In this document: positions 1 to 64,000 of the stretch, piece by piece
Numbering within the stretch: position 1 is the first letter of the stretch
How the letters are laid out: each line of letters begins with the position of its first letter
From: Taxillus chinensis
Lineage: Eukaryota; Streptophyta; Magnoliopsida; Santalales; Loranthaceae
Assembly (NCBI GenBank): GCA_023512835.1
Contig: CM042092.1
Coordinates: forward strand, 24,417,543-24,481,542
Reading direction: 5' to 3'
Length of the DNA: 64,000 nucleotides
Program-made: the position numbers and the translations under genes
Notes under the pieces: model-generated
What the model saw: the letters and a program-made list of their open reading frames with translations, nothing else
Told to the model about the DNA's origin: nothing
The model's database searches: none

Positions 1-698
1 GGAAAAGACCGGGAGGAACCCTTGCAGATCTGCGCCGGAGAAGTCGCGCAAGACGAACTTGAGTCGCTGTCCTCGGCCGCCGCGTTGTCGGACGAGGCTT
101 GAGATGACGAGAGTGACATCCCACTCGATTGCAACAACGGCTTCGAGGCCGCCGGAGAGAGCGGTTGGGGGGTGGAAGGCCTCAACAGCTTCGATGATGC
201 TGCCGCTGTCTTCGGCCGCTGAGCGGCGGTGGAGTCCGGATGATGGACCTGTTCTCCTCCTCCTCCACCTCCGCCTCCGCCTTTGGCTCCGCCCTCCTTG
301 AAGAGCTTCACAGCGCGCTTGTTTCTCTGCGCGGTCGGCAGAACCGACTTGCACTGAAGCCCTAAAGGAGTGTCCCAACTGCGAGCTATGTTATCGGATC
401 TGTTCTCGTCCCCTCCTCCGGCTGCGGCGGCGTCGTGGTGTTCCTGGTTTCGCCGTCTCTGGACGGAGACCGATCGGTGCTGCTGGGTCTGCGGCTGCTG
501 CCTGGGAGACTTGGTAGGAAGGAGATGCGGATCGCCGGAGGAGGAGGCGGAGGAAGAAGAAGTGGTCACCGGTGACATGAACCTAGAGCTCACCTCCCTC
601 ACCCTCGGCCGGCGAGGATGGCTAGTCGACGGAGGAGGGAGTGGAGTCGCCGCCGCCATCGCCAACGCCTCCTCCGCCGTCAATGAACTTGATTCCAT
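1..698 (-). CDS. EDE1: EDE1-like (QWRF family) microtubule-associated protein, first 232 codons, partial
   Basis: An unbroken reading frame runs on the minus strand from an ATG at 698 to the left edge (232 codons), so the 3' part with the QWRF domain is outside the window. Residues 28-43 are Arg-rich and contain [14 protein letters not shown], the N-terminal signature of the EDE1/AUG8/QWRF group. A Ser-rich run follows, then RSVSVQRRR (about residues 75-83), GDENR (about 96-100) and a basic stretch near 117-135, then low-complexity Gly and Ser/Pro tracts. This order matches ENDOSPERM DEFECTIVE 1, an augmin-associated protein that organises mitotic microtubules in endosperm and embryo. I chose the start because it is the first ATG after the AT-rich upstream sequence and the frame has no stop below it. 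The family's conserved core is not visible here, so AUG8 or another QWRF paralogue remains possible. Plus-strand ORFs over this region are shadows. Confidence 0.8.
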
Positions 699-1256
699 TT
701 TTCAGGTTCCTGATCAAATCGATTCGATTTCAGTTTCTCTATTTGTTTTTCAAGGAATTGGAAATTTCGAAATGGAACATCAAAAAAAACCGAAATCAGA
801 ATTTGCTGGAGCTTTTCAAATTGGATTTGTCTGGTATTGATTAGGAAGGGACAGGAGAGAAGAAAACTAGCCGTTGGAGATTAAAGAGACGCCGGGGGCA
901 ACGTGATTTTTCAAAAAAAGTTATATGGCAACGGTTCGATGCCGATCTAATTAATATGGCAGTAGCGTGGGGTATATGCTCCGGTGCGGGTGAATTTGTT
1001 ATAATAAGAATAATAAAATAAAGAAAGAAAATGTTTTAGGTTCATAAATAATAAATGTTTTATATGCTCCGGGTGCGGGTGAAAATGTTTTAGCAGGAAT
1101 AAAATTAAAGGAAATAGAATTATTAAAGGGATATAGTTTTTGATTAACTTACCTGTTTTTAGTATATAAAATAAAAGAAAGTAATGTATTAAGTTAATTA
1201 CTAAAATATCTTTATAATTATTAAAATTTATTAAATAAAAAGTTATAAGAAAGTTG
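699..1256. promoter_or_regulatory. Upstream region of the EDE1-like gene; no other gene seen
   Basis: This stretch precedes the minus-strand EDE1-like start and should hold its 5' UTR and promoter. It is AT-rich beyond about 900 and contains two near-identical short segments around 970-990 and 1060-1080 (tatatgctccgg-tgcgggtga). I see no convincing coding sequence and do not assign a specific TATA box. Confidence 0.4.
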
Positions 1257-1663
1257 CGTCCCCCGATGCTCGCCCGACCTCGCCGCCAGCCCCACCCCAC
1301 GCCGCTACTCACCCCACGCCCGACCACTCAGCCCCAGCCCCACCTCTGCCCGATTGCCCCCGATGCCAGCCCCGCCCTATGTTGCCGCTCACCCCACGCC
1401 AGACTGCTCAGCCCCATGCCCCACCTCTGTCCGACCGCCCCTGACGCCACTGCTCACCCCACGCCCGATCGCCGAGCCCCACGCCTCACCTTTGCCCTAC
1501 CGCCCCGACGCCAGCCCCCACCCCACGCCCGATTGCTCAGCCCCACGCCCCACTTCGCCTCGACCGCCCCCGACGCCATCACCCACCCCATCCCAACTCG
1601 CCGCCCGCCCCGCCCCAAACACCACCCCCACCCCCACCGCTCAACCCCACGCCCGATGCCAAC
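1257..1663. repeat. C-rich minisatellite, ~65-bp unit, about five degenerate copies
   Basis: Units start at about 1308, 1388, 1453, 1517 and 1582, each with a variant of CTCACCCCACGCC followed by GCTCAGCCCCA and CCGACGCCA. The spacing is 65 bp except for the first interval of 80 bp. Strand composition is extremely skewed (C far above G), inside AT-rich surroundings. All frames read as Pro/His/Arg-rich peptides, as expected of such a repeat, so the long ORFs here are not taken as genes. The array is cut at 1663 by the insertion of an LTR. Confidence 0.75.
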
Positions 1664-2025
1664 TGTAATATCTCGTATCAAGTAATAACATAAGATAGCC
1701 GTAATTGGGGATGAAGGTATCATTTTGTGGTAGTAATTATGAATATAGTTGTTTTGACTGCAATTTGGGTCCAATTTGGGGCCTGGATGACCCATGGGCA
1801 TTATTATAATTTTCAGTAGCAAGTTAAAGGGCTAATTGGTTAATTTGATTATTTGGAGATTTAAAAATATTAATATTTAAGAGAAATACAAATTTTCATT
1901 AATAAAGGGCTTTTTGGTATTTTAAATTGATTTAAGATAGGAATTCTAGTATATTAGGAAATCTAGTCTAATTAGGTTTCTTAATCAGCAAGAAGTCTAA
2001 GCTAAATTAGACTCCTGCTCACCTC

Positions 2026-2032
2026 TATAAAT
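2026..2032 (+). promoter_or_regulatory. TATA box of the family A solo LTR
   Basis: TATAAAT preceded by CCTC and followed by a GGGGAGTG-containing leader. About 130 bp downstream is a splice-donor-like GAGGTAAGTG. The related LTR at 55344-57131 has a TATA motif in the corresponding place. Confidence 0.6.
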
Positions 2033-2380
2033 GGGGAGTGTTGGCTGTTGTTTCTGTGAGTATTGAGAGCCCTAGCCATCCTTGGAGCAAAGGAGAGAGA
2101 AAAAGGTCGTGGCTTGAAGCTTCCAGGCGTCTAACAAGTGAAGTCTGTTGCACCGTGTTAGAGGTAAGTGTTTCTATCCTTCTCAAACTCTCCTAGAGTC
2201 CTATAACATCTATGGTTGGTATAGTTTTGAGAATCAAAATTAGAATGAATGACTTTGCATGTAACTGAGATAGGGAGTCTAAATAAAGATGTTTGATGAT
2301 TAAGGTCGTTGTTGAGAATGTATATATCGTTTTAGGGCGGATTCTTCGTATGTTGGAACTGTATGAACAGTAAAGTGATC

Positions 2381-2630
2381 GGGTGAAGCTAATTTTTATA
2401 CCGATAAAATATTTGCGATATTTAAAAGAACTTTCCCTTCTGGTCGGGTGAATTTTGAGGTGGTCGGGTGAACAGTAATTGGTCGGGTGAAGCTAATTTT
2501 TATACGGCTAGAATATTCGCGGTATTTCGATAAACTTTTCCTTCTGGTCGGGTGAATTTTGAGGTGGTCAGGTAAACAAAAATGTGGTTGGGTGAACAGT
2601 AACTTGGTCGGATGATTTTTCTGATATTTT
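2381..2630 (+). repeat. Tandem 104-bp repeat inside the solo LTR
   Basis: The phrase GGGTGAAGCTAATTTTTATA starts at 2381 and again at 2485, with the following TTCTGGTCGGGTGAATTTTGAGGTGG block also duplicated. The submotif GGTCGGGTGA occurs repeatedly through the region. It resembles the U3 tandem repeats often seen in plant LTRs. Confidence 0.7.
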
Positions 2631-3647
2631 TCTTGGATAGCCAGTTAAAAACTCTTCGAAACGGTGAGTATTAGTAGTGAATCAGAGTTCTGTAGAATTA
2701 GTTATGATTTTTCGAAGTTGGAACAGAATCTGCACTGTTTTATTAGCTTGTTTGGTTTCTTTTAATCTGTTCATGAGAATCTAAGCTTGAAACCTTTAGA
2801 GTGAAACCCTAATGAATGTTTGTATATTGTGGTGTGACTTTCATTGTTATAATTGGTGTGCATATATTTATTTATATGCTGAAAATATGTTCGTAATGAT
2901 TGTACACTGGTATGATTTTACTGCGGATGTTATGTATTGTTGATGTGTGATCTTATTATATAGTGCACTATATTTGTTGTGATGAGGTCCGGTAAAGGAC
3001 AAGGGTCCGGTAAAGGGCAGAGGCCCAATTAAGGAAAACAAGGGTACGATGGATCCGGTCAAGGGATATCGGTGCGGTAAAGCACAATTTGCACGGTGAA
3101 GTGCGTGATTGAATTGTTATGAATAATGATGTTATATGTGATGTGATTGTTGAACACTACATTCGCACATTTACACTTTGCATATAGAATTTGTTAGTTA
3201 AACTGACCAGAGAGTGTAAAGGGATAGTCACCTACTGAGCTATGAAGCTCACACCTATGTTGCTAAATCTCTTGTAGGTACTGAAAGGAGATTGGAGGAG
3301 CACTAGTAGTTAAGTGGACCATGATTTTGATGTGATGCATTATGTCATTATAGGACTTATGATTATTGTGTTATTTTTTTGGATTGTGATTTCCCGAACG
3401 TGTGTTCGTGGACATTGTAAGACAGTATAATTATTTTATAGTCTACTTGTTTTAAAGTATTTTGTTTAATGGATATCATTGAGGAAGTACTATCATACCC
3501 TTGTTGTGTGACAGTATAGAGGAGCATGAAACAGCACCCGCTTTGTAGTCTCTATTAGGTGTTAGTCACCAACCCCTTGACCTTTCGGGTGCAGGCATGG
3601 GTCAGTCACGTGCTCAATCTCGGGCTTTCGGAATTGGGAGCGTGACA

Positions 3648-4780
3648 CCAACCCCTATGGCGTTATCACCCCAGCCTTACAACGTCGATCTAGGCAGCAC
3701 GAGCATGGATGATGGAGGACAAGATTGTCAACTTGATTCATCTACATAAGGTAATGCTTGTGAACCTGATAGATGGGAGTAATTAAGATCACCTCATATA
3801 GGGGTATTTGATTCCCATGGTAATAAGTCATTCCTTTCTCTTTTTTGCACCAAACGTGGGAAAGGAATAAAATTCCTTTCCTTTTCTTTCCTTTGCTACG
3901 TACCAAATGAGCATTAAGCATTAGAAAATATTTCCTGTACCACACTCAAACATAATATCTACTTTAACTATGAAAACTTTTACTTTATCGTAAAAATTTT
4001 ATTTTTAGAATCGAGTGTTTTAGATTTTGCTTGTTTTTGTTTTTTTAAAATATGATAGTTATTTTTGAATAATAAAAATTATAATTTTTTTTTAAAAATA
4101 TTTTTTAGATCTCAAAGAAGAAACATAATTTTTTAAATTTTTAATTTTTTATATTCGAAAACACCTATAAAAATGAAAATAGAAAATAGATAAAACAAAT
4201 ATGTTCTTAGACTCCTTAGATAAAACACTTATAACCATTAGATCTTTTGTATCAATTATTTTAAAACTAAACTTTTTTTTCTTGTCATAAAGTTTAAACA
4301 TTTAAGGTGTGAATATTAGAAATTCAATCTTGCTTTTACTTGGATCTAAAAACAGATGTAGATTAAAATGACGTTTTGTTTTTGAATTTAAAAAGAAACA
4401 AATCCAAACATTTTTATCACATCCTCTTTATTTTGGAACTTCACGTCTAAAGGCAGTTAGATGTGGAAGTTATCAAATTATATTTTGTAAATAACTTAGT
4501 GATACAAAATTCAAATTCATAGGGGGCACTAGTGATTCGGTTTCGGCATTAACATTAGAAGTTATCAAATTATATTTTGGAAATAAATTTGTTTTTTAGA
4601 GATTTTTTTAATGTATTTGAGTTGAAAAAGAATTTAGTTTTAGTTTCACTTTTAACTTAATATGATTATTTTATTGAATTTATTGAAAATGTTTCAGTTT
4701 ATAAGAATAGTTGTTGGATCCTATTTTGTCCGAGTAGGACATACATATTTATTTTTTGCTTTAAACTTCTTTTCTAATTG
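3648..4780. other. Intergenic; right flank of the interrupted C-rich repeat, then AT-rich DNA
   Basis: 3653-3750 is the continuation of the sequence cut by the solo LTR. In the frame of the C-rich repeat it stays open to a TAA at about 3747, but I do not recognise the peptide. From 3760 on the sequence is AT-rich with no supported gene. Confidence 0.4.
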
Positions 4781-6599
4781 TTAGAATACTGAAATAGGAT
4801 TAATGATTAACTGCAACGGAAATGAATTTTAAAATTTTTATTCTAGTAGACAAACACCAAAATTTAAACATGAATCAATTAATTTAATTCTACGAAGAGT
4901 GAAAAGAAGAAATCAACCTGAAAATCGGTAATGCAAGAACCATCTTCTTTTCCCTCCAAGAATGAACTCACGATCTGCCTTTGATCGTCCTCGTAGCCTC
5001 ATGGATTCAATCACCAAGTAGTCTTCTCTGCTATTCACCTTCTCAAGGAGTACAGGACTGTGGCACCCTTGGATCAAGGAACACACCTCTGCTAGGGTTG
5101 ACCGTCACCTGCCTCTCTCTCTCTTGGTTGTCAACGATTACACACACACACACACACACACGTTTTAACCTAGGAGGCTATGCATCTATTTATAGACCTA
5201 GGGTTACCCATGTGCTATTATGCATACGCCCCTTTAGTTAAATAATAATAATACATATTATTTAAACTCTTTAAATAATATGATTATTACACAACAAAAC
5301 TAATTAAATAAATATCTAATATTATTTATTCATCAAATAAATAAATAATATAATTATTCATTTAATCACATTAAATGGATAAAATATTTATTATTATTTA
5401 TTAAATTAAATTAAATAAATAATCATGTAATATATATTTAACTCTTAAATATATATATTGATACACGTTAATTAATTAGTTCTTAAACACAGCCAGAGAA
5501 TTATCTTACAACGATCTAGTACTCCATACAAGAATAAACGGTGCTAGTATGATGGACCAAATGGACCTACTTAATCGAAGCTCCAATAAATAATATTTAA
5601 TTAATTAATCTCATTAATCAATTAAATTATTATTTATTAGTTTTAGTTCGAGCCACGATCAAGGACTAAAACTGCACTCTTAGATTAAGTAAATATGATT
5701 ACACGAATCCATAACATAGGATTTGTCTATTGATATAACTGATTGACATGTGATATGATCCTCTACTATGATATTCATAATTAGAGACATGTATCAATAA
5801 ATTCCGTTCAACCTAATTATATCTTTGTTCATGTGTTACCATTAATTCTCCAATGGGCAACCTATTCATGATTCAATCATGAATTATGATTTATAATAAA
5901 CTATATCCAATATAGTTACAAGCGCTTGATTCACACATAAATCCCGAATTAAACAACATGGGAATATCATTACTCTTCATATAGCAAAGCAGTGGATTCC
6001 ACGCACCTGACTTGATGCTCCCACTATTTATAATATTATATCTCCAAGATATCGAGGTATTTGAAGCACTAAGCCTCTCACTCATTGATAAGTCAAAAGA
6101 CATAAATTATAGGCATGAGTTAATCGAATGGTTTGGATTAAGATCAATCTATAAATCAGTTATCCAATGATAGCATAAAGTTCTTCATACAATGCAACGG
6201 ATATTAGTTGAAGAACTTATTCTATCATAGTCCTGTTCAATATGTATGATTACATACTGGTACTACTATTTGTAAACTCTTTACAATGATCCTAGATTAG
6301 ATCAATCCCACTATGGAAATAGTCTGCACCACAATCTTATCAAAATAAAGCATCCCAAACTCCATTAACTGATTGTGAACTAATTTTATACTTAGTCTAA
6401 TTAGTAGATCTATTGTATGTGTCCTACACATACCCAGTAATAGACTTTGATAAGTAATGAGATGTTATAATGCTTGTCCACATAAGAAAGCATAATAATG
6501 CAATCCAATAAATACTTAAACAAAATATATTTCAATTAATCAGAAATAGTTTTAACATAATTAGGATTACACATTGCTTTATATAGCACTATCCTAACA
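4781..6599 (-). mobile_element. Solo LTR, probably Ty1-copia type
   Basis: In element orientation the segment starts TGTTAGGATAGTGC and ends with TAACA; on the plus strand it runs TGTTAGAATACTG to CTATCCTAACA. It is flanked by a perfect 5-bp repeat CTAAT (4776-4780 and 6600-6604). TATAAATAG lies on the minus strand at 5186-5194, and an (AC)n microsatellite is at about 5140-5161. The terminal TGTTAG/CTAACA and 1.8-kb length fit a large plant copia LTR, but with no internal region left the superfamily is inferred. Confidence 0.82.
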
Positions 6600-7327
6600 C
6601 TAATTACTTTGTACAGATAAATAAAGGGACATGACCATCGATTCAAAGGGTGTATTTCAATGGATTCTTTAAAAAGGCTTTCAAATGCCAAAAAATCCAG
6701 TCACATGTGATAGAAAATCAAATTTGAGGATTAATGTCTTCGACCGCGCTCAAATCCGAGGCCAAACGAAGAAGTTATAGCCAAAACTGTGTTTCAACTG
6801 CTAACGACGATAAATTAGTGGCCAATATTTAAAATGACACTATGAATCAGGTCACGAACCTCATTTTCTTACTCTACTCAACGTTTTGAGAAGTTTAACA
6901 TATATATTGCTCATATTCGCTCACAGAAGCTTATTTTCAAAAAATAAAAAAAATCTGGTAATAAACTGATTTAGGAACCCACAGTACAGTTTTCGTGTAA
7001 AAGTAAACTCATTTTCAATAAAAAAATGATACGGGGTCGCTCATCGTGACACTTCAAGTCCAAAAATATGTTTTTCACATTTTATTGGAAACTAAGTTGC
7101 TCTGCCGATCACAAAGACCCAAAACAACAATAAAAAAGTACACAATTACGCAATAAAAACGTTTTTCCTTCTTCTTTTTTCTTTTCAGTCCCTCTCTAAT
7201 CCATGTGGCACCTTTTGATTAGTTGAAATTAAACAAAATAACAATAAAACAAATAAAACAAAAAATAATAAAATACCAACCACAAACTCAATTTCACCCT
7301 TATCTCCTCCCTTCTTCGTCGTCTCCT
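6600..7327. other. Intergenic, nothing recognised
   Basis: AT-rich sequence with no supported coding region or repeat structure. Confidence 0.5.
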
Positions 7328-7426
7328 AGAGATGGCAATGGGGCGGGGCGGGGCGGGTTTGAGGTTGATGACGAAGAAAAGTAATTTCAACTAATCGGAG
7401 CGGGTACGGGTCAAATTGCCATCTTT
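7328..7426. repeat. Short fold-back element with AGATGGCAAT terminal inverted repeats (MITE-like)
   Basis: AGATGGCAAT at 7330-7339 is exactly inverted at 7415-7424 (ATTGCCATCT), with one further mismatched base pair outside. The interior has GGGGCGGGGCGGGG and GCGGGTACGGGTC. The total length is about 95 bp. I see no clear target duplication beyond TA. Confidence 0.55.
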
Positions 7427-9718
7427 ATCGTCTCCCTCAATGTAGATAACACAGTCATCGCCTCGACCCCTCGCCGCGCCACACCGGCTGGTGGACCACA
7501 TCATCTTTAGCTATCCAATCCTTATCCCCTATCTCCTTCTCTCCCGGCCTCCCTTAGACCCAGTACACTCACCCAAATCATCATGGCCGGACCTCGCCCC
7601 CTCTCAAACCAAACTGAGCCATGGCCGAACCTCCAACCCTTGGCCACCACTCGAGCCACCTTCGCTGGCTACAACCCCATCATGGCCAAACTCTAATTCC
7701 TCTTCCTCTATTTAAACTCAACAAAATGCAATCGTCGGGGGGGGGGGGGGGGGCTCTTTGAAACCAAAAAAATATACCATAATTTCTTACCTCTTTCAAT
7801 ACCGAAATCCCTAGAGAGTTCCCTCGGTAGCCAGAATCCCTCCGCCAGCCATTATCATTCCCTTTTCTATGATCCTGAACTACCTAGTCCAAACCTCCAT
7901 CAGCAAGTCCAACCAATTGTTGTTCGTCTCTTCCAATCCCCGAATTCGGAGACATCTTGAATCCCAAAGCCCAGTTCCTCATCTTCTTTCTCCTTCAATC
8001 ACTCGAGGCATGTTAAAAATCTACTAGATTTAATTTGAGATGACCCCCAAGAAGAGCCCCCTTTCTCTGTTGATCATCAGACCATGAGTTTGAGACCATT
8101 GCATCGATCTTCTTGGCTAATCCTGTAGAATGCACAAAGAGTTTGGGGGAAGGTTCATGGAATTTAAGCAGTTGCAAAAAGTAAGAAGCTAAAACAAGAC
8201 TTTATTTTTTGGTCTCCTTCACTGCATTGATCTTCCTTGCTAAAGGCTAAAGTTAAAGCCAAGACGGTGAGATAAAGCCAGAAGTTGTTCCTTAAGACAG
8301 ATTTGTCGGTCTCATTGTAATATGTAATCAAAAATAAAAATAGTGGAAATGAGAGGGAAAAAAACAACAAAAAAAGAGAAAAAAAAGTGAGAAAAAAAGA
8401 GAGGAAATGTATGTTTTATTTTATGGATGTCACTCTTACACACACACACTTTTACTTGTGTTTTAAAAAAAACCAAAAAAACAAAAACAAAAAAAGTTTT
8501 TTAAAGAAATGCAAATGCTTTAAAAAAACAAAAACAAAAAAAGAAAAAAAAATGTTTTTCCTTTTTGTTCCTTTTGTTTTTATCACTTTGGATTTATCCC
8601 TTACAATTGCTCTTAAGATAATCTCTTTTTAAGTTCACCTTAAATTTCCTAGGAAATTGAATTTAATTTCAACTGTAACTAAGAACTTAGAAAAAAAAGT
8701 GCAACTATAGAAAAATAAAAACTTTGGATCCCATTTTAGACCTTACGTCCTTAGAAAAACAAATCAAACTTTAGGCCTCTTAATGTAATTTGATCTAATT
8801 TCAATCTTAAGTAGAAACCTTAGGATGTTTAGAAAATAAGGCAAGACAAGTAAAATTAAATTGGGTAATTAAAACAAGTTAGAAACCAACTCCAAAGATA
8901 GGTACCGAAAGGGCATTGTAGGAGTGTTAATTTTTTCCCATATGTAACCAACTCCCGGACTTAGCTCTAGCAACGTAGATTATTGTTTTTAGGTGACCAA
9001 CTACACCCCAAAAACAGGTGGTGGAGACTTTGTATTTTTTTCATCACCATTCGGGTGAAGGGTGGGAAAACTGCATCCCCGAAAGCGGGTTTTCTCCTGG
9101 ACGAAATCCGGCGATGATAATAGTGTTTTGATATTTTATAATATAAAGTAAAATATGCTATATAAAAATACTTCATTATTCTTACATCACCAAACATTGA
9201 AGTTATAAATAGTAAATATATTCTAAAAAGAGTTAACTAATATAAAGTTTTAAATGGGAGCCCACAACGGAGCCCACAATGGAGGTGGGTCGTCCGACAA
9301 TGTCTTATACAAAATCGCATTTATTCTTGTTGGAGTACTTAAGGTGTAGTATAGACTTGGTGAAAGGGAGTAGGAAGGAACATACTGGATGATCTTGATC
9401 CCTCCGAGTCTAAGCGACATAACAAGTGTGTTATGAAATTGAATGGGGGAGGTTGCTATGCCCCGAGTATCCGAGATGTCTCCTAATGGCATGACCCAAA
9501 TTGGTGTTCGTTCTATTTGAGGAGGGGTAGTGTGAAAAATATAGTGGTGCACAACAGAGGGCTCCAAGATAGTTAATGTGCGAGAAATGATAGAGTCCCT
9601 TTGGAGTTCAAATATGCTGACCTAGTTGAGCTCGGGGAGTACGCCGTTAGATCCTTACACTAATTGATCGAGATTTGGAACCGTTCTCATAGTGAGCCCA
9701 AGACAGGGCGAAACTAAT
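7427..9718. other. Intergenic with low-complexity tracts; possible LTR/leader relic near 8900-9110
   Basis: A run of 17 G lies at 7737-7753, and A-rich tracts run through about 8330-8560. The stretch 8900-9110 (CCAACTCCCGGACTTAGC, then TTTTTAGGTGACCAACTACACC and a GGTGGTGGAGAC block) resembles the LTR-to-leader segment of plant gypsy elements, but no partner LTR or ORF is present. No gene is supported. Confidence 0.35.
7737..7753 (+). repeat. Homopolymer G17
   Basis: Seventeen consecutive G between CGTC and CTCTTTG. Its exact length could be affected by sequencing. Confidence 0.8.
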
Positions 9719-10495
9719 TTATATATGGTCCAATTGACTTTCTACACAATTAAACATGAGCGCCTTACGTTTTGATCTCCTACTTAATGATATGTCTTGA
9801 CTTTGATTGCTTTGACTTTGATTTGAATCCATAAAGGGGAGAACGAAATCATATGCATTACCTATTGAGTTAACCTCATTTCCTAAATTGAGTTCAATCT
9901 TTAGCATGTCAAGACCTTGTTGTGATTGATTCGAGTTCATCCGATTCTTTCCCCCATCAATTTAGTGAATCTTTGGCACATCCAACAAACTAGCCAATAG
10001 CTCTATCAGCTGCATATATGTTACATAACTTATCATAATATTTAACTCTTGTTTGCATCCAACGTACAACTTCAGGTTTAGCTTGCAAAGTTATTATTAT
10101 ATGCATGTACATGGGGAATCAAACAAATTAAGAAATGAACACAAAAGCCTTTATAATATCATGATTTTTTTATGTTTTGTTAGAAAATTCTAGCTTACTT
10201 GAATAATTTCGTGCCACACTTGTGGCTCGGCATCAAACATATCATTCTTTGGATTCCAACCAATGCCACTCCAACCATTGAATATATAGGTCATAACATT
10301 TTCCAAAATGTTCTTTCAAAGTTTTTAATTGATTAGGACCAAAGAAAGCATTCAACTGCTTTAATGTGTTGTTATACCCTGTCATATGTAGGATGATCAA
10401 GCAATACATTATCTATTTCCTCTGTCCATCATAAGTTATCCTTTGAAGGTGCATCCCCATCAATCATGCCCTTTCCATGGGGCATTTTTTTTATC
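9719..10495 (-). pseudogene. MYB/SANT-like ORF1 of a PIF/Harbinger element, decayed
   Basis: Starting at an ATG at 10495 on the minus strand the frame reads into WTEEIDNVLLDHPTYD (about 10425-10380), a Myb/SANT-like helix of the type found in plant Harbinger ORF1 proteins, one codon after a TGA. Further on, RVKYYDKLCNIYAADRAIG (about 10060-10005) matches the second half of that domain. The intervening part is frameshifted. The end, at 9719-9940, is an open Ser/Gln/Asn-rich tail with a basic RRSKRKA patch. In active elements this protein works with the DDE transposase in DNA binding and nuclear import. Its neighbour on the same strand at 10800-11829 is the transposase relic. Confidence 0.65.
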
Positions 10496-10799
10496 TGTAA
10501 CAAAAGTTATGAGGAAACATATACAGGAACAAGTTAAAGAAAATATGTACACAAAATTTAATTGATGAACATCAAAAATTCCATTCATCAAAAGTTTTGT
10601 TTTCTATATTGATAGACATACAATAAAGGCAAACCACACAATTAAAGTTTATAACACTACGAGATAAATATACTCTATTCTCTTAGAGAATGCTCATAAT
10701 CAACCACCCATATGTGATTTGCCATGTTATTTCGTAATATTAATCCTCATCTATACTCCTCATCTTAGTTTTGCTGCACCTCACTATTTGAGTTATCTG

Positions 10800-11829
10800 C
10801 CATATGAGTCAGTAGCTCCTAGTCAACCTTAGCGATTAAATCATCATCGAGATCTTCACGCATTAAAAAGTTATGCAATTTATAACAAGCTTTGGCGATA
10901 TGGCACATTGTTTGAAATGAATAATTTGGTTTGGTTCCACTAGCTATAATTGGAAATTGCTTTTTCAAAACTTCAAATGGCCTTTCAATAACATTCCACA
11001 ATGATGCATGCCGATGATTTAAAAAATTCTCTTGCATTTTGTATCCTACAATTTGAATATTCTTTCAAGTGGTATCGCACCCCTTTGTATAGGATGAGCA
11101 TCCTTGATCTAAGTGGAAATCCACTGTCCCTAAGATAAAATTTCCTTGCAATTAACTATAATATTTTACTCTCACAGAATGTCATATACACATTTTGTGT
11201 TGGTCACGGTTTCTTACTACGAAATCGGGTGACATCATTTCTTGGAACTTTAACACAAACATGTATTCCATCCACCGCTCCAACGTAATCCTGTAATGGA
11301 AAATAGGTATTAATGATATATATATTTATCATTCCAAGTGTTGTAATGTGTACATGCATGTATACAAAATTGATAACATTAAAAAAAAGATAAAATATGC
11401 TACTTTGATATATCTATGATGGAACGTCCTACCCATAAGGTTGGTGCAACAATTCACTTTCAAATGAAATCACAGCTCATAAGACATCATGAAAATGACA
11501 ACTAAATTCTCTTGAGAGCGATGAAAGAAGAAAGATATTGTTCGACTCCTAACATTATGACCCAAAATATGCAGAAATCTTGCGACTTGTTCTTCAACAT
11601 TGGCCCATCACGAATCTTTTAATTGACCAACAACTTTAAGTTTTTGACACAATAGTAGAAATGCTTGTGACCCCATACGAAGAATGTGACGACAACTATC
11701 TCGATGCCTTAGGCAACTTTCTAACATGTTTTGGATAATGTCTATACTCAGAATAATGTTTTCACTTGGTACGAGTGTTATATTCATCACTAGTAGTAAT
11801 TCTAAATCATCATCATACATATCACTCAT
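10800..11829 (-). pseudogene. PIF/Harbinger DDE transposase, decayed
   Basis: Four family blocks lie in order on the minus strand. The N-terminal helical region is at 11829-11608 (ends VVGQLKDS). At about 11295-11225 is DYVGAVDGIHV, containing the first catalytic Asp. At about 11150-11045 is GKFYLRDSGFPL followed by GVRYHLKEYS, and at 11037-10819 is the terminal HRHASLWNVIERPFEVLKKQ block with CYKLHNFL. The second and third blocks need frame changes and about 300 bp between the first and second carry stops, so the enzyme is dead. HARBI-type transposases normally move elements with 3-bp TWA duplications; I could not locate the terminal repeats. Confidence 0.8.
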
Positions 11830-12254
11830 ATGTTGTCATCCACAAGCTTCATCATAGAATATATATTACAAATTACTCCCTCAATTAAACAAAAAATTCA
11901 AATAAACATATTAAAAAACTGTAATTTGAATACATTAACAATTATAATTAATTAAACTACATACATGGTAATTCATTTCATAAAAAGTGCATAGATGAAT
12001 ATTAGAAACGATTCAAACCGCACAACTGGGATCAAAGGAAAAATATTATGTTAGAAAAATAATTCATCCATTAATGTTAGTGTGACATATTTCTACTTGT
12101 AATTTAGTAACTTAGTAGTGCTCATTTTTGTAGCAGGCTTCGAGGTCCCATTTCTAAAATCTGATCTTTTCTAGTGGTCTCATCATTCCTATTTTTTTGA
12201 GATCAAAAGCAATCATCATTAACATATCTAGATTTATGTTCCAGTGTCTGCTAT
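11830..12254. other. 5' flank of the Harbinger relic, nothing else recognised
   Basis: AT-rich; no gene or clear terminal inverted repeat found. Confidence 0.4.
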
Positions 12255-14113
12255 TGTCATGGCCCAAATTTTCAACTTACAAAAACCGATTAGTGAATTC
12301 CATGCTCGCACCCGAAGGGACAAGGAGTTGGTAAAAAGACCTCAAAAGGGACCCTAGCACAGGTGTCATCCCTAATTCCAATCAACATTACATATATAAC
12401 ATACACACATAGAAATCTCATTTCAATCCAAAGTATATAAACATTATTTTGCCCTATGGAGTTACATTATGTTATCATAATCTAAACAAACATAAACAAA
12501 CATAAACATGGTCTCCACATCGGGTGAACCTCCTAGCTACTATACGCATCTAGAACAAATAAAGGCAAACACAATAGGACGAGTGAACAACCACAACTCA
12601 GTAGGGATCATGTCTCCTCGACCTATCCTAACTCATTCACTATCCATATGTACAATGTTGGTATATGCTCGTGTCATATTTCATTCACACACATAATCAC
12701 ATTATGGTTTATTTCACATAATCATATTATCAATTCATCAATTATCATCATTATCTCTCAGGTCCCAATACAAACCATGCCTCTTAGGCGTCATCCACTT
12801 ACCATGCCTCTTAGGCACCATTATAATAGCCTAAGCCTCATAGACTTATACCTTTCAAGTTCTATTACCTTAATTTTGGCCTCATAGGCTTCATTCATAA
12901 GGCATCTTATGCACCACAACAAGGCACCTCATGCCTCCACATCATCTTATGAAATAATCACAACGAATAGGGCATTACATGTATATCACGATAAACATGG
13001 CATCATATGCGTATCACAACAAACATGTACCCCCAATCACATTATAAACTGGAACACAATCACATATACTTTCAGTCCCAAAACACATATTCATGGCCAC
13101 TCAGGTACATCTAGGACCCCTTGGGACCAAACGCAGGCCATACGACACACAAAACAGAGTAAACAAGGTAAACTCATAGGACTGGCCGCAACAGGCCCAA
13201 TCCTGGCCGCGGTGGGTTAACACCGCACAACCATGCCACAAAAGCACGTCAATCGTGGCAGACTGTTCACTAGCCATGGCCAATACCCCTCCGATCTCGA
13301 CGGACCCCAAATCGGCCGTGATCGATCGCATCAGAAACCATTTTGTACATTTTGCTCTTTGTAAGTTGTGATCGACCCAAACCGATAGCGACCGAATCCC
13401 ACCGATTACGGCAGATGCCAAACTGGCCATAATCGATTAAGTCAACACCCTCAAGAACACACCCCATCGGCCGCGATTAATCGCCAATGGACACCATTTC
13501 TGGCTGCTGCAACTCATGATTTCTGGCATCTCATGTCCCAACATCACCAATATTGGTTTTCAAACATGTTCTAACACGTTCTAGGTATATTGGTCCTCAA
13601 ACATGTTCTAACACATTCTAAGTAGACTACCATGGTTCGTAACGCATTAGAAACACATAATCTGCAACCAACATATATATGGGTTATTCTACCCATATAC
13701 ATCTCAAATCATGAGAATTATCACAATTAAATTGTTTAATCACTACCAAAGACATGAAAGAAAGTTTAAAACACGAATCCCAACCTCAATTGCGGTTAAT
13801 TTGAGCTCTAAATTGGCTAATTGTACTTCCCCTTTGCTTTTTTTTCTCTCTCTCCTCCTCCTCCTCTCTCTCTATAAAGGTAAGAACAAGTTTCAATTTG
13901 GAGATTAGGGTTCTTTCCTTCCCCTTTTATATTTTTCACCTAAAAATATCAAAAAATAATTAAAATACTATCCAGGGCTCCAACTTCAAATTGGACCCAA
14001 TTACTGTCAAAATGCTTTGTTTGACAAGTACATCACTATACTGATATTAGTTTTCCCAAATAAATATCCTCTCTCAAGGCTATCTCCTAAAACCTCAAAT
14101 ATGAGTCCTTAAA
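12255..14113 (-). mobile_element. Solo LTR of the same Tekay/Del-type gypsy family A
   Basis: On the plus strand it starts TGTCATGGCCCAAATTTTC and ends CTCAAATATGAGTCCTTAAA, equivalent to the termini of the 55344-57131 LTR (TGTCACGCCCCAATTTCC and CTCAAATACGGGTCCTTACA) with point mutations. Flanking 5-mers are GCTAT (12250-12254) and GCTGT (14114-14118), a target duplication with one change. It carries the family block GCACCCGAAGGGACAAGG near the left end, and a minus-strand TATAAAAG near 13927-13934. It is about 1.86 kb with no internal coding region. Inside are imperfect short repeats (TGCCTCTTAGGC; ATCGGCCGTGATCGAT-like). Confidence 0.85.
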
Positions 14114-16147
14114 GCTGTTCTAGGTAGGAGAGTAATGGAGGTAAATATTTGTGAGGGCCATTTGTTTTTCCCACAAATATTTGGCTTCTTTTGGATAGGA
14201 TAGGAAAGTCATGAAAGTAAATACATTTTCTTTGTTCTGTGTAGGGTCCCAACCTAACAACTGGACGCTTGGGAGGAGAGAGAATAGGGGAGCATACTTG
14301 CAACTATGAAACAACAATGACAAGTGGATTTATGTATCAAGTTTATGTATGTATTATATCTCATTCACATGCCTTTTTATAATTGAGTGTGTATTTTTGG
14401 TATTAGTTTAGGATATATTGTATCTGTATAGTATTGTGTGTGTTTTGCTTTGTTTTGTAACTTTTTATAGGAAAATAGAGCTAAGGAACTCAACACAATA
14501 TAGAACAAAGCAGTCAGACACAATAATTGAGGTTCTTGTGTCAATTCAAGTTTAAATAGGCAAACCCTTTTAACAAAAAAGCTTCCAAATAGGTCAAGGA
14601 GCAAGTATAAAGAAACTCCAGCATGCACGTCCCATAGGAGGCCATGAACATGTCCATCAATGACATGTTCATTGACACGTGCACAAGATATTTGAAGATA
14701 ATGAATTATAAACAACTTTTGTTCTTGCGCATGTCACAAAAAGTCATGCATGTGTCCACTGTTTACATATTTACTAACATGAGCGCAACAGAAATTGTAG
14801 GAAATGTTATTTCAAGCATCTTTTGTATTTGCACGTGTCACAAAAAGAGTGGTTAACATCGACAAATGCATGGACACGTGCGCCCCTACTCTGCTTCAGA
14901 ATGACACTGTTTTAGCTTTAGTGTAGGCTTATAATTTTTAATTGAGGTTAGAAAAGGGATTACACTTAAAATGACTATATTAGGTTATTTTTGGTGAATG
15001 GGTATAAAGCTAGAGAGGAGGTTGACGGCTCGAGAGACAAGGAAAACCCTAGAGAAAGGGGCGCTAGTAGAGGAACCCTAGAGGTGTTTTTGGCCTAGGG
15101 AAAGAGAGAGGATCCTCCATAGCTTACCTGCAATGCCATATCATAGAGGAGGAGCACTGTACAACCATTCATTCGGAATCGGGGATTGTCACAGTCCTAA
15201 TTTGTGTGGGTGATTTGGTGGGAGATTTTATGCCGTCAACAAAGGAGAGAAGAATGTGGTCTTCTTCAAGAGTGGGATGCTACTGGATAATTCTATACTT
15301 CCTAAGTTAGGTCATTATGTATTTATGCATAAACAGTTCTTATTTTGGAATTATGTAATTTAAGTTCTGAACTATATATGTTTGATTAAATGTTTAAATG
15401 AAATATTCACGTGTTATGATCTATAAAACTATCTACGGATTTTATTATCACCGTAAATGCATATAGGGTGGATCAAGCCTATATGAATTTGCAAAACAAT
15501 GGAGTCACTAGGTTTTTGGATTTTATCCACATGGACCAAATGAGATCAAATCATAATTAGTAAATTCACTTGGACCAAACAGAATTGAATAATGTGATAT
15601 GATGAATTTTGAATATTTGAGAAAATGAATTGAAGGATGAATTTAGGTGAACTAATTCTAATAAATCTTAAACCCTAATTGAAATATCCAACTCTCAAGA
15701 ATTTTTTCTTTTTATTTTAGTTTAGGTTTTATTTTATTCTAATTATTTTATTTCTTTTATTAATTATTAAACTAGTTTCTCTAGATAAAATTAGGATTAT
15801 CAATTTTAGTGCTTGTGGCAATAGATTCCTTTGTACATTTCAGTGGGATCGACTCTAACTTACCATATTAGAGGTAGTTAGAAAATTATAAATTATATTT
15901 TGATAGCGTGAGGTGACTTAAAACGCTATGTCAAACAACAATATCGATTGGACAAATATAATCACAGAACACTATATAATTAATCGAACAAATAGAATCA
16001 CGAATAGTAACAATATTAATCAAAAAATATTAATCAAACAAATAGAATTGCAATTATGGATGCCTAGACAATTATATTCTTTTTGTCAATGAATAGAATC
16101 AAAGAACATAATATATGAATCACTTTGTCATATGCAATACACAATGG
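14114..16147. other. Intergenic, no gene supported
   Basis: AT-rich. A pair of similar ~25-bp segments (TTGTTCTTGCGCATGTCACA and TTGTATTTGCACGTGTCACA) lies near 14720 and 14822. Around 15000-15100 there is a TATAAAG followed by a CCCTAG-rich leader-like stretch, which might be a worn LTR, but no termini can be found. Confidence 0.4.
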
Positions 16148-16800
<653 letters not shown>

Positions 16801-17715
16801 AACAAATAATCGAACCTGAACCTATAATGTGGTTGTGCCTCCCACAAATCAAATCTACAACAATGCCTAGAGACACAAACGAGACATGATTCACCTTAAT
16901 CAGCCTAGCTTCAACACTAATTTTGTTGAATCGGAACTCTACCATAATTGATGGTTTAAGAAAAAGCACACCTAGGTTTGTCTTGACTTTTAGCTTCTTC
17001 GTTCCTTAGCAAGACTTCTCTGACATTACAGATCTAGCCGTGTGCTTGGACGCTTGGAGACTTTTTCGGCGTGGGATCTTCAACCTCTTCTTCTCTTCTC
17101 CCTTTTGGCAGTGACACGATGGGAGTGGATAAGGCACATTTGTAAGCGCCTCTCTTAACGTGTTTATTTAATAGAATAATTAGTATTTTGATTTATAAGC
17201 TCATTTGATTGATGTTATAATTTTTGAAAACATGATTGTTTTTTAAAAAAAGTAAATTTAGGTAATTTTAAATTATTTAAGTGGTGTAAATTCATAAGAG
17301 CCCACAAAAATTAAAAATAATTGCACTTAACAAAATGAAGACAAACATGTTCTTGAGTTCACTAGCAAACAAAAGAACAAGTATGTTTATAAATTTTGAA
17401 TAATTTGATGTTTTAATTTTCAATGAACATCTTGAATTATTGAACAAAATAAAAATAGCTTTCGTAAATAAATATGTACTATATTTATGAATATTATTCT
17501 TAAACGGTTTGTGAATACTAACGAATATAAATACAATAATTTAGTGTTTGTATCCAGCTTAATTTGTTAAGAAATATTATCAAGTCCCATTCAAATACTT
17601 ATTATTCGACTCTGTCAATCTTTCAAGGACAATGTTATAATTTTATTTTTACTATACACTCATGATACTAGATAAATTTCCATAAAAGTTTTTCACCTTT
17701 GTCACATTTTCTGTA
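16801..17715. other. Intergenic; upstream of the PPR gene
   Basis: AT-rich sequence with no supported ORF. It should include the distal promoter of the PPR gene to the right. Confidence 0.4.
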
Positions 17716-18352
17716 TCATTCATTTTTTTTTAAGTAGCTACCAAAGATTGTCCATCCAAGCGTAAAATAAAAAAAAAAACTGAAAAACGAAAGCCCTCTT
17801 CTCCAATTACCTGCGACTGCCTTGCGTCGAGCGTCGAGGGTTCGCCTCCTACCCGGTTTGAGCAGCGACGGCCGACGGACTTGAAATGACGGCTCGAGCG
17901 GCGACCCGCAACGTGATCTCCTAGCAGTGTGATCTTTGGCCTGATCTCCCAGCGGCGCCATCTTCCTGCACCCGGCGACTCAGCGACCAACAGCGACGCC
18001 GGTTAGTCCTCTCTTCATCTCTGTTTCAATTAAGAAAATAAAAATCAGAAAAGGAAAATTTTATAATCTCTATTATCTTATTCTCTTGTTTTAGTTCTGT
18101 TTTTTTTTCTTTTCGAAATGGATTTCTCAGTCAACAGCGACTTATCGTCTAATTGGATATTAAGCAGCAATCACTGGGCATTGTGAATGGCTAACTAATC
18201 ATCACCCCCCCTCACTCTGCAGTAACTTTATTCTTAGATAGCAATACTAAATTTCATGATTTATCAGCTTGTCAGGTCAATGCCTTGAACACGACACTCA
18301 GCTATGCTTTTATATTGTACATTTATTCTTATTCCCAGGTTCAGAAGCGTAA
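17716..18352 (+). promoter_or_regulatory. 5' UTR exon and 5'-UTR intron of the PPR gene (inferred)
   Basis: A GC-richer block at about 17800-18001 ends at a donor-like GACGCCG|GTTAGT (intron from 18002). A T-rich stretch then leads to an acceptor TTATTCCCAG ending at 18338, 14 bases before the ATG at 18353. This gives a 337-bp intron in the 5' UTR. Minus-strand ORFs over the GC-rich block are shadows. The call rests on splice-site appearance alone. Confidence 0.5.
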
Positions 18353-20182
18353 ATGTGGGGGGGTGTAAGAAGGTATAGCCTGTCGATTTCGTCAATATTG
18401 CTGGATACCCTTTTCACTCCGTCCTGTTTTGAACGAGTTGGATGTTTTAATAAAATAATTTCTTTTGATTCAAGACCCGGTGGGTCTGTGGTTTCAAAAA
18501 TGCCCTCCGTCTTGAATTACCATTTACCCAGACTGTTATGTTCACCTGCTCGCTTGGATCATGGGAATCCAGTCGCCCCTAAGAATCAGACCAAAGATTT
18601 TATCAGTGACGATGACGACGACGACGGTGATGGTGACAACAATGACAATGGTGATAGTGACGAATGTGTTGGAGATGATGGTGACAGTGTTAGACCATTG
18701 ACTAATGATGATGAGGGCTTCTCCATTGACGTAAGAACCATTGTCAATATATTACAGGAAACAAAGGATGATTCTGATGCTATGAGTTGCAAGCTTGAAC
18801 AATGCGGTGTTGTTGTTTCATCAGCATTGGTGGTGGGGGTTCTTTCTCAGCTTTGTAATGATTGGAAAGCTTCCTATGCCTTCTTTCTTTGGGCTCGAAA
18901 GCAGCCAACATATGTACATTCTGTTTGTGAATACCACTTAATGATATCTATCCTTGGAAAAATGAGAATGTTTGACGCTGGATGGGCCTTGATTGATGAC
19001 ATGAGAGGCATTAAAAGTGGACCGTCACTCGTGACTCCACAGACACTGTTTATTATGATCAAAAGATACTCAGCTGTGCATGATGTGGGAAGGGCTATAA
19101 ATACTTTCTATGCTCATAAGCGATTTGGATTTGTTATTGGGATTGTGGAATTTCAGAATCTTTTATCTGCTCTTTGTCGATACAAAAATGTTCAAGATGC
19201 TGAGTACTTGCTATGTAGTAATGAAAATGTGTTCCCACCGGATACCAAAAGCTATAACATCATACTCAATGGATGGTGTAATGTGATTGTTAGCATGCGT
19301 GAAGCGAAGAGATTTTGGGTGGTGATGAGCAAGAGAGGAATTTTGTTTGATGTTCTTTCTTATGGAAGTATGATATCATGTTATTCAAAATCCAATAATG
19401 TGTATGGGGTTCTCAAGCTCTTCGAGAAGATGAAGGATTTAGGTATTGCTCCTGATAGAAAGGTTTACAATTCTGTCATTCATGCTCTTGCAAAACGTAG
19501 GTTTGTAAAGGAAGCTTTTCATCTTTTGGAAACAATGGAAGAGAAGGGTATTTCCCCTAACTCGATCACTTATAACTCACTACTCAAGCCTGTGTGTAAG
19601 GCCCAAAAAATAGATGTGGCCAGAAAGATATTTGATGAAATGCTGCAGCGGGGCCTGTCCCCCACTACTCGAACCTTCCATGCCATATTTCGTATCTTAA
19701 GGACAGGTGAAGAAGTGTTTGAGCTCTTGGAGAATATGAAGATTTTGGGTTGCCATCCAACTAATGATACTTATATCATGTTGATTAGAAAGTTTAGTCG
19801 ATGGAGGCAACTTGACAATGTCTTCAAGATATGGACTGATATGAGTTGTAATAGACTCAGCCCTGACCGCAGTTCTTATATTGTGCTGATTCATGGACTC
19901 TTTTTGAATCAAAAGTTGGATGAAGCTTACAAATATTATCTTGAAATGAAAGAAAAGTCACTATTGCCAGAGCCACGAATGGTTGAGATATTTAGGGCTT
20001 GGTTGGATGGTAAAGAAATGTCTGCTTGCCAGAACACAGATTTGAATAGTCAAACCCATTGCAGTCAGTTGGGAAACAAAGGTAGAGTTCCTTCGAAAAA
20101 TCATGACAAGGAAAGAGACCTTAACCAAGAACCTGGAACTAAAGTGGTTGTAAGAGAGGGTGGCTTTTCCTTTTGGAAGTAG
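18353..20182 (+). CDS. P-type pentatricopeptide repeat protein, mitochondrial; orthologue of Arabidopsis At5g15010
   Basis: A single 609-codon intronless frame. The N-terminus (about residues 1-55) is Ser/Arg/Leu-rich and basic, as expected for a mitochondrial presequence. Residues about 80-118 are a run of Asp/Asn/Gly. PPR motifs run from about 190 to 545; clear repeat starts are at residues about 296 (DTKSYNIILNGWC), 332 (DVLSYGSMISCY), 367 (DRKVYNSVIHALA), 402 (NSITYNSLLKPVC), 437, 469 (TNDTYIMLIRKF) and 504 (DRSSYIVLIHGLF). The unrepeated N-terminal block (FFLWARKQPTYV, LGKMRMFDAGW, AVHDVGRAINTF) and the C-terminal VVREGGFSFW are those of the At5g15010 group. PPR proteins bind organellar RNA; the target here is unknown. 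No E, DYW or SMR domain is present. The frame is intact, so it is probably functional. Its 3' end is partly duplicated downstream. Confidence 0.9.
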   Translation: MWGGVRRYSLSISSILLDTLFTPSCFERVGCFNKIISFDSRPGGSVVSKMPSVLNYHLPRLLCSPARLDHGNPVAPKNQTKDFISDDDDDDGDGDNNDNGDSDECVGDDGDSVRPLTNDDEGFSIDVRTIVNILQETKDDSDAMSCKLEQCGVVVSSALVVGVLSQLCNDWKASYAFFLWARKQPTYVHSVCEYHLMISILGKMRMFDAGWALIDDMRGIKSGPSLVTPQTLFIMIKRYSAVHDVGRAINTFYAHKRFGFVIGIVEFQNLLSALCRYKNVQDAEYLLCSNENVFPPDTKSYNIILNGWCNVIVSMREAKRFWVVMSKRGILFDVLSYGSMISCYSKSNNVYGVLKLFEKMKDLGIAPDRKVYNSVIHALAKRRFVKEAFHLLETMEEKGISPNSITYNSLLKPVCKAQKIDVARKIFDEMLQRGLSPTTRTFHAIFRILRTGEEVFELLENMKILGCHPTNDTYIMLIRKFSRWRQLDNVFKIWTDMSCNRLSPDRSSYIVLIHGLFLNQKLDEAYKYYLEMKEKSLLPEPRMVEIFRAWLDGKEMSACQNTDLNSQTHCSQLGNKGRVPSKNHDKERDLNQEPGTKVVVREGGFSFWK

Positions 20183-20194
20183 GAGGCCTTTATT

Positions 20195-20200
20195 AATAAA
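20195..20200 (+). terminator. Candidate polyadenylation signal of the PPR gene
   Basis: AATAAA 13 bases after the stop codon; another AAATAAA lies at about 20219. Both are very close to the stop and a more distal signal may be used. Confidence 0.35.
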
Positions 20201-20217
20201 TGTCAGCTTATTAGTCA

Positions 20218-20530
20218 TAAATAAAAGTTGGAGGAAGCATACTATCATATTGAGATGAAAGAAAGTTTCTGTTGCTGCAAATGGAATCACATATGGATGA
20301 AATGCTGAAGGCTTTGGTGGATGGTACAGAAATGTCATCTTGCATGAACACATTTGAAAATCAAATCCACTGCAGTCAGCTGGGAAAAAAAAGCAGACTT
20401 TTTCTTCTAAAAATTAGGATAAGAAAGAGGGCTTTACTAGAACTTGGAACTAAAATGGATGTAAGAGAGAGTGGCTTTTTCTGTTTAGAGTAGGAGCTTC
20501 TAATTAATGAATCAGCTTAGTAGTCATAAA
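20218..20530 (+). pseudogene. Decayed tandem duplicate of the last ~310 bp of the PPR gene
   Basis: AAAAGTTGGAGGAAGCATACTATC at about 20222 matches the gene's AAAAGTTGGATGAAGCTTAC at about 19913. The similarity continues through TTGGTGGATGGTACAGAAATG, CACTGCAGTCAGCTGGGAAA, GGAACTAAAATGGATGTAAGAGAG and the end GTGGCTTTTTCTGTTTAGAGTAG. It includes the post-stop TTAATGAATCAGCTTAGTAGTCATAA, which parallels 20190-20216. The period is about 309 bp. Frameshifts and substitutions make the copy non-coding; its ORF at 20272-20493 is a remnant. Confidence 0.85.
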
Positions 20531-21421
20531 AGGCTTAAGCCATTAGGTGTATGCGCTTTTCAACCACTTTTGTACAGCCACTGGACTGTCATCAATATGT
20601 ATTAACATTCTGCATGAAGTTTCTTGGAGAATCCTGTAAAGGTGGCTGCTCATTGGTTCATGTCCTCTATTAAGTTTAGAGCGGGATCCTTTACAGGCAG
20701 TCACTGAATATCCTGCTAGCCCCAGACTGAACAGATCCAACTTCACAGATGCTCTCTTCTCTTACCGTTTCAAAGCTGCTTTCAGAATTATTTTTCAATA
20801 ATCAATTGCAATAGTTTGCAAAATATTAGTTTTCACTGTTGACGTAAGAAATGTGTTCGCTTTCAGGATTTTTATGGAAGAAATGTGGAATAATAATCCT
20901 GGTTTGCTTCAATGGACCTTCAGAGTTGTTGGTTCATTCTTTGGTCCATGGATGATGACTTTTTGGATAGAAATAGATTTCCATTTTTTTTCTGAATGAC
21001 CCTCTTTCAGTGTATTAGTGTATCCCCCTCCAACATTTATTCGATGACTTGATGTAAATTATTAATCTTGTGTACATTTGTTTAATTGTGTGCACAAGTC
21101 ATTAGAAAGTTTGGCATAGTAAATGTGAAAATAGTTGCTTTTCTGCATTTTTTTGTTTTTGCTAATAGTTAAGCAAGAATGTGTTTCATTAGATTTGCAG
21201 TGATGTGTTCAAATGGAAAAGAAAACTCTGCCTTCGCATTTCATTTGCACAGGCTGTCAAATAGAAGTTTCTAAAATTGATTATTGCTGAACAACAAAAT
21301 TCATAATCAAGTCTTTTTGCCTGTCACATTAAATTTTCCCAAAGTTATCTATATCTCATCCTTTCCTGACATCATGCTTTCCATCACATAATTGCAAATT
21401 CACAACTGCTATTGATGCTTG
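20531..21421. other. Intergenic between the PPR gene and the U11/U12-65K relic
   Basis: Moderately AT-rich, no gene recognised. It may contain the distal 3' UTR of the PPR gene. Confidence 0.4.
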
Positions 21422-21610
21422 ATGGCAGCTGTCCCACCCATGCAACATTATGGGTCTCAGGGCTCACAAGAAGTGACAGCAGAATCTCAAGGAGCAGAAT
21501 CACCAGCTGTTATATTGATCCGGCACCTTCTTGAAGCTATTCCTCATGACACTCTTTATACTTTTTTCTCATTATGGTGCTACCTCAGTGAATGCTTGTA
21601 CTAGTGGAAG
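21422..21610 (+). pseudogene. U11/U12 snRNP 65 kDa protein, exon 1 (frameshifted)
   Basis: From ATG 21422 the frame runs through a Gln/Ser/Glu-rich N-terminus into ILIRHLLEAIPHDTL, the start (RNP2 strand) of the first RRM of the plant U11/U12-65K protein. Near 21572 a small deletion in TTTTTTCTCATTATGG shifts the frame. In the next frame the expected SHYGATSV and CTSGR follow and end at a donor-like GGAAG|GTATAT (21610/21611). The protein bridges U11 and U12 snRNAs in the minor spliceosome. The exon that should follow, with the RNP1 strand, is not found downstream, so I treat this as part of a broken gene. A single base error cannot be excluded for the frameshift. Confidence 0.65.
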
Positions 21611-23930
21611 GTATATATATCAATGTTTTTGAAGGGGGCTGACAATTTCTTTGTTAGCTGGTCATTTATGTATGAAACAATTTGGGAAAAAATTTTTTTT
21701 TTTTAGGGCTCTGCTATACTTTCAAATATATTATTTATGAATGAAATATATTTTTAGCTAAAATGTTTTTTCTTTTCTTCTTCTACTGTCTTAAAATGTT
21801 TTTCCCACTTTCTTTTCTACTTCTACTAACTTTATTATATATCAATTGCATGTGAACTAGATTGTTTCTGGGATTTTTTCACTCAAACAATTTATATTTC
21901 ACATGTTCATTTGCTTGTTCTTATATGCTTTGTATGCATGGGTTTAGGGTGCTAGAGTTGCATAGGGCCAATATTAATAGTACATCCATATATGCCTATG
22001 AATACCAAGGTTCGAAAATATGGTTTGAAGTGCCACCTTGAGGTGCTGCGTTGCCACCTCAGAGCTTAGGGGCCCTAAATTAGGCACCCCAAAACAACAA
22101 TCTACTGACACGTGTCTCAATTAGATGAGACGGGTTGAGGCACTCTGTTTTGTTGCCTCATCTAGAATACGGGATTAGGTGGTTAGCCTCCTCTATCTTC
22201 TTCACCTTTGTCGTCGGTCGACATGGCAGACATCACCTTTGTCATTGTCTTCTTTGACATCATCTGCTTCCTCTCTCGATATCGCCTTCATCGTCTCTCC
22301 AAAGCCAACGACAACGAGTGTCCCTCCAATTGTGGTAGCAGTGAGTTGTCATCTTCTATATCAACGTTGCCTTGAATCCATGTTGTAATGTCGTTGCAGA
22401 CCCATTTGCACTATGTACCCCTGTCGCGTCGCTTGTTATTGGTTATTACTACTTTGATTAAATCGTGTCGTCATCACTCCTTGGCCGAAGATTGCAATGA
22501 AGTGATCCAACTCAAATTTTATTGTCGTCGTGTCGCTAGTCATGAACTCTTTGTGTGCAAGTCTTCAACATGGTTTGAAGTATTGGCCGATACCAAGACG
22601 TATCACCTGAATCATTTCGGTATCGGAGGGTCATGGTATGAGATCCCACCACGATACGAAGATCTCGTGTAACTGCTGCATTTCATTGGTCTCGGCCAAG
22701 ATCTCGAGCGAGAGGAATCAATTTGGCCAATGTCAGAACGATACACTGCAGTTACGCGACGAAAATTCGTCCGTGATTAACGATACTTATCTTTCTTCCT
22801 CTTCCACTCGTTTTTTCATTGCTTTTCTTTAAATCTCTTCACGCTGATGACCAATTTAATCCTCCTCATCTTCTTTTCTTCCTCTATCTTCTCTTCTGGA
22901 CGGCCATCGATTGAGGCCATTGAGGATGACCATCGATTGCGGCCATCCTCGTTTTCTTTTCTTTGACGAAAAAACACCGACGACCGATCGCCAGTCGTTG
23001 CTGCTTGCTGATTGCTGACATCGAGAACATTGTGCCGCGCATGCTGCCGCTGCCGACTACCCCTCACACGCACGCTGCCGCTGCTGAAATTATTGCGTTC
23101 TGCTTTGCTTTCTATACGAGGTGTGTTTTAATGCTTTTATTTAGTTATTTAATTTAAAATCTGATAAAATTATACATTTTAAATTAATACTGTAATAAAT
23201 GAATACTGATTAATATTGTAATAAATAAATTAATACATTTTATTTATTTATTTATTTATTTATGTTGTAATAAATAAATGCTGATTTATTTATATTGTAA
23301 TATTGATTTATTTAAATTAATACTATAATACTGATTTATTTATATATTTTTAATGTAATACGTTTTAATACTAATTTTATTTTAAATTAACTGATTTTGT
23401 TTTAAATTAATACTATAATATATTTTAAAATACGATAAAACTTGTTTTAAATTTATTTCTTAAATTAAAAATAAAATATATAATAATGAAATTAAAAATA
23501 TTTAATACACAAAGCTATAAATTTAAGAATATTTAAAATACTATAAATTAAATTAAAAATATTAAATACTGACTACTATAAATTTAAAAATATTTATCAC
23601 GGTATAAATTAAATTAAGAATATTTAATCCGATATAAATTTAATAATGTATCCTGAAAATTTAATATAATATAAAATTTATTTGCATATGTTGTTTTAAT
23701 ACGGTATAAGTTAACAATAGATGTGTAAATTAAGTTAATTTATGATGACGTATGTGTTTTTTTTAATAAATTTATAAGTAATCAATTTAATAAATTGATT
23801 AATAGATACTTTCAAGGACTTATATATATAATTAGACAATTTAATTAATTTTAAGAATATTTAATACATTGTAATATTCTTAGTGACCATTAGGATTTTA
23901 TTTTAAGTAATTATTTTTTATTTTCTTTTT
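21611..23930. other. Intron/intergenic remnant; AT-rich low-complexity from 23160
   Basis: No exon of the 65K gene is recognisable here. 22150-23100 is more GC-rich with many short ORFs on both strands but no known domain. 23160-23900 is a degenerate AT-rich tract dominated by variants of TTAATACTGTAATAAATAAA. Confidence 0.4.
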
Positions 23931-23933
23931 AAG

Positions 23934-25025
23934 ATGTATAAACAACTAGATATTGGTTGGGAAGATGATATAGGCTTAGTTTGGCAATGTTGTGCTTTTA
24001 GAAAAAGCTGATTTAAGTTGTGTTGGTAAAATAAGCTGTTGTTAAAATATGCAGGTGAGTGTTTGGTAAAATATAATTTTAAAAGTGTTGTAGAATTTAA
24101 AAGCAGATAATATATGTTTGGTAAATTTAAAATAAAGTGCTATGAAGATCTAAAAGATAAAATTATCCTTATATTATAATTTAAAAAAAAAACATTAAAA
24201 ATTTACTCCATCCCCACCCCTTCCATCCATCTCGCTGGCTCCATCCCCACCCTCCCTTGCCCCTCGACCCCATCCTCGCCCTCCCTTGGGCCCCCCCATC
24301 CCCCCCCCCCCCCCTCGCGACCCCTTCCCCACCCCTCGGTTGAGATCGAGCAATGCCCAGGCGAGTGAGTAATAATTAATATATATTACAAGCGGAGGGA
24401 TCGATAGAGTAACATGGAGGTGGAGGGTCAGAAAACGCAGAGGCCTAAAGGTTTGATAAAGCAGTTGCGTTGATAGCCGCAGGGATGGGATTGTAAGGCC
24501 GTTTGAAGATAAAGATGAAAAGGATAGTATTGACATTTTAATTTTTTAAAAACTGCTTCTTGAAAAAGCAGCTTGTAGAAGCAACCTTTAAATTGCTTAT
24601 GTTTTTAAGTAAAAAAAAGTATAAGCTTATTTCATAAGCACTTTTTTTAATGTTACCAAACACTTTTTACTGCTTTTGCTTATAGAATAAGCAGAAGTAG
24701 TCGTTCAAAAGCAATGCCAAACTGGCCCATAGTTGTCTCACAAGATAAAAAAAAATCTGGTGCAATTATTGTTACAAAGTTGTTAGTGAAGTAATTACAC
24801 GTTTGAAACAACATCTTGCTGGTGTATGGAGTGAGGTGGCAGTGTGCACGAAGTGTCTTAGAGAGATTTCATGTATGATGGAAATCTCTTAGTGAGACTA
24901 CACATATGAGGGAGTCTCAAAAAAGAAAAAAAGAACAGCTACTAAACAACTTACGGGATGAGGCTGAGTTTGAGCGCCAATCTCGATATTACATTGATGA
25001 TTTTGATTATGGTGATTGGAAAGAT
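23934..25025 (+). pseudogene. hAT transposase N-terminus with BED zinc finger, split by a MITE
   Basis: Left of the MITE, ATG 23934 starts MYKQLDIGWEDDI. Right of it, about 24753-24860, the frame gives CNYCYKVVSEVITRLKQHLAG and then VCTKC, the C-x2-C and H residues of a plant hAT BED finger. About 24880-25020 continues with KKKKEQLLNNLRDEAEF and DDFDYGDWKD. Stops occur within (around 24886-24900), and the RNaseH-like catalytic domain and hATC dimerisation domain are missing. The context says the transposase was already a fragment or was inactivated by the MITE. Confidence 0.68.
23973..24728. mobile_element. Non-autonomous DNA transposon (MITE), about 756 bp, TIR GG(C/G)(T/C)(T/C)AGTTTGGCA
   Basis: The left end GGCTTAGTTTGGCAATG and the reverse complement of the right end GGGCCAGTTTGGCATTGC pair over about 17 bp with few mismatches. 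Subterminal AAGCTG/AAGCAGC and GTTTGGTAAA/ACCAAACAC motifs are also inverted. ATA abuts both ends, which could be a 3-bp target duplication. A C-rich segment with a long poly-C run (about 24293-24314) lies inside. It has no transposase. The termini look PIF/Tourist- or hAT-like; I cannot decide between them. Confidence 0.6.
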
Positions 25026-26079
25026 GTAATGTCTTGTCACTTAACATTGTGGCTCGCTTAGCTTTTTATTTTATTTTATTTTATAAAATTTTGAAGTTTG
25101 TATTGTGTAGAACATCAACTTAGAGTGCGACCTTATGTTCATGCTCTAACTTCTGAATTTTGAAAGTGATGCCTTGATATGTTTTGGGATCCCCATTTTA
25201 AATTTCAGGTCAACATGCTTGGATATTAGTCACAATTGAAGGAGCAAAGAATGATGAACATGTGATATTTGTTATGGCAACAGAATATCTCTGCATATGG
25301 ACTTAAACAAATGCAATTGCTAATGTCACACTTGTTTTAAATTTTAGTTAAGTCTTGTATCCTTGTGTTTTGGATTTTGTTATAAGTGAATACTATGGGA
25401 ATGACCCTTTCGTGTGTTGGGTTGGTTGTAGTAGCTAGTAGGGAAAGGGTGTTTTGTGGGGGTTTGGTAGGAAAGGGAAAGGTCCATTCTTCTCTAGATC
25501 GTAAAAGGTGAAATTTTACCATTGGGATTGAGGGAATTTATTACCCCACTTCCCTTTCTCGCGCTGTAAGAGCGAAAGCCCAATCAAAATTAATTTAATA
25601 TTTTTGTTTGTGCCCCCTTGTTCGGCTTCCATTTACCTCGTTATAAATTGGCCTTTAAGTTATATTATCTTACCAGTTGTAATACTTGTAATACTGATGT
25701 CCTTTTGATATGGGTGCTGAATTCGATGTGGAAACAGTACACTTGGTTATGATTTTAGACATTCTGGTTGATAATCATCTTCATCTTGTTTTTCGATGTT
25801 TTGTTTGTTCTCTTCCTACAAGAACCACAGAAGTTGTTGCACCTATATTTTGAATGTTCAGAACTATTATTGTGATTAATTTTAATTTTTATAACTTTAT
25901 CATACTTATAATAAAATTTTATCAGTTTGTAAACTTTATTTATCTGAATACCTTTGGCCATGGTAGTTATTTTTTATTGTTGAAGAATTGTGGAATTTTT
26001 CAACCATAATACTGTCAGATATAATTTATTAATTATAACTTCATTGATATTATATGAATTAGGTGAATGCAAGAGTTGT
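25026..26079. other. Intergenic/intronic, no gene recognised
   Basis: AT-rich. No further hAT domain and no 65K exon can be read. Confidence 0.4.
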
Positions 26080-26535
26080 AGGTGTAGCAGCGCTTTTGGT
26101 GAAATATCTGTCATTATATAGATATGCATACCTGCTACCTGATGAAAGTATTCTGACCAATATTGTTAATTCTCTTATTGCCGTTCCGTGCTTTTATACA
26201 CAAGTTATCTTCAATCCCAGTGTAAAAGCTATAAATAATTTAATTGATTCTTTTTATCTGCAATAGTTATATATCTTCCTTTTTTTAAAAAAATAGTAAT
26301 ACTAATGCACATTGCAACATTTATTTTCGCCTATAGCTACTGAGGGTTTTCATTATAGGTATTGCACCTGATGAACAAAATGAATTTGCCACCTCCATTT
26401 CGGATGCCTCTGCCTACTCCACCTTGGCCTCCTTCAGTGCCCAACCCCTCACCACCGCCGCCTCCTGCTGTCGCCATAGAACATCAAATAAAAAATTTAT
26501 CTAGCGAAGAGTCAGAATTGGAATCTTCTGGGGAG
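26080..26535 (+). pseudogene. U11/U12 snRNP 65 kDa protein, two internal exon remnants
   Basis: The first remnant reads YAYLLPDESILTNIVNSLIAV and then PCFYTQ, ending at CAA|GTTATC (26203/26204). The second starts after TTCATTATAG (26358) and runs VLHLMNKMNLPPPFRMPLPT into a Pro-rich tract and a Ser/Glu-rich SSEESELESSGE, ending at GAG|GTATGC (26535/26536). Together these match the region between the two RRMs of the plant U11/U12-65K (RNPC3-like) protein, with the correct joining phase across the 155-bp gap. The upstream sequence PPHLEYAYP expected in the family is degraded to stop-containing codons. The C-terminal RRM that contacts U12 snRNA is absent; the locus passes directly into copia sequence. 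Confidence 0.68.
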
Positions 26536-26549
26536 GTATGCTAATTATG

Positions 26550-27578
26550 GATTTTTAATCTATCCCTTCATTTCAACACCACCTTTTCATCTTCTAATTG
26601 TATTTTTGAGGATCTGAAGACAGGACAAACGATTGGTGGGGGAACTGAAGTTAATGGTCTCTATTACTTTGATTAAACTATTCATTCTGATTCTGTTGCC
26701 ACTATGGTTGCCCATCATTCTTCTGATAATTTTCGGTTGCACTGTCGCTTAGGACATTCTTCTCTTAGTAAGCTTCAATCTATGTTACCCTCCGTTGTTT
26801 CTATTAAGTCTTTTTCATATGAAAGTTGTGAGTTAGGTAAATACCATCGTGTTTCCTTTTCTTCCCGTCAAATAAATCGGAAAATTAAATCCTTTGAGTT
26901 AGTTCACTCTTATGTATGGAGTCCCTTTCTTATAAAACTTTTTTCTGGTTTCAAGTATTTTGTCATATTCGTGAATGCTTATTCTCGCATGACTTGGTTA
27001 TTTTTAATGAAAAATCAGATAGAAGTTTTCTCTTATTTTCAGCAATTTTATCATGAAATTCAAAATCAGTTTTAAATCTCTATTAAATACTTGCGATCTG
27101 ATAATGCTAAGGAGTATCTGAGTACCTCTTCTGGGTTTCAGCCCTTTCTTGTCTCTCATGGTATTGTGCATCAAATTTCTTGTTCCTATACTCCTCAACA
27201 AAATGGAGTTGTTGAACAGAAGAATCGTTATTTACTTGATGTATTCCAGTGTTTGCTTTTACATATGCAACTTCCTAAATCTTTTGCAGTTCTTACAGCT
27301 AGTTATTAACTGTATTCCCTCGTCTGTCCTCCATGGATGCATTCCCTATTTTGTTCTTTTTCTTGATGTTCTTCTTTTTTCTCTTTTACTTCATGTCTTT
27401 GGTTGTGTTTGTTTTGTGCAGTGTGTAAGACCTGGTCGTGATAAGTTGGATCCCCTTTCTGTTAAGTATGTTTTTGTTGGTTATTCTTGCACTTAGAAAG
27501 GATATCAGTGTTATGATCCCTTGACTGGTCGCATATATGTCTCTGCTGATGTCACTTTTCATGAGGATAATCCTATCA
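26550..27578 (+). mobile_element. Outer Ty1-copia element, piece 1: GAG-pre-integrase and integrase
   Basis: The frame reads FEDLKTGQTIGGGTEVNGLY, then RLGHSSLSKLQS (a GAG-pre-integrase block with its HH/CC ligands partly lost), FELVHSYVWSPF and YFVIFVNAYSRMTWLFLMK, RSDNAKEYLS and TPQQNGVVEQKN, the integrase catalytic core. It ends near YVSADVTFHEDNPI at 27573. There are several stops and frameshifts (for example at about 27075). The 5' LTR, gag and protease are missing; the piece abuts the 65K relic directly. It continues at 30191 after the small copia insertion. Confidence 0.8.
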
Positions 27579-27780
27579 TGTTGTTATAAGATTATAATAA
27601 AATAATTAGTGAGATTGCAATATTTTGTAATTAGTAATTTGTGAGAATTAGGTATATGATATAATTGAGATTGATTATGATTGATATCCTAATTATATCT
27701 TTCCATAGATAAGTTTCTTCTTTCTTATAAATTTGTACTCATATGTTGTATTCTATATATCGAATATTTGTTTTGTATCA
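27579..27780 (+). repeat. 5' LTR of the small copia
   Basis: Starts TGTTGTTATAAGATTATAA, contains TTATAAATTTGTACTC and ends TTTTGTATCA immediately before the primer-binding site TGGTATCGGAG. Confidence 0.7.
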
Positions 27781-27850
27781 TGGTATCGGAGTGATTTTTT
27801 ATGAAATATAACCAAATGACACGAGAATAGTCATACTGACATGACTCACA

Positions 27851-28606
27851 ATTTAAAGAAGACACATAACTAAACTGTGGACAAAGCTTCTTAAGCATGG
27901 GAAGTGACGGATGACTCAACTTACAATGTTCTTTGAAGGGAGATGTAACACCAGAGCAAGCAACAGATGGAGTGAGTGGGGTATCAAGGGCGTGGAGGCC
28001 TCCAGATTCATGTCCTTTACCAATAATCTTCTTAGTTTTAAGATCCTGAAATAAGCAATGATCAGGAAAAAAAGTAATGGAACAATTAAGATCATGAGTA
28101 AGCTGACTTACTAAAATTAAATTAAAAGAGAAATTAGATAAATGTAAGATGGATGACAACGGTAGTAGAGGGTATCGATGTTATTGTCCTAGTCTTAACA
28201 AATACCTTGTTTCTATTGATGTTACTTTACTAAGGCAATGATGTTTGTCATACTGTGGACAAAGCTTCTTAAGCATGAGAAGTGATGGATAACCCAACTT
28301 ACAATGTTCTTTGAAGGGAGATGTAACACCAGAGCAAGTAACATACGGAATGAGTGGGGTATCAAGGGCGTAGAGGCCTCCGAATTTATATCCTTTATTA
28401 ATAATCTTCTTCGTTTTAAGATCCTGAAATAAGTAATGATCAAGAAAAAAAGTAATGAAACAAGTAAGATCACGAGTAAGCTAATTTACTGAAATTAAAT
28501 TAAAAGAGAAATTAGGCAAATGTAAGACAGATGACAACGGTAGTAGAGGGTATCGATGTTATTGTCCTAGTCTTAACAAATACCTTGTTTCTAATGATGT
28601 TACTTT
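27851..28606 (-). repeat. Two tandem 378-bp units with an inverted GAG-pre-integrase fragment
   Basis: The unit beginning at ACTGTGGACAAAGCTTCTTAAG occurs at 27874 and 28252. On the minus strand each reads a copia pre-integrase segment (FNLILVSQLTHDLNCSI, FPDHCLFQDLKT, KLSHPSLPMLKKLCPQF), opposite to the element's pol. Each unit ends with a short plus-strand tail reading RCYCPSLNKYLVS, the end of an integrase. The second copy runs directly into the RT frame. This is a rearranged, partly inverted and duplicated internal region. Confidence 0.75.
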
Positions 28607-30003
28607 CACGGCTATTGGTTGCAAGTGGGTGTTCGCAGTTAAGGTTAATCCCGATAGAACTGTTGCTCGGTTAAAAGCCCGTCTTGTTGCTAAAGGTTAT
28701 ACCCAAACATATTGTGTGGATTATTCTGATACTTTCTCTTTTGTTGCCAAATTGATCTCTGTTCGCTTGTTTATCTCTCTGGCCGCTACTTATCATTGGC
28801 CTTTGCATCAATTGGATATTAAAAATGCTTTTCTTCATGATGATCTCCACAAAGAGGTGTATATAGAGCAACCTTCGGGTTTTGTTACTCAAAGGGAGTC
28901 TGAGAGTGTTTGTTGTCTTCGAAAATCTTTATATGGTTTGAAAAAATGCCCTCGTGCTTGGTTTGGCAAATTTAGTCAAGTTATTAAAACATGGGGCATG
29001 ATTAAGAGCTAGCATGACCATTCAGTGTTCTACAAGCAATCAACCAGTGGTCTCATCCTTTTAGTGGTATATGTGGATGATATTGTTTTCACTGGTAGTG
29101 ATACTTTAAGTATTTCATCTAAGTCCTTTCTTTGTACTCAATTCCACATGAAGGACTTGAGAATGCTCAAATATTTCTTAGGTGTTGAGGTTACAAGGAG
29201 CAAACGCGGTATCTTTATCTTTCAGAGGAAATGTCCTGGATTTATTAATAGAGACAGGCAAATTGGGAGCAAAGCCTTTTAGTGCTCCAATGACTCTAAA
29301 TATGCATCTCACAGGAGAGGGGACACCATTTAACAACCTTGAGAGATATCGAAGGTTGGTTGAGAAGTTAAAATATCTTATTGCCACTCGTTCAAATATT
29401 ACCTATTCAGTCAGTGTTGTTAGTCAATTTATGCCATCTCCAACAGTTGATCATTGGGCAGCATTGGAGTAGATTCTGTGTTACTTAAAAGGAGCACCTA
29501 GACATGGTCTCTTATACACAAATCATGGACACACACAAATTGGATATTTTTCAGATGCAGATTGGGCAGATTGTCCAGTGGATAGAAGATCCGTCACAGG
29601 TTATTGTGTCTTTGTTGGAGGAAATTTAATCTTATAGAAGAGTAAGAAACAAAATGTTGTGTCACATTCTAGTGCTGAGTCAAAATATAGGGCCATGTCA
29701 CAATTTGCATGTGAGATAATGTGAATCTTTTATCTTTTAAATGAAATTGGCTTAAACATTTTTATACTAGCAAAATTGTGATGTGATAATCAGCAGCACT
29801 TCATATTGCCTCAAATCCTGTGTTTCATGAGAGAACTAAGCATATTGAAAATGATTGTCATTTCATCTGCGAGAAAATTTAACTTAGATTATGTGAAGAC
29901 TAGAGAACAATTAGATAATATATTCACTAAAGCTCTAAACGGGATTCGAGTGGCTTATCTTTGGAACAAGTTGGGCTTGATTAACATCTATGCTCCAACT
30001 TGA
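28607..30003 (+). pseudogene. Reverse transcriptase and RNase H of the small copia, disrupted
   Basis: The RT begins at GCKWVFAVKVNPDRTV, continues [18 protein letters not shown] and LDIKNAFLHDDLHKEVYIEQ, then after a stop near 29010 VVYVDDIVFTGSD (the catalytic YVDD) and LRMLKYFLGVEV. A frame change near 29200 leads to RYRRLVEKLKYLI. RNase H follows as GYFSDADWADCPVDRRSVTG, and DYVKTREQLDNIFTKAL near 29900 ends the polyprotein. At least four stops or frameshifts make it non-functional. Confidence 0.8.
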
Positions 30004-30009
30004 GGGGAA

Positions 30010-30190
30010 TGTTATTATATTATAATAGAATAATTCATGAGATTGTAATATTCTATAATTAGTAATTTGTGAGAATTAAGGATATGATATAATTGAGATT
30101 GATTATGATTGATATCCTAATTATATCTTTCTATAGATAGGTTTCTTCTTTCTTATAAATTTCTACTCATACATTGTATTTTATATATCA
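30010..30190 (+). repeat. 3' LTR of the small copia
   Basis: Starts TGTTATTATATTATAATAG after the polypurine tract TGAGGGGAA and aligns with 27579-27760. It lacks the last ~15-18 bases of the left LTR. Confidence 0.68.
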
Positions 30191-30661
30191 GTTCTTGGAG
30201 TTCCTCCCACAACAATCAGTGCCTCGATCTAGATGATGACCTTCTTATTGCGCAATGTAAAGGTACTCATTCTTGTGTTGGTTGCCCTCTTGATCGTTTT
30301 GTTTGTTATACTGGTAATGTCCGCTCTCGGTATCCTATGTCTCACTTTATCTCCACAGCCAAGTTATCACCTTGTTTCTTTACTTTTGTTTTTTCTGTTT
30401 TGTCTTTGGTTGTGCATTACAGTGTTGCTGAAGCTCTTGCTTATCCTGGGTGGTGCCAAGCTATGAACGATTAGATGCACACTCTTCATACTAATGTCAC
30501 TTGGGATCTCACCCAGTTACCCGCTAATAAACATATTGTTGGGTGCTGATGGATTTTTACTGTGAAGGTCCATCCTGATGGTTCCCTTGAAAGATTAAAG
30601 GTTCGCCTGATAGCTAAGGGATATATGCAAGTCTATGGTGTTGACTATGATGATATTTTTT
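30191..30661 (+). mobile_element. Outer copia element, piece 2: integrase C-terminus to start of RT
   Basis: The frame reads GNVRSRYPMSHFISTAKLSP, SVAEALAYPGWCQAM and, with two stops, WIFTVKVHPDGSLERLKVRL and YGVDYDDIF, the junction between the integrase linker and RT palm of a copia polyprotein. It is cut at 30661 by the SIRE-like element and resumes at 44380 with SHVAKISSVQVFLSLAVHYG. Confidence 0.8.
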
Positions 30662-31842
30662 TGATGGTCCCTTGGAGCCTAGAGGGGGGTGAATAGGCTC
30701 TTATCGAAACTCTTTTGATTCTCTTATGACACAACGCTTATCTAGTTAAGTGATAGAACCACTGCGGAAGATAACTAGATAGTGGAAGTATTTTGTTTTA
30801 TTATCAAAAGATAAATACAACAAAATAGAAGCAAGACTCTTTTACACACTGTTTACAAAAGGATTCACACACTAGCCTATATTATGTCTTTGAACTCTTG
30901 TGCATACACAGGGTTGATTCAGGCTCGCTCGCACTCACATTTTCAAATGTACAAGTATGAATATTTATAAAAACATTCCTAAGAGACAAACTTGGAACTT
31001 ATAGTTTCGGAATGCGTTCAGCACTAACTATTCCTCGGTAATCTCTCTGCCTTGACTGCTGTGGTTTGTGGAGATCAAGATCTTGGGTTTGAAGAGTATA
31101 AGTGCCTTTGTGAGTTCCCAAGTATAATTAAAGTTGTGTCCACATATCCGGGTGATCCACGTGTAAGATTCTTCAGGTTCTCAACAAGTTTGTCTTACAT
31201 CGGGACACCACGAGCTGATAACTTTATATGCGGTAAGTTGAAGTAGCATCTTCTTGGTCCGGTGTAATTTTCCTTACTCCGTTGCTAATGAAGCTCGAAA
31301 CCTTACTCCGTGTCAGTGGTTGCTTACTCCGTATCTATTTGGTACTGGAATCCTTAGTCCGTGTCAGCGCTTCCTTACTGCGTGTGAATGAGAAGGTCGG
31401 AGTGCTTATTCCATATCAGCGCTTCCTTACTCCACATGTAAGTTCCTTACTTCGTACGAGTTTCTTACTCCGTGCGAGTTTAAAGGATCGGATGGCTTAC
31501 TCCGTACTAGCACATCCTTACTCCGCATGAGTGAGTGGTCCGGATTCCTTACTCCGCATCTGGTTTCCTTACTCCGTGTGAATAAAGACTCGGGTCCTTA
31601 TTCCGCATCAGTACTTCCTTACTCCGTATGTATGGGGGACTTGGTTATTTACCAAGTGTTTGACGACACTCACTCTCGTCCGGATTAGGATTATGTATCC
31701 TGTCCTTAGCTTTGCTCTTACGAGTGTATCTCCGGATTAATAACATTTCTTCTGCAATGATTAAAGACAAAACACAAAAGATCTCAAATAAAATTACATA
31801 GGGCTTTATCAGCATTATCCAAATTCTGGGCTTGATCCAACA
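30662..31842 (-). repeat. 3' LTR of SIRE-like copy 1
   Basis: Reads TGTTGGATCAAGCCCAGAAT to CCAAGGGACCATCA in element orientation. 31260-31640 holds about 15 variants of CTTACTCCG on the plus strand (nine exact), spaced about 20-35 bp. Confidence 0.88.
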
Positions 31843-31973
31843 ATCTCCCCCAATTATGGATATGCCTAAACCCTTTGTAATCTGATCTGGTAAGATAACA
31901 TACAGAATACACATCACAACCATTTTCATTTATCCGCAACAGAATATAATTCAGCCTTTATACAAGATTTTCA

Positions 31974-34698
31974 TTAAGGTACATAAGGCTTACTATACTT
32001 GAAGATCATTGTTGCTGCTTTCTCTCTAAGCTCCATTGTCTGCTTCATCAAATAAGTGGTGTGTTGGCTCCAAGATTTGTCCACACTTAAGAATGACTTG
32101 ATGAAGTAACAGACAAAGGCCCCGCAGCTATCTCCATCTGGCTGTTGTGGCATTTGCTTCTTGCCCCGGAATGTCGCCTTCAGTTTCTCAGTTGGACTCA
32201 AAGGAGTGATGCCCAACTTTTCATATAATCCGGCTTTCTTCACAGCTTCAGTCAACCTGAGACACAGTGGTTCCTATCGATTCTTTCTTACATACTGCTC
32301 TACAACCTGATGAGAATCAATCAGAATCATCTATTTGGACTGAATCATGAAGACAACCATCATGAAATGTGGCGACATGATCTGGTATGGAATGAGGATA
32401 GTTGAGAGAGTTCTCCATGGCTTGTTATCCTCAGCAGTTCCGTCGATAAAGGACTGAATGATATCTACACTGGGAAGATAGCCCTCATTCCAGCACGGCA
32501 GAACTTCAAACAAGTGGCCGTCCTTGTACAGAGATGGAAACAGCCTCATCTCCATTTTAGCAGCCCTAGAGAAGTTGTCAATGTCGTCTGTTGTAAAGAG
32601 GCCTTTCTCCGAACAAAGGGTCCGAATGTCGTCCGGGGAGAAGGGGTACAGGTCAGAGAGACATCTTCTCTCGGTAGTAGATGCAGCATAGGAAATCATT
32701 GCCTTACGCATGCTTCCGTCCGCATCAAGAGGGTCACACGCCGCGTATGATGGGAGAAAGGTGTCAGCTGCGGATGGAGAGGATGGAGGAAGAGCTGCAC
32801 TCGAGGAGCTTGGATGAGAGAAGCGGCTACGTTTGGGGATTTGAACTCCCTGAAGCAATGAAGAGGCAGGCCGCTTCTCAGCACGAGTGGAGGAATGTGA
32901 TGTAGGAGAAGCAGAAGGATCAGATGACACTCTCTCCCCCGGTTTGGCAGATCGCCGGGGAGCAATGGGAGGGCGAGCCATCGTGTGCGCCAGGTCCGCA
33001 AAGGTGGTAGACAAGGAGTGGACGGACGAGGCGACTAGGTCCATCTTCTGTTCCATGGAAGTGGAGGAGTCGGTGAGGGCGGAGAGGAGTTGGGCGCCAA
33101 GAGCATCAACCTTGGCGGCGATGGAGGATATTTGGGCGCTATGAGCTTGGGCGTGGCGGTCCAGCTGGGCGGAGAGCACAGCGTCGGAGTGGACCGTGCC
33201 AAAAGAAGCATGCCCAAGGGCCAACTCTAGAGCTTTGGAGGACTCCCCCACATGAACAGGAGCAGGAGTGCACTGGGCAGAGGAGTCCGCAGGAGTATCA
33301 GCAGCAGCAGCAGAAGGGGCATCCGGAGCAGTAGAGGCATCCGGAGCAGCGGACCCGCTTTGACCATATAGGTCAACAACAGGAATGGCGACAGCAGGAG
33401 AAGAAGGTCCAGCCTTAGCAGGGGAAGGACTCCGTGCGGCATGGACCGGGCTGGAGGGGTTAGGGAACGGCACATCTGGAATGGAGGCCGGCGTAAGAAA
33501 GCCTTGGTCCAAATTCCAGATGATCATGGTCTCCGGGGATTGGGTATGACGAGTGTAAAACACCCGGAGATCGGTGTCAGGAATGGAGGCGGTGTGGGCA
33601 AGGCTGAAACGGAGCCAAAGGTCCGTTAAGGTGTCGGCGGAGAGATGGTCAAGGTAGGCTCGGGGTTGAGGTAGGGGACGCAAAGGAGCTTCCGGAATAG
33701 ATTCCGGGACATCAGCAATGGCGGCAGCAACGGCAGTATCAACCGCAGCAGCAATGGCGGAAGTGGAGGGAGTGGGAACATCCGCAGCAGAAGGGGCTGA
33801 GGAAATAGCTTTAGGGACACTGCGCTGAGATGACCCTGCAACCTCGGAGGGTTCGACACGGACGCTGTGCTGGGAGGCCCGAGAAATGGAGGGGGCAGCA
33901 ACGGACCGAATCCGGGAGGATCGGTAAGCAGAGCTGACGTCAGGGGCATGACTGTCGGAGGGGTCACTAACAGAATTGCCTTGTTGTTTCGTGGCAGGGA
34001 GAAGGCGGAGAGCTGCAGAGGGACGGCGGGCTGTCATGTTCCCATCAGGCGTAAGATAGCGAAGGTAATAAGCCGGAGGAAATGGAACAACATCATAGCG
34101 GACGAAATGGTCCGGATGAAGATGCCGGAAGACAATGCTTAGAATGCGCCCGAAGGAATGGTTCTTGGGTCCATTCTCGCGGCGATCGGAACAAAAACGT
34201 CCCCACAGTCCATTGGAAGACCTTCGAAAACGCCGTACATAGCTAGAAGAAGATCGTACGGAACAGAGTCCAGAGCGGAAGTGCGAGCCAGTAAACATCG
34301 ACTCAGTATGATCGCCATACAGCGATAGCGACCTTGGAAGGACTTCACCTTGTATTCCTTGCCTTTATAGGTGCAACCCATAGAAGCCGCCATGGGATCG
34401 GCATCGGGCGGCTGTGGTTCACCAGGGGTAGATTGAGAGCGGCGCGGACAATGGCGGGGGTGATTAGGATGGATTCACCGCGAATAGAGGAGATGATGGA
34501 GTCGGTGGTACGACGGATCTGTTGGTAGAACTCGAGAATGTCATCTATAAGAAGATCGACAGGATTGGAGATCAAGTTGAGTATGTGAGAGGCTTAGTAA
34601 GAGGGCGAAGATGGAAAAATCAGTCCGGAGGGTTGGAGACAGCGCTCAATTGACCGGATGGCCGGGATTGACGCGGAAAGAGAGGTTTTGGGTGCCAT
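31974..34698 (-). pseudogene. Extra 3' ORF of SIRE-like copy 1: transposon-type N-domain, disordered middle, Ulp1/C48-like cysteine protease
   Basis: It starts at ATG 34698 and ends with TAA at 31974. N-terminal part: DLLIDDILEFYQQIRRTTDS, IRGESILITPAIVRAALNLP and SMGCTYKGKEYKVKSFQGRY, resembling the putative plant transposon protein domain (N-x-L-x-IRG-x-x-I pattern). The middle (about 34050-32900) is Pro/Ala/Ser-rich with one heptad-like helix (LDRHAQAHSAQISSIAAKVD and following). The C-terminus has LIPY then HF, then LIDS, then PQQPDGDSCGAFVCYF: these are the His, Asp, Gln and Cys positions of C48 deSUMOylating-type proteases. Defects are a TAA near 34596, a frameshift near 34150 and TGA codons near 32331 and 32256. 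A 655-codon stretch (34298-32331) is still open. It occupies the env-like position of SIRE elements; its function is not established. Confidence 0.75.
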
Positions 34699-36375
34699 TG
34701 TAGATGAAAATTGAAGGGCGAGAGGGAGGCGAGGTCTTGGGGATTAAAGGAGCAACGAGAGTTTTATGGATTTGAAAAGGGTAACACTCGTGCTTCGCAG
34801 GAATGACCAGAATATATAAGACCGAGTCCGTGAATGTCAGCGGGTCTAGGAATTTGGCGAGTGAAACAGTAAACCGCTTGACGGGCTGATGTCATTAGTC
34901 ATGATATCGGTGCGCCTCCGAATTAAAAGATAACGTGGAGACGGCATGACCAAGTAAAGGTAACAGCTGTTTGCCTTCCTGGGGAAGTGTGTGCATCCCA
35001 AGACATGCATTCAATGAATCATCATTATTCCTCCTCAAAAGCACGCGATATATAATAAGACATGGATTATCGCAATTTGACAGTGTCAGGAGTACGGAGG
35101 AATGAACCGACAATCATCCGGAATCAACGATAGTCGAGTGACGAGTATCCGGATGAAAAGTAGACCGTGTCCGTAGTAACAAAGTGCGGTGAGGGAGAAG
35201 TAGATTCCTTTGCTGTCAATAAGTCGAAGAGAAGAGAAGTACCACAACACTTCAAATCCAAGACTATGGACTAGATTTATCGATAAGGTTGCAAACAAAA
35301 TCTGAACCTGTAGCTTCACAAAAAAATAAATTGAAAGTACAAAAGCTTAACAGGCAAGGATTAGTACGGATAGGAGAAAATAGTCAGTGAAGAGCTATAT
35401 AATCCGAACTAATGAGAAGCAGAACTTATGCATTACAAAGAATGAAATAGACATATACATACTAGAGAATGATCAATGTGACTGAATCAGGGCATATGTC
35501 AGATAATAAATACACAAGTTCATATAGGTCAACATAGCGAAACCGTCCTGCTGAACGACATAGCTAAGATTAATTAAAAATCATATGATTTGACCAAACT
35601 AGGATTCATGAGTGAAAAATGAGGAAACGGACACATGTCAAAAGCAATCAGTTGATTATCCGATTAAAATGCATGGTTGAAGAAAAAAAACATCCAAGCA
35701 TGCCTCAATTCTGTTTCAACAATGCATGTCCAGTCAGATCCGGAAGTAAAGGTTTAGAGGAGGAGTATCTGAGACATATTAGGGGGTTATTACTGAGGTA
35801 ATAGATGAAGCTTAGGCTCCCCCGTAGATCATTCGATCCTCTCAATGAAAGGCTCTCTCTCGAATAGACAGCCAAGAAAGAGGTCATGAGACATATACAA
35901 GGGGGATTACTCAAATAATTTATAAAGCATTTTCTCCCCCGTAGATTGTGCAATCCTCTTGGTAGACCTTTCCAACTTAAAGAAATTCAGCACTGTCTAT
36001 CTTTTTAGGAAACTATACTTCAAAAGCTGATCAAACTGCGATTGTGTATTCATCCACCAGGCATTCCGAGCTAACCCATTTCATTTCTTCAACTATACAT
36101 GTTAATAGAGTAATCTAAATGAACAGGCATTTGTCATGTGGTGATCAGTGGAAATTAAGATCATGAAACCAGAATGAGGTTAATCATATAAACTTTAATC
36201 ATGTTTGCTTAAATGACTTGATCAGGGAAAGCTAAGCGTCCTCCCACTATGAAGTTGATATCAATATCAGAGGCATGAAGCACGTTAAACAGTAAGTATG
36301 ATCAACATTAAGATCAGTATGTATCTACTGTTATCAGTAAAAGCACAATGCATGTTGGGTAATTTAAATGTGAGA
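34699..36375 (-). other. Spacer between RNase H and the extra ORF in SIRE-like copy 1
   Basis: About 1.7 kb with no long frame on either strand. It includes purine- and pyrimidine-rich stretches (for example TCTCCCCCGTAGAT repeats at about 35815 and 35930, which on the minus strand read as polypurine tracts, as multiple PPTs do in SIRE elements). In copy 2 the same interval is only about 230 bp. Confidence 0.55.
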
Positions 36376-39191
36376 CTATGCAGAGAAGTCAAGCATACCT
36401 AATCGGAAGAGTAGTTCAGAGAATCTTGCATCAGGTAGGGGCTTTGTAAGTATGTCTGCCAGTTGATCTTCAGTAGCAACATGTTCTAGTGAGATGTGAC
36501 TTTTGAGAACATGGTCGCGTATGAAGTGATACCTGACCTCAATATGCATCGTCTTAGGGTGCATGACAAGATTATTGCTAATAGCAATTCGTGTTAGTGT
36601 TGTCGCGATAGAGTGGAATAGATGACATGTTGAAACCGTAGTCAGTAAGTTGACTTTGCATCCAGAGTAGATGTGCGCAGCAACTCCCAGTAGCTATATA
36701 TTCCACCTCAGTAGTAGAGGTTGATACGGAATTCTGCTTCTTACTGAACCATGAAATTAATCTATTTCCAAGAAACTGACACGTACCACTTGTGCTTTTC
36801 CCTGTCGATCGACACCAGTCGAAGTCAACATCGAGTATCCGGATAAGGTGAAGTTGGACTCCTTTAGGTACCGAGTCCCAAATTCATCGTTACCTTGAGA
36901 TACCTTAATATCCGTTTAACATGAAGCATATGTGACTCCATGGGATTCGCATGATATCGTGCACAAATGCAAGTTGCAAACATAATGTACGGGGCGACTT
37001 CTTGTAAGATACGACAAGGATCCTATCATCCCTCCGTGATCGGTCACATTTACCGATATTCCATCCACATCAGGATCTAACTTGGCATTGGCCTGGCATG
37101 GGAGTTTTGACGGGAGATGAACCTTCCATACCAAACTTCTTAATAAGATCGCGAGGGTACTTAGCTTGATTAATGAAGATTCCTTCCTTCAATTGTTTAA
37201 CTTCAATTCCAAGGAAGTAGGACGGTTCTCCCATCATGCTCATCTCAAACTTGCTCACATCAACTTTGCAAACTCTTCACAAAGCTTCGGATTTGTTGAT
37301 CCGAAAATGATATCATCCACGTATATCTGTACGATTAGAGTGTGTCCTTTCTCTTTTCGTAGAAATAAGGTGGTGTCTATCTTCCCTTTTTAGAAGTTGT
37401 GAGCAAGTAGGAATTCGACAAGTGTGTCGTACCGGGCTCTTGGAGCTTGCTTAAACCATATAAAGCTTTCCAGAAGCTTGTAGACTAGATGTCTCTGCCT
37501 TAGGTTCAATGAAACCGGGAGGTTGTTCAACGTACACCTCCTGTTGAAGATCTCCATTCAGAATGCGCTCTTGACATCCATTTGATAAACTATGAAGTTT
37601 TCATATAAGCATACCCCAGAAACATTCGGATTGCCTCAAGTCTTGCTACCGGAGCAAAGGTCTCATCATAGTCTATTCCTTCTTCTTGACGATATCCTTT
37701 GGCTACCAGTCTGGCTTTGTTCCGGATTACTATTCCATCCGTATCAAGCTTGTTCCGGAACACCCATTTAACTCCAATGACTTCTTGAGACTTAGGCCTT
37801 GGTACTGTAGAGTCCACACATTTCTCTTAAATTGATTCAGCTCTTCTTGCATGGCTTCTATCCAATTCGAATCCTGAAGAGCTTCATCTACCACCTTTGG
37901 TTCTATTTGAGATAGAAAACACGAGTAAAGACACACGTTGAAAGTGGCTGCTCTTGTTCTTACACCGGTGATAGGATCACCAATCACTTGATCGAGGGAT
38001 GGTTTGGGTCCATCTGTAATTACGTGCATTTGATGGTTGATCTTGAATAATTTGAAGCTCTGCCAGATTAGGTGGTTAAGGTATATCTGCTGGTTGAGCT
38101 TCTTCCGGACCAGATGTTTCCGTATTAGAAGGTACGGTAGAACTAGGTGGTTCTTCAACACTGTTTCTTTCAGTGATAACTGGTCCGGACGGGCTTGAAG
38201 GTGCTCCGGAATTTTGGGTATCCGAAGGAGTATGTCCGGAGCTTAATGGTAGTCCTGAGTCCGAATCATCCGTAGCATCATCCATATAATTTCTTTGTGC
38301 CTCGCTGATGCCACGTGGTTGGTGGAATGTGTATCAGGAACATTCATAAACTTCGAATAGTCGATGTTCTTGTCCGGGACACTATACGTGAGAACTTGAA
38401 GAAGCAACTTTTGACCAATCAAGATTAGTTTCATCAAAGGTCACATGGATAGATTCTTCAACTTTAAAAAGTTTTCTATTGAAGACCCGATAAGCCTTGC
38501 TATGTAATGAGTACCCGACAAAAATCCCGTCATCAGATTTTGGTTCAAATTTATTCCGGGTTTCTTTGCCATTTATCAATATATAGCAAGTACACCCAAA
38601 AGCTCTGAAATGTGAAATTGAAGGCTTTCGTCCTCTCCACATCTCATAGGGTGTTTTCATGGTAGATTTATTTATTAGAGTTCCGTTACGAACATAGCAG
38701 GCAATGGACATAGCTTCGACCCATAGGCGAGAGGAAGTGTTGCCCTCGCTAACATAAATCCTAGCCTCGACTAAAGTACGATTCTTCTGTTGAGCTACCC
38801 CATTTTGTTGTGGAGTTCGCGCGGAGAGAAGTCATGTTGACTGCCTGTTCGAACAATATGATCTCATATCTGAAAAATCAAATTCTGTACCATGATCACT
38901 CCTGATGCACTTTATGCTTAGTCCTTGTGAGTTGCTTATCCAGTTGAAAAGATCTGCAAGATGCTCAAAAGTTTGATCCTTTGATTTCAGGAACATCACC
39001 CATGTGTATCTGGTGAAATCATCGATAACCACAAGGGTGTATCTCGCACTAGCCAGCGAAGGAACAAAAATAGGACCACAGAGGTCCATATGAAGAAGTT
39101 GTAGAGGAGCAGCTATTGAATTAACTGATTTGCTCTTAAAGCTATGTTTGGTCTGTTTGCCAAGTTGGCATTCTCGACAGAGAATGTCTCT
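36376..39191 (-). pseudogene. Pol of SIRE-like copy 1: integrase, RT, RNase H (5' end lost)
   Basis: Reading on the minus strand, 39191-38800 has CRECQLGKQTKHSF (zinc ligands), HMDLCGPI, YTLVVIDDFTRYTW and IRSDHGTEFDF of the integrase core. 38711-38382 is the integrase C-terminus (MKTPYEMWRGRKPSISHFRA). After a linker, 37817 gives [17 protein letters not shown] of the RT, 37320 the catalytic YVDDIIFG, and 37258 FEMSMMGEPSYFLGIEVKQL. RNase H ends at 36376 (HIEVRYHFIRDHVLK, ADILTKPLPDARFSELL). Short deletions around 37600-37440 and several stops disable it. Everything upstream of the integrase zinc finger, including protease, is replaced by the gypsy element at 39192. Confidence 0.85.
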
Positions 39192-39575
39192 TGTCACGGA
39201 CCGAGGCTTATCCTAGCATACTTAGGCCATTTTGGGGTATTTCCCCTTTGTAAAGTGTTGTACTTAACTTATAGAGTAAGTTGTAGAGATTTTAGATTTT
39301 GATCATATATGACGTCTCCTGGCGACATAGCCAGAAACGTGTTAACATCTATATGTAGGGGAGTGATGTTGTAAAGCTTTCAAGCATTCAATACAATCGT
39401 TTGTTGCCTTCGTTTAATCGATCTTCCGCTAAGCGCTTCCCTACACCATTGCTTTACAACGGATCGATGGGTTCCGATCCAAATACGACGAGTTAGGCTG
39501 ACCTAGCGTTCCTTCGCACGGGTGGGAACTAGGTGCCGCACGGGTTAAGCTGCTATAAAGGCTGACCCCGTGACA
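39192..39575 (+). repeat. 5' LTR of the nested gypsy
   Basis: Starts TGTCACGGACC and ends CCCCGTGACA, with 8-bp terminal inverted repeats TGTCACGG/CCGTGACA. TGGTATCAGAGC, the tRNA-Met primer site, follows two bases later. Confidence 0.85.
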
Positions 39576-39577
39576 AG

Positions 39578-39589
39578 TGGTATCAGAGC
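39578..39589 (+). other. Primer-binding site of the nested gypsy
   Basis: TGGTATCAGAGC, complementary to the 3' end of initiator tRNA-Met, two bases after the LTR. Confidence 0.85.
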
Positions 39590-39643
39590 ACAGTTCGGTG
39601 CTAAAGTTCGGTGCAACAATCAAAACTTCGAGATGGTGTAAAA

Positions 39644-41336
39644 ATGACAAACGGAGGATTTGTTGTCATTAGTGGTGGCGACCACGAAGGCCGCGACAAG
39701 GAGCACCACGCTAAGGAACGGAGGAGAGATAAGTCCGTTTCGAGGGAAACATGTCTGTTGGAGAGTCGGCTAGCCAAATTGGAGTTGGCGTTAGCCGAAC
39801 AGATGGAGGTGGTCGAGGAGCGCACTGAAAGCATTGAAAAGATGGACTCAGAGGGTGAGGAAAGCTTTGGAAGGATGCAAGGGCTTCTCAACTCCGTCAT
39901 AGATGACATGAACTCTTGGTTCGATGGCCTAAAGGACACTCTCACGTCCCAAATCCTGGTGATGCAGGAGAAAATCTAAGAGATCAAGGCGGATTGGTCT
40001 CTCTGCAAGATGGCGGTCACCCAAGGTGGCGTTGGCGGCCATTCCAGCTCCAAAATCGACGTGCCGAAACCTAAGACCTATGCTGGGGCAAGGAATGCAA
40101 GGGAGTTAGACAACTTCCTCTAGACCATGGAGCAGTACTTTGATGCCTTGAACATTGTCAACGAGGCAAAGAATATGAAGACTGCTCTGCTATACTTAGT
40201 CGATTCGGCTATGGTGTGGTGGAGGCGACGATATGCCGATAAGGAGTGCGGCCTATGTATTATCGACAATTGGGCGAATTTCAAGCGGGAGATCAAGGCC
40301 CAGTTCTATCCCCAGAACGCGGAGGACGAGTCCCGGGTGAAACTTCGGCGCCTTACCCACAAAGGCACGGTGCGGGAGTACGTCCGCGAGTTTTTAGAGC
40401 TCATCTTGGAGATCCCGGACATGTCCGCGAAGGATTCATTATTTTCCTTCATGGATGGATTGCAACAATGGGCGAAGCTGGAGTTGTAGCGGAGAAATGT
40501 ACAGGACCTGGCATCGGCCATGGCGGTGGCCGAATCACTCATCGAAAATAAGAAGCCGGAGAAGGCCACCAGCTCTTCATCGACTTCCAAAGCGAACAGG
40601 TTCCACAAGGAGAAACGTGGGGGAGACAACCGAAGCGAAGGAAAAGGGAGACCCTTCCAACCATCTAAGGACTTTCGCCCAAAACATTTCGCGAATAGTT
40701 CCAAGGACGGGGAGAAGCCGAGGATCTCTTATTTCCTTTGTGAAGGCTCTCACAAGGCGTTCGAGTGCCCGAAACGCTCCAAGCTCTTGGCGATGATCAA
40801 TGAAGACGAAGGAAGGGATACGAGGGATCCACGACTTGGTTCCTTGCAGCTCCTCAATGCAATCAAGGCGAAGGTGGAGGTGCCACCATCCGGACGACAG
40901 AAGGGGCGCATGTACGTGCTCGCTAAGGCCAACAACCTTGAAACTAAGGCCTTGGTGGACACCGGTGCGACCAACAACTTCATCAAGATCGAAGAAGCTC
41001 ATAGGCGGGGATGTCTACAAGGAAGAGAAGGGCTAGCTGAAGGCGGTGAACTCCAGTGCCAGTCCAATCCATGGCGTGGCTCGAGGTGTCGAGCTAAGTA
41101 TTGGCGAGTGGAGAGGCAAGGTGAATCTCTCTGTGGTGTCGATGGACGACTATCCCATGGTGCTGGGGATGGAGTTCGTTGATCAGGTATGGGCAATTCC
41201 AATTCCTAGCACCAACACAATGTGCATCATGGATGAGGGGAAAACGTGCATGGTGAAGGTAATGCGAGAGGAAGAGCTCAAGGCGAGGTCTCTTTCGGCG
41301 CTCCAACTGTCCAAAGGAGTTAGGCGATAGAGCCAA
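39644..41336 (+). pseudogene. Gag and protease of the nested gypsy, with stops and a frameshift
   Basis: The gag starts at about ATG 39644 and includes a helical N-terminal segment (LLESRLAKLELALAEQMEVV), then the Retrotrans_gag domain (YFDALNIVNEAKNM, AMVWWRRRYADKE, FKREIKAQFYPQNAE, VREYVREFLELILEIP). In-frame stops lie near 39978, 40122 and 40487, all explicable as CAA, TGG or CAG turned into a stop. A Lys/Ser-rich linker and a degraded zinc-knuckle-like FLCEGSHKAFECPKR (one Cys lost) follow, then the aspartic protease motif LVDTGATNNFI at about 40950. After a frameshift near 41000 the protease continues to MDDYPMVLGMEF. Confidence 0.82.
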
Positions 41337-41389
41337 CCTTCATTGCTATGGTGAAGGAAGAATGCCTAAGTGTTGGGGAGGAGCCCCCA

Positions 41390-42478
41390 ACCAAAGTGAA
41401 GACAGTCCTTGAAGAGTTTGGGGACGTTATGGCACCCGAACTCCCCAAATAACTTCCGCCAAAGCGAGAGGTGGACCATAGGATCGAGCTAGAGGCCGGT
41501 GCAAGGCCTACTGCTGCGGTACCCTATCTGATGGCACCACCGGAGTTGGAGGAAGTTCGGAAACAATTGAAGGACTTGTTGGATGCTGGATTCATTCGGC
41601 CATCCAAAGCGCCATTTGGAGCACCGGTTTCATCAACATGGTAAAGAATAGCTACCCCATCCCACTCATATCCGACCTGTTTCATCAACTTGGTCTTTGC
41701 GAGATGGTTCTCAAAGCTAGACTTGCGGTCCGGATATTGGCAAGTGCGAATAGCCGAAGGCGATGAGGCAAAGACGGCGTGCGTCACAAGATATGGCTCT
41801 TACGAGTTCTTGGTGATGCCCTTTGGCTTCACAAACGCCCCTGCCACATTTTGTACGTTGATAAACCGGATCTTCCAACCATACTTGGACAAATTCGTCG
41901 TGGTGTACCTTGATGACATTGTCGTCTACAGCAAAACCTTGGAGGAGCACAAGGCACACCTACGACGGGTTTTCCAAATCTTAAGGGAGAATCAACTCTT
42001 TGTGAAGAAGGAAAAATGTGACTTTGCGAAGAAGGAGGTGCCCTTCTTGGCTCACATCATTGGCGGTGGCAAACTAAAGATGGACAACAAGAAAGTGTTA
42101 CATCAAGGAATGGGAGACGCCCAAGAAAGTCCACAAATGCGTTCCTTCCTTGGCTTGGTTAACTACTATAGAAGATTCATCCGTGGCTATTCCTACATTG
42201 CCGCACCCTTGACGGAACTATTAAAAAAGAACAAGACTTGGGTGTGGGATGATGCTTGCCGAGAGGCATTTGAGAAGTTGAAGCAAGCGGTGACAAACGG
42301 ACCGGTGATGGCCCTGGGGACCATACGAAACCTTATAAAGTTCACACCGATGCTTCAGACTTTGCCATCGGTGGAGTTCTTATGCAGGAGGGGCATCTTA
42401 TAGCATATGAAAGCCGGAAACTTAATAGCACCGAATGGAGGTACGCGGTGCATGGAAAGGAGATGACGGTAGTTATTC
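41390..42478 (+). pseudogene. Reverse transcriptase and start of RNase H of the nested gypsy
   Basis: The frame begins LEEFGDVMAPELPK, continues through ELEEVRKQLKDLLDAGFIRP to a small deletion near 41630-41690, then LDLRSGYWQVRIAEGDEAKT, GSYEFLVMPFGFTNAPATF and the catalytic VVVYLDDIVVYS. The connection (FLGLVNYYRRFIRGYS) and RNase H (HTDASDFAIGGVLMQ in a shifted frame, YESRKLNSTEWRY) follow. It is truncated just after EMTVVI at about 42478. Confidence 0.85.
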
Positions 42479-42487
42479 GAGTTTATG

Positions 42488-43131
42488 CGGATCGAAAGAA
42501 CTTGTCATTGATTTGAGGCCGAGTGTAGTGTTCATTGTCAGTTTTTAGCTCTAGAATGAGCTTGCCGAATCTTCGATAGATGCTCTCAAGGGATTCGCCA
42601 GGTTTGTGATTGAAACTCTCAAAGTTACGGAGAGCACATATCACGTTTCCATCCTGGGACCGACTCCCCTCATAGAGGATTGTCGGTTTATCCCAGACGA
42701 CTTTCTTTGTCGCGCGACCCTGGACGTCCGTGAAAGCCTCGAAATCCAAAGACGATGTAACGTAAGCTAGAGCCTTTTAGCGCATTGCCAGGCTCTTTCA
42801 TCGTTAGTAAGTTCGGCATCCGTCTTTGGCCTTCTAACTCCATGTTCTCCGATAGTAATCGGAATTGGAATCTCCGATGAAGACAGGGCCACATGAGATG
42901 ATCATGGCATACCATAAACATCTTCATGCGAGCTTTCCCTCTGGGAGAAAAGCTCGGTGTGAATTTGGGCGGTTTTGTCAGAGTAAAACCAGAACTCCGT
43001 GGTTGAGGAGTGGCGGCAGCAGCAGGTTGAGGTGGGTCGACGTTTTCACTGCTGCTTCGATTCGGGATGGGCTCTTGTCCACCTCCTGAGTTAAGGTGAG
43101 TGTTGAATAGCATATTGCTTTCTTCGGCCAT
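42488..43131 (-). pseudogene. Gag of SIRE-like copy 1, N-terminal part
   Basis: ATG at 43131 starts MAEESNMLFNTHLNSGGGQE. Continuing are a Pro-rich segment, then KPPKFTPSFSPRGKARM and, after a frameshift near 42750, FEAFTDVQGRATKKVVWDK, FESFNHKPGESLESIYRRFG and NDKFFRS, typical of UBN2-type copia gag. It is cut at 42488 by the deletion junction with the nested gypsy. The equivalent in copy 2 starts at 46679. Confidence 0.8.
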
Positions 43132-43178
43132 TGCTGAGAGTGAAAGAGTGGGATCTCTACTTAGAACAAATAGAACGT

Positions 43179-43190
43179 GCTCTGATACCA
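43179..43190 (-). other. Primer-binding site of SIRE-like copy 1
   Basis: TGGTATCAGAGC on the minus strand, two bases after the 5' LTR end CCATCA; complementary to initiator tRNA-Met. Confidence 0.85.
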
Positions 43191-43192
43191 CT

Positions 43193-44374
43193 TGATGGTC
43201 CCTTGGAGCCTAGGGGAGGTGAATAGGCTCTTATCGAAACTCTTTTGATTCTCTTATGACACAACACTTATCTAGTTAAGTGATAGAACCCTTTATGGAA
43301 GATAACCAGGATAGTGGAAGTATTTTGTTTTATTATCAAAAGATAAATACAACAAAATAGAAGCAAGACTCTTTCACACTCTGTTTACAAAAGGATTCAC
43401 ACACTAGCCTATATTATGTCTTTGAACTCTTGTGCATACACAGGGTTGATTCAGGCTCGCTCGCACTCACATTTTCAAATGTACAAGTATGAATATTTAT
43501 AAAAACATTCCTAAGAGACAACCTTGGAACTTATAGTTTCGGAATGCGTTCAGCACTAACTATTCCTCGGTAATCTCTCTGCCTTGACTGCTGTGGTTTG
43601 TGGAGATCAAGATCTTGGGTTTGAAGAGTATAAGTGCCTTTGTGAGTTCCCAAGTATAATTAAAGTTGTGTCCACATATCCGGGTGATCCACGTGTAAGA
43701 TTCTTTAGGTTCTCAACGAGTTTGCCTTACATCGGGACACCACGAGCTGATAACTTTAAATGTGGTAAGTTGAAGTAGCATCTTCTTGGTCTGGTGTAAT
43801 TTTCCTTACTCCGTTGCTAATGAAGCTCGGAACCTTACTCCGTGTCAGTGGTTGCTTACTCCGTATCTATTTGGTCCCTGGAATCTTTAGTCCGTGTCAG
43901 TGCTTCCTTACTCCGTGTGAATGAGAATGTTGGAGTGCTTATTCCGTATCAGCGCTTCCTTACTCCGCATGTAAGTTCCTTACTCCATACAGTTTTCTTA
44001 CTCCGTGCGAGTTTAATGGATTGGATGGCTTACTCTGTACTAGCACATCCTTACTCCGCATGAGTGAGTGGTTCGGATTCCTTACTCCGCATCTGGTTTC
44101 CTTACTCCGTGTGAATAAAGACTCGGGTCCTTATTCCGCATTAGTACTTCCTTACTCTGTATGTATGGGGACTTGGTTATTTACCAAGTGTTTGACGACA
44201 CTCACTCTCATCCGAATCAGGATTATGTATCCTGTCCTTAGCTTTGCTCTTACGAGTGTATCTCCGGATTAATAACATATCTTCTACAATGATTAAAGAC
44301 AAAACACAAAAGATCTCAAATCAAATTACATAGGGCTTTATTAGCATTATCCAAATTCTGGGCTTGATCCAACA
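43193..44374 (-). repeat. 5' LTR of SIRE-like copy 1
   Basis: Nearly identical to 30662-31842, including the CTTACTCCG array at about 43800-44160. It borders the TTTTT target duplication at 44375. Confidence 0.9.
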
Positions 44375-44379
44375 TTTTT

Positions 44380-45228
44380 CTCATGTTGCTAAAATTTCGT
44401 CCGTTCAGGTGTTTCTTTCCTTAGCTGTTCATTATGGATAGACTCTCCATCAACTTGATGTCAAAAATGCCTTTTTCTACAGTGACCTTGCTGAGGAGGT
44501 TTATATAGAGCAACCACCTAGTTTTGTTACTCGGGGGAGAATCTGGTATATCGTCTTCGAAAGGCTCTTTATGGGTTGAAATAGTCTCCATGGCCTACTT
44601 TGGCCGATTCAGTACGACTCTTGTTTGCTTCGGTATTCGGCAATGTGAAGTTGATCATTTTGTGTTTAGCTCCTTTTTTACTGTCGGTTGTGTTCTCTTG
44701 GTTATAAATGTTGATATTATTATTATGAGTAGTGACAGGGAAGACATTCAACGTTTGAAGCATTTTCTCCAGACTGAGTTTTGCACCAAGGATCTCGGTC
44801 GTTTGTACTATTTCTTGGGGATAGAAATGGCTTACTTTGGTTCCTTTATCTCTTTGTCACAATGAAAGTATATGATGGATATACTTGATGAGGTCGGGTA
44901 TTTAGGAGTCAAATCTCTTACTTCTCTTATGGATCCCAATGTCTGGTTGGACTCAGAACATGGTAATTTATTGCATAATCCTGCTCAATATCAAAGATTA
45001 GTTGGTAAGTTAAATAATTTGATAGTAACTAGACCCGATATTTTATTTGCCTTAAGCACCGTAAGCCAGTTTATGAGTGCTCCTCGCATTACCCATTGGA
45101 TTGCAGCATTACGGATTGACAAGTACTCGAAGGGAGCACCAAGACAGGGCCTATTGTTTACTAAGCAGGATAATCTTGATATTTAGGGTTATTCTGATGC
45201 TAATTGGGAAGAATGTCTGATTGATAGA
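44380..45228 (+). mobile_element. Outer copia element, piece 3: RT to RNase H
   Basis: Continues piece 2: LHQLDVKNAFFYSDLAEEVY and IEQPPSFVTR of the RT fingers/palm, then LLVINVDIIIMSSDREDIQR, where the catalytic YVDD has decayed to NVDI. Next are HFLQTEFCTKDLGRLYYFLG, QRLVGKLNNLIVTRPDILFA and GYSDANWEECLIDR of RNase H. Cut at 45228 by SIRE-like copy 2. Frameshifts and stops are frequent, more than in the elements inserted into it, consistent with it being older. Confidence 0.8.
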
Positions 45229-46615
45229 TGTTGGATCAAGCCTAGAATTTGAATGATGCAGATAAAACCCTATGTAATTTGATTTGAGACATTGCATGTT
45301 TATTCTTAAGTTGTTGTAGAAGATATGATCTTAATCCGGAAGTTCACTCGTGAGAGTAAAGCCGAGGACAGGATACATAATCCCGATCCGGACAAACGTG
45401 AGTGTCGTCAAACACTTGGTAAATAACCAAGTCTACATTTCATACGGAATAAGGATCATTCGTGTGGACCAAACACTTAAAGCTATGGACTAAGGAATTT
45501 GCATTTAACACCTTAATAGACTAAGTCAAATAAATGCGGAATAAGAATCCTAGTCAACATCTAGCACGGAGTAAGAGACAATTATCGCAAAATAAAAAGC
45601 TATGTCTTCCACTCAAATGAACTAAGGACAAGAAGACACGGAGTAAGGAATCCGAGTCTTCCATACATGCGGAGTAAGGAATGACTTGTATGGAATAAGA
45701 ACCCAAGTCCTTTATTCGCACGAAGTAAAGAAAATAGATACGGAGTAAGGAATCCAAACCTTTTACTCATGCGGAGTAAGGATGCGCTGATATGGAGCAA
45801 GCCATCCGACCTTTCAACTCATGCGGAGTAAGCTCTCCGGACTTCTCTTTCATATGGAGTAAGGAAGCATTGGCACAGAATAAGGATTCCAGTATCAAAG
45901 TGACATGGAGTAAGTAACCACTAACACAGAGTAAGGATCCAAGTTTTATTAACACGGAGTACGGAACTTTACAATGGATTAAAAAGACGCTACTTCAACT
46001 TATCATCTTCGCATTCAAAGTAGTCAGCTCACTGCGTTCCGATGTAAGACAAACTCGTTAATAACCTAAAGCATCTTACATGTGGATCACACCGATATGT
46101 GGACATAACTTTAACTGCACTTGGGAACTCGCGAAGACACTTATGCTTTACAAACCCAAGATCTTGAGCTCTACATCCGCAACAATCAAGGCAGAGAGAT
46201 TTTCGAGGAACAGTCAATGTTGCACGTTGCTCGGAAGAACAAGTTCCAAAGATGTTTTTCACGGATGGCTATATATATTAACACTTGTATATTTTTATTG
46301 TGCATGCAAGAATAGAGTGTTTAACTGTGTGTATGTGCATGTATGTACAAGAGCTTATAGAGATATTATTGGCTAGTGTGTGAGTAATTGTAAATAGAGT
46401 GCTTGAGAGTTTTCAGTAGATCGAATAGCTTCATTAGCTTTAATCTGCTATATTTTCTTGTATTTATCTCTTGATGATAAAATAAAATACTTCCACTATC
46501 TGGTTATATTCTGCATTGATTCTATCTCTTAACTAGATAAGTGTTGTGCCAGAGGCGAGCGAAGAGTTTTTGATTAGAGCCTATTCACCCCCCTTTAGGC
46601 TCCTAGGGACCAACA
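45229..46615 (+). repeat. 5' LTR of SIRE-like copy 2
   Basis: Starts TGTTGGATCAAGCCTAGAAT and ends CTCCTAGGGACCAACA; 1387 bp, about 200 bp longer than the LTRs of copy 1. 45435-45970 holds about 19 variants of CGGAGTAAG, the same motif in the opposite orientation to copy 1's listing. Confidence 0.85.
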
Positions 46616-46617
46616 AG

Positions 46618-46629
46618 TGGTACCAAAGC
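46618..46629 (+). other. Primer-binding site of SIRE-like copy 2 (mutated)
   Basis: TGGTACCAAAGC two bases after the LTR; differs from TGGTATCAGAGC at two positions. Confidence 0.75.
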
Positions 46630-46678
46630 AAGTTCTACCTACTCAAAGTAGAGATACCACTCTTTCTCTATCTCAACA

Positions 46679-48510
46679 ATGACTGAAGAAAGCAGCATGC
46701 TATTCAACGCTCGCCTTAACTCCGGAGGTGCACAAAAGCCCCTCCCCAACCGAAGTAGTAACGAAAATGTCAATCTGAGCACAAGTACTCAACCCATTTG
46801 TTCACATTGCTCGTTAACCACGGAGTTCTTGTTTCACTTTGACCAAATCGCCAAAGTTCACACATGAGCTTTTCTCCCAGTGGAAAGCATGCATGAGAAT
46901 GTTCATGATATATCATAATCATTTCATGTGGCCCTGTCTTCATCAAGAGATACCTATTCCGATGACTATCGGAGAAAACAGAGTTAGAAGGCCAAATACT
47001 AATGCTGAACTCAATAACGAGGAAAAAGCCTAGCAGTATACTAGTGAAAAGGCTCTGGCTTACATCACATCATCTTTGGACGCCGAAACTTTCACGGACG
47101 TCCAGGGCTACATGACAGTGAAAGTTGTCTGGGATAAACTGACAATCCTCTATGAGGGAAGTCAGTCCCAAATGCAGAACGTCATCTGTGTTCTCAGACA
47201 GAACTTTGAGAGCTTCAATCACAAACCTAGCGAATCCCTCGAAAGCATTTATCGGAGATTCAGCAAGCTCATTCTTGAGCTGAAAACTGTCAATGAGCGT
47301 TACACTCAATTTCAAATCAATGATAAGTTTTTCCGCTCCTTGCCGGATCGCTACTACTCCAAAAGCTCTAAATGCAAGCGGACAAGAACTGGTAGTATGC
47401 TCCCCTTGAAGAACTATACGGAAAGCTACGGATTCATGAGGTCAGATTCAAATATACTGACCGAAATGAGAAAATAGCTCGGAAAGAAAAGGGGGTAGCT
47501 TTTAAAGCTACGAAATATCTCAGCATACGGTGGGATGATGATACGGAAGAGTTAGAGAACTTTGACTCAGACGTTGAAGAAGAAATAACTCTTCTGTTTA
47601 AATCCTTTGGGCGATTCCTGTGGAAAAACATTAAGGATTCAGAAGAGGCTCCTTATCATCATCCCAAAGGAAGGAGCGATCGGAATCAAGTTCCCAAGAA
47701 TGCTACAACTATGGGAAACCCATTCACTGGGCCAAGGATTATAAATCCAAATCAAAGATGGCCGATAAAAGTGACTGGGTTAAACCCCGATGCTCCACCT
47801 CAAAAAGCAGCAAGGACAAGAGGAAGGCATTCGTCACAAAGTACATCAGTGACTCAGAAGAAGAGGAGGAATCGTCTGATGATGAGCCAACCCCGATGCC
47901 AAACATCTGCCTCATGGCAAATACTGAGGTACTTTCTATCTCTGAGCTCATGAGGAAATTAGAATCTCTTACTGCTAAATGTGATCATGAAAAGAATGAG
48001 AGACTAATAATTACTCAAATGTACAAAGATATGGATGGTCAAGTTAAACATCTTGAATTTACTGTCGCAAGACTTGAAAAAGATATAGCTGACTTTAGGA
48101 GTAAATAGGCTTGGTATCTTGATCTAAGAGCAGAAAATCATTTGCTAAATACCAACCTAAAAGACCTAACTGTTAATCTGAAAAGACTCGAGAATGAACT
48201 TGAAAATGAAAAGGAAATAAATCGTAAGTGGCTAAAATTTGGGGAAATAGCTTCTATGTTTAGGACTGATCCGGACGACATCCAAGTTAAACCTGGCCTT
48301 GGCTCCAACCCATCAAGCTCCACACAAGCTACTGAGTGTACCTCAGATTTTATTCCGAAACTAACCAACCTTTATCCTATTAGTACATCTAAACCGTTGG
48401 ATGGTTTCATTTTAGGTGGCACCATAGTGTATGACAGTGGAAGAGAGGCTGTTATAGCTGATCCCGAAGTAGCACCCGTATATAACGATGAAGGGAAGGC
48501 TACTGCATAA
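46679..48510 (+). pseudogene. Gag of SIRE-like copy 2
   Basis: ATG 46679 gives MTEESSMLFNARLNSGG. The UBN2-type domain is at about 47076-47340 (FTDVQGYMTVKVVWDKL, FESFNHKPSESLESIYRRFS). A zinc-knuckle remnant near 47694 reads CYNYGKPIHWAKDY: the CCHC pattern keeps the first Cys and the His, but the second and fourth ligands are Tyr. An acidic segment (SDSEEEEESSDDE) and a long coiled-coil-like stretch (ELMRKLESLTAKCDHEKNER, HLEFTVARLEKDIADF; NLKRLENELENEKEINRKW) follow, as in SIRE gags. The stop near 48106 is SK-TAG-AW. The gag-like frame ends at 48510. Confidence 0.78.
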
Positions 48511-48989
48511 AGCCAAAACTGTAGCAACCAGAAAGAAAGGAAAGGCAAAGGCTGATGCATCTAGGGCAAAGAGCGCGTTACCCAATCGCAAAAGATTAGG
48601 CCATAGGGAACAAAGTAGAAAACCTGTAAAATCTAAGAAACCTGTATCCCCTGTTTGTGCTCCGCATCATAGTGTTTATTCTATCTATAGAGAAATAGGT
48701 CATTATCAGTATGAGTGTTGGAGTCTATCCGATGACTGGCTTTGTAATCAAGTTTATATTAATAAAGATCAGTTTATCAAAAAAGGTTTTTTAGCAAATC
48801 TAAATCTAAATCTCAAAGGAGTAACTCTCCCAAGAAAACCCAAATAAAAGAAACAACTGACACTAACAAAGTAAAGTTAACTTGGAAAGCTAAAGCTCCT
48901 AACAAAGTAAAATCCAGAACTGTTAACAATGTTGTTGTTTTTCTAACCACCCGAAACGAGTTTGGGCACCAAAAGTGTAATCTGTTGTC

Positions 48990-51900
48990 TTGCAGGAGCA
49001 TCTCTGGAATTCATTACCAGACCACTTGAAGTTAAAGATCAATCAAAGCAAGTGGATACTCGATAGTGGATGCTCCGAACATACGACGGGTGATCAGTCT
49101 CTGCTCGTAAAAGTTGCTGACAAACGAGGCCCATCCGTATCAAATAGTGACAACAATAAAAGTAAAACTATGGGATATGGCACTTTAACCAATGGTTGTG
49201 TATCAATTACTAAGGTTACCCTAGTCGAAGGTTTGAAGCATAATCTGCTAAGTGTCAGTAATCTATGTGACAAAGGATTTACTGTTTCCTTTATGTCCAA
49301 CACCTGCACAATTAGAGAAAACTTATCCGGAGATATTAAGTTATCCGGATTAAGAGATGAGGACATATATTCAGTGGTCTTAAGATATAATTCTTCTGAC
49401 CCTGTATGCTTCCTCACTAAAGCATTAAATGAAGAAAGTTGGCTATGGCACAAGCGTTGCACTCATTTAAATTTTAAAAATTTGTCTAAATTAGCATTGC
49501 TTGGCTTGGTCAATGGTCTGCCCAAACATAAATACTACAGAGACTCTCTCTGTCGAGAATGCCAACTCGGCAAACAGATCAAGCATAGTTTTAAGAGCAA
49601 ATCAGTTAATTCAATAACTACTCCGTTGTAACTTTTTCATATGGATCTCTGTGGTCCCATTTCAATTGCTTCTCTTGCTGGTGCGAGATATACCCTTGTG
49701 GTTATCGATGACTTCACCAGGTATACATGGGTGATGTTCCTAAAATCGAAGGATCAAACCTTTGAACATTGTGTAAATCTCTTCAACTGGATAAGCAATT
49801 CACAAGGATTGGGCATTAAATGCATCAGGAGTGATCATGGTACGCAATTTGACTTTTCTGATATGCGATCATATTGTTCTGAACAGGACATTCAGCACGA
49901 CTTCTCTGCAGCTAGGACTCTACAACAAAACGAAGTTGCTGAGCGTAAGAATCGCACTTTAGTCGAAGCTAGTAGATCAATGTTAGCAGGGGCAAAGCTT
50001 CCTCTCAGTCTATGGGCTGAAGCTATGTCCATCGCATGCTATGTTCAAAATAGAACTCTTATGAATAAGGTTACCATGAAAACACCCTATGAGATGTGGA
50101 GAGGCAGGAAGCCATCAATCTCTCATTTCAAAGCTTTTGGGTGTGCTTGCTACGTGTTAAACAACGGCAAAGAGGCACGGAGAAAATTTGAGCCAAAATC
50201 CGATGATGTGATCTTTGTCATATACTCATTACATAACAAGGCTTATCGCATCTTCAATAAAAAACATTTAAGAGTTGAAGAATCTATCCATGTTGATTTT
50301 GATGAATCTAACCTTGATTGGTCAAGTATAGGATCTTCAAATTCAAATGTGCAGGATCATACGGACACAATTGATTATTCTCAGCTCCAACATGTTCCTA
50401 ACACAACTCTTGATGAATCACCGAGCACAAGAGATGCAAGAAGAAATGTCACTGATGATGCTTTTGAAGATTCGGACTCAGGACTTCCACTCAACTCCGG
50501 ACAAATCGATATGGACATCCATAACACTGGAGAACCTTCTAGTCTGTTCGGACCAGTTAATACTGAAAACCACAGTGCTGAAGAACCTCAAAGTACTTAT
50601 GGAACTGTTCATCATACGGATACAACTGGCTAGGAAGAAGTTCAACCAGCCGATATACAAGATCCACCCAATCTGGCAGAGCTTCAAATCGTTGATTACT
50701 CACCACCACTTGCGCAGAACTATAGGTGGACTCGAAATCACTCATCAGATCAAGTGATTGGTGATCATACTGTTGGAGTAAGAACAAGGGCAGCCACCTC
50801 CAACTTGTGTCTCTACTCTTGTTTTGTATCATAGATAGAGCCAAAGGTGGTGGATGAAGCCCTTCAAGATTCTAACTGGATAGATCTTTATGCAAGAAGA
50901 GCTTAATCAGTTCAAGAGGAATGAAGTGTTGACGTTAGTACTAAGGCCGAGGTCACTACAAGTCATTGGAGTTAAATGGGTGTTCTGGAACAAATTGGAT
51001 ACTGATGGAATAGTAATTCGAAACAAAGCACGACTGGTAGCCAAAGGATATCGTCAAGAAGAAGGCATTGATTATGATGAAACCTTTGCTCCAATAGCTA
51101 GACTTGAGGCGATCCGAATGTTCCTGGTGTATGCATCCTATGAAAACTTTATAGTTTATCAAATGGACGTCAAGAGCGCTTTTCTGAATGCAGATCTTCA
51201 AGAGGAGGTTTATGTTGAACAACCTCCGGGCTTCGTTGAATACAAGGCTAAACATATGGTATATAAACTACAGAAAGCCTTGTACGATTGGCAAGCAGCT
51301 CCAAGAGCCCGATATGACACATTGTCGAAATTCTTGCTCAAACACAACTTGGAAAAGGGAAGATAGACACTACGTTATTCCTACGGAAAGAGAAGGGTCA
51401 TTCTGTGATCGTACATATATATGTGGACGATATCATTTTCGGATTCTCAAATCCGAAGCTTTGTGAAGAGTTTCCGAAGTTGATGACTGGCAAGTTTGAA
51501 ATGAGCATATTGGGAGAATTATCGTACTTCCTTAGAATAGAAGTTAAACAAATGAAGGATCAAATCTTCATTAACCAAGCTAAGTACACATGGGACTTAA
51601 TCAAGAAGTTTAGAATGCAAAACTCAACTCCCGTGAAGACTCCCATGCCAGTCAGTGCCAAGTTAGATCCTGATCTTAATGGAGAATCAGTAAATGTGAC
51701 TGGAGAATCAGTAAATGGAGAATACAGAGGGATGATAGGATCATTGTTGTACCTTATAATAAGTCACCTGGATATTATGTTTGCAACTTACATTTGTGCA
51801 AGATATCAGGAGAATCCCAAAGAGCCACACATGCTTCATGTAAAACGGATATTGCGGTATCTCAAAGGAGCAATGAATTTGGGACTTTGGTATCCAAAGG

Positions 51901-52385
51901 AGTCCAACTTCTCTTTATCCGGATATTCAGATGCTGATTTTGTCGGGTGTCGCATCGACAGGAAGAGCACTAGTGGTACTTGTTAGTTCCTTGGAAACAG
52001 ATTGATTTCATGGTTTAGTAAGAAGTAGAATTCTGTATCAACCTCTACTGCTGAAGTGGAATATATAGCTGTTGGGAGTTGCTGCGCACAGCTTCTTTGG
52101 ATGCAAAGTCAACTTACTGACTACGGGTTCAACATGACATCTGTTCCACTATACTGCGACAACACCGGTCGATTGCCATCAGCAACAATCTTTGTCATGC
52201 ACCCAAAAACAAAGCACATTGAAGTCAGGTATCACTTCATCCGAGACCATGTTCTCAAAAAGCACATATCTCTCAAACATGTTGCTACGGATGATCAACT
52301 TGCAAACATACTCACCAAGCCCCTACCTGATGCAAGATTTTCCAAACTACTCCTCAAATTAGGTATGCTTGACCTAACTGCATAG
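48990..52385 (+). pseudogene. Pol of SIRE-like copy 2: protease, integrase, RT, RNase H
   Basis: The protease motif WILDSGCSEHTTGDQSLL lies at about 49048, with LVEGLKHNLLSVSNLCDKGF after it. GAG-pre-integrase follows (LWHKRCTHLNFKNLSKL, CRECQLGKQIKHSF). The integrase core is at 49641-50200 (MDLCGPI, VVIDDFTRYTWVMF, IRSDHGTQFDF, AARTLQQNEVAERKN, with QQNG changed to QQNE). RT is at 50890-51700 ([42 protein letters not shown]). RNase H is at 51900-52385 (GYSDADFVGCRIDRKSTSG, HIEVRYHFIRDHVLK, LTKPLPDARF). Breaks are stops near 49630, 50633, 51366, 51986 and 52029 and a frameshift near 51370. GESVNVTGESVN near 51690 shows a 21-bp internal duplication. Confidence 0.85.
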
Positions 52386-52611
52386 CTTTTAATTTATTCA
52401 TTCAACAGTATTTCTTTCAGAACATGCATTGTATTTCATGATGAACGTTAGACACTTACTGTTCTTACTGCTGATCATCTTTACTTGTGTCATGCATTGT
52501 GTTCTGATAATTTTATCATATTTTCATATGGGAGGATGCTTGCGTTTCCCGACTGAAGTCGTTTAAGCTAACATAATTAAAAATATATGAATAAAACCTC
52601 CTTAGGATTTC

Positions 52612-55213
52612 ATGATTCAAATTTTTATCTCTCACCACATCCTGAACCTAGTCTCTGATCCTGTCGATCTCCTCATCGACGATATAGCTGAGTTCTACCG
52701 CACAATCCGATGCACCACCGACTCCATCCGTTCCATCGTTAGGAGTAAATCCATTGTCACCACCCCGAACTTCCTTCGTACCTCTCTCTATCTTCCTTCT
52801 AGTCCTCATCAGCGTCCGAACCCAGAAAAAATGGAAGCTTCCATGGGCTGCGCTTACAAAGGGAAGGAATACAAGGTGAAATCCTTCCAGGGTCGCTACT
52901 GATGTTTGGTGACCATTCTGAGCCGGTGCCTTTTGGATCACACAATAGCCCTAGACTCTGTCCCGTATGACCTGCTTCTGGTCATGTACGGAGTCTTTGA
53001 GGGTCTCCTGATGGATTGGGGGACTTTCTTGTTCCGGCTTGGGGAACAACCCGAAGAATCAATCCTTTAGCGGATCACTCGGCATCGTTTTCTAGCACTG
53101 CGTCTGTCCCACTTCAACGGACATGGTGTCATTCCCTTTCCCCCAGGCTTTCTACATCTGCTATCTTACGCCTCGAAGGGAATCTCGACCGTTGCCGGCC
53201 CTCCGGTGCTGTCCGTCTCCTCCCTGCTCCGGAACAACGGTAGCTGTTGGTGACCCAGGCGCTCTACCCCGTTAGTTACCCACCGGTCCTCACGATTCGG
53301 TCTGTGCCGCACCCTCCATCTCCCGAGGCTCCCAGCTAGCGTTCTTGACCCATCCGAGGTCGGGGCCGTCCCGGCAAGTCACCCCCCTGATTCTCCACCC
53401 TGCCGATGATGTCCCTGCCCCATTATCCCACTGTTGCTACTGCTAATGTCCCTACACCCGATTCTCCCACTGTTGCTGCGGTAGTGGCTGATGTCCCAAC
53501 CTCTCCTCCGGAAGCACCTTTGCCCCCGCTTCCTCAACCTCGAGACTACCTAGACCATCTCCTCGCTGACACCATAACGGGCCTATGGTTCGTTTCATCC
53601 TCCCACGCCCACCATTCCGACAATGACCTCCGGGTGTATTATACTCGCCATACCAAAACCACGGAGAAATGATCATCTGGAACCTGGACCACGCTCCTTA
53701 CGCTGGCCAACATCTTGATGTTCCTTTTGTTGTTACCTCCGGAACGGCCCATGATGCAGAGGTTCCTTCCCCTGTTAAGGTCGGGTCCTCCTCTCCTGCT
53801 GCAGCAATCCCTATTGTTGACCTCTTTGGTCAAAGTGGTTCTGATGCCCCACATGCCTTTGATGCTCCAGGTGGCCCCTCTACTGCTGCTGACCAACCCC
53901 TCTCTCCAGCTGCTGACTCCTCTGCCCAACGCACTCCTGCACCTCTTCATGCGGGGGAGTCCTCCAAAGCCCTGGAGTTTGGGCTTGGACGTGCCTCTTA
54001 TGGCACGGTTCACTCCGACACTGATCTCTGCACAGCTAGACTACCACGCCCAAGTCCAGAGCGCCCATATTGCCGTCATCGCCGTCAAGGTTGATACTCT
54101 TGGCGCCCAACTCCTCTCCGCCCTAACTGACTCTTCCACTTCCATTGAGCAGAAGATGGATCTCGTCACCTCTTCCGTGCACTCATTGTCTAGCTCTTTC
54201 GCAGACTTGGCGCATACGATGGCTCATCCTCCTATCGTTCCTCGGCAATCTACCAAAACGGGGGAGAGAGTGTCATCTGATCCTCCTGCATCTTTCTCAG
54301 TTTGTGCTAGTAAGCGTCCTGCATCTACACTGCTTCTGGGAGTATCTATCCACAAACACAATCGCTTCTCTCAGCCCAGCTCCTCCAGTGCAGCTCCTCC
54401 TTCGACCTCTCCATCCGCGGCTGTCATCTTCCTCCTATCATGTGCAGATCGTGATCCACTTGATGCGAATGGAAGTGTTTTCAATGAAATGGCTAAGTAT
54501 GCCGCGTCTACTGCTGAGCGAAGATGTTTATCCAATATGTATCCCTTCTCTCCTGAAGATATTTAGACTCTACGTTTTGAGAATGGCCTGTTTACAACAG
54601 ATGACATAGATAACTTCTCTCAGGTAGAAAAGATGGAGATGAGGTTGTTTTGTCTCTGTATAAGGACAGTCACTTGTCTAACGTCTTGCCATGTTGGTCT
54701 GATGGCTATCTTCTAGACGTAGCCCACATCCGGACCTTCATTGATGGAACTGCTGAGCATAGCAAGTCATGGAAAAATCTTTCCTCCGTCCTCATTCCGT
54801 ACCGGGTCAAGACGCTGCACTTCATGCTGATTGTCTTTCTGATTCCGTCAAAACAGATGCTCCTGATTGATTCTCACCAAGTTGTGGATAAAAAAATTAG
54901 AAAAGATCAACTGGAGCCATTGTGTCTTCGACTGACAGAAGAAGTAAAGCAATCTGGGTTTTATCAAGAAATGGGCCAAACTCCTTTGGCTCCTACTGAA
55001 AAATTAAAGGCGGCGATCCGGAGCAAGATGCGAGTGCCTCAACAACCCGATGGAGAAAGCTGTAGAGCCTTTGTCTATTTCTTCATCAAATCTTTCAAAA
55101 GGGTAGATGAAGACTGGAACAACATCCAAGACTACACTTTGCAGCAGACAATGGAGCTTTGAGAGAAGGCAGCAACAATGATCTTCAAGTATGGTAAGTC
55201 TTATGTACCTTAA
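52612..55213 (+). pseudogene. Extra 3' ORF of SIRE-like copy 2: transposon-type N-domain plus Ulp1/C48-like protease
   Basis: Homologous to 34698-31974 throughout. 52645-52900 has DLLIDDIAEFYRTIRCTTDS and SMGCAYKGKEYKVKSFQGRY. The middle is a Pro/Ser/Ala-rich region with the same helical segment (DYHAQVQSAHIAVIAVKVDT). 54480-54600 has AERRCLSNMYPFSPEDI. The C-terminus, 54650-55213, has LIPY, then HF, then LIDSHQVV and PQQPDGESCRAFVYFF. The His, Asp, Gln and Cys positions are kept, although the Gly after Cys is Arg. Stops (about 52900, 53070, 54564, 55160) and frameshifts near 53670-54060 break it. The N-terminal ~35 codons present in copy 1 are missing, lost with the shortened spacer. Confidence 0.72.
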
Positions 55214-55343
55214 TGTAAAATTCATGTATCAAGGATGAATTGTACTTTGTCGCTAACCTAATGAAAATGGAAGTTATATTTATTTTGTATGTTATCTTTT
55301 TGCTTCACTTACCAGATCAGATTACAAAGGGTTTTGACATATC

Positions 55344-57131
55344 TGTCACGCCCCAATTTCCTTTCACTTGGAAATGGGTAATGACCGCCCATGCCCGCAC
55401 CCAAAGGGTCAAGGGGTTGGTGCAAGCACCTAAAAGAAAAAGGACTTGACATGGGTGCCGTCCCAATCTTGTACAACCAGGCTACATGCCACGGGGCATG
55501 CTCCTGCTCCCAAACCATGCATACAACCACAGATTAAATGATAATCATATCTCAATTTATTACATTTCGTGAGTGCTACACCGAGACTCAGGACCGCAGT
55601 CCTGGCCAAATCTCAAAGGGGGTCCAGTAGTTGTGTCTGGCCCATAAGTCATCTCAACCCACAAGTGTTTGGGTACTCATTCTCAAATACAAGTTCACAG
55701 CATCTCAGTAAATACATTACAAGTACATCTCAGCAAACACAGCTCAAACGCAAGTGTAACTCAGTAATGCAACTCAGGCATACATCTCAACTCAGTACAA
55801 AGTAACTCAGAGAGCACAACTCAAATATATCAATGCAACTCAACAAGCATAACTAAGATATATCAGTGTAAATCAACAGTGCATTCAGCTCATACTGTGC
55901 AACAGCATTCACTAACATTCACAGTTTACATTTCTACCAACATAGGTGTTTTTGAGCTGTTTTGGCAAATCTTTAGACAAATTCAACTCATAATTGTTAC
56001 CTAAATCACTCTATTTTTCACATAAGGGACTTCTGGCTAAATGGGGCAGCCAAAAGAAGCAAAATGAAGGGTGCACGTCATATAGGCCATATGGCGTGCA
56101 AGGGTATTTTTGGCTCCCTACATTCTACACACCTTAGGGATGTCCGGGGTAAATTTTCAGGGTATTTGGACCTACACGCCAATTGGGGATATGACGTGCA
56201 AATTTGTGTGCAGCGATGTTTTTGCACAGTTTTCTTTGTTTTGTTATTCTAAAGACTTCTCTCTAAAGAACCCACCTCCAATTCTGGTTAGTTTGTAAAT
56301 TATTAGGCTTTGAACCTAGGATACCAGGCCTCTTTTCAATTCCAGCCTCTACACTCATGCTTAACCACCCATCCAGACAAACCCAGGCCATCCAAATCAA
56401 TTTTCCCTCAGATATCTGTTGAAAATCTCACAATAAACCAACACGTGCTTATATATATATATATAGGTATATACTCAGCATCACATCCATGACAGGTAAA
56501 AATATAGAATTTTATGAGAGAGTTTCAAGGGTTGATCAAGAAATCCCTACCTCAAGAATTTGGGAATACAACAGATCATTGTATCCTAGCTACCTCGACG
56601 CCTCCAGTCTCCCATCGTCAGCAGGAACCTCAGATCGTCGGCCTTGGATCGTCTCCCTCCCTCTCTGGCCGTCTCTCTCTCTCTGTCTCTCTCTCTCTCT
56701 AACGGCTGCTAGGGTTTGCAAATTAGAAATCCCCTAATTTTAAACCCCTTTTTTCTTTATATATTTTCCCACATAATCAAAACGACGTAGTTTTGATTAA
56801 GTGAATCCGTACATCAAAACGACGTAGTTTTGATTAATCTAAAGCCCAACATCTATAAGCCCAAAGGCCAAGGTTTTCTAACCCATCTCTTAAGCTCAAC
56901 AGCCCAATTCATTAAGCCCAACAAATATTAAAATAAATCCCTTAAATAAATATTATTTACGATATGTGAAATTCCCAAAATACCCCTTAGGGCCTCGAAC
57001 TCCAACTTGAGCCCAAGTATAGTCAAAATTCTTCATTCGATTAACACATCACTGTTCTGATGTTCATTCTCTAAGACAAGGTCTCTTACTTAAGGCTAAC
57101 TCCAAGAACTCCTCAAATACGGGTCCTTACA
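55344..57131 (-). repeat. 3' LTR of the family A gypsy
   Basis: 1788 bp. In element orientation it starts TGTAAGGACCCGTATTTGAG directly after the polypurine tract and ends AATTGGGGCGTGACA. TATATAAAG on the minus strand at 56755-56763 is the likely TATA box. Two copies of a 22-bp ACGT-centred near-palindrome lie just upstream of it (56776-56797 and 56813-56834). CT-rich repeats at 56640-56700 correspond to the leader. Confidence 0.88.
56755..56763 (-). promoter_or_regulatory. TATA box of the family A 3' LTR
   Basis: TATATAAAG on the minus strand. The nearest of two ACGT-centred 22-mers ends 13 bases upstream. Confidence 0.6.
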
Positions 57132-57279
57132 TCCTCTCCCCCTTAAATACTTTTTGTCCTCGAAAAGAAAATTGGGATTGAAAAGAAACGACCACAACCA
57201 ATGAACAAAATATGCATTGGCAAAAGAAATAATCAATATTACCTGATGTTTGATGTTTGCCTTGCCTTCCTCCCCTCTT

Positions 57280-60200
57280 TCAGGGTTGTTCATCCTCGAA
57301 CAGATCAGGATAGTGAGCACGCATTTCAGCCTCACGTTCCCAAGTCTCTTCCTCCATACCTCGGTGTTTTCACAGCACCCGAACGAACAAAATAGTCTTT
57401 CCTCGTAGCTGCTTCTCCCGCCTATCCAAAATGCGTATAGGTGCCTCGACAACCGTCAGATCCTCTTCAATATCCAGAGTACTCTAGTCCAACACATGTG
57501 TGGGATCTGGATGATATGCCCGCAACTGGGATACATGGAAGACATTATGCACCCGACTCAAACTGGGAGGTAATGCCAACCTATATGCAACAGGTCCGAC
57601 CCTACGCAATATCTGAAATGGGCCTATGTATCTAGGAGATAACTTAGACCCCCTTCCAAATCACTTATGTCCCCTACGTGGGGAAACACGATGGAATACG
57701 TGGTCTCCAACCAAAAACTCCAACGGTCGGCGTTGGTGATCTGCATAAGACTTTTGTCTGCTCTGAGCCGTAAGAAGGCGCTGTCTAACCAGCTGTACTT
57801 TTGCCGTAGCCTCTTGGACCAATTGAGGTCCCAACATAGCTGCCTCTCCAGCTTCTGCCCAACACAATGGAGACCGACAGGGTCTACCATACAAAGCCTC
57901 AAATGGGGCCATTCCTATGGAAGCTTGGTAGCTGTTATTATAGGCAAACTCTACCAGGGAAAGGTGAGAAGCCCATGATCCTCCAAAATCAAGCACACAG
58001 GCTCTCAACAAATCTTCCAATGTCTGAATAGTCCTCTCCAACTGACCATCAGTCTCGGGGTGATAAGCAGTACTCAAATTAAGTCGTGTCCCCAATGTTT
58101 CTTGCAAACCACTCCAAAATCGTGAGGTAAACCGTGCATCTCTGTCTGAAACAATAGACACAGGTACTCCATGCAATCGGACAATTTCATCAACATATAA
58201 CTGGCTTAACGTCCCAATGGAGTCTCGCTCCCGAATAGCCAAGAAATGGGCTGATTTGGTCAATCGGTCTATAATGACCCAAATCATGTCTTTTCTCCCT
58301 GAAGTCGTAGGAAGTCCTGTCACAAAGTCCATGGTAATATGTTCCCACTTCCACTCAGCCACAGGCAAAGGCTGCAATTGACCAGCAGGTCGTTGGTGCT
58401 CTGCCTTCACTTGCTGACACGTAAGGCACCGGGAAACAAACTCTGCTATACTTCTCTTCAGTCCCGGCCACCAGAACTGTGCTCGCACGGCGTGATACAT
58501 CTTTGTCCCTCCTGGATGTACCGCCAAACGGGAATGATGAAACTCCCTCATCACATCCTCTCGAAGGAAGGGCAGTACTATCAGGCGCCCCTGAAATCTC
58601 AACTCAGTTCAGCTCCCTCTGTCCACTCTTTTGATATCTCACCAGCCTCTATCTGGGCCCGGATTACTTCACAGTCCACGTCCCCCAACTGTCCATCACG
58701 GACATGTTGATACAACTCTGGCATCACAGTGATAGGACACAGGATTGTTTCCCCGCTGCTAAGATTAGGTTATACCTGAAAGATCGCTAACTGTTCCATC
58801 ATTTTCCATTCTCTCGTGGAAACCTCAGCTTTTCCCTTCCTACTCAGTGCATCTGCAACTACATTCCCCTTCCCAGGCGTGTAGGAGAGTGTAAAATCAA
58901 ACATTTGCAGGTACTTTACCCATCTCCGCTGTCTCAAATTCAGATCCCTCTGGGTGAAGATGTACTGTAGGCTCTTGTGGTCAGTGTATACCACAAATTT
59001 CTCCCCCAACAGGTAATGTTGCCAAGACTTGAGGGCAAAAATAACTGCTGCTAACTCCAAGTCGTGTGTTGGGTAATTTTGCTCATGGGGCTTCAGCTGT
59101 CGCGAGCCATATGCTATGACTTTGTGTTCTTGCATCAGGACACACACTAATCCAACTCGAGATGCATCACAATACACCTCGTATGGCACTCCCTCCTGCG
59201 GTAGACTCAACACCGGTGTAGTAGTCAGACGAGTCTTCAATTCCTCAAAAGCTTGCTGACACTTGTCTGTCTACTCGAATTTGGCTCCTTTCCGTGTCAT
59301 GGCTGTCATCGGTGCTGCCAACCGAGAAAACCCTTCCACAAAACGCCGGTAATACCCCGCCAGACCCAAGAAACTATGGATTTCGAAAATGTTCATGGGC
59401 CTCTTCCAAGATGATACCGACTCAATCTTGGTTGGGTCCACCCTAACTCCTTCGGCGGATACCACATGCCCGAGAAAATGCACCTCTTGCATCCAGAAGT
59501 CACACTTGCTAAATTTAGTATACAATTGATGATCTCGTAGTGTCTGCAACACCACGGTCAGGTGCTCCTCATGCTCAGTTCGTGTCTTAGAGTACACGAG
59601 AATGTCGTCAATAAATACCACCACGAAGGAATCTAGGTATGGGGCAAATACTTGATTCATCAGATGCATGAACACCGCCGGTGCATTCATGAGCCCAAAA
59701 GGCATCACTAACCACTCATAGTATCCGTATCTGCACCTGAATGCTGTCTTAGGGATGTCCTCCTTCCTGACCCTCAACTGATGGTATCCTGAACGTAGAT
59801 CAATCTTTGAGAACCACCGTGCTCCACTCAGCTAGTCAAATAAATCATCGATCCGCGGTAAAAGGTATTTGTTCTTGACCGTCACTTGATTCAGCTTCCG
59901 GTAATCAATACAGAGTCGTAACGACCCGTCTGCCTTCTTAGCAAACAGAACTGGTGCACCCCAAGGTGAGGTACTTGGACGAATGAAACCTTTATCTCCA
60001 AGCTCCTTTATTTGGTTTTGAAGCTCCCGCAACTCGGCAGGTCCCATCCAGTATGCTACTTGTGAGATAGGTCCCACTCCTGGCAAAAGTTCAATTGTGA
60101 ACTCAATACTTCTGTTTGGGGGCAATTCCAACAATTCCCCAAGAAACACATCCTGGAAATTTTCAACAACATCTAGCCACACCCTTTTCTCTAAGTTATC

Positions 60201-62072
60201 CTCCTCAAAGGTTAGAGTGGCAAGTTTATGGGTAATATTACCCCATAGCTCCCTTGTCGGTCCAGCTCTCCCAGCATTCTTATCCCATTCACCCACTAGG
60301 GTACAAGAAGATCCTGTGGGTGAAATAAACAACACTCGTCATCTATAACAATCAATCTTAGCCTGGAAGGCCATCAACCAGTCCATCCCCAGAATCAAAC
60401 TAAAAGTTCTCATGGGCATCACGTACAAATCAAATGAGAGTTCAACATCTCCTATCGTGAGCACACACTCACGACATACTTGGTAAATTGACTCCACACC
60501 TCCCATTGGTGACTCGACCCTCAGAGGTCGATCAGCCCTCATACAATCAAGTCCAAGGCTCTCAACCAAGGACTCTACAATCAGGGAGCACGAAGCTCCA
60601 GTATTAAATAGTACAGCAACAACAGTGCGAGATATTAAAATAGTACCTCGAACTACCGAAGGTCCAGCTCCACCTTCCTCGGAGGGTGATGGTAAGTCCT
60701 CCCTCTCAGCTGGTGTTGAGGTAAGCGCAAACACTCTGCCCTGGCTAGCCCCACCATTTGCCTCTACTACCTTTCCTTTAGTCCCCACCTGGGGTCCACT
60801 TGGATGCCCCTCCGAACCTCCTTGTGGTTGTCTCTCCCCCTGTGGTCTGGTATAGCTATAACCAGCCTGACTGGCTTGCCAAGAACGTGTTGGCCTCGGA
60901 GCTGGGGCTTGAAATTGGGTCCCACTCCTGCCTCCTTGTATTAAACTTCCAGCTCCCCGGCTGTTCCCTCTACTGAAACACACCGCGCTGATGTGTTCTG
61001 TTTTCCCACAGCTGTGACACGTCAGGTGCTGCTTGCGGCACTCACGTTTGATGTGCCCTGACTAGCCACAACAGGTACACCCGCTTGGGAAACTCACAGT
61101 TGAGCCTCCCTGTCCTCCAAAATAACGGGATCGGGATGGAGCCATTGAAACTTGACCCCTGTCCTTGGGAAGAGTCCCACTCCCAGGCTCAACCTTCTGT
61201 CTCTTGGTTTCACCCTGCTTGTCACGCGTACTCTGTTCCAGCCGCTCCTGATGAGCCTGTCTACCCTTTTCTAATCCTCTTTCCACAATCTTTGCTGTGT
61301 CCACGACTTCAGCATAAGTCTTTAATCGCAGCATCTCTACTCTCTACTTCAGGGCAGGTCTGAGTCTCATGGTAAACTTATGGGCCCTCAGGTCCTCCCT
61401 TGAAATTGCTTCTAGACCAAATCGACTCAGCCCTCTAAAATCTCGTTCATACTCTGCCACCGTACGCGCTCCCTGCTTAAGACTGCTGAACTCCTCCTGT
61501 TTCTGCCATCGCAGCGACTCGGGGAAGAACTCCTCATGGAACAACTGGAGGAACTCATTCCAGGACATGGCCTCCATGTCCCGGCTTCCTGAAACGCTAA
61601 GCCACCATTCCAAAGCTTCCTCCTCCAACTATCGGACTGCCAGCCTCACCTTGTCTTCCTCCTGGGGTCGGAGGAAGGAGAATATATGCTCGATCTGTCG
61701 CAGCCAATGCTTTGCTGCTAAAGGTTCAGCTCCTCCCTTGAACCTTGGTGGGTGTTCCTTTCGGAACCGTGTCACCACATCTCCCTCTTCCCGCCTCACC
61801 AGCACTTCCTGCCTACGTGAAGGTCCTGCCTCACGGGGTGGAGAGGGTGGCACTGCCTGTCGTGCCATCATCTCCTGACGTACCTTATTTAGGATCTCCC
61901 CCCTGAGATCCTCACACATTCCCTGCACGTTTTCACTTAAGGCCCGGACTTGTGCCATGATCCGCTCCAGGGGATCATCGCCCTCTACTCGCTGTTCTCT
62001 CTCCTGTCCAGCACGTGCAGAAGATTCATCTTCTATAGCTGGGTTAGCTCGGGCTACTCTCCTAGGAGGCAT
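57280..62072 (-). pseudogene. Gag-pol polyprotein of the Tekay-type gypsy with chromodomain
   Basis: A single frame from MPPRRVARANPA (62072) to a TGA at 57280, interrupted by isolated stops. Gag: FKGGAEPLAAKHWL and WWLSVSGSRDMEAMSWNEFL. Two zinc knuckles: C-x2-C-x3-GH-x4-C at about 61070, and CHSCGKTEHISAVC. Protease: VLFNTGASCSLI at about 60600, where the catalytic Asp is Asn. [35 protein letters not shown]. RNase [17 protein letters not shown]. Integrase: HHSRLAVHPGG, CLTC, MDFVTGLP, VSDRDARFTSRFW, YHPETDGQLERT. The chromodomain near 57380-57290 (LRGKTILFVRVL, KHRGMEEETWERE) marks a Tekay/Del chromovirus. Stops occur at 61629, 61344, 61062, 60339, 59832, 59271 and 58770, with more near 58603, 57658, 57482 and 57370. 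It is inactive but only lightly decayed. Confidence 0.88.
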
Positions 62073-62417
62073 AGTCTACATATTAAACAAGACTAGAGTC
62101 AGCATCTCTCAGGATCTATACACCCTCATCCCCATGGGCTATGAGGTACTCAAGCAACTTTTCACATGTAAACATACAGGATAATCACTCAGAATTTCAC
62201 AGCAAATATCCACAGCAATAATTCTCAACAACAATTTTCAGCAACAATTTTCAGCAACACAACATTCCAAATCATAACATTTATATTGAAATTTAAACTA
62301 GTGCCCTAATGCCAATGCATGTATGCACCCCCAACCCAAATGCAAATGTCCTACTCCTTGGTCTAACTACCCCTGAGTACACCCCAGAAACCCAGATAGA
62401 ACTACGGTGATCAGACG
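62073..62417 (-). other. Untranslated leader of the Tekay-type gypsy, truncated by an insertion
   Basis: Non-coding sequence upstream of gag, with short CAACAATTTTCAG repeats (62225-62262). No primer-binding site is seen before the next LTR begins. Confidence 0.6.
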
Positions 62418-63923
62418 TGTGACAGACAAGATTTTTAGCCTCTCTAAAAGAGCTAGCTAATGTCGTTAAATCTCTCTTCAAAATAATAAATTCCCTAAGT
62501 TTGCACTAAAAGAATAGCAGCAAAAAGGGTCGAACCCACAGGGGATTAACCTAGTTCTCTAGTTCTCAAATCAAAACACCCAATTACTATTGTTCTATAA
62601 AATGTCTTGGCAAAAAGTTTTCTTTTTTAAACTAAAGATCTAATTTTTATTTGGTTTTCTGAATAAACAAAGAAAGTAAACTGGTTTTAGGATTAAGATT
62701 GAAGGATTAAAAGCATCTAGGGTCACAATTTCACCTCCCTATGTTATCTCTACTGGTTCATGGTATTAGGGTTGTCGATTGAAAACATGCTAAACATAAG
62801 CCAAGGACAACAAATGGTCATTGAGGTCCTTTTAAGAGTTGTATGCCAGAATGGTCATCAAAACACACAAACATGCAAAGCCAATAAATCATACTTGCAA
62901 AAGGATAATGATCACACCAATCACAAATAAGTTATGAATCTCAATCCGCCCCAGACTAGGGCTAAGAATACCAAGGTGTACAGCCAAAGATAGAACTTAA
63001 GAACAGATTCATAAAACATGCAAAACTCAATCATCCAAACCCAATATTCATAAACACAGCAAAGCAACAAGGGGGCTACATTGCTCCCCTAGATTAAAAG
63101 AACTACTCACGCATGATTACAAGCAAAACCAAAGCAAGAAAAGCTCAACATCTTCTTCTTGATCACGCGCAGCAAAGCTTCAAATCCAGGCTCCAAAATC
63201 CATGACGGCGCTGCTGCGGCGGCTGCGGCGGCTGCTCTCCTAGGTCAAGGAGCACCTCCAAGTCGTGGAGCCTCTCTCTCTCTCTCTAAAACGTGTAGGG
63301 GGGTTAGGTCTGCATAACGAGGCGTGAGGCTGTATTTATAGAGGTTGGATGGGCCTTGAGGTGTGTAACCTAGCCCATCTATCAAAACGACGTAGTTTTG
63401 ATAAGTAACACTCGAAACTTTAAAATCTCTATCTTCCATCCACAATTTGGACTTGGGCCTTCAGGAACAAATGATCAGCATGGAAAAACGATTGGATCGG
63501 TCCAAAAATATCTCTGCACGCCAATTTGCACGTGATATGGTGAATTCACGTGTACCTCCAAATCAGCTCAAACTTCTCCCCAAGCTTCCTTGCATCCTGT
63601 AGAGGCCTGAGAGGCAAAAATAGGCTTGCACGTGAATTGGGTGAATTCACGTTCAGCTCCAAATGCTCTGAAATTTCTGTGGTAGGTAGATGACATCATT
63701 CTAAGAAACTTTTGTTCTTGCACGCAAATTGTTTGAGGCCATCTACTATGTCAAAAGTGAGGTCCAAAACCTGCCAAAACATCTTAAAAACGCATGTATT
63801 TGCAACTAGCATCTTCCTAGGGTTAGAGCAAATATATATGACATATGAGGCAATAAGGCTCTAATCATGCTCTTAAACATCCTAAATAAACACTAGAATA
63901 ACGGCATAAAATGCGCGTTATCA
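62418..63923 (-). mobile_element. 3' LTR of a Tat/Athila-type Ty3-gypsy element running off the right edge
   Basis: In element orientation the LTR starts TGATAACGCGCATTTTATG (63923) and ends near CTTGTCTGTCACA (62418). Just before its start the minus strand reads GCTTGAGGACAAGCAATGG and CAAGTGTGGTGT, the sequence usually found at the polypurine tract of Tat/Ogre/Athila-group elements. TATAAATA on the minus strand at 63333-63340 is the probable TATA box. GGGTCGAACCCACAGGGG (62529) is also characteristic of these LTRs. The exact outer end could be 62418 or 62420. ORFs in this region are shadows. Confidence 0.75.
63333..63340 (-). promoter_or_regulatory. TATA box of the Tat/Athila-type LTR
   Basis: TATAAATA on the minus strand. 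The same 22-mer found in the family A LTR lies 41 bases upstream (63381-63402). Confidence 0.55.
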
Positions 63924-64000
63924 AATACACCACACTTGAACCATTGCTTGTCCTCAAGCAAAAACATACAAGCATGCAAAAATAAAATAAACACGCAATC
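63924..64000 (-). mobile_element. Internal 3' end of the Tat/Athila-type element
   Basis: Polypurine-tract neighbourhood (minus strand AAGTGTGGTGTATT) preceded by the TTGAGGACAAGCAA hairpin-like block; continues past the window. Confidence 0.65.

Follow-up and report, generated by a model that had tools for sequence, protein, structure and literature searches.

Elements of the Sirevirus/SIRE (Maximus) group resemble the copia element described here in their LTR/primer-binding-site (PBS) junction, AT/TG attachment site, polyC signal and inverted repeat at the polypurine tract (PPT), as well as in having LTRs longer than 1 kb and an extra open reading frame (eORF-3'F) between pol and the PPT (PMC2829016, PMC6317226). 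The Sirevirus env-like ORF is described as lacking an experimentally demonstrated function, and its role "remains highly controversial" (PMC3414828). The 3' eORFs of SIRE elements are reported to be heterogeneous, falling into 19 groups with no domain common to most of them (PMC6317226). C48 (Ulp1-type) proteases are known as accessory products of plant transposable elements, both as KIU/Kaonashi of Arabidopsis VANDAL MULEs, where they are linked to anti-silencing VANC genes, and as the ULP1 domains of melon, rice and grapevine MULEs (PMC13317346).

We analyzed a 64,000-nucleotide stretch of genomic DNA (the window) that carries two copies of a copia element. We show that the env-like ORF of these Sirevirus-like elements corresponds to one protein with a C-terminal Ulp1/C48 (clan CE) domain, and that purifying selection preserved this domain as copies of the element spread. 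As anatomy alone, the presence of a C48 domain in the env position is close to certain. When active, the protein is most likely a ubiquitin-like-protein (Ubl) deconjugase, with SUMO favored among SUMO, NEDD8, ubiquitin and self-cleavage.

Layout and classification of the window copies

Copy 1 lies on the minus strand and comprises the following features.

30662-44374, minus: copia element, LTR-bounded, LTRs 96.0% identical
30662..31842, minus: 3' LTR, TGTTGG...CCATCA; 96.0% identical to 5' LTR, K 0.033
about 20 bp from the end of the 3' LTR, minus: polyC-rich integrase-signal-like motif CACCCCCCTCTAGGC
31843..31852, minus: PPT TGGGGGAG (31845-31852) plus AT, with AT/TG attachment site
31974-32273, minus: C-terminal open piece of the C48 domain, with Cys and Gln at Cys-6; PF02902 E 4.4e-6 for 31977-32273
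32277..32330, minus: short open piece of the C48 domain with Asp (LIDS), between two in-frame stops
32331-34364, minus: 677-aa open frame ending just past ..LIPYQIMSPHF.. (catalytic His)
34142..34593, minus: conserved N-terminal part of the env-like protein, left in two other frames by decay
34600..36160, minus: linker from RNase H to env, about 1.5 kb
36379..39212, minus: pol remnant (integrase, RT and RNase H pieces), 80% nucleotide identity to copy 2 over 3.1 kb
42486..42776, minus: gag piece, 81% amino acid identity to the copy 2 ORF matching PF14223
43179..43192, minus: AGTGG/TATCAGAGC junction and PBS; CAAGTGGTATCAGAGC exact (CA = LTR end)
43193..44374, minus: 5' LTR, 96.0% identical to 3' LTR

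The env-like and C48 region of this copy (31977-34593, minus) lies between RNase H (ending at 36379) and the PPT. Within it, the 677-aa frame holds, in order, a Pro/Ser/Ala-rich part, a part that looks coiled-coil-like by eye, and the N-terminal half of the C48 domain; taken alone, this frame has no Pfam match. The 1.5-kb linker is absent from copy 2. Its origin as an insertion was considered and ruled out, because it is common to 9 of 20 other fetched copies, which match it at 75-84% identity. The sequence AAAAA flanks copy 1 on both sides, and is a possible target-site duplication of low complexity.

Copy 2 lies on the plus strand.

45225..46616, plus: 5' LTR, about 80% to the copy 1 LTR in aligned blocks
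48981-49631, plus: ORF with a visible DSGC motif
49632..52385, plus: pol (integrase, RT, RNase H)
52606..52902, plus: N-terminal part of the env-like protein
54614-55162, plus: C48 domain in a 182-aa open frame; His 69, Asp 86, Gln 144, Cys 150

In copy 2, gag, integrase and RT follow in copia order by Pfam (for pol, rve 4.7e-10, SH3_retrovirus 6.4e-23 and RVT_2 6.1e-45), and the RNase H piece, which has no Pfam match, was placed by homology to copy 1 and by eye. The DSGC motif marks what we take to be the copia aspartic protease region, for which Pfam gave no match.

An earlier note on this DNA described a long extra ORF between RNase H and the PPT, on the strand of pol. Such an ORF is present in both window copies; its description as one long ORF did not hold in copy 1, where it is discontinuous, with the N-terminal part in other frames. 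Copy 1 is dead: its C48 domain is split by two in-frame stops. Copy 2 has a frameshift upstream, and Arg replaces the Gly after Cys. That both window copies are broken counts against a functional reading.

The same note called the element a SIRE-like copia. Five of the eight Sirevirus features tested were found in the window element; it has neither multiple PPTs nor a palindromic repeat in its LTR. Because it has a single PPT, and so lacks the multiple-PPT hallmark, we call the window family Sirevirus-like and not Sirevirus. The 5' LTR/PBS junction, CA/ATTGG (or AGTGG)/TATCAGAGC, is an exact match in copy 1 to the G variant (AGTGG) described for Sireviruses (PMC2829016), and has two mismatches in copy 2. 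The window-family TGGGGGAG-AT/TG differs by one mismatch from the Sirevirus PPT 12-mer, AGGGGGAG followed by AT/TG (PMC2829016). Clustered PPT copies before the 3' LTR are reported in every element of that paper; copy 1 has only one, and another NGGGGGAG within 500 bp was found in 0 of 28 window-family loci. An inverted repeat flanks the PPT/LTR junction of copy 1, with 0 of 1000 shuffles as good, and repeats of this kind are also reported for nearly half of the remaining copia elements (PMC2829016). The LTR measures 1.18 kb and carries a polyC integrase signal, CACCCCCC, about 20 bp from its end. In place of the palindromic repeated LTR motif reported in 13 elements of PMC2829016, the LTR contains the non-palindromic CGGAGTAAG, nine times at LTR positions 216-561. 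Multiple gag zinc knuckles are also a Sirevirus feature (PMC3414828); no intact CX2CX4HX4C was found in either copy, and two degenerate ones are visible by eye in copy 2.

The C48 domain and its recurrence in the genome

Both window copies match Pfam family PF02902 above its curated cut-off of 20.7 bits (27.1 bits, E 4.4e-6 for the copy 1 piece; 24.4 bits, E 2.9e-5 for the copy 2 ORF at 54614-55159), in agreement with the C48 identity proposed in the earlier note. As that note had also observed, the catalytic residues stand in the Ulp1/C48 order His, Asp, Gln, Cys (motifs ..LIPYQIMSPHF.., ..LIDSHQ.. and ..PQQPDGDSCGAFVCYF..), and this is so in both copies with identical spacing: 17 residues from His to Asp, 64 from Asp to Cys, and Gln at Cys-6. 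None of ten control proteins matches PF02902; the set comprised RNase H, off-frame ORFs, pieces of env and a pair of antisense ORFs lying across the C48 domain of copy 1. Given these controls, and the recurrence of the domain under selection genome-wide, chance likeness is disfavored.

Other searches with the window sequences were less productive. Among the env N-terminal pieces, the sole Pfam match was sub-threshold (PF20167 Transposase_32, E 0.11, 12.8 bits versus a cut-off of 45), and we give it no weight as evidence. The NCBIfam search gave no match, and the window pieces matched no relevant solved structure. AlphaFold, run on three window rows without a deep alignment, gave a pLDDT of 36, too low to inform on the fold. 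A protein search of 5.8 billion sequences yielded 0 of 64 candidates at E<=0.01 and 0 of 90 at E<=0.1, and viral contigs gave five pattern matches and no relative.

The window-family C48 domain has at least 150 matches in the 521-Mb genome, all at E<=1.2e-72. From these we chose 30 loci by protein similarity (L001-L030, where L001 is window copy 2). The earlier note had named an ORF outside the LTR-bounded unit in other copies as evidence that would tell against its proposal. The 29 further loci did not show this: a PPT and LTR lie directly downstream of C48 in all but L022, thus in 28 of the 29 and in 28 of L001-L030, at a distance of 145-195 bp in those 28, and the proposed fusion of an env-position ORF to C48 is borne out. 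C48 forms the end of an env-like reading frame some 770-850 codons long. Five of 11 copies have C48 in frame with the N-terminal part of env; this frame contains 3-8 stops over 773-849 codons, as against 25-50 in each other frame of those copies; in the remaining 6 of 11, which we count against this anatomy, the two parts are in different frames. RT and/or RNase H was found upstream in four of the eight copies read that far, and upstream pol was not found in the other four.

Across the 30 loci, the catalytic residues are present as His in 30, Asp in 28, Gln in 23 and Cys in 27, and L016 is alone in having His in place of Gln. The loss of Cys at three loci and the stops inside the C48 domain at 21 of the 30 were counted against a functional reading. 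In the eight further copies that are free of stops, PF02902 is always the top match (best 6.7e-8), above the cut-off in six and below it in two; the modest scores, 17.6-33.1 bits, weigh against our preferred explanation.

The ratio of nonsynonymous to synonymous change (w), proposed in the earlier note as a check, is 0.24 (0.14-0.40) for C48 in the window pair. Other domains of the same pair gave 0.19 (gag), 0.17 (integrase), 0.12 (RT) and 0.23 (RNase H). The median over 435 C48 pairs is 0.25, against 0.68 and 0.95 in shifted frames, with a downward bias from the choice of the 30 loci by protein similarity, from which the window pair is free. Pairwise w drops from 0.38 to 0.18 as dS rises from 0.15-0.25 to >0.5.

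Two further, very divergent families (B and C) in the same genome carry homologous C48 domains before the same kind of junction. Family B scores best against PF02902 (5.5e-15, 3.5e-14 and 1.3e-14; 3/3 above the cut-off), and its nearest solved structures are SENP7 and SENP1, with a best E of only 0.017. Integrase, RT and RNase H lie upstream of C48 in one copy, and AGGGGGAG-AT/TG lies downstream in all three. Family B also shares the multiple PPTs of Sirevirus/SIRE, with 2-3 extra AGGGGGAG within 250 bp before the junction in 3/3 copies, and differs in this from the window family. Its profile matches that of the window family at 96.4% probability (E 1.4e-9), whereas 30 shuffles reached at most 2.2%. 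The family C domains match the window C48 at E 8.5e-16 and 4.6e-13; downstream, L062 has the exact 12-mer and L065 one mismatch, and multiple PPTs were found in 0 of 2. Common to the window family (A), B and C are the His/Asp/Gln/Cys order, the His-Asp spacing of 17 and Gln at Cys-6. By contrast, L063 and L064 (family D) and L066 have C48 with no Sirevirus junction within 2 kb. L063 and L064 are nevertheless related to the window C48 (E 1.4e-10 and 8.9e-12), which counts against our preferred explanation; all three may belong to elements of another kind or be genes of the host. A 13-row tree parts families A, B, C and D without ordering them, and fits a single capture of C48 or repeated ones.

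Possible roles of the C48 protein

The explanation that we prefer as a whole, with slightly better than even confidence, is a selected C48 protein that is predicted to serve the element as a Ubl deconjugase. Whether the protein aids the element by removing SUMO seems to us evenly balanced. The C48 gene, located after pol and ahead of the PPT/3' LTR, is passed on as part of the element. Targeting of the predicted protease would fall to the variable N-terminal and coiled-coil-like parts, and the C48 domain could remove SUMO from silencing factors or chromatin of the host or, alternatively, from Gag or integrase of the element itself. Removal of SUMO might then favor expression or integration of the element, and the protein would not be a fusogenic envelope. 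It may reasonably be supposed that the protein acts in this way, whether against SUMO-dependent silencing or upon proteins of the element itself. Counted against it is a report that in Arabidopsis the binding of SUMO by MOM1, one link between SUMO and silencing, is not required (PMC6084981).

The domain could instead be a maturation protease that processes Gag or the env-like protein of the element and leaves the host's ubiquitin-like modifiers alone. Large DNA viruses have clan-CE proteases that cut their structural polyproteins, and here C48 is fused to a protein that it could cut. Pfam C5 (adenovirus endoprotease) is a second match, weak and below the cut-off, in one window piece and in four of the eight stop-free copies. 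Moreover, L016 matches only clan-CE chains among solved structures (E 0.13-0.24), including 4piq and 4wx4, which we take to be adenovirus proteases; all clan-CE structure matches by sequence are weak (E 0.017-0.32). However, the element already has its presumed aspartic protease region, and the best-scoring family, B, is nearest to SENP structures; we regard a maturation role as unlikely. Somewhat less likely still is that catalysis is dispensable, with C48 acting as a SUMO or SUMO-like binding module or persisting as an inert domain kept for folding. Trp after the catalytic His is usual in C48 proteases; this residue is Phe at 29 of the 30 window-family loci, and the Gly after Cys is replaced at 10. 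Conservation of Cys is only average, with 97 of 170 columns more conserved, a measure blurred by the decay of dead copies. Against dispensability stand the residue order and spacings held across three families (L016 excepted), the retention of HW in families B and C, and the selection acting on the domain.

We consider it very improbable that C48 is passenger DNA, whether a functionless piece of a nested DNA transposon or host gene or a sequence lying outside the element. C48 is a known cargo of plant MULEs (PMC13317346), and this genome has at least 150 C48 places that score over the cut-off, some of them with no Sirevirus junction nearby. Yet place, strand and PPT spacing are constant in 28 of 30 loci, a frame is shared with the env N-terminal part in 5 of 11 copies, w is well below 1, and three families have the domain in common. 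A nested or passenger MULE or CACTA fragment was rejected on position, selection and shared frame. Least probable is that the gene is truly envelope-like and encodes a transmembrane segment, its likeness to C48 being incidental. Sirevirus env-like genes are reported to share transmembrane and coiled-coil predictions (PMC3414828), and the most hydrophobic stretch scores 1.65 in one window copy and 1.77 in the other. We reject this reading because this hydrophobic stretch corresponds to the predicted core strand holding the catalytic His (ILIPYQIMSPHFMMVVFMI); Pfam, profile and spacing evidence all favor C48.

Returning to the predicted deconjugase, a broader and more doubtful proposal is that the Sirevirus "envelope-like" gene at large is a fast-evolving clan-CE Ubl protease, the domain having been hidden by hypervariability. 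Its "transmembrane" segment would then be the core strand around the catalytic His, and its product might act as a deconjugase against SUMO-dependent silencing or in controlling the element's own proteins.

Comparison with known systems

In the literature searched, with most subscription journals and supplements outside it, we found no earlier report of C48 in an LTR retrotransposon, which is consistent with the remark in the earlier note that its author was not aware of this as a described feature of SIRE. Set against the SIRE 3' eORFs of PMC6317226, the eORFs here carry a C48 protease, and a selected, recurrent C48 gives the Sirevirus env-like ORF a defined and assayable predicted activity. 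SENP/Ulp1, ChlaDub1 and adenain have the same clan-CE His-Asp-Gln-Cys order, but are cellular, bacterial or viral enzymes, and the window family stands apart from them in its Phe after His and its 64 residues from Asp to Cys. Orchid Ty3/gypsy elements with an AlkB m6A demethylase ORF likewise join a plant LTR element to an enzyme that removes a mark set by the host, in this case an RNA demethylase in another superfamily (PMC12786077).

Among mobile elements with C48-like enzymes, the MULEs differ in being DNA transposons, not LTR retrotransposons, and have no env position. Ginger1 transposases and oomycete Cryptons have a C-terminal or separate C48, for which a role in transposition was proposed, but these are DDE or tyrosine-recombinase DNA elements (PMC2836005, PMC3212892). 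The nematode non-LTR retrotransposons NeSL and Utopia also encode a Ulp1-like cysteine protease; it is N-terminal in a non-LTR polyprotein, and they are animal elements without LTRs (PMC4640811). Element-borne Ulp1 enzymes, known in DNA transposons and in these nematode elements, would thus extend to plant LTR retrotransposons, and Ubl deconjugation would then be suggested as a help to very different mobile elements.

Two copies of a Sirevirus-like element in the window

The window contains two copies of a single copia-type LTR retrotransposon, with the following features:

30662-31842 and 43193-44374, minus strand: LTRs of copy 1, 96.0% identical (K 0.033)
45225-46616, plus strand: 5' LTR of copy 2
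49632-52385, plus strand: pol of copy 2
52606 to about 55300, plus strand: env region of copy 2
32334-34364, minus strand, and 54614-55162, plus strand: env-like ORF stretches scored for hydrophobicity

The low-complexity AAAAA on either side of copy 1 is a possible target-site duplication. If 1.3e-8 substitutions per site per year are assumed, the LTR divergence corresponds to an age of roughly 1.3 million years. In copy 2, the Pfam order is gag, gag_pre-integrs, rve, SH3_retrovirus, RVT_2, and foreign DNA starting with TGTCACGCCCC (55355-60340) breaks the element immediately upstream of its polypurine tract (PPT).

Several other insertions and fragments were observed. Within the DNA interrupting copy 2, minus-strand Ty3/gypsy-like RT and integrase ORFs were recognized by eye at 57661-60338. 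Copy 1 is interrupted between gag and integrase, at 39192-42493, by sequence lacking a copy 2 counterpart; this insert carries what looks by eye like an LTR on the plus strand (TGTCACGG...CCGTGACA), then CAAGTGGTATCAGAGC at 39574 and a coiled-coil-like ORF (39605-39979). A self-BLAST of the window found no second LTR for it. Copia fragments at 27582-30474 include duplicated blocks (27874-28228 vs 28252-28606 at 92%; 27582-27761 vs 30010-30189 at 91%).

The earlier note described the element as SIRE-like. Compared with the Sirevirus junction motifs defined in PMC2829016, the copy 1 LTR/PBS junction, CAAGTGGTATCAGAGC, matches the G variant exactly, and TGGGGGAG-AT/TG differs from the PPT plus attachment site at one position. 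The copy 1 PPT is flanked by an inverted repeat (none as good in 1000 shuffles), and a motif like the polyC integrase signal lies ~20 bp from the LTR end. These features bear out the description, but multiple PPTs occur in none of 28 loci of the family, and copy 1 showed no palindromic LTR repeat, having instead nine occurrences of the non-palindromic CGGAGTAAG. We therefore call the family only Sirevirus-like. The CGGAGTAAG repeats occupy 216-561 of the copy 1 LTR (30662-31842, minus strand), where Sirevirus LTRs often have palindromic repeats.

The C48 domain and its conservation

An ORF occupies the env position, between RNase H and the 3' LTR. The earlier note placed a C48 (Ulp1/SENP-type) cysteine protease here, with residues in the order His, Asp, Gln, Cys, and both claims hold. 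PF02902 (Ulp1 protease family; cut-off 20.7 bits) matches copy 1 at 31977-32273 (E 4.4e-6, 27.1 bits) and copy 2 at 54614-55159 (E 2.9e-5, 24.4 bits), and both copies have the same spacing (His-Asp 17 residues, Asp-Cys 64, Gln at Cys-6). None of 10 other window proteins matched PF02902, including two antisense ORFs overlapping the copy 1 domain. The "long extra ORF" was confirmed in part: copy 1 has a 677-aa open frame, but it stops just past the His motif, and two in-frame stops split the C48 domain, one before the Asp piece and one before the Gln/Cys piece. By itself, the 677-aa frame has no Pfam match. No relevant solved structure matched the window C48 pieces (three and one unrelated matches), and an AlphaFold model built from the window rows only had a pLDDT of 36.

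In both copies, hydrophobicity over 19 residues of the env-like ORF peaks (1.65 and 1.77) at the predicted strand that holds the catalytic His. Such a strand might account for the "transmembrane" segments previously predicted in Sirevirus env-like proteins.

When the copy 2 domain was used to search the 520.9-Mb plant genome (G000), 150 of 7676 candidates were scored, and all 150 matched at E<=1.2e-72 (65-83% identity, query itself excluded). Thirty loci, the best protein matches, were fetched, copy 2 (L001) among them. In 28, a PPT/attachment 16-mer (at most two mismatches) lies 145-195 bp past C48 and LTR homology begins there, which places the env-like ORF directly inside the 3' LTR, against the refuting case named by the earlier note (an ORF outside the LTR-bounded unit in other copies); the remaining two are L001, which is interrupted, and L022. 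His is kept in 30 loci, Asp in 28, Gln in 23 (replaced by six stops and one His) and Cys in 27 (three Tyr). At least one stop falls within the domain in 21 of the 30. Among the nine stop-free loci, eight were run against Pfam (L001 had already been scored); PF02902 was the best match in all eight and above the cut-off in six. L016, with His in the Gln position, gave seven PDB matches at E<=10 (E 0.13-0.24), to ChlaDub1 and adenovirus proteases, all of which we take to belong to clan CE; His, Asp and Cys were in register in both alignments displayed.

At L048 (1804-2310 and 3788-4306), G000:C5:28926380/28926927 and C7:55114827/55116911, two C48 copies lie within about 0.5-2 kb of each other, so the 3' region may sometimes be partially duplicated in tandem.

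Twenty loci were read further upstream, and 11 with a recognizable env N-terminal part were checked for frame. This part shares a frame with C48 in five (L032, L036, L037, L042, L050), with 3-8 stops over 2.3-2.5 kb versus 25-50 in each other frame; in six, the frames differ. Nine of the 20 copies have in common a linker of about 1.5 kb between RNase H and env. Same-sense RT and/or RNase H lies upstream in four of the eight copies read that far (L046; L050/L055; L039/L056; L036/L057) and was not found in the others (L034/L052, L037/L051, L040/L054, L042/L053).

The dN/dS comparison suggested by the earlier note points to constraint. For the window pair, C48 has a value of 0.24 (bootstrap 0.14-0.40, 167 codons), compared with 0.19 for gag, 0.17 for INT, 0.12 for RT, 0.23 for RNase H, and 0.34 and 0.52 for the two env parts upstream of C48. 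Over 435 pairs of the 30 loci, the median is 0.25, with 99% below 0.5, values biased low because the loci were picked by protein similarity; the window pair was not so picked. In shifted frames, the values were 0.68 and 0.95. Values drop with distance, from 0.38 (dS 0.15-0.25, 71 pairs) to 0.18 (dS over 0.5, 53 pairs), and the only pair at dS below 0.15 has 0.54. A drop of this kind is expected if lineages were under selection while they replicated and then decayed neutrally.

Other C48 families in the genome

In a genome-wide PF02902 search, 150 of 4308 candidates were scored, all above the cut-off. Three matches of about 53-56 bits, picked for open frames, form family B (L058, L059, L060; 85-91% alike; E 5.5e-15, 3.5e-14 and 1.3e-14), with motifs HW and IFDS and Gln at Cys-6. 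About 330-410 bp past the ORF, all three have the Sirevirus 12-mer AGGGGGAGATTG without a mismatch, preceded within 250 bp by two to three additional AGGGGGAG copies in each; family B thus shows the multiple-PPT hallmark of Sireviruses. One copy is preceded by INT (60%), RT (50-80%, three pieces) and RNase H (68%), and dN/dS among the three is 0.16-0.26. Repeated AGACTCGTAGA was observed in the LTR-side sequence.

With L058 as a protein query, 143 candidates were scored and yielded 144 matches, each at E<=1e-60. In the PDB, L058 had 13 matches at E<=1 (best E 0.017): two to SENP7, five to SENP1, five to ChlaDub1 (two of them under the name "membrane thiol protease") and one to a "hypothetical membrane protein". 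BLAST detected no similarity between the family B and window C48 domains (E 0.6); profile comparison gave 96.4% probability (E 1.4e-9; 104 aligned columns, 28% identical), versus 2.2% at most in 30 column-shuffled controls.

Five more PF02902 places were fetched. L062 and L065 constitute family C, whose relationship to the window C48 domain has E values of 8.5e-16 and 4.6e-13; the 12-mer follows L062 exactly and L065 with one mismatch, and neither has extra PPTs. L065 is preceded by INT and RT, and an env-N relative alone was found in the 4.3 kb read upstream of L062. L063 and L064 likewise have domains related to that of the window (E 1.4e-10 and 8.9e-12). No Sirevirus junction was present in the 2 kb examined for L063, L064 or L066. 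L063 and L064 (G000:C4:19778100, C2:9806300) appear as a separate C48 family, L063 having HYVLVRVDL...PQQPDQFSC. A tree separates the C48 families without fixing their branching order.

Predicted role and known parallels

The best-supported reading of these sequences is that the window-family C48 is a selected clan-CE protease produced by the element. By analogy with the known C48 family, the likeliest predicted substrate is SUMO or another ubiquitin-like modifier. The protease would most likely act on host chromatin or silencing proteins, or on the element's own proteins, with targeting perhaps supplied by the variable N-terminal part and the coiled-coil-like part. Speaking against a simple SUMO-silencing route, a section heading of PMC6084981 states that silencing does not require MOM1 to interact with SUMO.

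The earlier note knew of no description of such a feature in SIRE elements, and we likewise found no report of C48 in an LTR retrotransposon in searches of open-access papers and in passages of Sirevirus and extra-ORF papers; among the papers searched, Ulp1, C48, retrotransposon and LTR co-occurred only in one on Cryptons. According to PMC6317226, 74% of SIRE elements have 3' extra ORFs, which fall into 19 dissimilar groups; CDD matches were obtained for 21.4% of extra ORFs and are listed in an additional file, which may contain an unremarked C48 entry. Element-borne Ulp1 domains are already known from MULEs, Ginger1, Cryptons and NeSL/Utopia. Among these, KIU-bearing VANDAL MULEs offer a parallel: according to PMC13317346, their Ulp1-bearing genes, with an Ulp1 domain of unknown role, fall within an anti-silencing group.
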